Shown here: piece by piece, positions 1-33,263 of the stretch
How the letters are laid out: each line of letters starts with the position of its first letter
Numbering within the stretch: the first letter of the stretch is position 1
From: an uncultured Chlorobiaceae bacterium
Lineage (GTDB): Bacteria; Bacteroidota; Chlorobiia; Chlorobiales; Chlorobiaceae
DNA: 33,263 nt
Assembly (NCBI GenBank): GCA_903908555.1
Contig: CAIVSG010000202.1
Location: 1 to 33,263, forward strand
Direction: 5' to 3'
Position numbers and translations under genes: made by a program
Notes under the pieces: generated by a model
Database searches by the model: none
The model's input: only the letters and a program-made list of their open reading frames with translations
Told to the model about the DNA's origin: nothing

Positions 1-797
1 CTGTTGGCGCTGCGAAGCATGCTGTTGAAAAAGCCGGGCTTGGCATATTCGGTAAAATAGACCGCGGCGATGACTCCAAGCGGGAACGCAAAGAGCATGG
101 CGCCGATAGCGAGAAAGAAGGTACCCTGAATTTCGGGCCAGATGCCGCCGAAAAAGTGCGAGTCAATGGAGCTGTCGGTGATAAAGCCCCAATAGAGGGT
201 GAACCTTGGAATGAGCATGTTGCCCAGGTTTTCCGTGACATAGGGAAAGAGCGGGGCGAGAGAGGTTCCCTGAAAGCCAAGGGCCCGGCTGACAAAGTAC
301 TCTTTCGACATGACGTTGGGGTTGGAGTTATCCCATTTTGATTCGTAGAGGAGGTCGTGGGCTTTTTCCTGGGCTTTTTCCCAGCGGGTAGTCCCGTATT
401 TGAACCGGGTGAGCATTGGTTCAGGATCACCTGGAAGGGGGCCAAGCAGGGCCTGCATGGCGGTTTTAACCTGACCGTATTTAGCTTTGTATTCCCGTTT
501 TTTTTCCGGTTCCATCTTGTCAAGATCGGCCTCAAACCGGGTAAGCATTTCATAAGCTTTTGAGCGGTAGCGGTCGGATGAGGCTATTTCGCTGGTGAGC
601 TTGTCACTGCCGCCTCGCTTGAATTCATGGAGCAGCATTTTGCGGTGTTCGACGGTGCCGGTGAAGCATATAGCGCCGATGCCGTTCGTGATGATCGGAA
701 GAAGGACAATCAGCAGCGCTATGGCCATGACGGCAATAGAACCGAAACCGAGAGCGGTGAATGAGCGGTCAAGGATTTTTCGGGTACCGATATTCAT
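1..797 (-). CDS. pstA: Phosphate ABC transporter permease PstA (3' end cut by window edge)
   Basis: This is an inner-membrane permease subunit of the high-affinity phosphate importer PstSCAB. The reading frame is open from an ATG at 797 to the window edge (265 codons). A first membrane segment lies at about residues 17-38. A second, at about 228-248, runs into a V-x-F-T-E-Y-A stretch typical of PstA. The loop between them is about 185 residues, charged and rich in Lys/Glu, far longer than the short loop of E. coli PstA. It follows pstC by 32 nt on the same strand, so the two are probably cotranscribed from the promoter upstream of pstC. The C-terminal half with the EAA loop is outside the window, and pstB would be expected further left. 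Confidence 0.9.
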   Translation of the reverse strand, partial: MNIGTRKILDRSFTALGFGSIAVMAIALLIVLLPIITNGIGAICFTGTVEHRKMLLHEFKRGGSDKLTSEIASSDRYRSKAYEMLTRFEADLDKMEPEKKREYKAKYGQVKTAMQALLGPLPGDPEPMLTRFKYGTTRWEKAQEKAHDLLYESKWDNSNPNVMSKEYFVSRALGFQGTSLAPLFPYVTENLGNMLIPRFTLYWGFITDSSIDSHFFGGIWPEIQGTFFLAIGAMLFAFPLGVIAAVYFTEYAKPGFFNSMLRSAN

Positions 798-829
798 AAC
801 AACAAAACAGATAAGTTACAGGATCACAA

Positions 830-1993
830 TCACTGACCGGAGAGGATTTTCCGCTGGCGAACGACAATGCGTTCACTGATAAGGTTGCTGATAAAGCTGA
901 TAACCAGGAGAAGCAGGCCCATGGCAAAGAGCACATGGTAACGGGCTGAACCGGTGACCTGATCGGCTTCGCCCATGTCGCCGGCAATGGTGGCTGTCAG
1001 CGTCCTGATGGCTTCGAGGTAGTTGAACCAGGGCTCGGGAATATGGGAGGAGTTGCCGGAGGCCATCCAGACGACCATGGTTTCTCCGAGGGCCCGCATG
1101 ATACCGAGGATAACGGCAGCAAGAATGCCGCTGCTGGCGGCTGGCAGAATGGTTTTAATGATGGTTTCGGCTCTGGTGGCGCCGAGCGCGTAACTGCCTT
1201 CGCGGATGTCGCGGCCGACGGCCTGAAGGGCGTCTTCGGCGACGCTGACAATGGTCGGCAGGGCCATGAAGCTCAGAATAATGGAGACGTTGAGCGCGTT
1301 GGTGCCGGTAAGAATCTGTATGGCGAAAAGCATGGTACCGACTTTGTACAACATAACAAGAGAGATGAGGCCGAACACGGTAAGAAGGAGCACGTAGAGC
1401 TGCTGACGGCGCGCCGGCTCCTTGACTTTGGCAGAAAGGAGATCGGCCGCAACGAGAACAGCAAGCACGAGAAATGGTGTGACGAGTATCCACCAGGCCC
1501 ACATGAGCATGGGGCCGCCGTTGTTCTGGAGCATCGGAGCGAGAACGACAAGGGCAAAAAAGCCGAAGGCTACTGACGGTATTGCCGCGAGCATTTCTAT
1601 GACTGGTTTGGCATACTGCCGGACTGAAAATGGGAGAATATCGCTCAGACAAACGGCGGCGGCAATGCCCATCGGGACTGCAATAAGGGCGGAACCGAGG
1701 GTTACCATCAGGCTGCCGTAGATAATGGCAAGTGCTCCAAAGCCGCCGGGATGGTCGGCCGGGTACCAGTTTGAACTGGTGAAGAATTCAGTGAATCCTC
1801 GCTGCTGGAAAAAAGGAACGGCGTCGCGGGCTACGAAGTAGAAAATAAAGAGGACAACAACGGCGACAAACGAGGCGACTCCAAAAAGCAGGCCTTCGCC
1901 GACTTTTTTGGCGGAATTCTGCAGTGTGCGTTTGCGGGCGCTTATGACAAATGCGTTGGTACGGTTGGGTCCTCCGACACTCTCGTCAGCCAT
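830..1993 (-). CDS. pstC: Phosphate ABC transporter permease PstC
   Basis: This permease pairs with PstA in the Pst phosphate importer. The protein is 387 residues, longer than the roughly 300-320 usual for PstC. It has several hydrophobic segments and a C-terminal EAA-type loop (GSYALGATRAETI) that contacts the PstB ATPase. The extra length comes from a cytoplasmic N-terminal extension of about 30 residues and an additional segment near residues 190-250. A motif near the end (GDMGEA) is also typical. The gene is first in a minus-strand operon with pstA. Phased direct repeats resembling a PhoB site lie about 80-110 nt upstream. No PstS gene lies directly upstream; pstS is 8 kb away on the same strand. 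Confidence 0.93.
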   Translation of the reverse strand: MADESVGGPNRTNAFVISARKRTLQNSAKKVGEGLLFGVASFVAVVVLFIFYFVARDAVPFFQQRGFTEFFTSSNWYPADHPGGFGALAIIYGSLMVTLGSALIAVPMGIAAAVCLSDILPFSVRQYAKPVIEMLAAIPSVAFGFFALVVLAPMLQNNGGPMLMWAWWILVTPFLVLAVLVAADLLSAKVKEPARRQQLYVLLLTVFGLISLVMLYKVGTMLFAIQILTGTNALNVSIILSFMALPTIVSVAEDALQAVGRDIREGSYALGATRAETIIKTILPAASSGILAAVILGIMRALGETMVVWMASGNSSHIPEPWFNYLEAIRTLTATIAGDMGEADQVTGSARYHVLFAMGLLLLVISFISNLISERIVVRQRKILSGQ

Positions 1994-2057
1994 AGAGTCC
2001 AGTAGTTAGTTTACAAGATCGCTTTTTTTGATGTACCAATCTACTGGCTTTCACCTT

Positions 2058-2103
2058 AGCATACAATGATCGCTTTGTTACAATTCTGAAACTTTTTATT
2101 GAC
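2058..2103 (-). promoter_or_regulatory. Candidate Pho box and -10 region upstream of pstC
   Basis: Three 7-nt units are repeated at an exact 11-bp period on the plus strand at 2075 (TTGTTAC), 2086 (CTGAAAC) and 2097 (TATTGAC), separated by 4-nt A/T-rich spacers. The pattern xTGxxAC recurs upstream of the porin at 12.1 kb. A 7+4 phased direct repeat is the architecture of PhoB/PhoP binding sites. A -10-like TATGCT (minus strand) is at 2063-2058, 11 nt downstream of the last repeat, as expected where a Pho box replaces the -35. This is inferred from pattern only. Confidence 0.5.
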
Positions 2104-2278
2104 GTGAAATGAAAAAATCTTTCACGGGCGTTCTTTGAAGAAATACAAGAGCAAGATGAAGGTAAAGCAGAATTCACGGGAAGTTTACAATAGGATGATG
2201 AGTATGTAGCTCTTAATCAACTACTTTAATAACTGAGCGTTATACATAAGATTCACACAGTTAAATAAAAGAACTCAG

Positions 2279-2980
2279 ATGGAATGGTTGTACTGCGATT
2301 TTCATATCCATACAACATGGAGTGACGGAAATTGTGAGCTGAAAGATGTTGTGGAGATGTATGGCGAAACAGGATTTGATGTGATTGCCATTACCGACCA
2401 CGTGCTGGATAGTGCAAGTTTGGCACGGACAAAAACAGAGTGCGGAATGAACTGCAGTATTGAAAAAGACCAGTTTGCCCGTTACCAGAGGGAGCTCTGG
2501 AGTGCGACTCGATATGCCTGGGAAACCTATCGCATGCTCTTGATTCCGGGAATTGAACTTACTAATGATACTTCAAAATATCATATTCTTGCGCTGGATA
2601 GTAAAGAATTCATCAGCCCTGATCTGGATGTTGAAGATATTCTGACTGAAATTAATGCCCAGGGCGGACTATCAGTCGCTTGCCATCCGTATATACGTAA
2701 TCATTCCGGCGAAACCCCATCTGAATATCTCTGGAATAACCAGGACCGGTTTGCTTCAATGTTTGACGCCTGGGAAGTTGCAAACAGGGACGATCTTTTC
2801 AACGTTGTAGGGTTAAAAAAATTCAACTACATCGCAAATTCAGACTTTCATGAAGAAAAACACCTGAGATCGTGGAAGACGCTACTACGGTGTTCGAGAA
2901 ATGTTGAGGCGGTTAAGCAGGCCATAAGAACCAATGAAGCGGTTGCGTTATTTCTGTACCGTGGGGGTAAACTAAAATAA
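2279..2980 (+). CDS. PHP-domain metal-dependent phosphoesterase
   Basis: This 233-residue protein is a stand-alone PHP domain, predicted to be a metal-dependent phosphoesterase of unknown substrate. The motifs are clear: an N-terminal H-x-H pair (H9, H11 in DFHIHTTWSDG), ITDH at 38-41, a GIELT segment, a CHP segment and a late NSDFH motif. These supply the usual multi-metal site ligands. Related proteins act on nucleotides (TrpH-like 5'-3' exonucleases) or sugar phosphates. It starts at an ATG preceded by about 285 nt of non-coding DNA. The next gene, another phosphoesterase, begins 6 nt after its stop, so they form a two-gene unit. Confidence 0.85.
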   Translation: MEWLYCDFHIHTTWSDGNCELKDVVEMYGETGFDVIAITDHVLDSASLARTKTECGMNCSIEKDQFARYQRELWSATRYAWETYRMLLIPGIELTNDTSKYHILALDSKEFISPDLDVEDILTEINAQGGLSVACHPYIRNHSGETPSEYLWNNQDRFASMFDAWEVANRDDLFNVVGLKKFNYIANSDFHEEKHLRSWKTLLRCSRNVEAVKQAIRTNEAVALFLYRGGKLK

Positions 2981-2986
2981 CCGTTA

Positions 2987-4105
2987 ATGCTTGGACTAGA
3001 CACCCTGAGTAAGTACTTCAGTAAAAGCACAATGTGTTTTCTTAAAAAAAAGCATGCTCACCTGGAGAGCCTGCTTAAAAAAGCAACGCCTGTTCAACTT
3101 GATCATTCGTCACGGATTCTGATTCTCAGTGACCTGCACATGGGCAATGGCGGCAGACTGGATGAGTTTCGGCAAAATGCTGAATTGGTCAAAACCATCC
3201 TTGAAAGCTATTATTTAGAGCAAAAGTACAGTCTTGTCCTTAATGGCGATATTGAGGAGTTGTTCAAGTTTCCTCTTAAAAGCATTGCTTCGAAATGGGG
3301 TGATTTTTATGAGCTTTTTTTGAAGTTTAAAGAGAATGGGTTCTTCTGGAAAACTTACGGCAACCATGATTCGGCCTTGCTTGATGAGAAGGAGTACCGG
3401 CTTCGGTCATCGCTGGCTGATTCGATTACCTTTCATTACGGGAATGATACCTTGCTGCTTTTTCATGGGCATCAGGCTTCGGTGCTTTTATGGGAAACCT
3501 ATTCAATGCTCAGTCGGGTGGTCATTTTGTTTCTCCGTTATATTGCAAAACCTTTAGGGTTAAAAAACTTTTCAGTTGCGTACAACAGCCGCAAAAGGTT
3601 TTCTATCGAGAAATCGATTTATGAGTTTTCAAACCAGGCCAAAATTGTGTCCATTATAGGGCATACTCATCGCCCGTTGTTTGAATCGCTGTCAAAAGTT
3701 GATTATCTGAATTATCGTATTGAGGATCTTTGCAGAACGTATTCATCTACTGACAGTGAAGACCGTCAAGAAATCGGGCTAAAAATAACTGCTTTAAAAA
3801 AAGAACTTGATGCCTGTTACAAAAAAGGGAAAATAATCGGTCTCCGGAGTGGCCTTTACAATCATCTTCCCATCCCCAGTGTTTTCAATTCAGGGTGCAC
3901 TATCGGAAAACGCGCAATAACAGCCCTTGAAATAGAAGGCAGCACCATCAGGCTTGTCTGCTGGTATAATGGTAAACGGAGACCAACGTTTATTGATGAC
4001 AGGGATCATCTGCCAATGGAGCTTGGGGAAACCGGATATTCAAGGATTGTGCTTAACGAAGATTCCCTGGATTATGTCTTTACCCGCCTTCACCTTCTAA
4101 CGTAA
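2987..4105 (+). CDS. Metallophosphoesterase (calcineurin-like)
   Basis: The protein has 372 residues with all metal-site motifs of the calcineurin-like superfamily: SDLH (D49, H51), NGD (86-88), GNHD (125-128), HGH (160-162) and GHTH (225-228). The layout is like UDP-2,3-diacylglucosamine hydrolases, but the protein is longer, with an insertion after the GHTH motif and a C-terminal extension. Substrate is not predictable from sequence. It sits 6 nt downstream of the PHP gene. Two unrelated phosphoesterases in one unit inside a Pho regulon region suggests scavenging or turnover of a phosphorylated compound, which is inference. A later in-frame Met at residue 16 is an alternative start. Confidence 0.85.
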   Translation: MLGLDTLSKYFSKSTMCFLKKKHAHLESLLKKATPVQLDHSSRILILSDLHMGNGGRLDEFRQNAELVKTILESYYLEQKYSLVLNGDIEELFKFPLKSIASKWGDFYELFLKFKENGFFWKTYGNHDSALLDEKEYRLRSSLADSITFHYGNDTLLLFHGHQASVLLWETYSMLSRVVILFLRYIAKPLGLKNFSVAYNSRKRFSIEKSIYEFSNQAKIVSIIGHTHRPLFESLSKVDYLNYRIEDLCRTYSSTDSEDRQEIGLKITALKKELDACYKKGKIIGLRSGLYNHLPIPSVFNSGCTIGKRAITALEIEGSTIRLVCWYNGKRRPTFIDDRDHLPMELGETGYSRIVLNEDSLDYVFTRLHLLT

Positions 4106-4239
4106 ACTGCTTGACCGGCTCAGACAGATTTTACTGAGTTGTAGCACGACCTTAACCATTCCCCAACACTATTTCACTTTCTTACGATTGAGAGGTTCAG
4201 GTTCTCGTCGGGATGCTACAGGGTAACTGAAGGAGACTT

Positions 4240-5070
4240 ATGATACAATTTGCGGAAAGCTTGTTCAAACCACTTCCCTTCCTACCCTCCAGTCGAGCTT
4301 TTTTGCTCAGGTTACTTATGCTTCCCAATTTTTTTTATACCAAAGCCTACGGTCTTGAGAATCTTGATGGTACGGGGAGTGCATGCATCTATGCTTTTAA
4401 CCATAATAATTCGATTGAAGTTCTAATGGTGCCGGCGCTGATCATCTACCATCTCGGTGGCCGTATGATCAGTTTTGTCATTGACTGGATGTATGGCAAG
4501 GTACCTGTTCTCGGTTCTCTGATGGACATGACCAGTCCTGTGTATGTCTATAATAAACGTTCTCGACTGCGCTGGATAGAGGCTAAACGGATGAGCCGCC
4601 CTGCCGATGCTACTGTGGAGAGATGCGCTGAAAAACTTCGTTCAGGTCAAAGTATCGGGATTTTTCCAGAGGGAACTCGTAACAGGAATGCTGATTACTT
4701 GCTTCAGGGAAAGCCGGGTATAGGTCATATAACATTGAAGACCGGTAGCAGTGTTGTGCCTGTGGGCATTGACTTTGAATGCCGGAGACGGAAAGGGCGC
4801 ATTCCTGTGCTTGGGCGAACCATTGTGAGAATCGGCAAGCCGCTTGATTTCCAGCATCAGTCTGAAAAATATCTGGCACTACTTGCCGATACATCTTACA
4901 AAAGCAATAAATCCTCAGAGATCAATCGAATGGCTGCTGATGTTACAAATGAAATTATGATCTCGCTGGCTGAGCTTTCCGGTAAGCGATACAGCGAACC
5001 CTGCAGTGTGATTAAAAAACCATTTACAACAACAACCATTAACCCAAAGGAGCACCTATGTCGAGTGTAA
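4240..5070 (+). CDS. PlsC-type 1-acyl-glycerol-phosphate acyltransferase family protein
   Basis: This 276-residue member of the lysophosphatidate acyltransferase family is predicted to transfer an acyl chain to a lyso-lipid at the inner membrane. A hydrophobic N-terminal stretch precedes block I, NHNNSIE at 54-60, and block III is FPEGTR at 142-147. The usual catalytic H-x4-D is H-x4-E here (H55, E60), an uncommon variant. A good Shine-Dalgarno (GAAGGAG) precedes the ATG. Its last 13 nt overlap the start of a GNAT acyltransferase gene, so the two are likely translationally coupled. The pairing recalls OlsA (PlsC-like) with OlsB (GNAT) in ornithine-lipid synthesis. A general PlsC role cannot be excluded. 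Confidence 0.82.
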   Translation: MIQFAESLFKPLPFLPSSRAFLLRLLMLPNFFYTKAYGLENLDGTGSACIYAFNHNNSIEVLMVPALIIYHLGGRMISFVIDWMYGKVPVLGSLMDMTSPVYVYNKRSRLRWIEAKRMSRPADATVERCAEKLRSGQSIGIFPEGTRNRNADYLLQGKPGIGHITLKTGSSVVPVGIDFECRRRKGRIPVLGRTIVRIGKPLDFQHQSEKYLALLADTSYKSNKSSEINRMAADVTNEIMISLAELSGKRYSEPCSVIKKPFTTTTINPKEHLCRV

Positions 5071-5759
5071 ACGTATGCAGGGTTGAGAGTGCCGGCGATC
5101 GTGCGGAGGCTCTTGAAGTGATCAAGAGGGTTTTTTGTGTTGAAAAAAACTGGATCAGCACCGTGCAGAACCAGATTCCCGATGAGCTTTCGGGAAATAC
5201 CAGGGTTTCATGGTTTCTGGCATCAATTAACGGCAAACCGGCAGGGGTGATGCGCCTGCTCTATGATCCATCTTTTGATATTCCTGCAGAGTATGATGTA
5301 AAGTTTATGCCGGGAATTGATGTTGAAGAGCTGAAAAGTGCCGGGAAATACGTTGAAATCGGCCGGTTCATGATTCTTGAAGAATACCGTAAGAACCCGA
5401 GGATAGCTCTCCGTTTGATGCGATCAGCCACTGCTGAGGTTATAGAGCGTGATTACACTCACTTTATTACCGATGTGTTTGAAGGCGAGAAGCATTCACC
5501 TCTCAACTTTCATACTCGGGTACTCGGGTTTGAAGTGATCGGAAAGCATCTTTTTGGCGAGCTTAACTGCAGCTCGACAAGAATTATTCTGACCCTTGAT
5601 ATTCTCAAGCTCTACAGCCGGATCAAGGACAGCCGGAGCAGGATGTATGCTGAATTGACTGATGGGTTCAGGGGAATTATAGAGCGCAAGGCAGCTATGG
5701 GACAGAGCGGAATTTCCAGAAGATTAGGGGAGCTTAGCGGGTTGCAGCCAAAAGTGTAA
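5058..5759 (+). CDS. GNAT-fold acyltransferase, FeeM/OlsB-like (probable N-acyltransferase)
   Basis: The 233-residue protein has a GNAT-like pattern: an N-terminal segment around residues 10-35 resembling autoinducer-synthase/FeeM proteins, a central VEIGRFMI strand followed by a helix rich in Arg/Leu, and a C-terminal part around FHTRVLGFEVIG. FeeM and OlsB relatives use acyl-ACP to N-acylate amino acids. A strong RBS (AAAGGAG) lies inside the end of the upstream PlsC-type gene, with a 13-nt overlap. The gene context is the best hint for a two-step acylation (N-acyl then O-acyl) giving an aminolipid. The substrate is unknown and the family assignment is by eye, so a different GNAT activity is possible. 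Confidence 0.65.
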   Translation: MSSVNVCRVESAGDRAEALEVIKRVFCVEKNWISTVQNQIPDELSGNTRVSWFLASINGKPAGVMRLLYDPSFDIPAEYDVKFMPGIDVEELKSAGKYVEIGRFMILEEYRKNPRIALRLMRSATAEVIERDYTHFITDVFEGEKHSPLNFHTRVLGFEVIGKHLFGELNCSSTRIILTLDILKLYSRIKDSRSRMYAELTDGFRGIIERKAAMGQSGISRRLGELSGLQPKV

Positions 5760-5792
5760 GTGATTGCCACATTATAACTACGGGAGGGGTTT

Positions 5793-6053
5793 ATGCTTCG
5801 ACTGGATGAATTGAAGGCTGAAATTAAAGGTGAGTTTTTTTTGCAGGAAGAGCTGAAAGACCATGATGTGAAAAAGGTTGAAGCACAAGCTGATATTATC
5901 ATTAAGCCTGCCGGGAAAAAAGATCTGGTAAAAGCGCTTCGGATGCTTGAGAAATCCGGTTTTCCCCATCTTGTTATCAATTCCAAAGGGAGGGTGGTTT
6001 TCCCTGACAGGCGGTTTCACGGTGCTGTTATTGTGACAGATATGAAACTATAA
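5793..6053 (+). CDS. Small protein resembling the first half of a PCMH/FAD-linked oxidase N-domain
   Basis: The 86-residue protein has a strong RBS (GGGAGG) and starts 33 nt after the GNAT gene, so it probably belongs to that operon. Residues 30-85 follow the pattern of the FAD-binding N-domain of glycolate oxidase/MurB-like flavoproteins: a strand with Pro (IIIKPAG), a helix for a position-by-position search (LVKALRMLEKSG), a PHLVIN strand and a closing FHGAVIVTDM strand. The glycine-rich FAD loop (GxGTN) is absent, replaced by NSKGRVV. It may be a non-binding scaffold, a degenerate fragment under selection, or unrelated. I do not assign a function. Confidence 0.55.
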   Translation: MLRLDELKAEIKGEFFLQEELKDHDVKKVEAQADIIIKPAGKKDLVKALRMLEKSGFPHLVINSKGRVVFPDRRFHGAVIVTDMKL

Positions 6054-6151
6054 GCAAGCATGTTTACTGTTCACCGACATGTAACAATTGCCAAGCAGTG
6101 AAAAAAGTACATTTGGTCATTGTAACAATGAAATCTATTCATCTGAGGAGT

Positions 6152-6409
6152 ATGGCAACAGGTAAAGTTAAATGGTTTGACAAGAAAAAAGGGTATGGCT
6201 TTATAGTCAACCCAAGTGGAGGCAAAGATATTTTTGTTCATTATTCAAACATCTGCTCAGAACATCGTTTCAAGTTTATCTATCAGGATAATGACGTTGA
6301 TTTCGATGTTGAGAACACACAGAATGGGTTGCAGGCGAGAAATGTCTGCGAAAATTTTCTTTATGACAAGAAAAAACATTTTGTGCTGAACGAATGTTAT
6401 TACGAGTAA
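6152..6409 (+). CDS. Cold-shock domain protein (CspA family)
   Basis: This small single-stranded nucleic-acid-binding OB-fold protein has 85 residues. It begins MATGKVKWF and carries RNP1 (KGYGFI) and RNP2 (DIFVHYSNI). Typical Csp proteins are 65-70 residues; this one adds a tail of about 15 residues with several aromatic and Lys residues. An upstream in-frame ATG at 6129 would add 8 residues, but the homologous start is at 6152. The GAGGAG just before it ends only 1 nt from the ATG, an unusually tight spacing, so the true start may need checking. It likely acts as an RNA chaperone and lies in its own transcription unit. Confidence 0.88.
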   Translation: MATGKVKWFDKKKGYGFIVNPSGGKDIFVHYSNICSEHRFKFIYQDNDVDFDVENTQNGLQARNVCENFLYDKKKHFVLNECYYE

Positions 6410-6524
6410 ATGGGACTGAAGTGAGGGACGGGGAATACAATCGTTGTTTGCCTGATCAAGAAGAGTCCCGGATGCGAAAGATTAATTGGGGGGGCACAAC
6501 CCAATCAAAATACTATATGGAACT

Positions 6525-7031
6525 ATGAAACCTTATTCTTTTTGCCCCGTATGCGGGACAATGCTGGATCGAACGATGATTGACGGTCGTGGTCGAAAGG
6601 TGTGTCTGTCGTGTTCGTGGGTGCATTATATTAACCCTCTTCCTGTGGCGGTAGCCTATACTGTAAACAGAAACGAAGAACTGCTTGTGGTGCGGAGGGC
6701 TCATGAACCAGCGTTTAATGAATGGTCTCTTCCCGGGGGATTTCTTGAGGCTGGTGAGAGTGCTGAAGAAGGATGTTTGCGTGAGCTGATGGAGGAGACC
6801 TCTCTGGAAGGAACAGTCGATTCTCTTATCGGCATCTATCACCGGGAGGTCGAACCTTATGGCTCGCTCATTGTCCTTGCCTACAGGGTGTTAGTTGACC
6901 ATGATTCCATAGCAATCAATCATGAACTGTTCGATGCCGGTTTTTATCCTGAACATCTCATGCCCGAAGTCCGGATACCTTTGCACAAGAAAATTATCAT
7001 GGATGCCGCCCTGTGTGAATCTGTTCAGTGA
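6525..7031 (+). CDS. Nudix hydrolase with N-terminal zinc ribbon
   Basis: This pyrophosphohydrolase of nucleoside diphosphate derivatives has 168 residues. An N-terminal zinc ribbon (CPVCG at 7-11 and CLSC at 27-30) is followed by a Nudix box, G-x5-E-x7-REL-x-EE (from GGFLEAGE to RELMEET). The combination resembles NudC/ADP-ribose-type hydrolases and the ADP-ribose or NADH pyrophosphatase group; the exact substrate cannot be told. An in-frame TTG at 6486 opens a longer frame, but the ATG at 6525 starts right at the conserved KPYSFCP segment and is preferred. Its stop lies 9 nt from the stop of the convergent phoR gene. Confidence 0.85.
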   Translation: MKPYSFCPVCGTMLDRTMIDGRGRKVCLSCSWVHYINPLPVAVAYTVNRNEELLVVRRAHEPAFNEWSLPGGFLEAGESAEEGCLRELMEETSLEGTVDSLIGIYHREVEPYGSLIVLAYRVLVDHDSIAINHELFDAGFYPEHLMPEVRIPLHKKIIMDAALCESVQ

Positions 7032-7040
7032 AGCCTGACT

Positions 7041-8834
7041 TCAGGTGCCTTTAAGAGCTATTTCTGCAGGAGCAACAGGAAAAATCACACAGAATACTGT
7101 GCCCTGGTTTACTCTCGAACGAACCTCCACATTCCCTTTGTGGGCAAGAACAATATGCTTGACTATTGAGAGGCCAAGACCTGTTCCACCGAGTTGACGG
7201 GATCGGGCCTTGTCTACCCGGTAAAATCGCTCAAATATTCTGCTGAGATCCTCTTTTGCTATACCAATACCGTTATCCTCCACCTCCACATGAACATTGT
7301 TGTCTCTGCGGAACGCTGAAATCCAGATTGCTCCATTGTGCTCATTAACATATTTAATGGAGTTGTCGAGGAGATTGCGAATAACAATTTCCAGATATAC
7401 TGCATCGGCATGGACTGGCGGAAGATCTTCGGGAATATGGAGATCCAGCTTGATGTGCTTTTTTTCAAGTGACAGTTTTAACAAGCCAATGGATTTCGCA
7501 ATTACACTGTTTATATCCACTGGCATGAGCTGATAGACAATCTGGCCGGACTCTATCCTTGACAGGTCGAGCACATCGTTTACCAAGGCAGTAAGCTGTG
7601 CTGTTGCGTCCAGAATAATTTTCAGAAATTCAGAGGAATGTTGCGGGTCATCCATTGCTCCGTCAAGAAGTGTTTCAGTGTAGCCACTGATGATGGAGAG
7701 AGGCGTGCGGAGCTCGTGTGAGACGCTGGAGACGAAATCCCTTCGTGTTCTCTCCAGATTACGGAGTTTGGTGATGTCGTTCAGGACAAAAACTGTTCCA
7801 TCGAATCGCCGTTCCTTCATCACAGGCATTGAACTGATTTGCATGATGCGCGATCCTTTTGAGCTCGTCACTGTCCTTTCTTCTTTGAGGAGTGTTATAT
7901 GGCTGTTGTGAACTTTTGCGAAAAGCTCTTGCAGCTTGTTGTCAGAAAGATGCCTTATTGGCCGGACCTTGAACATGTCGCCATCAATCCGGAACATTCT
8001 CGATGCTGCGGGATTGACCATGACTATATCACCGCTAGCGTTGGTAACGATTATAGACTCGCGAATACCTGAAAAAACAGCCCGATACCACTCCTCAATG
8101 CGCTGCAAATTGCTGATCTCTTCCCTCATCTCTTTGAATGCATTAGCGAGAGAGCCAATTTCATCACTGCGATGAAGAGGAATACTGTCTGGAAGGTCGC
8201 CGGAAATTCTGTTTTGAGTGATTTCAGCAAGGGTTATGAGCGGCCGGGTAAGAAAAAAAGAGGCCACAAGACCGATAATAAAGGAAAATAGAACTGTCAG
8301 AAAGAAGTCCTGCCCAATGTTATTGCTCATTCCGATATTGAAGCTTTCTATATCGTAGAGAGGTTTGGAAAACCGGAGAATGGCATAGGATTTCGGGACG
8401 CCGACAGGAACTGCCATATAGAGCATCTGCTCTTTTACGGTTTGACTGAGACGGATGTCTTCGCCATAACCTGTTGAAAAAGCAGATATAACTTCCGGTC
8501 TGTCGCGATGGTTTTCTACGATCAACAGCTTGTTTTGTGGAACAAAGGAGTCGCTGATAACGCGTCCATCAAGACCAATGAGCGTGACCCTGATATCAAG
8601 AGTGCTTCCAAGACGATTTACCCATGCATCTGTTGTGCCTGATGATATCTGTTCAATAGGATTGCGGTCAAGAAACTGCTTGTTGTAAAGAAGATCCTTA
8701 CGCAGTTCTTTCTTAATTTCAGAGGTCAGAATAGAGGTCAACTGACTACTAAGGAAGAGATAGCTGATTGCAGAGGCAGAAAAAACAAGTATACCGATAA
8801 CAGCGGCCAGTTTTATAAAAACCTTACTCTGCAT
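7041..8834 (-). CDS. phoR: Phosphate regulon sensor histidine kinase PhoR
   Basis: This inner-membrane histidine kinase is the partner of PhoB. From the ATG at 8834 the protein has 597 residues: TM1 (about 9-30), a periplasmic domain of roughly 145 residues, TM2 (about 178-198), HAMP, PAS (about 255-355), HisKA with the phospho-acceptor in SHELRTP, and an ATPase domain with the N box NLLDNS, G1 DNGIGI and G2 GGTGLGL. The start is chosen because an AGAGGG RBS lies 8 nt upstream and the first residues (MQSKVFIK) lead into TM1. It overlaps phoB by 11 nt. Unlike E. coli PhoR, it has a real periplasmic sensor domain, as in PhoR of Bacillus. Confidence 0.9.
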   Translation of the reverse strand: MQSKVFIKLAAVIGILVFSASAISYLFLSSQLTSILTSEIKKELRKDLLYNKQFLDRNPIEQISSGTTDAWVNRLGSTLDIRVTLIGLDGRVISDSFVPQNKLLIVENHRDRPEVISAFSTGYGEDIRLSQTVKEQMLYMAVPVGVPKSYAILRFSKPLYDIESFNIGMSNNIGQDFFLTVLFSFIIGLVASFFLTRPLITLAEITQNRISGDLPDSIPLHRSDEIGSLANAFKEMREEISNLQRIEEWYRAVFSGIRESIIVTNASGDIVMVNPAASRMFRIDGDMFKVRPIRHLSDNKLQELFAKVHNSHITLLKEERTVTSSKGSRIMQISSMPVMKERRFDGTVFVLNDITKLRNLERTRRDFVSSVSHELRTPLSIISGYTETLLDGAMDDPQHSSEFLKIILDATAQLTALVNDVLDLSRIESGQIVYQLMPVDINSVIAKSIGLLKLSLEKKHIKLDLHIPEDLPPVHADAVYLEIVIRNLLDNSIKYVNEHNGAIWISAFRRDNNVHVEVEDNGIGIAKEDLSRIFERFYRVDKARSRQLGGTGLGLSIVKHIVLAHKGNVEVRSRVNQGTVFCVIFPVAPAEIALKGT

Positions 8835-9534
8835 TGGTTGATCCCTCTTTTTCCTCAAGTTTGTAGCCAAATCCACGAACCGTTTTGATCATACTCCCTG
8901 TGTCACCAAGTTTTTCACGTATTCTGGTTATATGGGTATCAATAGTTCTCGTATTGAGCGTTTTATCGACATTCCATACATCGCTGAGCAACATTTCCCG
9001 TGATTGGGCCTCTCCCTTCCTTTTAATTAATGCAAAAAGAAGTTTGAACTCCATGAGAGTCAGTAAAAGCTCGCGGCCATTGAGTGTAACAATGTGACGA
9101 GTTACATCGATCTTCAGACCGGCAACCTTGAGTACATCCTGAATTTTTCCTGAGTTGCGACGCTCTCTATTGAGAATGGCCCTTATCCTGAGGGTCAGCT
9201 CACGTGGGCTGAATGGCTTGACCACATAGTCATCGACTCCGAGTTCAAAGCCGAGAATCCTGTCTATTTCCTCACCCTTTGCGGTGAGCATGATGATCGG
9301 GAGATCTTTGTGCAGTTGATTTTGTCTGATAGTCCGACATACTTCAAAGCCGCTCATTCCCGGCAGCATGATATCAAGCAATACCAGATCAAAATTTTTC
9401 GATGTAAGTTGTGCAAGTCCATCTTCACCGGAACCTGATAGATGACATGTAAAGCCTGCACGGACGAGATTGTATTCGAGGAGTTTGGAGAGATTCTGGT
9501 CGTCCTCTATAACAAGAAGCATTGGAGCCGGCAT
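8824..9534 (-). CDS. phoB: Phosphate regulon response regulator PhoB (OmpR/PhoB family)
   Basis: This 236-residue response regulator controls phosphate-starvation genes. The receiver domain has the acidic pair at D11-D12, phosphorylation site D54 (LVLLDIMLPGMSG) and K86 (MLTAKGEE). A winged-helix DNA-binding domain ends with the typical TVRGFGYKL segment. The kinase gene overlaps its 3' end, the standard phoBR layout. Start is either the ATG at 9534 or the one four codons later; neither has a strong RBS. The assignment to PhoB rather than another OmpR-type regulator rests on the adjacent PAS-containing kinase and on pstS and pst porin genes next door. Confidence 0.9.
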   Translation of the reverse strand: MPAPMLLVIEDDQNLSKLLEYNLVRAGFTCHLSGSGEDGLAQLTSKNFDLVLLDIMLPGMSGFEVCRTIRQNQLHKDLPIIMLTAKGEEIDRILGFELGVDDYVVKPFSPRELTLRIRAILNRERRNSGKIQDVLKVAGLKIDVTRHIVTLNGRELLLTLMEFKLLFALIKRKGEAQSREMLLSDVWNVDKTLNTRTIDTHITRIREKLGDTGSMIKTVRGFGYKLEEKEGSTNAE

Positions 9535-9771
9535 AGTACATTGTGGTTACAAATTAGAATATCAGAATACCGTTTTTAAGTGATTATTCTTCCGGACTGT
9601 TTCCGCTGATCAATCCAAACCGGGACTTCACCGTTTTTGAGACAACGTTTGATTATAAATCATTTTTAGTAAAGAGAGCCGTGTGAGTTCAGCTTGGATG
9701 TTATTTATCTAATCTATTACATTTCGGAACAATCCGTCCGCCACTCTTGTAGATGTAGTTTTTTAAGATCT
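9535..9771. other. Gene-free leader of phoB
   Basis: No credible gene is seen between phoB and the terminator of pstS. The region is A/T-rich and presumably contains the phoBR promoter. I searched for the 11-bp phased repeats present at the pstC and porin promoters and did not find a convincing set here. A lone TTGTAAC-type element (minus strand, about 9555-9549) is not enough. Confidence 0.5.
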
Positions 9772-9814
9772 AAAAACAAACAGCCTCCCCATAGAGAGGT
9801 GGCTGTTTGTTTTT
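9772..9814 (-). terminator. Rho-independent terminator downstream of pstS
   Basis: A 14-bp perfect stem pairs 9772-9785 (AAAAACAAACAGCC) with 9801-9814 around a 15-nt loop. The A-rich start gives a T run on the minus strand, matching termination of pstS transcription 40 nt after its stop. T runs on both ends would allow bidirectional function. Confidence 0.85.
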
Positions 9815-9855
9815 TTAAATCTTTTTACGGTGAAACGAGGCTCTATTATCAACAA

Positions 9856-10674
9856 TTAATGATAATTGACAAATCCGGTTTCACTGATGATGCGTTTGCC
9901 TGCTTCGGATTTTGCCAAATCAATGAACTGCTTGACAACACCTGTTGGCTGACCATTGGTGTACATGAAGAGCGGACGATGAATCGGGTAGGTGCCATTT
10001 TTTACTGTTTTAACATCAGCCTCTACTCCGTCAACCAGGATTGCTTTCACAGAGCTGTCAACAAAACCAAGACCAATATAACTGATAGCTCCAGGTGTGC
10101 TTGCAACTCGGCTCTTGATAGCGCCATTGCTAGACTGGGTTTCTGCTTTTTTTGAAATTGGATTATCCTTGCCCATAACCAGTTCTTTGAACGAGTCGGC
10201 TGTGCCGCTGTTGGATTCGCGCTGGATGACAACTATACCGGCATTTGGTCCGCCAATCTGGCTCCAGTTGGTATATTTACCCATGTAAATTCCGCGGATC
10301 TGAGCTTTTGAAAGCGCATTGACCCGGTTGCTTGGGTGCAGAACTATAGACAGACCGTCAAGTGCTACAACGTGCTCTACAGGGTTTACGCCTTTGCCTT
10401 TTGCTGCAGCCAGTTCATTGTCTTTCATTGGACGCGACATGGTTGCGATGTCGCAGGTTTTATTGATAAGGCTTTTTGCACCGTTACCTGAACCGGACTC
10501 GCTTACTGTCACCTGGACACCTGTGGTTTTAGTAAAATGATCGGCAAACGCTTTTGCGATAGGACCAACTGTGGTCGAACCGTCAATAACAATTTTACCT
10601 GCCGCCTGGGCTGTACCCGACGCCATAACGCCGAAGACGGTCGCACTTAAAAGTATTTTCTTGAATAGTTTCAT
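9856..10674 (-). CDS. pstS: Phosphate ABC transporter substrate-binding protein PstS
   Basis: The periplasmic phosphate-binding protein of the Pst importer has 272 residues. A signal peptide starts MKLFKK and ends at about AQA. The mature protein has the PstS phosphate-site motifs DGSTTVGP near the N-terminus, SESGSGNG and the central RESNSGT segment. The ATG at 10674 is preferred over an in-frame TTG four codons upstream because it begins the signal peptide. The gene lies 148 nt downstream of a porin gene on the same strand and ends in a strong terminator. Separation from pstCA by 8 kb is unusual. A decayed copy of its 3' end is at 12.2 kb. Confidence 0.95.
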   Translation of the reverse strand: MKLFKKILLSATVFGVMASGTAQAAGKIVIDGSTTVGPIAKAFADHFTKTTGVQVTVSESGSGNGAKSLINKTCDIATMSRPMKDNELAAAKGKGVNPVEHVVALDGLSIVLHPSNRVNALSKAQIRGIYMGKYTNWSQIGGPNAGIVVIQRESNSGTADSFKELVMGKDNPISKKAETQSSNGAIKSRVASTPGAISYIGLGFVDSSVKAILVDGVEADVKTVKNGTYPIHRPLFMYTNGQPTGVVKQFIDLAKSEAGKRIISETGFVNYH

Positions 10675-10822
10675 GGTAATTGTCAAAATTGAGTTAATAA
10701 AATGTAAAGTGAAAAAAATTGTTGTTCATAAACCGGATATACAAGGCTGCCCATCAGCATTAGAAACAGCCCTGCTACCCAGACCCGACACTACACAACA
10801 ACGAAAGAACAACACACAAAGT

Positions 10823-11980
10823 TTAGAACTTTACGGAAGCGTCTACCCACAAGATTTGAGTGGTAGGAATTGGAGCACTGATTGTCTGGAACCTGAAATA
10901 TGACAAGCCAAGCGTCAAGTTCTGCACAAGGTGGTAAGCCGCGGCCAGCTTGATACCTTTAAGATCTACCTGTGTTCCACGGTTACGGTCTGAATCTGTG
11001 AAGCCGGTAACTGCATCTCTCTCGATATAGGCGTATTCAGCGGAAGTGAACCACTGTCCAACCTGCTTGGCATCACCGATTTTTGCCTCAACAAGGTAAC
11101 TGGTCCTTTTTGAGTCGTCGATCGCGGTATAGCGAACGCCATCATTCGTGGCAGTGTTGAAGGCATACTGCGCATTGATCTGCCATGGAAGCGTATCTGT
11201 AAGCTGGCCGCCAACCTTTCCGAAAAGCTCAACAATATTGAAGTCTTTTCCGCTATAGTTGTTAGCTCCTTTTAAGACCATGCCGTTATAATCAAAATTC
11301 ACATAGTCATAATAGGCGGCACCTACCTGATAGTTGATATCGCTGAATTCACCCTTATAACTGGCCTGAGCAGCGAAGAGGTACGCATCATTATATTTAT
11401 TTGTACTACCAACAATCGTGGTATTATTAAGCTCGTTAAGCGGGTAGTATCCTATAACGGCACTTAGCCCGTCTTTTTCTTTGCCTGCTGCATCCTTGCC
11501 GTACTGAAGGGTTGCTCCCTCAAAGGTAAGGTCGCTGTCCCACACGAGATCGTTTACAACAATAAGAGTGCTTGCAACGGCTCTCTTTCCAAGGATTACG
11601 TTCACGTCGCCACAGAGCATAGCTGGATGGTAGTCGATGAAGTACTCATTCAAGAAGACCGGACTGGCATGGAACGTATTGCCAAAGGTCTGGTTGCGTG
11701 AGGTCGTTTCATTAGTTGCCCAATATTGGGTTGATGACACGTCATCCGTTGCGATCTGGACTCCGGCTGACAGTTCTTCGTTGATCCAGGCGTTTGCGCC
11801 GAGACGCAGACGGCCACGGTGGCGATTACGGCTGATGTCCGTTGTCGCAGAATTGCCATCATCAGTTTTTTCAGTTTGGTAGCGATAGCGAACATCGCCT
11901 GCCCAGTTCAGGTCAACAGCTTGCGCGTTGTTGTACCCGAGGGAAGCGGCCAGACCGACCAATAATGCTAATTTCTTCAT
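10823..11980 (-). CDS. Outer-membrane porin, probably phosphate-starvation induced
   Basis: This 385-residue beta-barrel outer-membrane protein has a signal peptide ending AQA at about 20-22. Alternating polar/aromatic strands run through the sequence, and the C-terminus ends in Phe (WVDASVKF), the usual signal for barrel assembly. The N-terminal GDVRYRYQTE and RLRLGANAWI strands match the family of 'putative porins' rather than OprP. Being directly upstream of pstS, and having a candidate Pho box, suggest it lets phosphate or phosphate esters across the outer membrane under starvation, an analogue of OprP/PhoE. Specificity is inference. Confidence 0.8.
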   Translation of the reverse strand: MKKLALLVGLAASLGYNNAQAVDLNWAGDVRYRYQTEKTDDGNSATTDISRNRHRGRLRLGANAWINEELSAGVQIATDDVSSTQYWATNETTSRNQTFGNTFHASPVFLNEYFIDYHPAMLCGDVNVILGKRAVASTLIVVNDLVWDSDLTFEGATLQYGKDAAGKEKDGLSAVIGYYPLNELNNTTIVGSTNKYNDAYLFAAQASYKGEFSDINYQVGAAYYDYVNFDYNGMVLKGANNYSGKDFNIVELFGKVGGQLTDTLPWQINAQYAFNTATNDGVRYTAIDDSKRTSYLVEAKIGDAKQVGQWFTSAEYAYIERDAVTGFTDSDRNRGTQVDLKGIKLAAAYHLVQNLTLGLSYFRFQTISAPIPTTQILWVDASVKF

Positions 11981-12061
11981 AATGATTTATATGATTTGGT
12001 TGTGTGTGATCTTAACATGAAAAATTCCGAACTTGCAATCGCATATCTTCATGCGCCACAT

Positions 12062-12105
12062 AATGTAACCATCACTTTGTTAAGGGTTTGTTACGGGAGT
12101 GTAAC
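12062..12105 (-). promoter_or_regulatory. Candidate Pho box and -10 region upstream of the porin
   Basis: Three 7-nt units repeat at an exact 11-bp period on the plus strand: 12077 (TTGTTAA), 12088 (TTGTTAC) and 12099 (GTGTAAC), with 4-nt spacers GGGT and GGGA. Read on the gene strand they are GTTACAC, GTAACAA and TTAACAA. A -10-like TACATT lies 9 nt further towards the gene (12067-12062). The start codon is about 80 nt downstream. Same spacing and similar units occur upstream of pstC, supporting a shared PhoB site. Confidence 0.6.
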
Positions 12106-12205
12106 ATGATTGTGAACAATAAATAGATCACAAATTCCCGTTGTACTTGTGTTTTTAAATAGGGGCAGACGATGAGAAATGAGAAAGGATTTGACTGTTG
12201 TGAGC

Positions 12206-12311
12206 ACCAATGGACAGTAAACCGGTGCTGTCAAACAGTTCATCGACTTGGCATATTCCACAAGCCGGTAAACACATCATCAGCGCAAAAGGGTTTTTCA
12301 ACTATCATTAC
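12206..12311 (+). pseudogene. Decayed 3' end of a second pstS
   Basis: Read on plus, this stretch encodes a close match to the last 35 residues of the intact PstS: TNGQ, then a stop codon at 12218 in place of Pro, TGAVKQFIDLA, a 1-nt insertion near 12260-12263, then AGKHIISAKGFFNYH. The intact gene has TGVVKQFIDLA and AGKRIISETGFVNYH. The final stop has also been lost (TAC). No matching 5' part was seen upstream. It is a remnant of a duplicated or exchanged pstS in the opposite orientation. Confidence 0.85.
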
Positions 12312-12341
12312 AACTCTGTTCAGACCGTTCTGTTTTCTTTA

Positions 12342-12406
12342 AAAATAGTTAGAATCAAAAAAAGCCGTTCTATCGGACGACGGCTTTTTTTGATTCTAAC
12401 TATTTT
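12342..12406. terminator. 27-bp perfect inverted repeat, likely bidirectional terminator
   Basis: Arms 12342-12368 and 12380-12406 are perfectly complementary with an 11-nt loop. The stem holds A7/T7 runs next to a GCCGT/ACGGC core, so a shorter GC hairpin followed by seven T works as a terminator in either direction. It lies 31 nt after the pstS remnant and probably was that gene's terminator. It now separates it from the pentapeptide gene. Confidence 0.8.
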
Positions 12407-12467
12407 CTTCACATTGAAAGTATGAACTTCAATCGAATTATTCGGCGCTAACACATAAGCTTTGATT

Positions 12468-13745
12468 ATGAACTATATAACCGTGCGTTTTTCCCTGATT
12501 GTTCTCCTCTATACAACTCTTGCGAGCACTCTGTCATTAAAGGCAACAGCTTTTAATAAAGCTCATCTCGAGTCTCTTAATTCCGGAGTGGCATCATGGA
12601 ACAAGATGAGAGATGATCACAAAGAGTTTATCCCCGACCTGACAGGAGCTAACCTTAAGGGGAAAAAACTGAGATGGGTTGATTTACATAATGCAAACCT
12701 ATCCGGGGCAATTCTCAGCCAATCTGATCTCAGCAATGCCAATCTGCAGAACGCTCTCCTTGAAAATGCTCTTTTCAAAAGCACTATGCTGATCAAAGCT
12801 AATCTTGTGAAAGCCGTGTTATGTGGTGCTGATTTTGAAAACGCAGTGCTGGATGGTGCTGATTTTCATAATGCAGTTCTCAAAAAAGCTGTGTTTAAAA
12901 AAGCAGATTGCTCGAATGTCAATATGATGGATTCGGATCTTCAGGGATGCAATTTCCGGGAGGCTACTCTTGCGCATGCAAATCTCAACGGATCGGATTT
13001 AAGAGGCAGCTATCTTTGGAGAGCAAATCTCAGCCGGGCAAAGCTAACAGGTGCAAAGGTATCAGAAACAACGATTCTTGATACAGGCAGGTTCGCTTCC
13101 AAAGCCTGGGCAGATGAACATTCTGCGGTTATGGTTGATGAGCATCCAGTATCATCTTCTGTCAAAACTGTTTCAGTAGATGAAAAAAGGTCGGGAATCA
13201 CTATCCCCCCTACGCGTGCTGATCAACGGGTGATAGAACGCCCTATAGAGGAAAGCAATATTTCCAGCTCAAAAGAGCATATTGATGCACAAAATATATG
13301 GAGTCATGCAGATGGATCTGTTCAGGTGGCTTATGACAAAACTCTGTTCGATAAACTGAAAAGCAATGTGTTCGACTGGAATAAAATGCGAAAACAGGAA
13401 AAAAGTATGGGCATTCAACTCAAGGAAGCGCCACTGGATCACAAAAATCTCAGTTATGCCGATTTAAACCATGCGATACTCTCAGCTTCGAGTTTTCGGG
13501 CATCGGACATGAGTAAGTGCGATCTGCGATTTGCGGACTTAAGGAGATGCGACCTTCAGGAAGCTAACTTAGAGCGAGCGGATCTTGGTGGTGCGGACCT
13601 TCGGGGTGCAAATCTCTGGCGCGCAAATATTGATCGAGCCCGCTTCACAGGCGCAACAGTTTCTAACCAGACCACACTTGGTTCCGGCAGAAAAGCTACT
13701 CAGGAATCAGCAGCTCGTTGGGGAATGATTTTTATTGCAGAATAA
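12468..13745 (+). CDS. Exported pentapeptide-repeat protein with two tandem modules
   Basis: This 425-residue protein has an N-terminal signal/anchor segment and two copies of one module. Each module begins with a W-N-K-M-R motif (about residues 44-48 and 304-308), continues with pentapeptide repeats A-[DN]-L-x-x that form a right-handed quadrilateral beta-helix, and ends with GA-[KT]-VS-x-x-T-x-L-x-x-GR (about 195-209 and 394-408). A non-repetitive Ser/Glu-rich linker of about 80 residues joins them. The ATG at 12468 is preferred over an in-frame TTG two codons upstream. No catalytic motif is seen; such proteins are usually binding or structural. Function unknown; periplasmic or outer-surface location is likely. 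Confidence 0.85.
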   Translation: MNYITVRFSLIVLLYTTLASTLSLKATAFNKAHLESLNSGVASWNKMRDDHKEFIPDLTGANLKGKKLRWVDLHNANLSGAILSQSDLSNANLQNALLENALFKSTMLIKANLVKAVLCGADFENAVLDGADFHNAVLKKAVFKKADCSNVNMMDSDLQGCNFREATLAHANLNGSDLRGSYLWRANLSRAKLTGAKVSETTILDTGRFASKAWADEHSAVMVDEHPVSSSVKTVSVDEKRSGITIPPTRADQRVIERPIEESNISSSKEHIDAQNIWSHADGSVQVAYDKTLFDKLKSNVFDWNKMRKQEKSMGIQLKEAPLDHKNLSYADLNHAILSASSFRASDMSKCDLRFADLRRCDLQEANLERADLGGADLRGANLWRANIDRARFTGATVSNQTTLGSGRKATQESAARWGMIFIAE

Positions 13746-13896
13746 CTTTTTGGGGGTGGCAGTTTTTCAGGAAGCTTAATTTTTATACGCATATTCAGTT
13801 CCATACTGTTAGATCGCTGGTGATATTATGATTTCAACGACTCATCTGCTATCTTTTGAAATAAATAAAATATTCCTAAAACAACGCATGTAATTC

Positions 13897-14283
13897 ATGA
13901 GTGCAGCAACCCGATCCATTGCAGTTCTGATGCTTGTCGGGATGCTTGTTCAGATAAACAGTGTTTTCGTCTGTTACGCGCTCTTCTTTTTAAATCAAAA
14001 GGCAATAGCTGAAACTGCCTGCGAAAAGAAAACGATGGATTGCGACGGGCACTGTTTCCTCCAGAAAAAAATCGCTGCTGCCAGTGAGACCGAGTCAGGA
14101 CCAACTGAGAAGCAGATACCAACCAAAACCCAGCAAGAATTGCTCAACGCAATGCCAGGAATGCTGCCGGCCATGCAACACGCTCCGCTGACAGCAACCA
14201 ATAGCCATATATTTTCCTCCGCTCCCTCCTCTTTTTTACTCGATGGCGTCTTTCGCCATATCGACCATCCGCCGAACACATAG
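13897..14283 (+). CDS. Small exported Cys-motif protein, probably metal-linked
   Basis: This 128-residue protein has an N-terminal hydrophobic segment (about 8-32) and then C-x6-C-x-G-x-C-F-L-x-KK at about 42-58. Small proteins with a similar Cys-Gly-Cys motif are known in Bacteroidota next to TonB-dependent receptors, where they are hypothetical or metal-linked; I recall this from the family, not from a search. The rest is low complexity with Met, Pro and His near the end. The gene ends about 205 nt upstream of the TonB-dependent receptor on the same strand. A role in handling the metal taken up by that receptor is inference. Confidence 0.65.
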   Translation: MSAATRSIAVLMLVGMLVQINSVFVCYALFFLNQKAIAETACEKKTMDCDGHCFLQKKIAAASETESGPTEKQIPTKTQQELLNAMPGMLPAMQHAPLTATNSHIFSSAPSSFLLDGVFRHIDHPPNT

Positions 14284-14488
14284 CTTTACCTGTCAGACTT
14301 GAACGCAAATACCCGTAACCAAGAGTTTTTGGGAGCGTTCTGCCTTGCTATGCTTTGTGCTCGGTGCAACGCATTGGTTGTTAATTAATTTTATGATGAT
14401 TGGAATCAATCTCGGGCAACCTCTCCCTGTGGTGCAGGGTTGACTATTGTTGTCTCCATTTACTCAAACCATTTGTTTACTAATCGAT

Positions 14489-16606
14489 ATGAGAAAGTCA
14501 CAATCTATATTTATAAGACCGCTCGTCTTTCTACTGACCGCTTCGGCAGTGCCCTTACCGGCATTGTGTATAGAGGCAATTGGCCCGGAAACGGTTATTA
14601 CGGGGAACTCGGAAAAAACAGAGGCCCCACTGGCATCAAAGCGCCTGAAAACCAGTGATACGGCATCGTTACTTAAGAACGAACCTGGAGTCGCACTTGC
14701 CACAGGGGGTGGTGTTTCGAGCCTGCCGATTGTTCACGGACTGGGGGACGATCGTTTAATCATATACGTTGACGGCATGTGCCTGACATCGGCCTGTGCA
14801 AACCACATGAATCCGCCGTTGTCGTACATTGCTCCTTCAAATGTGAGCAGCATCGGAGTTAAGGCCGGTGTTGCGCCGGTCAGTTTCGGTGGAGACAACA
14901 TAGGGGGAACCATCCACGTTGAATCGGATCAGCCGGTTTTTGCCAAGCTGGGAGAGGACGTAAAAACGTCGGGCAGTGTTTCTACCTATTATAGAAGCGT
15001 CAACCAGAGTAAAGGGGCTGCATTTTCGGGTGCAGTGGCAAACAGCAATCTCAGCTTTGGAGTTACCGGCTCCATCGATCATGCCAGGGACTACAAGGAT
15101 GGTCATGGCAATACGGTAACATCAACCTATTACGAATCGCATAATCTTGGGGCCACTTTGGCTCTCAAAGGCGACAGCAGCCTTCTGACCATCAAGGCTG
15201 GACATCAATCGATTCCTGATCAGGGATTTGTGAACCAATGGATGGACCTGGTCGATAACAACGCTTCGTTTTTCAATGTCGGTTATAAGAACAGCTTCGG
15301 TTGGGGTAAACTCGATGCAAAAGCGTTCTGGGAGAACACCTACCACAGGATGGATTCCGGCGAAGATAAATTGGCAATTCCTGCTGTTCAGAGCGGAATG
15401 AAATATATGCCGATGGAAACCCGTGGTATTGATCTTGGCTATTCGTTGAAGACGGATATTCCATTTGCCGAAAAGAACATCCTCCGCGTCGGTAACGAAT
15501 TTCACCGTTTTACCCTTAACGACTCATGGCCGCCGGTTGCCGGTTCAACAACCATGTCGCCGAATACTTTCATGAATATCAATGACGGGCGTCGTGACCG
15601 CTACAGTTTGTTTGCCGAATGGGAATCAAAGGTGAGCAGAGAGGTGACAACGGTTTTCGGTATACGCGACGAGCTGGTGCAGATGAATACCGGCAGTGTT
15701 CAGGGGTACAACACCGGCATGATGTATGCTGCTGATGCCAAAGCCTTTAATGGTCTGGATCACGGCCGCAACGATAACAATCTGGACATAACCGCCCTTG
15801 CCAGATTTGAGCCTGCAGTGAATGCAACCTATGAAGTTGGCTATGCCCGCAAGACCCGCTCCCCTAACCTCTATGAGCGCTATGCATGGTCGAAAAGCTT
15901 TATGTGCAGCGGAATGATCAACTGGGTTGGTGATGGCAATGCCTATGTCGGCAATCTCGACCTCAAAGCCGAAGTTGCCAATACCGTGAGCTTCTCTGCT
16001 GACTGGCACGACAGTGAACACAAAAACTGGGAGTTGAAGGTCACACCCTATTACAGCTACATCAGTGATTACATTGATGTGAATGTGCTAACCCTCAAGT
16101 CCACCGGCAACACGCTCCAGTTTGCCAATCATGATGCAAGGATTTATGGGCTGGATGTGTCAGGCAAAGTTGCTGTATGGGATAACAGCAGCTTTGGACA
16201 CGGCCAACTTAGTGGCAGTATTGGCTATCTGCATGGCCGTAACTCAGACACAGGGAACTCTCTCTACCACATGATGCCGTTGAATGGTTACCTTACCTTG
16301 GAACAGAGAGTCTCCGGGTGGACTAATGCTGTGGAGCTGCAACTTGTCAGCGACAAAACAGAGGTCGACGCTCTGCGCAAAGAACCCACGACTCCCGGCT
16401 TTGCTCTGCTCAATCTTCGCACGGCGTACCAATGGAAAAACCTGCGCGTGGACTTTGGTGTTACGAACCTGTTCGACCGGTTCTATTCCCTTCCGCTTGG
16501 CGGCATCAACTATGACCACAACCTGGCTGTCGGGCGAGTCACGCCATTCGAGTCAGTTGCCGGACAGGGCCGTTCTTTGAATGTGGGTTTAACACAGACG
16601 TTCTAA
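14489..16606 (+). CDS. TonB-dependent outer-membrane receptor (metal uptake)
   Basis: This 705-residue receptor has a signal peptide (MRKSQSIF... ending near ALC), a TonB-box-like PETVITG, a plug domain with LLKNEPGV and IGGTIHVES, then a beta-barrel ending in Phe (LTQTF). The plug motif SACANHMNPPLSYI resembles a Cys/His/Met-containing plug loop seen in metal receptors such as OprC/NosA-type copper receptors. Met/His-rich loops (for example KYMPMETRG and SFMCSGMINW) also suggest a soft or transition metal. The ATG at 14489 is chosen because a signal peptide follows; an upstream TTG frame is rejected. The nearby cobalt/nickel transporter suggests cobalt or nickel as alternatives. No cobalamin riboswitch was seen upstream. 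Confidence 0.85.
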   Translation: MRKSQSIFIRPLVFLLTASAVPLPALCIEAIGPETVITGNSEKTEAPLASKRLKTSDTASLLKNEPGVALATGGGVSSLPIVHGLGDDRLIIYVDGMCLTSACANHMNPPLSYIAPSNVSSIGVKAGVAPVSFGGDNIGGTIHVESDQPVFAKLGEDVKTSGSVSTYYRSVNQSKGAAFSGAVANSNLSFGVTGSIDHARDYKDGHGNTVTSTYYESHNLGATLALKGDSSLLTIKAGHQSIPDQGFVNQWMDLVDNNASFFNVGYKNSFGWGKLDAKAFWENTYHRMDSGEDKLAIPAVQSGMKYMPMETRGIDLGYSLKTDIPFAEKNILRVGNEFHRFTLNDSWPPVAGSTTMSPNTFMNINDGRRDRYSLFAEWESKVSREVTTVFGIRDELVQMNTGSVQGYNTGMMYAADAKAFNGLDHGRNDNNLDITALARFEPAVNATYEVGYARKTRSPNLYERYAWSKSFMCSGMINWVGDGNAYVGNLDLKAEVANTVSFSADWHDSEHKNWELKVTPYYSYISDYIDVNVLTLKSTGNTLQFANHDARIYGLDVSGKVAVWDNSSFGHGQLSGSIGYLHGRNSDTGNSLYHMMPLNGYLTLEQRVSGWTNAVELQLVSDKTEVDALRKEPTTPGFALLNLRTAYQWKNLRVDFGVTNLFDRFYSLPLGGINYDHNLAVGRVTPFESVAGQGRSLNVGLTQTF

Positions 16607-16623
16607 CCAGGGAAATACTCATT

Positions 16624-16665
16624 ATCCAGGATGGGGCTGACATTGTGGGCCTCATCCATCTGGAT
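16624..16665. terminator. Weak hairpin between convergent receptor and cbiO genes
   Basis: ATCCAG at 16624-16629 pairs with CTGGAT at 16660-16665, and GATGGGG at 16630-16636 pairs with 16650-16656 (one G-T pair), with a 3-nt bulge. Only a short T-containing stretch (ACGTTTTC) follows, so a terminator role is uncertain. Confidence 0.35.
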
Positions 16666-16706
16666 ACGTTTTCATACGAGAAGAGTTCCAACAGGCCGCC
16701 GATTAT

Positions 16707-17516
16707 TCAGTCATGCGGCTCCAGCGGAAGATGCTGATGGACATGCTCCCTGCCGTCATGGTGGTGTCGATGTATGTGTATAAGGTTATTCGACTCAAGG
16801 AGTGAACGATCATTCAAAATAGATTCTGAAGAGCCTCCCCTGACAATACTTTTGTTCCGACCGAACACATAAACCGTATCGGCTATTTCACCGATAATGT
16901 GCAAGTCATGCGTGGCGGTAATAATGGTCTTTCCCCGCTGATTGGCATTGACAATAAAATCAATAATGTGCCGGACAGTCAAGGGATCGAGCCCTGCTGT
17001 TGGTTCATCGAATAAATAGACATCAGGATCAATTGCAAGAACAGAGGCGATTGCGACCCGCCGTTTCTCTCCGATGCTTAATTGATGGGGAACCCTCTCC
17101 AATAAATGCTGAATATCCAACACATCGGCGACCTCCAGGATACGCCGGTTCACTTCACCCTCAGCCACCCCAAACTGCAAAGGACCAAAGGCAATATCCT
17201 CTCGCACTGATGGGCAGAACAACTGAATATCTGCATTCTGGAAAACAAGGCCAACCCTTTGCCGAAAGCGGTGTGCAGCCTTTTCATACACCTCCGAATG
17301 TTCAAGCAGCCTCTCTCCAAAGGCTGTCACAGTACCACGATCAGGAAAAATCAGTCCGTCCAGGAGTTGCAACAGGGTAGATTTTCCTGTTCCATTAGCA
17401 CCTATGACCGCAATCTTCTCCCCCGACCGGATGGTCATATCCACACCGCAGAGCGCAGGGAATTTGCCCAGATATGAGTAGTGCACATCCTTGACTTCAA
17501 AAATTATATCACTCAT
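16707..17516 (-). CDS. cbiO: Cobalt/nickel ECF transporter ATPase CbiO
   Basis: This energy-coupling ATPase of a group I ECF transporter has 269 residues. Walker A GANGTGKST is at about 38-46. The ABC signature is LSIGEKRR, and Walker B is VYLFDEPTAGLD followed by an H-loop (ATHD). The last 30 residues contain nine His (HIHRHHHDG, EHVHQH), a probable metal-binding tail. It overlaps cbiQ by 4 nt (ATGA), as do the other genes of the operon. The gene order CbiM-CbiN-CbiQ-CbiO and the MHIPDG start of CbiM mark the substrate as Co2+ or Ni2+. Confidence 0.92.
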   Translation of the reverse strand: MSDIIFEVKDVHYSYLGKFPALCGVDMTIRSGEKIAVIGANGTGKSTLLQLLDGLIFPDRGTVTAFGERLLEHSEVYEKAAHRFRQRVGLVFQNADIQLFCPSVREDIAFGPLQFGVAEGEVNRRILEVADVLDIQHLLERVPHQLSIGEKRRVAIASVLAIDPDVYLFDEPTAGLDPLTVRHIIDFIVNANQRGKTIITATHDLHIIGEIADTVYVFGRNKSIVRGGSSESILNDRSLLESNNLIHIHRHHHDGREHVHQHLPLEPHD

Positions 17517-18364
17517 AGGCTATATCCTTTATACAATAGGAATGCACAGATGACAACAGCACTCAACAGCCAGAGCCAATCTTTCGGTGTTGCATTAAAT
17601 TTGGAGAGGAGTCGGGGCTCGCCGGTATAGCCTCTCGAAAGCATTGCCATATATACCTCTTCACTCATTTGTGTTGTTCTGTTCCATGTATTGGCAATAT
17701 TCCAGGCTACAACGTTCTGCCCATGCCGCTGATGCGACACCACCCCGACACGACTTTTAACTGCGGTAAAAATATTTTCGACCATCGTGGCAAAGAGATA
17801 GAGATAGCGGTAACACATCGATACCGTCAACACAAAAAGCTGCGGGACACCAAACAGCCTTAAAACCTTCAATAACTCCGAGTGCCGGGTCGTTACCGAT
17901 AGTAAAACAACCAGCGACACCGAGGTTGCAACCCTGAGCACAAAGAGTACAGCTCCATCCAGACCCGGACGGGTAATGATCGCATTGATTCCTGAAATAT
18001 GGAAAGACCATAGAGGCTCACCTGGTGTCACAACACTGAACAAGGTTGGAAGCACAATGAAGAGCGAAAACAACGGAATGAAAAAGAGAGTCCTTAAGAG
18101 GAAGTTCCTGAGCGGAATTCTGGACAACAAGGCAAGTATCAAGCACAATACGTAGAGAGGAGAAATCAAAATAGCGCTTTTTAAAGAGACCGCAGTAACA
18201 AGAAACGCTAAAAAGGAGATGGTTTTAAAGCGGGGATCCAATGACTGCAAAAAACCTTTGCGATTGGCATACTCTTCCGACAGAGTTGCATCTTTTAAAA
18301 AAGCAAGAGCGCTCAGGATTGAACGCTCTATAAAATCATGCTTCTTGTGTAAAGGGTTACTCAT
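17513..18364 (-). CDS. cbiQ: Cobalt/nickel ECF transporter transmembrane subunit CbiQ
   Basis: This 283-residue membrane T-component links the ATPase to CbiM. It has at least five hydrophobic segments between about 45 and 275. The coupling region holds the family motif (SRGYTGEPR) in a cytoplasmic helix near residue 240. A conserved LDPRFK segment follows the N-terminus. It overlaps CbiN's gene by 8 nt and CbiO's by 4 nt, indicating a tight operon. The protein is slightly longer than the usual 225-260 residues because of an N-terminal extension of about 35 residues. Confidence 0.9.
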   Translation of the reverse strand: MSNPLHKKHDFIERSILSALAFLKDATLSEEYANRKGFLQSLDPRFKTISFLAFLVTAVSLKSAILISPLYVLCLILALLSRIPLRNFLLRTLFFIPLFSLFIVLPTLFSVVTPGEPLWSFHISGINAIITRPGLDGAVLFVLRVATSVSLVVLLSVTTRHSELLKVLRLFGVPQLFVLTVSMCYRYLYLFATMVENIFTAVKSRVGVVSHQRHGQNVVAWNIANTWNRTTQMSEEVYMAMLSRGYTGEPRLLSKFNATPKDWLWLLSAVVICAFLLYKGYSL

Positions 18365-18692
18365 GCTCTTTTGCTAATACCTTGCCTATTAAAAACGCAA
18401 CTCCTGCTATGATCGAGATGCCGGAAACTGCAGAGATGATATACGCAAAACTCCGTTGAAAGAGATCTTTTCCTTCCCATCTATGAAAAGCATAATCCGC
18501 AAAAGGCGCTTTCCATAAATCGGAAACTCTTTGAAAACCCTTTGGAACATATCCGTTCATTTTCTGTATCTCATCCAGCCCCCACTCCCCCCATGCCGAT
18601 CCAGCATTAAAATGATCCGGTACAATTAGCCCAAGAGGTGAGAGTAGAATTAACACACCAATCCCTATCCATAGTTTTCCGGTCAGCGTCAT
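18357..18692 (-). CDS. cbiN: CbiN-like small subunit of cobalt/nickel transporter
   Basis: This 111-residue membrane protein has two predicted helices (about 7-26 and 85-104) and a periplasmic loop with SAWGEWG and GYVPKG. The pattern matches the small accessory component that stands between CbiM and CbiQ in Geobacter-like operons (CbiN/PDGLE-type). It is needed for substrate loading into CbiM in related systems. It overlaps cbiM by 4 nt and cbiQ by 8 nt. Exact assignment as CbiN versus the related NikN is uncertain; position and size support a functional equivalent. Confidence 0.75.
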   Translation of the reverse strand: MTLTGKLWIGIGVLILLSPLGLIVPDHFNAGSAWGEWGLDEIQKMNGYVPKGFQRVSDLWKAPFADYAFHRWEGKDLFQRSFAYIISAVSGISIIAGVAFLIGKVLAKEHE

Positions 18693-19369
18693 GATCTGCC
18701 TCCTTCAAAAAAAACAGCACCCTGCTTCTGTAAGTATTTTACAGCCAATGCTGTCACAATCACCTCCACCCATCCGATGAACACAAGATGGCCTAAAAGC
18801 ATTGCGGGAACGGCAACATTGAGACCATAAGGGCAGTACAACGCCTGACCATTTGCCGTATGATAGAGTAAGGGTTGCAATCCAAATTCGATGCCGGCAA
18901 AGAGAGCCGCTGCACAAATGCCCGCGTAGGCTCCTGCACCGGCTGCAATTATACGCCTGCGGGAGCCAGACGGGCTGCCGGAGCTGATGAATTTATAAAC
19001 ATAATAGCCGACAAAAGGAAGCACAAACGCCATGTTGAAACAATTCGCTCCGATGGCTGTAATGCCTCCATCGCCAAACAACAGCGCCTGAATCACCAAG
19101 GCAACGGTAACAGCAATGCAGGCCGCCCATGGCCCTAAAAGAATGGCAACAAGGACACCGCCAACTGCATGTCCACTCGACCCGCCCGGGATGGGCACGT
19201 TGAACATCATAATCACAAAGCTGAAAGCGGCACCAATCGCCAGATAAGGAACCTGCCTGGCACTCAATGTATTATTAACCGCCCTGGAAGCAGCCGCCCA
19301 TATCGGGATCATTACGGCACCAAATACCATGCAAGTCGCAGGGCTTAAATATCCATCAGGTATGTGCAT
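18689..19369 (-). CDS. cbiM: Cobalt/nickel ECF transporter substrate-binding membrane protein CbiM
   Basis: This 226-residue integral membrane S-component begins MHIPDGYL; the N-terminal Met-His pair together with a further His (GHAVGG segment) forms the metal site in CbiM/NikM. About six to seven membrane helices are visible. Conserved PIPGGSSGH and NMAF segments are present. It starts a minus-strand operon cbiM-N-Q-O and is divergent from an exported TPR gene. No cobalamin riboswitch or NikR site was recognised in the 185-nt intergenic region. Substrate is Co2+ or Ni2+; cobalt for B12 is plausible because bacteriochlorophyll producers need cobalamin. Confidence 0.92.
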   Translation of the reverse strand: MHIPDGYLSPATCMVFGAVMIPIWAAASRAVNNTLSARQVPYLAIGAAFSFVIMMFNVPIPGGSSGHAVGGVLVAILLGPWAACIAVTVALVIQALLFGDGGITAIGANCFNMAFVLPFVGYYVYKFISSGSPSGSRRRIIAAGAGAYAGICAAALFAGIEFGLQPLLYHTANGQALYCPYGLNVAVPAMLLGHLVFIGWVEVIVTALAVKYLQKQGAVFFEGGRS

Positions 19370-19554
19370 GTGGTTCCTCTCCGTTGCCCGGCAAGTTATT
19401 CAGAACACCCCTTATGGCAATGCTCTTCAATAGCACAAGTTTAATATTTGTGGTACGTTATATCAAAAAGATTATGGATGGAATGAGAAATCTGGAAACT
19501 GCAGGCTACCTTATTGAATACCACAATCCCATCAACTTCAGTTACGAGCAGCTA

Positions 19555-20091
19555 ATGAACAATTCTTTACGGATTCTTTTTGCAGCAATAATCGCTGTAA
19601 TGTTTTCAAGTAATTTGGCAATCGCTAACGCGGCAGATGACGCCAAAAGCTTTTTTTCAAGTGCTGAAGTGAAATTCGGTACCAATAATTTCAAGGGTGC
19701 TGTAGCTGACTACACAAAAGCCATTGAGCTGGACCCGAAATTTGCTGATGCTTTCAACAGCAGGGCGGCAGCAAAATTCAGCTTGGGAGAGAAGCAAGGC
19801 GCCATTGATGACTTTACAAAGTCCATTGCAATCAACCCGACATCTGCTGATACGTTCACCAACCGGGGCAGTGTAAGATCTGATTTGGGAGATACTCAAG
19901 GGGCAACAAGCGACTTCACCAAGGCTATTGAAATTAACCCGGCATTTGTTCCTGCTTACCTCAATCGAGCCGCGTTAAGACTTGACAGTGGAGATAAACA
20001 AGGGGCTACAGCAGACTTGCTTCAGGCTGCAAAGCTCGGTAATCAGGATGCTCAGCTGTGGCTGAAGAGTAATGGAATTTCGAAGTGGTAA
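19555..20091 (+). CDS. Exported TPR-repeat protein
   Basis: The 178-residue protein has a signal peptide (MNNSLRIL ending near ANA, about 25 residues) followed by three full TPR repeats with the usual 34-residue spacing (A-x-x-x-Y/F-x-x-A-I-x-x-N-P pattern, for example YTKAIELDPKFADAF, FTKSIAINP, FTKAIEINP) and a fourth, partial one. TPR arrays mediate protein binding. The longer frame beginning at 19384 is rejected because only the ATG at 19555 yields a signal peptide. It lies divergent to cbiM; whether the two are functionally related is unknown. Confidence 0.8.
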   Translation: MNNSLRILFAAIIAVMFSSNLAIANAADDAKSFFSSAEVKFGTNNFKGAVADYTKAIELDPKFADAFNSRAAAKFSLGEKQGAIDDFTKSIAINPTSADTFTNRGSVRSDLGDTQGATSDFTKAIEINPAFVPAYLNRAALRLDSGDKQGATADLLQAAKLGNQDAQLWLKSNGISKW

Positions 20092-20154
20092 GTGAGTCGA
20101 TGGGTTTTTATGACGCTGTTAACTGTTTAATTTTAAACGTTCAATAACCTCATC

Positions 20155-21159
20155 ATGACAGTCGCACTGATTACAGGAGCATCGGGGTTCATCGGATCGC
20201 ATCTGGTGAAACGGTGCATGCAGCAAGGCTACAGAGTGAAGGTGCTTGTCCGGAAAGGAAATGCCTCAATTGCCGGATTGAAACGGGAGGGCGTGGATGT
20301 TGTTGAAGGTGACATTCGTCAGGCCGAAGCAGTTAACCATGCTGTGAATGGTGCGGATCTGGTGTTTCATTCTGCGGCCCTCACGTCGGACTGGGGATCT
20401 CTCAAGGATTTCAGGGATATCAATATCGGCGGCACACGGAATATCTGCGAAGCAGTAACCCGGTATAAGGTAAAGCGGTTGGTTCACGTTAGTACCTTTG
20501 AATCATTTGATCATTCCAGACTTGAGCTGGTCAATGAAAAGACACCCTATTCAATCCGGAATCAGTCATATCCCGACACTAAAATCAAGGGAAATGAAGT
20601 TGTCTGGGAACATGTAGCACAGGGGATGCCGGCTTCCATTGTTTATCCTGTGTGGGTCTATGGGCCTCGGGATCGCACCCTTTTTCCCTTGCTTGCCGAT
20701 AGTATCCGGCGTCGCCAGCTCTTTTACTGGTCACATCATGCCCCTATGAGCATGGTCTATATCGATAACCTTATTGATCTTCTGATGCTTGCGGCGGAGC
20801 ACCCCGGGGCTGAGGGAGAAGATTTTCTGGCGTATGATGGCGAACCAATAACCTTTGAAGCCGTGTGCGAACGGATAGCATCAGCGATTCATTCGCCGCC
20901 ACCCTCATTGTACCTGCCTTATAACCTCGTCTATATCCTCGCCGGAATGCTGGAAGTGCTCTACCGGATAATCAGGAGTTCAAAGCGCCCTTTACTCACC
21001 CGTCAGGCAGTGACACTGCTTGCCTCACATGCATTGCCTGATGCATCAAAAGCCCGACAGGTTCTTGGCTGGTCACCTGGAGTAACTCAGGATGAGGGTA
21101 TCAATCGGACACTGAAATGGCTGTTAAGTATAGACCCTTTGCAGTGGAAGGTGAAGTAG
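20155..21159 (+). CDS. NAD-dependent epimerase/dehydratase or 3-beta-HSD family SDR
   Basis: This 334-residue extended short-chain dehydrogenase/reductase has a Rossmann motif GASGFIGSH at 8-16 and the catalytic pair Y139-x3-K143 (YPDTK). A VSTFES strand precedes it. The C-terminal part has hydrophobic stretches (YNLVYILAGMLEVLYRII), as in membrane-associated 3-beta-hydroxysteroid-dehydrogenase-like enzymes such as those acting on sterol, hopanoid or carotenoid-type substrates. The substrate is not determinable. It follows the TPR gene by 63 nt. The convergent SWIM gene ends 58 nt downstream past a palindrome. Confidence 0.85.
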   Translation: MTVALITGASGFIGSHLVKRCMQQGYRVKVLVRKGNASIAGLKREGVDVVEGDIRQAEAVNHAVNGADLVFHSAALTSDWGSLKDFRDINIGGTRNICEAVTRYKVKRLVHVSTFESFDHSRLELVNEKTPYSIRNQSYPDTKIKGNEVVWEHVAQGMPASIVYPVWVYGPRDRTLFPLLADSIRRRQLFYWSHHAPMSMVYIDNLIDLLMLAAEHPGAEGEDFLAYDGEPITFEAVCERIASAIHSPPPSLYLPYNLVYILAGMLEVLYRIIRSSKRPLLTRQAVTLLASHALPDASKARQVLGWSPGVTQDEGINRTLKWLLSIDPLQWKVK

Positions 21160-21184
21160 GGTTTGCTTTTATCAAGTACCCATT

Positions 21185-21215
21185 TTCAACTGTCGACAAA
21201 GTGTCGACAGTTGAA
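21185..21215. repeat. 14-bp perfect inverted repeat between convergent genes
   Basis: Arms 21185-21198 and 21202-21215 (TTCAACTGTCGACA and its complement) flank a 3-nt loop. It lies just after the SDR gene and 2 nt from the SWIM stop. It lacks a T run, so it is either a rho-independent-like element without U tract or an operator/palindromic intergenic repeat. Confidence 0.7.
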
Positions 21216-21216
21216 G

Positions 21217-22917
21217 TCACACGTTATTTAATTCCTCCATCAATGCTGTTCGATTACGATATTCAGTCCTGAAACAGGATATAACTTCGTTTGCCTTCTC
21301 TCTGGCACCAAGCTTGATGATTCTCCGGAGATACCTGCAGGCCTCTTTGTAGTGGCTCCGTCCCACATTGGTTTTCATGTATGCAAGAAGAGCATTGACA
21401 TAGAGATCAACTACTTCGGCAGTATATTTTCCGGAAAGATATGTTTCGTATTGCGCGATAGTATGCAAGTCAGGAGATTTGCATACCAGCTCGAAAAGCC
21501 TGTCCATCCACCCTTCTTTTATGAATATCCCTGCGATCTGTTCTTTATTATACCATCTCTCTTTGACAGCAATATCCTGTATAACCTCCTCAACGAACGC
21601 AACCCAGGTGTCAGGGGCTATATGCTCTTTCAAGATGGCGTAATAATCCTGTTCAGGCCTGAAATTCTCAATAAACAGGCGGCGGGCATATTCGATGATT
21701 TTATGTGTCTCACCCTGAGCCTGAGCTATTTTCAATAACCAGTCATACCATTCTATTACAAGTCCAGGTTTGTCTTTTTCATCATAATCCACACCTCCTT
21801 TCGCTATAGAAACTGCTTTACTGTAATTTTCACGCACCAGAGCAAGCTGAATTGCCTTCCTCCGTAAATTCGGGTTGGATATATTCGCTTCAAGAAAGTC
21901 ACCAGCCTCTTTTTGGCCTTTCGTTTTAACAATGACTTCATATTTGATGCTTTGAGCTTCGTCCCTGACGTACCCTGAACTCATTTCTTTATCAAGTTCC
22001 CTGTAAAGACGCTCAGTTTCCTCTTCGGTTTTCAGCAGTATGGCGGCAATTCTTAACATATCAACATGCCAATCCCAACCGGAATATTTTTTTTTAGCAA
22101 CAGCTGAAAGAGCGTAATCAATCATCAACTTCCGGATATCTTCGGAAGGTTGAGAGCGGGCAATAGTATAGATCATCTCACAAGCGGCGTAGATTGCTCC
22201 GCCTATATCGCCATTGCTGTCATCGGCATATTGAAGAGCTTCGACCATTTGTTCCATAATGGTGGTACAGATAAAAACAGCGCTTTTGAAGTTCCGGTTA
22301 TCAATCTGTTTTTTCGCTGATTCCAAAAGATTGGTAACAGCATTGTCAACATGCCTTGCATCGGACCGGTCAATAAAACCATCCCTGTCTTTTGCACTGC
22401 GAAGAATCGATTTCAGATGCTTTTCATAGAACCCTTTTGATTCATCGGAATTATGAGGGGCAAACGATGACAAAAAAAGATTTCTGAACGCGACGCTCAT
22501 GCTTGCCTGTTCCCGAAGGAATTGTTTCAGTTCATCGTGTGCAGTTTTCTCAAGCAACTCATCAACCTGTTCCGCGATGGTTTTACGCTTTTTGGTCTTT
22601 TTGGGTGCAACAGGTTTTGCCTGCACTGTTTTCGGCTTCAGTTCAAGCTCATCCTGCTGCAGGTAAAAGATTACTGCCACCACATGTTTACAGACCGGGC
22701 CCATATCATAAGGGCAATTGCAGACATGCTCGGTTATGGCACCATTTGTAATGGTCAGTCGTACCGTGTAATCTTCGGTACCCTCAACAATTGCTTCATA
22801 CTCACCCGTGCGTATTTCTTCGGGCTCGTGTACCTGTCCTTTTTTAAAATACGACAACCCTCTCCGCAAAATGGTTTCGTCTATGAAGTCCTCAAAATGG
22901 CGTAATGGAATATGCAT
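21217..22917 (-). CDS. SWIM zinc-finger protein
   Basis: A 566-residue protein from the ATG at 22917. An N-terminal region of about 20-90 residues contains a SWIM zinc-finger signature C-x-C-x7-C-x-H (CNCPYDMGPVCKH), a nucleic-acid or protein binding motif. A Lys-rich linker and long alpha-helical repeats, mostly hydrophobic and charged, follow to the C-terminus. Related 'SWIM zinc finger domain' proteins are often neighbours of helicases and defence genes, but the function of this group is unknown. The open frame extends to 23025, but its first 36 residues resemble a decayed winged-helix fragment, so the start at 22917 is preferred. No clear RBS is visible. Confidence 0.8.
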   Translation of the reverse strand: MHIPLRHFEDFIDETILRRGLSYFKKGQVHEPEEIRTGEYEAIVEGTEDYTVRLTITNGAITEHVCNCPYDMGPVCKHVVAVIFYLQQDELELKPKTVQAKPVAPKKTKKRKTIAEQVDELLEKTAHDELKQFLREQASMSVAFRNLFLSSFAPHNSDESKGFYEKHLKSILRSAKDRDGFIDRSDARHVDNAVTNLLESAKKQIDNRNFKSAVFICTTIMEQMVEALQYADDSNGDIGGAIYAACEMIYTIARSQPSEDIRKLMIDYALSAVAKKKYSGWDWHVDMLRIAAILLKTEEETERLYRELDKEMSSGYVRDEAQSIKYEVIVKTKGQKEAGDFLEANISNPNLRRKAIQLALVRENYSKAVSIAKGGVDYDEKDKPGLVIEWYDWLLKIAQAQGETHKIIEYARRLFIENFRPEQDYYAILKEHIAPDTWVAFVEEVIQDIAVKERWYNKEQIAGIFIKEGWMDRLFELVCKSPDLHTIAQYETYLSGKYTAEVVDLYVNALLAYMKTNVGRSHYKEACRYLRRIIKLGAREKANEVISCFRTEYRNRTALMEELNNV

Positions 22918-22942
22918 ACTTATAAGCGGTTTCTTGATTTGC

Positions 22943-23025
22943 AGCATTTCATGAATTTGTCCATTCAGTATTCCCGATGTCGGGCTTTGACCAAATGCAA
23001 CTGGGTACCTATTGCAGGCAAACAA
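22943..23025 (-). pseudogene. Remnant of a winged-helix (AlbA_2-type) C-terminus upstream of the SWIM gene
   Basis: Plus-strand DNA at 22943-22981 is about 83% identical to 24067-24105 (by eye over 38 nt), the wHTH-coding part of the small protein at 23964-24293. Translated on minus it gives SGILNGQIHEML, against SGTLNERIREML in the other copy. It runs in frame into the SWIM open frame but is unlikely to be part of a working protein. Confidence 0.6.
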
Positions 23026-23107
23026 GCTTGGCAGGACTGAAGCACATCAATGGCGAAAGAGTCATGGGAGTTCGCAGCGGTAAATAAATCTTTATGACTA
23101 TCAGTGA

Positions 23108-23494
23108 CTAACTGGTGGAAGATTTACTCAAGTTCACAACCAAGTTTTTCAAGGCCTCATGCAGGTCGGCAAGGTTATTTTTGCAAATTTCAAAAATTTC
23201 CTCAGCATCGATATTGAAGTATTGATGTGAGAGTATATCACGGAGACCTTTTATTCCTGACCAGTTGATATGAGGATAAAGTGCCAAAAGTTTTCCGTCG
23301 GTATCCTTATCAATTTTTTTAAAGTTTTCGCCAATAGCAATAAGCATCATGGCAATCGCGTCAAGCATATCCATGCCTTGATCACTATCAAGAAAATCAT
23401 CAGCTGTTTTTATAAGCGCGAACCGGCGATTAATTTTTTCTATGGCGGAATCAATCTGGAGTAGTTTATCCAGAAGAAGAGCTTGATCATACAT
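23108..23494 (-). CDS. hepT: HepT-type toxin (DUF86 family RNase)
   Basis: This 128-residue protein of the HEPN/DUF86 group carries the catalytic R-x4-H-x-Y motif (RDILSHQY, near residue 85). The partner nucleotidyltransferase gene overlaps it by 8 nt upstream. Its helical HEPN fold predicts RNA cleavage; in characterised systems the MntA antitoxin oligo-AMPylates the Tyr of this motif to inactivate it. All the key residues are visible, so the gene seems intact. Genome-defence or plasmid-like stabilisation is the usual role. Confidence 0.88.
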   Translation of the reverse strand: MYDQALLLDKLLQIDSAIEKINRRFALIKTADDFLDSDQGMDMLDAIAMMLIAIGENFKKIDKDTDGKLLALYPHINWSGIKGLRDILSHQYFNIDAEEIFEICKNNLADLHEALKNLVVNLSKSSTS

Positions 23495-23780
23495 AAAGAG
23501 CTTCCTTATCGATATGCTGGCGAAGAGATTGATTCATTCTTTTCCAATATCTTATCACATCGACTTTACTTCCCAACAATGTTTCCAGCTCTTCCTTGAG
23601 TTGTACTTTGATGAGAATATTCGGTTCCATCTCAACAACAATATCAATATCACTGCAATCAACAGCAGTATCTCTGGCAACTGATCCGAAAATACCGACT
23701 TTTGTTAACCGGTAACGCTGCTGAAGCTCCTTTTTATGCTTCCTCAGAATTCTGAGCGCTTGATCTCGTTGCATTGTCAC
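23487..23780 (-). CDS. mntA: MntA-type nucleotidyltransferase antitoxin
   Basis: The 97-residue minimal nucleotidyltransferase has the GS-x-AR-x9-D-x-D motif (GSVARDTAVDCSDIDIVVE, about residues 31-49), which holds metal and nucleotide. It neutralises the HepT toxin encoded by the overlapping gene. The start is at 23780, with a second Met two codons later as an alternative. The small size and overlap with hepT by 8 nt is the standard mntA-hepT arrangement. Confidence 0.88.
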   Translation of the reverse strand: MTMQRDQALRILRKHKKELQQRYRLTKVGIFGSVARDTAVDCSDIDIVVEMEPNILIKVQLKEELETLLGSKVDVIRYWKRMNQSLRQHIDKEALYV

Positions 23781-23905
23781 TTTTCATTAATTTTCAATCC
23801 ACACCCTACACAATACCTTACTCATTTCATTCTTGAAATGCAAACCACCTGATTAGCTGCTGAGTAAATCCCAGTCTGGAAGAAAAATTGATGCTGATGA
23901 GGGAT

Positions 23906-23934
23906 GGATCCTTCGCTTTCAGCTCAGGATGACA
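23906..23934. repeat. Imperfect hairpin element of a common intergenic type
   Basis: The segment from GGATCCTTCGC to CTCAGGATGACA resembles a widespread bacterial intergenic repeat. Its ends can pair (ATCCT with AGGAT) but the match is short. It is seen only once in this window, so the repeat call rests on recollection of the motif. Confidence 0.35.
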
Positions 23935-23963
23935 AATAAAGAGTGTCAGAACACTTTCATGTT

Positions 23964-24293
23964 TTATTTCTTGTCCTGATGTTTTCGCCCTTTTTCAGTC
24001 AGACGATATTTTTGCAGTCGGCTTGTTGGTTTATCAGAAATGGTGTATGCAATCAAGTCAGCAGCAAGCATTTCACGGATTCGTTCATTCAGTGTTCCCG
24101 ATACCGACTTATGGCCAAGCGCTGTAGCCAATTCAGATTTTGAACGGGCACCAATGAGCAACTCCTTGATGATTCTTTCAAAAATCGACTCTGGCCTCAA
24201 CTCTGGCCTTGAAGAAACTTCCGCTGGCTCACGTCCAAGAGTGTTTGAAGGATTTTCTCCAAATTCCGGCACGCTTATGATCATGCGAAACAC
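23964..24293 (-). pseudogene. C-terminal wHTH fragment of an AlbA_2/divergent-AAA-type regulator
   Basis: A 109-residue open frame ends with a winged-helix region (SKSELATALGHKSVSG, then RLQKYRLTEKGRK) that closes AlbA_2-type DNA-binding proteins of about 480-570 residues. The N-terminal AlbA_2 and ATPase-like parts are missing; only the linker with a PEL-RPES segment and the wHTH remain. A gene of this size could still be expressed as a small DNA-binding protein, but truncation is the simplest reading. A related fragment lies in front of the SWIM gene and another in the hsdR-hsdM gap. Confidence 0.6.
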
Positions 24294-24392
24294 ATCACAC
24301 TAAATGAGCTGAGGATTCTATCCCCCTCAAGCTTGCTCTTCCATATTTTTTTTCATTACATTGAAAATAGAATACACATAAATTGCAAACCT

Positions 24393-24620
24393 ATGAATGA
24401 CTGGCGGAAAAGAATCACTTTCAATCCTGAACAATGTGGTGGTAGGCCATGCGTTAGAGGGTTACGCATAAGAGTAGTCGATGTTCTGGATTTACTGGCT
24501 GCAGGTCTTTCTTATGATGAGATTATCGAAGAACTTCCTGACCTTGAAAAAGAAGACATTGTGGCTGTACTCCAATATGCAAGTCGGAAACTGGATCATC
24601 CGGTTATTGCTGCATGTTAG
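24393..24620 (+). CDS. DUF433 antitoxin-like protein, without its usual toxin
   Basis: This 75-residue protein of the DUF433 family carries the typical NPEQCGGRPCVRGLRI start and a short wHTH-like core ending in VLQYASRKL. DUF433 proteins are antitoxin-like partners of PIN-domain DUF5615 proteins. The start at 24393 is chosen because the conserved MNDWRKRI begins there. No DUF5615 gene follows: the next frame, 33 nt later, is HicB-like. It is an orphan or has lost its partner. Confidence 0.8.
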   Translation: MNDWRKRITFNPEQCGGRPCVRGLRIRVVDVLDLLAAGLSYDEIIEELPDLEKEDIVAVLQYASRKLDHPVIAAC

Positions 24621-24653
24621 GCGAAATAACCTGATGAATATATAGAGCTTACA

Positions 24654-24863
24654 ATGAGAAATTACACGGCAATTGTTGAACGCTGTACAGAGAGTGGTCT
24701 TTTTGTTGGGTTTATCCCCGGATTCCAGGGAGCACACACACAAGGGGAAACCCTAGATGAACTCCATCAAAACCTTCAGGAAGTAGTCGAAATGTTGCTT
24801 GAGGATGGAGAGCCAGTGCTGGAAACAGAATTTATTGGAACTCACAATATTGTTGTGGCCTGA
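24654..24863 (+). CDS. hicB: HicB-like antitoxin without HicA
   Basis: This 69-residue HicB-type protein has the conserved Y-x-A-I-V-E, GFIPGFQGAHTQGETLDELHQNLQEV pattern (given in parts: GFIPGFQG, AHTQGETLDEL) and an EFIGTHNIVVA end. The family's usual HicA RNase toxin gene follows HicB in such pairs; here, no HicA frame exists. Instead a 30-bp repeat lies 18 nt past the stop. It is therefore probably an orphan antitoxin. It sits 33 nt after DUF433, and its own ATG has no obvious strong RBS. Confidence 0.8.
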   Translation: MRNYTAIVERCTESGLFVGFIPGFQGAHTQGETLDELHQNLQEVVEMLLEDGEPVLETEFIGTHNIVVA

Positions 24864-24880
24864 ACATGGAACAGTTACCC

Positions 24881-24910
24881 ACGTTGCACCTCCTCCCCTG
24901 CCGCTTGGCA
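24881..24910 (+). repeat. 30-bp repeat, copy A
   Basis: This segment matches copy B at 25575-25604: ACGTTGC, a 6-nt variable part, TCCCCTGCCGCT, a variable nt and GGCA are shared in the same order and spacing. On the minus strand both read as PSGRG-x-x-AT. It sits 18 nt after the HicB stop. Confidence 0.6.
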
Positions 24911-24921
24911 CAAGGTCAACA

Positions 24922-25230
24922 TCATCTCGATTTAGAAACACGACCAGACAGCCATTTTTTGAACGATGTTTGACTTTCACCAGAAGGCTTGCCAAGTAAT
25001 AAACCTTCAACACTGATATCCTCATCAAGCTCTTCCCAATGAATACCATACCCTTTTCCAATCAGCCGCCAGTTCTGACGCTCAGATTCTGTTGCATTCA
25101 TAAGTCGTGGATACCATGCAAGCGGGACGGTAAGGGATCGACCATCATACAAATCAACGGTTAAAGCATCAAGCGTAACCGTTACCTGTTCAACTGCTGA
25201 TACATTGAGTTCAATTGTTGAAATAACCAT
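24922..25230 (-). CDS. DUF2442 protein (pair 1)
   Basis: This 102-residue protein of the DUF2442 family has the conserved GRSLTVPLAWYPRL, WRLIGKGYGIHWEELDED and ISVEGLLLG parts. DUF2442 proteins are predicted antitoxin-like partners of DUF4160 proteins. Start at 25230 is set by an AGGAGG RBS 7 nt upstream; the DUF4160 stop overlaps the start by 20 nt. Repeat copy A is 12 nt downstream of its stop. Role as a toxin-antitoxin pair is proposed in the literature and not proven here. Confidence 0.8.
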   Translation of the reverse strand: MVISTIELNVSAVEQVTVTLDALTVDLYDGRSLTVPLAWYPRLMNATESERQNWRLIGKGYGIHWEELDEDISVEGLLLGKPSGESQTSFKKWLSGRVSKSR

Positions 25231-25447
25231 TCCAAGCCTCCTGTAAATGCTGTTGATGTTCAAGGATGATTATTTGAATCCTGGCAATTTCATGCCTTGA
25301 AAAACCACCACTACTTTCTAAGCGAACCGGGTCAAGCCAAAATTTAGCCAGATTATCATCGCGTTCAACATGAATATGCGAGGGCTCGCTTTTATCGCTC
25401 GCAAAAAAGAAAAACCGATAGGCTCCAATACGCAAAACAGTCGGCAT
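25211..25447 (-). CDS. DUF4160 protein (pair 1)
   Basis: This 78-residue protein of the DUF4160 family has the PTVLRIGAYRFFFFASD start, a PSHIHV core and a C-terminal helix (HEIARIQIIILEH). It overlaps DUF2442 by 20 nt on the same strand, the usual co-translated layout. Its biochemical role is not known; it is a toxin candidate by association. Confidence 0.82.
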   Translation of the reverse strand: MPTVLRIGAYRFFFFASDKSEPSHIHVERDDNLAKFWLDPVRLESSGGFSRHEIARIQIIILEHQQHLQEAWNGYFNN

Positions 25448-25536
25448 TGTTAACTTCTCTATTTTGAATAAAATGGAACGTAAACAAGCCAGTTGGAATC
25501 AGCCTGTATATGTGACTACCAGTTCAAAAAAACTTA

Positions 25537-25710
25537 TTACTTGAAGTATAACAAACAATTGCAGGTCATCAAACACGTTGCGTCTATTCCCCTGCCGCTG
25601 GGCATATAATCAATAAAGGCATCGGCATTGTTCTCGTTATCTTCGGCTATGTAATCCCAAATATCAGCAATATCCTCAAAAACAAGGGGGCGTTTAATGA
25701 TTATCGGCAT
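25537..25710 (-). pseudogene. parE: Truncated ParE toxin with a foreign C-terminus
   Basis: The first 35 residues match ParE (MPIIIKRPLVFEDIADI, WDYIAEDNENNADAFID), where a full ParE has about 95. After residue 35 it continues with YMPSGRGIDATCLM and stops at residue 57; this part is encoded by repeat copy B. The start codon is 4 nt after the parD stop on the same strand, so transcription coupling persists. The toxin core is missing, so activity is very unlikely. Confidence 0.8.
25575..25604 (+). repeat. 30-bp repeat, copy B, inside the broken parE
   Basis: It shares ACGTTGC, TCCCCTGCCGCT and GGCA with copy A at 24881-24910 at identical spacing. It encodes (minus strand) the foreign PSGRGIDAT end of the truncated ParE. 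It marks the point at which the toxin gene was lost. Confidence 0.6.
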
Positions 25711-25714
25711 GTTC

Positions 25715-25978
25715 TTAACCTGCCTTTGTGGCTGTCCTTCTTTTTCTGACTGTTTTCTTTATCTCTACGGCATCCCAAGCGTTAGCAGTGCCGCTCTCTA
25801 TTCCGGCACGTATATCCTGCCGTAACGTATCAAGCTTTGCTTTGCGAAGAGAATCCTGCTCTTCCATAAGGCGTAATGCCTCACGGACCACCTCACTTGC
25901 TGATGTATAGAGCCCTGATTTTACTTTCTGACGAACCATCTCTTCAAGGAACGGCGTCAGGTTAACATTAATTGGCAT
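25715..25978 (-). CDS. parD: ParD-like ribbon-helix-helix antitoxin
   Basis: This 87-residue antitoxin has an RHH DNA-binding part (NVNLTPFLEEMVRQKV, YTSASEVVREALRLMEEQ) and a C-terminal toxin-binding region. It would repress its own promoter and neutralise ParE. The downstream parE gene is truncated, leaving ParD as an orphan in practice. Start at 25978 (MPINVNLTP). The intergenic region upstream (25979-26188, about 210 nt) has no visible gene and presumably carries its promoter. Confidence 0.88.
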   Translation of the reverse strand: MPINVNLTPFLEEMVRQKVKSGLYTSASEVVREALRLMEEQDSLRKAKLDTLRQDIRAGIESGTANAWDAVEIKKTVRKRRTATKAG

Positions 25979-26188
25979 GGTTTTATCTCTGTTTTCTTTA
26001 CGAGTGAACCATCAGAATGGATGTCATACTGTCAATTTATGCTAATTCTTGACAATAATAAGCAACATCATTCACATAACAACGCGTCCTGAGAAGACAC
26101 TCTTTTTATGAGGTTTTTGTTGTCCCTTCACCCTGACGGATCAGATCATGTATTTAAAGCTTGGCTTAAGCTCAATAATGGCGTTTTG

Positions 26189-26458
26189 TCATGACGCTTT
26201 CGTTTCCCACAGCGATTTGCCTGTTGCCCTGAAATAAAGTGCTTCAGGATCTACATCGAAACCGCAATCCCACGCAAGAGTTGGCCAGGAATCAAGATAA
26301 AAATGTGAAAAAGCTTCAGGGTTGCGCAATGGCTCCGCTATTGGATATTTATAGACAAGATCACGGAGATCCACCTCTCCGGTTTCACCGGTATTGAATT
26401 TCAGAAATATCTGATAATCCTTAACATACCTTGCCTCTACAATAGAAATACATTTCAT
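26189..26458 (-). CDS. DUF2442 protein (pair 2)
   Basis: This 89-residue member of DUF2442 carries VDLRDLVYKYPIAEPLRNPEA (in parts: VDLRDLVYKYP, LRNPEAFSHF) and WPTLAWDCGFDVDPEALYF, the family end. It follows the second DUF4160 gene by 14 nt on the same strand. It is clearly diverged from pair 1. Toxin-antitoxin function is a proposal from genome context only. Confidence 0.82.
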   Translation of the reverse strand: MKCISIVEARYVKDYQIFLKFNTGETGEVDLRDLVYKYPIAEPLRNPEAFSHFYLDSWPTLAWDCGFDVDPEALYFRATGKSLWETKAS

Positions 26459-26472
26459 AATATAGTTCTCCG

Positions 26473-26721
26473 TTATATAAGCGGTTGAATACGATGAAAA
26501 TCATTTGTTTCCCACATTAACAAAAGTTCATCACTATGCAATTCTGCCCATTCTTCAACAAGACCGCGGACTTTTGCAGGAAGTGAACCAGCCGTGATAT
26601 TCAAATTCCTAATATCCATTGATGCCCGATAGTCATTATACTGCACATGAAAATGAGGAGGGTTATGTTCATCGAAATACATTGAAATGATAATCCCAAG
26701 AAATCTTGATATCTCTGGCAT
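26473..26721 (-). CDS. DUF4160 protein (pair 2)
   Basis: This 82-residue DUF4160 protein has the MPEISRFLGIIISMYFDEH start, the conserved HNPPHFHV core and a C-terminal amphipathic helix (WAELHSDELLLMW). It is upstream of DUF2442 (pair 2) by 14 nt, in the family order 4160-2442. It lies next to the R-M operon but on its own promoter, as about 110 nt separate it from hsdS. Confidence 0.85.
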   Translation of the reverse strand: MPEISRFLGIIISMYFDEHNPPHFHVQYNDYRASMDIRNLNITAGSLPAKVRGLVEEWAELHSDELLLMWETNDFHRIQPLI

Positions 26722-26833
26722 AAAGCACTCCTCCTATTTATAACTAGATTTCCTTCAAAAAAATTATCAGACATTGTTGCTATTCTAATCAAAAGCAATA
26801 TAATACGCATTAATCACATAAACCCACCACAAT

Positions 26834-28012
26834 TCAAATCACCGGTTCACCCTCTTCGGCAACCGGCACTCGCGACAAATCAAGTTCGCCTTTGAACGCC
26901 TGTTGACTGATGATACCATAGAGGGATTCGAGTTGGATGAGAGATTGGGCGTATGAAGTCTTCAGGGATGCAACTTTGGTGACTATGGCCGCAAAGCGGT
27001 TTTGCAGTTCAAGAGGGGGTACTGGAATAATGGTTTCTTTAAGTTTTTCGCCGGTCAAATGGGCAATGGTAGCTTTACATGTAACATTCTTAAACCCATT
27101 GTATGACGAAAAGAACATCATCACATATTGTACGTATTCAGGTATCGCTTGCGACTTGTGCAATCTAACTCGATGTATGGCCTTCTGGAAATAACATTCT
27201 GCTAAGTTATTTTTCCATATTGCACTACGCCCTATATCACCACCTTCACAAATAAGAAGGTCACCATCCATCAAACCAAATAATGCTCGTGCTCTTTCAT
27301 CAAAATCCATTTCCTCCAAATTATCCAATTGAAAACGAAACCACTGGACATTAGAATTCCCGATATACTTTCTGAGATGATTTCCTGTAATGAACTTTTT
27401 GTCACGCATTTTACCCAATCGAGAATCAGAAATTTCATCCATACGTTTCTTCTCCCACCTCTTCTCATTCCTGACCGGATCGCCAAACATCTCCAGAAAA
27501 ACACTTTTGAGCAGTTCGTCAAGCTGTTTGAGTTGCTCGCGACGGCGGGAGATCAGGTTCTCTACTTTGGAAAGAAGTGTTGCGATACGGATTTGGTCGC
27601 CATACTCAAAAACAGGTATCAGAATACTTTCTAATGCATTTCGACTTATATGCGGAATCGTTGCGCCGGTAGAGGTTTTCCTCAAATAGTTAAAATTTGA
27701 CTGTAAAAAAATCCCGATGAATGGGGTGTAAAATTTTGATTTATCATGTAAACGAAGACGAGAAATTGTGCTACCAATATATCCCTGCTTTCCATACCCT
27801 ATAGTGCCGGCATTAGCGCCATCCCATGCGATCAGAACATCATTTTCACAAGCAAGCACACCGCCTTGATCATCTGTCATTCTGATTAAGGTGTCGTTTC
27901 GTAAATCATCAATACCAAGCACTCTTTTTGATTGAGAAGATGGCATATCAGTAATAGTATGCTTCTTCCCTTTTGATATCGTGATGAGAGAACCGAGTTT
28001 AATCGTTTTCAT
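26834..28012 (-). CDS. hsdS: Type I restriction-modification specificity subunit HsdS
   Basis: The 392-residue specificity subunit determines the bipartite target sequence of the type I R-M complex. It has two target-recognition domains (about 1-180 and 190-380), each closed by a helical spacer; the first ends in LKSVFLEMFGDP and the second in a Leu-rich helix region. The ATG at 28012 (MKTIKLGSL) is chosen over an in-frame TTG upstream because a GGGGAGGGG RBS precedes it. Its first 14 nt overlap the DUF1016 gene. TRD1 and TRD2 specificity cannot be predicted from sequence by eye. Confidence 0.9.
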   Translation of the reverse strand: MKTIKLGSLITISKGKKHTITDMPSSQSKRVLGIDDLRNDTLIRMTDDQGGVLACENDVLIAWDGANAGTIGYGKQGYIGSTISRLRLHDKSKFYTPFIGIFLQSNFNYLRKTSTGATIPHISRNALESILIPVFEYGDQIRIATLLSKVENLISRRREQLKQLDELLKSVFLEMFGDPVRNEKRWEKKRMDEISDSRLGKMRDKKFITGNHLRKYIGNSNVQWFRFQLDNLEEMDFDERARALFGLMDGDLLICEGGDIGRSAIWKNNLAECYFQKAIHRVRLHKSQAIPEYVQYVMMFFSSYNGFKNVTCKATIAHLTGEKLKETIIPVPPLELQNRFAAIVTKVASLKTSYAQSLIQLESLYGIISQQAFKGELDLSRVPVAEEGEPVI

Positions 28013-29030
28013 ATCCCCTCCCCTCAATCGCCTTCATCTCCCTGACCAAGTGCTCCCTGAGCACCTCTTCACTTGGCAAATAGAGCTTGTACTGACTCGC
28101 CAGTATGGTCTGGTTATCCTCCGGCAGGGAAATTTTTACGACCGCATCATTTTTGTCGGCAGCAAGCAGAATACCTATCGTCGGATTCTCTTCGGGCAGT
28201 TTTTCGTATCGGTCATAATAGTTGACATACATCTGTAACTGTCCCAAATCCTGGTGGGTCAGCTTATGCGTCTTGAGTTCGATAATGACAAAACAACGTA
28301 AGAGGCGATTGTAAAAAACAAGATCAATAAAGAAGTCGTCGCCTTTGAGGTGGATTCTCTGTTGGCGGGCCACAAAAGTGAAACCGTTGCCCAACTCCAG
28401 CAAAAACTCCTGCAACTGGGTGATGATTGCCTGTTCCAGATCTTTTTCGTAGTAGGCGCTCTCACGTTTCAAGCCTAAAAACTCCAGAAACATGGGGTCT
28501 TTAATGATGTCGGTCGCTTTTTCGGGTTGCTGCTCGCCACGGGCAACCGAGAGCACCCGTTCTTTGTCGTTGCTTAACAGAAGTCGCTCGTAAAGCTGGC
28601 TGTTTATCTGCCGTTCAAGTTGCCGGGCAGTCCAGTTGTTTTTGGTGGCTTCAGCGATATAATATTCTCTTTTACTTTCATCATCAATACGAATGAGATA
28701 GCGGTATTGCGTCCAATTCAATTGCGAACGCAGTGCGTTCGCAATTGGAAAGACACGATAAAATTGGCGACTAAGCTCTAATTGGCGAACAGAAAAATTT
28801 GTGCCATAATCAGGTTCCAATACCTGAGAAAGTGTTTTGATCAGATAAGCTCCGTACTCCGCCCGCTCTTTTCCCTGTTGCTCCTCTTCGAGAATGCTCT
28901 TGCCAATATTCCAGTACATGAGAACCCTGTGATGATCAACTGCACGAACAGCATTTTCCCGAGCCAGTGTAATGATCTCTTTGATCTGCCCGATAAACTG
29001 AGGGCGAATAGTAATTTCAGTCTCTTTCAT
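27999..29030 (-). CDS. DUF1016/YhcG-type PD-(D/E)XK nuclease
   Basis: This 343-residue protein has an N-terminal helical domain with the WNIGK motif and a C-terminal PD-(D/E)XK domain with DFFIDLVFYN and IIELK (metal-binding Asp and Glu-x-Lys). DUF1016 proteins are predicted nucleases often found near type I R-M loci. It is inserted between hsdM and hsdS, overlapping hsdM by 4 nt and hsdS by 14 nt, so it is cotranscribed with the R-M genes. A 14-bp palindrome lies inside its coding sequence. Its role may be in defence or in modifying the R-M complex. Confidence 0.85.
   Translation of the reverse strand: MKETEITIRPQFIGQIKEIITLARENAVRAVDHHRVLMYWNIGKSILEEEQQGKERAEYGAYLIKTLSQVLEPDYGTNFSVRQLELSRQFYRVFPIANALRSQLNWTQYRYLIRIDDESKREYYIAEATKNNWTARQLERQINSQLYERLLLSNDKERVLSVARGEQQPEKATDIIKDPMFLEFLGLKRESAYYEKDLEQAIITQLQEFLLELGNGFTFVARQQRIHLKGDDFFIDLVFYNRLLRCFVIIELKTHKLTHQDLGQLQMYVNYYDRYEKLPEENPTIGILLAADKNDAVVKISLPEDNQTILASQYKLYLPSEEVLREHLVREMKAIEGRGYEND
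28718..28746. repeat. 14-bp perfect palindrome within the DUF1016 gene
   Basis: Arms 28718-28731 (CAATTGCGAACGCA) and 28733-28746 are perfectly complementary with a 1-nt centre. It encodes PIANALRSQLNW in frame without disrupting the gene. It is either coincidental coding symmetry or a hairpin element absorbed into the gene. Confidence 0.7.
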
Positions 29031-30688
29031 CCGATCATCCCCTTGAGCTCAAGCAGCTCCCTTACAATACCACTCTGAATATTTGCAAGTTCAGCATCAT
29101 CAATCTCCCCCACCTCTGCTGCAATGAGTTTATCCAGAATAACCGAAGGACTTTCGTAGACAACCTCTTCAAAAACATCCGTTTTATAACGGGAAATCGA
29201 AAGATCATACCCACCCTCTCCTTCAATTTCTGAACGGGAAACCATAAAACACTTTTCAGTTCTATCGTAGTCGTGCTGTGCGTTTCGCTTTTTAAATTTT
29301 TCGACAATATCAAGCAGATCGCCAAACCCATCCTGCTTGCTTCGTTTATCATCCAGCGAATAGCCGTCAGACTTCATGTCGTAGAACCAGACAAACTCTG
29401 TCGCTGGTTTGCTAACCTTGTCCAGCGGGCCCCAAACTTTAGTAAACAGCAGAATTGAGGTTGAAACCCCAGCATAGGGTTTGAATACGCCACTCGGCAT
29501 GGTGATTACCGCTTTCAGGTCGCACCGCTCCACAAGCAGTTTGCGTAAATCTTTGAATGCACCGCCGGAGCCAAAGAGGACGCCTTGCGGTACAATAACG
29601 CAGGCTGTTCCCCCTTTTTTCAGCAGCCGATAGATGTTTTCGACAAACAACAGCTCAGTCTTGGTGGTGGAGAGGGTAAAGCTTTCGTTGATATCGCCTT
29701 TGTCAATGCTGCCGGTGAAGGGAGGATTGGCCATGACTATGTCGTAGCAGGACTCTTCGGTAAAGCTTTTGCTCAAGGTGTCTTTATAATCAATTTCAGG
29801 CTCGTCAATCCCGTGCATCATGAGATTCATCAGACCAAGACGAACCATGGTGCTGTCGATATCGTAGCCGAAGAGCGTTTTGCTGAGTATGCTTTTTGCA
29901 TGTTCGGTAAGGCCGGCAGAAACGGAGGTGCGGATAAACCCGTCTTCGTCGGGAAGAAGATTTTGGTTGCCGGCACGAATTGCCAACTGCGTGACAATAT
30001 ATTGATAGGCACCAAGCAGAAATCCCCCTGATCCACATGCGGGATCGGCAATAGTGTGGCCAAGCTGAGGCTCGACCAGATCGGCCATCATCTTGATAAT
30101 GTGGCGCGGTGTACGGAACTGGCCGTTTTTACCCGCCGAGGCGATTTCGGAGAGAAGAAATTCATAGACATCACCCTGAATATCCTGAAATGCCTGCCCT
30201 TTTTCATTCGAGTCCGTTTCCATCACTTCAAAGATCTCATCAACCGTCTTAACGGCTTCAACCAGAAGTGACGGCTTGGGAATGATGAAGACCGCATTTT
30301 TCATGTGGTGGGAAAATTTCGACTCAGCACCGTTCAGGTCTTTGAGATAGGGGAAGACTCTGGATTGCACATGAGTAAGCATAACATCCGCCTGCATGTG
30401 TTTGAATTCACTCCAGCGAAGTGTGCTTTTGTCGATCGCATAACTCTCGGGATTTTCTTTGTCACGGTATTCGGGTGGTATCCACATTCCCTTAAATTTG
30501 GAGCTGTAGGTGTCGCCCGCCCACTCGGCACTTGCCTGCTTCTCTTTATCCTGATCGTCCATCCGCTTCATGAAAAGCAGATAGGTGATCTGTTCGATGG
30601 CGGTGAGTGGATTGGAGATTCCACCGCTCCAGAACTTGTTCCAGAGTTGGTCTATTTTTGATTTCAGTTCCGGATTGTTTTGAAGCAT
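29027..30688 (-). CDS. hsdM: Type I restriction-modification methyltransferase HsdM
   Basis: This 553-residue N6-adenine DNA methyltransferase subunit has an N-terminal helical region (LWNKFWSGGI, ITYLLFMKRMDD), the AdoMet motif I DPACGSGGF and the catalytic motif IV NPPF (MANPPFTGSI). It methylates the target chosen by HsdS and, together with HsdR, forms the restriction complex. The start at 30688 follows the hsdR stop by 218 nt, which contains a remnant of another gene. Overlap with DUF1016 is 4 nt. Confidence 0.95.
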   Translation of the reverse strand: MLQNNPELKSKIDQLWNKFWSGGISNPLTAIEQITYLLFMKRMDDQDKEKQASAEWAGDTYSSKFKGMWIPPEYRDKENPESYAIDKSTLRWSEFKHMQADVMLTHVQSRVFPYLKDLNGAESKFSHHMKNAVFIIPKPSLLVEAVKTVDEIFEVMETDSNEKGQAFQDIQGDVYEFLLSEIASAGKNGQFRTPRHIIKMMADLVEPQLGHTIADPACGSGGFLLGAYQYIVTQLAIRAGNQNLLPDEDGFIRTSVSAGLTEHAKSILSKTLFGYDIDSTMVRLGLMNLMMHGIDEPEIDYKDTLSKSFTEESCYDIVMANPPFTGSIDKGDINESFTLSTTKTELLFVENIYRLLKKGGTACVIVPQGVLFGSGGAFKDLRKLLVERCDLKAVITMPSGVFKPYAGVSTSILLFTKVWGPLDKVSKPATEFVWFYDMKSDGYSLDDKRSKQDGFGDLLDIVEKFKKRNAQHDYDRTEKCFMVSRSEIEGEGGYDLSISRYKTDVFEEVVYESPSVILDKLIAAEVGEIDDAELANIQSGIVRELLELKGMIG

Positions 30689-30761
30689 CGGCTATTGACC
30701 TTTATTTAAATTCTTCACAGTGACCGACCCTTTTGCAAGTACGCCGGTACACCATTGCTGA

Positions 30762-30821
30762 CTCTACCCCTCACTCTACCCCCGACTGGGCCCCTGAGTT
30801 GGCCCCTGAGTGGGCCCCTGA
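30762..30821 (-). repeat. Five tandem 12-bp units
   Basis: Five 12-bp units lie head-to-tail at 30762, 30774, 30786, 30798 and 30810. On the minus strand the best three read TCAGGGGCCCAC, TCAGGGGCCAAC and TCAGGGGCCCAG; the other two are TCGGGGGTAGAG and TGAGGGGTAGAG. They encode SGAH, SGAN, SGAQ, SGVE and then a stop in place of Ser, a Ser-Gly-Ala linker. Confidence 0.85.
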
Positions 30822-30905
30822 AATTTTTTCGTCAACGTTCAGCAGCTCTTTTTCAAGGCCGTCAGTCAGCTCACGCTTGTATTCGATGCGATTATTTTCC
30901 GTCAT
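30771..30905 (-). pseudogene. N-terminal and linker remnant of an AlbA_2-type protein between hsdR and hsdM
   Basis: The 44-residue frame begins 1 nt after the hsdR stop. Its first part, MTENNRIEYKRELTDGLEKE, is the usual start of AlbA_2/divergent-AAA DNA-binding proteins. It is followed almost directly by the Ser-Gly-Ala tetrapeptide repeats of the linker that precedes the wHTH. The central ~400 residues are gone. The stop at 30771 replaces a Ser of the repeat; reading on gives GVESAMVYR before further decay. A complete gene once stood here in the R-M operon. Confidence 0.65.
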
Positions 30906-30906
30906 G

Positions 30907-33263
30907 TTATGCTGCCAGTTGTTCGGCCAGAGCCAGGATTTCATTAATTTCAGCCGGACTGAACACTCCGCGAATGCCTTGCGGGTGTATTACCGTAAAC
31001 GGGGCGTTTATGAGGTCTCTTCTTTCTACCTTTTCGCGCTCTATAATGAAGTTTTTCAGGAGATTTAAAAAGTCCAATTGGCGACTTGAAAGGTTGGAGT
31101 GCTGCTGGATAAACTGATCGAACGCATCAGCAACCGTGTCAGGGAAACTTTTGAGAAGTTCGAGACCGAGAATATGGCGGATAAACTGGATGAAATGTGC
31201 CTTGCGGTTTTTATAGACGGAACGCAAAAGATCCTCGGTAATGTTCGGATGCTCATCGTGCAGTAACTCCGCAAGCTCAGCGGCCTCTTCAGGCGTAATC
31301 TCTTTGCCATCCTTGATTTTGGAAAGAATCGGATTCTGTTTCGTCAATTCGGTAATGAGCGTTTCGACCATTTCGCGGTAGCGAGAAATGCTTACGGCCT
31401 CATGCTGGGGGCCGAATTCCACCATCTCTTTGTGCTGAAGAAGATCAACAAGATTCAGGTGAACTTGAGCGTTACCGGCGCTCTCCAGCTCGCGAAACTT
31501 CATAAGCGGTGAGAGTTTTTCGATGAGCTCGTCGAAGGTACCTTCATTTGCCTGAGTCCAAAAGTGCCTGGTTTGAGCAGCCCTGACGAGAGACTCTTGC
31601 TGTTTCACAAAGCTGATACTCAAAGGAAGCTCGGTGATCTGCTCGATAATGGCATCGTTGAGTGTGTCGTACCTCTCTTGTTGGTCGCGCAGTTTTGCCA
31701 GGGAAGTCTCCAGAATGTCGCGTTCAAAACGCATGGCTTTAAAATCAGCGTCTGAGACTGTTCTGAAAAGTGGCTTAACCTGGTTTCTCAGATATTCAAT
31801 CTTTTGCGAGGAAAGTGAGAGCCAGAAATTTTCCTCTTCCAGACGATGAAGCACCGATGCTGCCTCTATGATAACCACAGAGGTGTGAGGAAGCTCCGCT
31901 ATCTGCTTGCGGAGTTTTACAATTTCCCGCTCTGCAATGGGCGAGTTGACGATGGAGAGAGCACTCTCAATTTTGTCGAGCCGCAGGCCAAACAGTTTCA
32001 CCGGGAGCGGCAGTTGCTGTGTCACCTCTTTTCCTTTGGGCTGAAGCTTGAAGTATTCGAAGTTGTCCCAGCAGTCAAGAATCAGGAACATATCTTTTTC
32101 AGTACACCATGGTTTGATTTTATACAGTTCAAGGAGACGGGTGCCGCGGCCAATCATCTGCCAGAATTTGGTATAGGAGTAGACCGGTTTAACGAAGACG
32201 AGATTGACAAGTTCGTGAATGTCAATACCGGTATCAAGCATGTCGACACTGATGGCAATGCGAGGCATGTCGCTGTTCTTGAACTGATCGAGCAGGCCTC
32301 CTTTGCCATAGACGCGCGGGTCGTCGGATACCAGAACCTTAGCAAGTTCACCCTTGTATTGCGGATAGAGCTTGTCGAATATCTCTTCGATTCTGCGGGC
32401 ATGGGCTATGGTGGCGCAGAAGAATATTGTTTTTCCGGGAAGAACGCCGTTCTGGTCTTTTATGCACTCTTCCATGAACTCTTTGACAATAAGAGTATTC
32501 GTCCCTCGATTGATGACCTGCTTTTCAAGCTGTGTTCCTTCAAAATTAATCTCTTCGATGTCCTTGCCTTCGAGAATCAGTTTTTTCTGATCTTCAAGGG
32601 AGATCGTCCGTTTACTGATTCCTTCCTTCTGGAATTTGGTCTGGATTTTCATGACCTGAAAATTGCACAGCCAGGGCGGAATATTGTTTACCGCCTCTTC
32701 ATAGGTATAGGCAAAGGTTGGAAGGCCATCTTCGCAATGAAAAAGACTGAAGGTGTTGTGGTCAAGAATATCGGTGGGGGTTGCTGTAAGCCCCAGGGTG
32801 ATTGTTTTGAAGTAATCGAGGATTTCACCGTAAGTGTTGTAGATGGAGCGATGGCTCTCATCAATGACAATAAAGTCAAAGAAATAGGGTGAAATGTACT
32901 CCGATTCATCCCGGATGAGATTGAGCATGGTGGGGTAGGTCGCGATGTAGATGCGACGATCTTTTGCAAAAACCTTTTCGCCGGTGTTGGGCCAACGAGG
33001 TTCGTGGGGCAGATGTTCCTTAAAGGCAGACAATGCCTGCTCGCGCAAAGGAATGCGATCGACCAGAAAAAGAATTTTTTCGGCATGTCCGCCACGCATC
33101 AAGGCATCGACAAGAGCAATACAGGTGCGGGTTTTGCCGGTACCGGTGGCCATAACCAGAAGGAAGTCCCGCTTTTTCTGCTCAATTGCTTCAAGGACTG
33201 ATCGAATGGCACGAATCTGATAATCGCGTCCGGCGATTGCTGTGTTGATGAGTTCCCCGGTGA
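30907..33263 (-). CDS. hsdR: Type I restriction enzyme subunit HsdR (5' end cut by window edge)
   Basis: The translocase/nuclease subunit of the type I R-M complex; 785 codons are visible. An ATPase Walker A MATGTGKT, motif II DESH, motif III TATPTD and motif VI QMIGRGTR mark the SF2 helicase core. A long helical C-terminal part follows, ending at the stop 30907-30909. The frame continues to the right edge as a typical helicase N-terminal lead (GRDYQIRAIRSVLEAIE); the N-terminal endonuclease domain is outside the window. The operon order is R-M-DUF1016-S. A remnant gene separates R from M. Confidence 0.93.
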   Translation of the reverse strand, partial: TGELINTAIAGRDYQIRAIRSVLEAIEQKKRDFLLVMATGTGKTRTCIALVDALMRGGHAEKILFLVDRIPLREQALSAFKEHLPHEPRWPNTGEKVFAKDRRIYIATYPTMLNLIRDESEYISPYFFDFIVIDESHRSIYNTYGEILDYFKTITLGLTATPTDILDHNTFSLFHCEDGLPTFAYTYEEAVNNIPPWLCNFQVMKIQTKFQKEGISKRTISLEDQKKLILEGKDIEEINFEGTQLEKQVINRGTNTLIVKEFMEECIKDQNGVLPGKTIFFCATIAHARRIEEIFDKLYPQYKGELAKVLVSDDPRVYGKGGLLDQFKNSDMPRIAISVDMLDTGIDIHELVNLVFVKPVYSYTKFWQMIGRGTRLLELYKIKPWCTEKDMFLILDCWDNFEYFKLQPKGKEVTQQLPLPVKLFGLRLDKIESALSIVNSPIAEREIVKLRKQIAELPHTSVVIIEAASVLHRLEEENFWLSLSSQKIEYLRNQVKPLFRTVSDADFKAMRFERDILETSLAKLRDQQERYDTLNDAIIEQITELPLSISFVKQQESLVRAAQTRHFWTQANEGTFDELIEKLSPLMKFRELESAGNAQVHLNLVDLLQHKEMVEFGPQHEAVSISRYREMVETLITELTKQNPILSKIKDGKEITPEEAAELAELLHDEHPNITEDLLRSVYKNRKAHFIQFIRHILGLELLKSFPDTVADAFDQFIQQHSNLSSRQLDFLNLLKNFIIEREKVERRDLINAPFTVIHPQGIRGVFSPAEINEILALAEQLAA

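Follow-up and report, generated by a model that had tools for sequence, protein, structure and literature searches.

A conserved PlsC-type and FeeM-like acyltransferase gene pair linked to phosphate genes in green sulfur bacteria, and its candidate role in aminolipid synthesis

The current analysis describes a conserved gene pair encoding a PlsC-type acyltransferase with an H-x4-E motif and a FeeM-like GNAT acyltransferase, which in the Chlorobiaceae is linked to pst genes and preceded by an element of direct repeats. We judge it reasonably probable that the pair performs a Pho-regulated acylation, amide first and ester second, in which the FeeM-like protein would be the first enzyme and the H-x4-E protein the second, and that the product is a phosphorus-free aminolipid. 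More tentative, and in our view somewhat short of an even chance, is the broader proposal that the cassette represents a second lineage of aminolipid synthesis, independent of OlsB, GlsB and OlsF, in which a FeeM-type N-acyl amino acid synthase and an H-x4-E PlsC-type enzyme, spread over many phyla and wired to Pho control in green sulfur bacteria, make a new phosphorus-free membrane lipid. The pair lies on a 33,263-nt contig of an 81%-complete, 2.8-Mb genome of an uncultured Chlorobiaceae bacterium, a green sulfur bacterium by its nearest relatives, which are genomes of Chlorobium and Chlorobiaceae; this whole stretch is referred to below as the window. Its relevant features are as follows.

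830 to 1993, minus strand: PstC-type permease (PF00528, BPD transporter, 2.6e-10), whose orthologue in other Chlorobiaceae is flanked by pstS and pstA
2987 to 4105, plus strand: calcineurin-like metallophosphoesterase, 372 aa (PF00149, 8e-7), upstream of the Pho-box-like element
4130 to 4173, plus strand: Pho-box-like element made up of four direct repeats of 11 bp, TTTACTGAGTT GTAGCACGACC TTAACCATTCC CCAACACTATT, 66 bp upstream of the start codon of PlsC
4240 to 5070, plus strand: PlsC/LPLAT-family acyltransferase, 276 aa, predicted O-acyltransferase (PF01553, 7.6e-19)
5058 to 5759, plus strand: FeeM-like GNAT acyltransferase, 233 aa, predicted N-acyltransferase with the motif E-I-G-R-F (E100, R103, F104; PF21926, 25.7 bits)
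5793 to 6053, plus strand: small ORF, 86 aa, with similarity to MurB confined to the N-terminal part of the latter (NCBIfam MurB, partial match, 1.8e-6)
7041 to 9534, minus strand: PhoR-type histidine kinase (HisKA, HATPase, HAMP, PAS) and PhoB-type response regulator (8824 to 9534; Response_reg, Trans_reg_C)
9856 to 10686, minus strand: PstS phosphate-binding protein, from its sequence and the conserved order with pstC, pstA, pstB and phoU
10823 to 11980, minus strand: putative phosphate-responsive porin, from the conserved order porin-pstS-pstC-pstA
12073 to 12116, minus strand: second Pho-box-like element, before porin-pstS (matrix score 19.7, the window's second-best site; best of 20 shuffles, 12.5)

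Layout and distribution of the gene pair

The two genes overlap by 13 nt (5058 to 5070), exactly as the first-pass annotation had given them, and both ORFs have good ribosome-binding sites (AAGGAGACTT-ATG and AAAGGAGCACCT-ATG). Among 80 paired loci, a set that includes six Chlorobiaceae loci fetched twice, the genes share a strand and mostly overlap or are separated by a gap of at most about 40 nt. The commonest overlap is again 13 nt, and since it recurs in about half of these loci, it is more than a chance feature of the window. The pairwise distances of the two proteins are also correlated, with r=0.93 overall and 0.79 for 21 distant loci, values reached by 0 of 1000 permutations, although common ancestry of the genomes would by itself produce part of such co-divergence.

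Scanning genome contigs yielded 106 GNAT relatives, and 79 loci were kept. By MAG titles, which may be wrong for single bins, these loci belong to Chlorobiaceae (Chlorobium and Chlorobaculum), Desulfobacca and other Deltaproteobacteria, and Caldithrix/KSB1, as well as to Bacillota, Spirochaetales, Acidobacteria, Verrucomicrobia, Melioribacter and Chromatiaceae. Almost without exception, the gene directly before the GNAT gene is an H-x4-E PlsC-family one; Melioribacter-labelled genomes carry the GNAT without an H-x4-E PlsC, and one Acidobacteriota genome has both genes, separated from each other. Two loci depart from the usual arrangement in other ways: in a distant member of the phylum, a single H-x4-E PlsC gene is followed by two tandem, diverged GNAT copies (L032, 2689 to 4042), and the GNAT reading frame is split in a KSB1-labelled MAG (L110, 1178 to 1857).

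Within the class, 59 of 98 genomes encode the GNAT, all of them in one family and two genera, and none was detected in genomes of the sister families. The cassette is evidently an accessory trait, as near-complete genomes without the GNAT exist. The GNAT is absent from one complete genome, of 2,154,946 bp, and present in two others, of 2,289,249 and 2,364,842 bp; by their lengths, the first would be C. tepidum TLS and the other two C. parvum NCIB 8327 and C. luteolum DSM 273. Further carriers of the cassette are C. ferrooxidans DSM 13031 and Chlorobaculum thiosulfatiphilum DSM 249 (L083), the latter presumably the same strain as Chlorobium limicola f. thiosulfatophilum 6230.

Families, motifs and predicted folds of the two acyltransferases

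The PlsC-type protein belongs to the PlsC/LPLAT superfamily by both domain and fold. It scores 68.3 bits against PF01553 (cut-off 23), and its structural model (pLDDT 88.6) best matches PlsC (5KYM), followed by GPATs, PatA and LpxM. Its motifs are H55-NNSI-E60 and FPEG at 142 to 145, and the replacement of H-x4-D by H-x4-E that had been read from the sequence at first pass proved to be invariant, occurring in 21 of 21 diverse homologues aligned; the canonical PlsC (AGPAT) motif H-x4-D is thus not a feature of this group. The invariant residues of the diverse alignment are N54, H55, E60, F79, D82, W83 and E144. H-x4-E is retained across loci labelled Chlorobi, Desulfobacca, Caldithrix, Bacillota, Spirochaetales, Acidobacteria, Verrucomicrobia and Chromatiaceae. 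The window's genome encodes two further PF01553 proteins, both with H-x4-D, which makes the H-x4-E protein an additional one. LpxM, which acylates the 3-hydroxyl of acyl chains, offers a precedent for the altered motif, as its entry 5KNK notes a catalytic Glu (E127A mutant). By this analogy, the Glu of H-x4-E would be compatible with catalysis.

The GNAT protein passes the Acetyltransf_1 profile (23.1 bits, cut-off 20.7), falls 1.3 bits under the cut-off of 27 for the FeeM profile PF21926, and reaches 15.3 bits against the OlsB/GlsB-type profile PF13444 (cut-off 22.4). The earlier statement that it resembles FeeM is therefore right, whereas a match to OlsB-type enzymes, the other half of the profile check proposed with it, is lacking at the profile level. 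At least six members of the GNAT family, from Chlorobaculum and other genomes, pass the PF21926 cut-off, and a few distant members barely pass that of PF13444. Alignment to the OlsB/GlsB-type set by hhalign gave a probability of 10.6%, with the E-[IL]-G-R motifs aligned nonetheless; given the failed profile and this marginal value, membership of the OlsB/GlsB family was rejected. The GNAT profile detected none of the OlsB/GlsB/OlsF-type reference proteins, and PF13444 has no match over its cut-off in the window's genome. One cassette-bearing Chlorobium genome encodes a PF13444-type (OlsB/GlsB-like) GNAT (L125, 1411 to 2205).

The structural model of the GNAT (pLDDT 87) adopts a predicted FeeM-like fold. 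Its top Foldseek matches in the PDB are the chains of FeeM 2G0B (TMt about 0.7), with PaiA, BjaI and many generic GNATs close behind and an identity of about 14% in the structural alignment with FeeM; when the GNAT profile was run against PDB sequences, only chance matches came back. Its invariant residues are R15, E29, K30, W32, W52, R66, G102-R103-F104, D139 and H152; E100 of the E-I-G-R-F motif is kept in at least 90% of 26 rows, with Glu95 of FeeM as its candidate counterpart. The autoinducer synthase profile PF00765 (LuxI/EsaI) does not match the window's GNAT, and among 13 members matches one, weakly (E 0.027).

Phosphate genes and Pho-box-like elements

The presence of Pho genes nearby, also remarked upon at first pass, is real, and the tie to phosphate proves stronger than could be seen then: in the window, the cassette lies between the minus-strand pstC on one side and phoR-phoB, pstS and the porin gene, likewise on the minus strand, on the other. 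More generally, the Chlorobiaceae cassette heads or abuts porin-pstS-pstCAB-phoU genes, and many members of the family share the order PlsC-GNAT-(small ORF)-porin-pstS-pstS-pstC-pstA-pstB-phoU on one strand; it is this conserved order that identifies 830 to 1993 as a Pst permease. The 86-aa ORF is well conserved after the GNAT in many Chlorobium species and was not seen beside the cassette in Chlorobaculum loci. The metallophosphoesterase, for which PDB sequences gave nothing useful, is a possible partner in phospholipid remodelling. In a Bacillota-labelled MAG (L094, 3558 to 7762), pstS, a PAP2 phosphatase, PlsC, the GNAT and a metallophosphoesterase follow each other on one strand; some 20 nt separate the metallophosphoesterase gene from the GNAT gene, and its product is orthologous to that of the window (E 3e-94). 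This gene order independently supports tying the cassette to phosphate uptake and to lipid turnover. Elsewhere in the window, Rfam has no match, 16707 to 19369 appears by eye to hold CbiM/Q/O-type metal (cobalt or nickel) ABC uptake genes, and 26834 to 33153 type I restriction-modification genes (specificity, methylase, helicase-like) together with a DUF1016-like protein.

Direct repeats of 11 bp are a hallmark of Pho boxes, and as a sequence element the four repeats upstream of PlsC have this form, which makes control of the cassette by PhoB likely. The element is kept in about 50 Chlorobiaceae loci, with the consensus TTTACAGAATC GTTGCANNNCC GTAACNNTTCC CCAACACTNNT. A 44-bp matrix trained solely on PlsC-upstream sites scores 60.5 at 4130 to 4173, compared with 12.5 for the best of 20 shuffled windows, and of the other sites it found in Chlorobiaceae loci, 35 immediately precede the porin gene and one precedes pstS. 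An IUPAC pattern, at no more than one mismatch, has three sites in the 2.8-Mb genome, a count that is biased, as the pattern was drawn from the two window sites and includes them by construction; a reversed control pattern had no match in the same genome. The independent evidence is therefore the set of porin-pstS sites recovered by the PlsC-only matrix. The third genomic site (L164, 5089 to 5127, contig C158) lies upstream of genes for a TonB-dependent receptor, exbB, exbD and a tonB-like protein, possibly a Pho-regulated uptake system. Outside the Chlorobiaceae, about 22 tests of distant loci for Pho-box-like repeats gave a mixed set of nominal p values.

Proposed function, alternatives and known systems

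Based upon these features, phosphate limitation would lead PhoR/PhoB, presumably through binding of PhoB to the repeats, to switch on the cassette. The FeeM-like GNAT may then, like FeeM, draw on acyl-ACP to acylate a small amine at its amino group; the amine is most likely an amino acid and the chain probably 3-hydroxyacyl. By analogy to LpxM and OlsA, the H-x4-E PlsC-type enzyme would attach another acyl chain, probably to the 3-hydroxyl that the first one carries, and the resulting two-chain, phosphorus-free aminolipid would replace phospholipid and spare phosphate. Of this scheme, we infer the head group, the acyl donor and the order of the steps. The first-pass suggestion of an undescribed N-acyl/O-acyl lipid system accordingly stands as a candidate, carried by the coupled genes, the pairing across phyla, the pst linkage and the Pho-box-like element; an amino-acid substrate and a membrane aminolipid are what we infer beyond these. 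Several considerations weigh against the aminolipid reading, among them the Melioribacter-labelled genomes that have the GNAT and no H-x4-E PlsC, and the mixed outcome for Pho-box-like repeats outside the Chlorobiaceae. As judged from sequence profiles, the GNAT lies under the FeeM cut-off and fails PF13444, the family common to all aminolipid N-acyltransferases known to a 2024 review (PMC11631085). The same review knows of no further acylation of the N-acyl amino acids made by FeeM-type enzymes and notes that a 3-hydroxyl is often absent from them. The cassette would be an exception to what the review says of the shared PF13444 family and of further acylation.

Several other products can be envisaged. 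The pair could build an acylated glycolipid or biosurfactant such as that reported for GlcA/GlcB/GlcC of Rouxiella badensis, where a published glucoselipid operon (PMC12299268) places GNAT and PlsC genes side by side. As this GNAT/PlsC/HAD operon makes a glucoselipid, the gene pair by itself is no proof of an amino-acid head group, and HAD-family and methyltransferase genes do lie upstream of the cassette, on the opposite strand, in many Chlorobiaceae. We nevertheless regard a glycolipid as improbable, since the HAD gene is divergent in the Chlorobiaceae and does not adjoin the cassette in the window, and the closest structures of GlcA are PA3944-type GNATs (PMC12299268) and not FeeM. The occurrence of FeeM and of the AHL synthases BjaI and EsaI among the structural matches of the GNAT could instead point to a soluble N-acyl amino acid or an AHL-like signal that PlsC modifies for signalling and not for membranes. 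Against this, which we consider quite improbable, stand the weak match of the autoinducer synthase family in a single member, the lack of any noted LuxR-type receptor gene beside the cassette, and a linkage that is to phosphate uptake and a PlsC-type enzyme.

It is similarly improbable, to our minds, that the PlsC-like protein is just a second phosphatidic-acid synthase and the GNAT an acetylase of some small molecule, the pairing reflecting phosphate-uptake physiology only. PF01553 and Acetyltransf_1 are indeed generic families; however, the invariant H-x4-E, the co-divergence and the cross-phylum pairing speak against this view, as do the genome's two other PlsC-family genes. Least probable of all, and very unlikely in our estimation, is that the pair builds part of the aminoglycosphingolipid of strain 6230, with the GNAT as an unrelated ceramide-type N-acyltransferase. 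The cassette's occurrence in DSM 249 agrees with this, as does the report of that lipid (Jensen et al. 1991, as cited in PMC11762602), but a ceramide needs no O-acyltransferase.

Should the aminolipid reading be true, it would identify the genes behind membranes that spare phosphate, both in the green sulfur bacteria of stratified lakes and in several uncultured phyla, settle whether N-acyl amino acids of the FeeM type can end up as membrane lipids, and offer a clear comparison within one family between strains with the cassette and a complete genome without it. Furthermore, since the known aminolipid N-acyltransferases are all of the PF13444 type (PMC11631085), surveys based upon that family would miss the cassette and undercount producers of phosphorus-free lipids. 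In the open literature, to which our search was confined, neither the PlsC/GNAT pair, nor ornithine lipids of Chlorobium, nor H-x4-E in such a context was found described. N- and O-acylation in two steps is already known. What appears to be undescribed there is the pairing of these enzymes, together with the H-x4-E signature and the taxonomic spread.

Among the known systems, GlcABC resembles the cassette in its adjoining GNAT and PlsC genes and a multi-acyl lipid product, and differs in having a HAD phosphatase as third gene, in its closest structures and in that no pst linkage is described in the available part of PMC12299268. The LpxM secondary acyltransferases share with the PlsC-type protein the LPLAT fold and a catalytic Glu in place of Asp, but act upon lipid A and match its fold less well than PlsC does. 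OlsF likewise combines N- and O-acylation and, in Desulfovibrio alaskensis, is a lipid enzyme of phosphate limitation (PMC5193443). However, it is one fused protein whose O-acyltransferase domain, PF19576, is of another kind (PMC11631085), whereas the cassette consists of two separate ORFs and is not a fusion of this type. The glycine-lipid synthases GlsB/GlsA of Bacteroides also perform N- and then O-acylation with a GNAT and an O-acyltransferase gene, but GlsB is of the PF13444 type (PMC11631085), the family without a match in the window's genome.

FeeM and related N-acyl amino acid synthases (NAS) are closest to the GNAT by structure (2G0B), by the several members passing PF21926 and by the conserved motif Glu. 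The GNAT is set apart from them by the low identity in structural alignment, a nearly constant coupling to PlsC and a score slightly below the Pfam cut-off, and FeeM-type products are not known as membrane lipids (PMC11631085). With OlsB/OlsA of the Sinorhizobium type, the cassette shares a GNAT-fold N-acyltransferase and a PF01553 O-acyltransferase encoded by adjacent genes (adjacent in 80 loci), the E-[IL]-G-R motif seen in PF13444-type references, and an association with phosphate limitation. The analogy to OlsA/OlsB drawn at first pass thus holds for fold types and gene pairing and fails for the N-acyltransferase family; the cassette also differs in its H-x4-E and in having the PlsC gene first. 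It is placed in neither the OlsBA nor the FeeM group.
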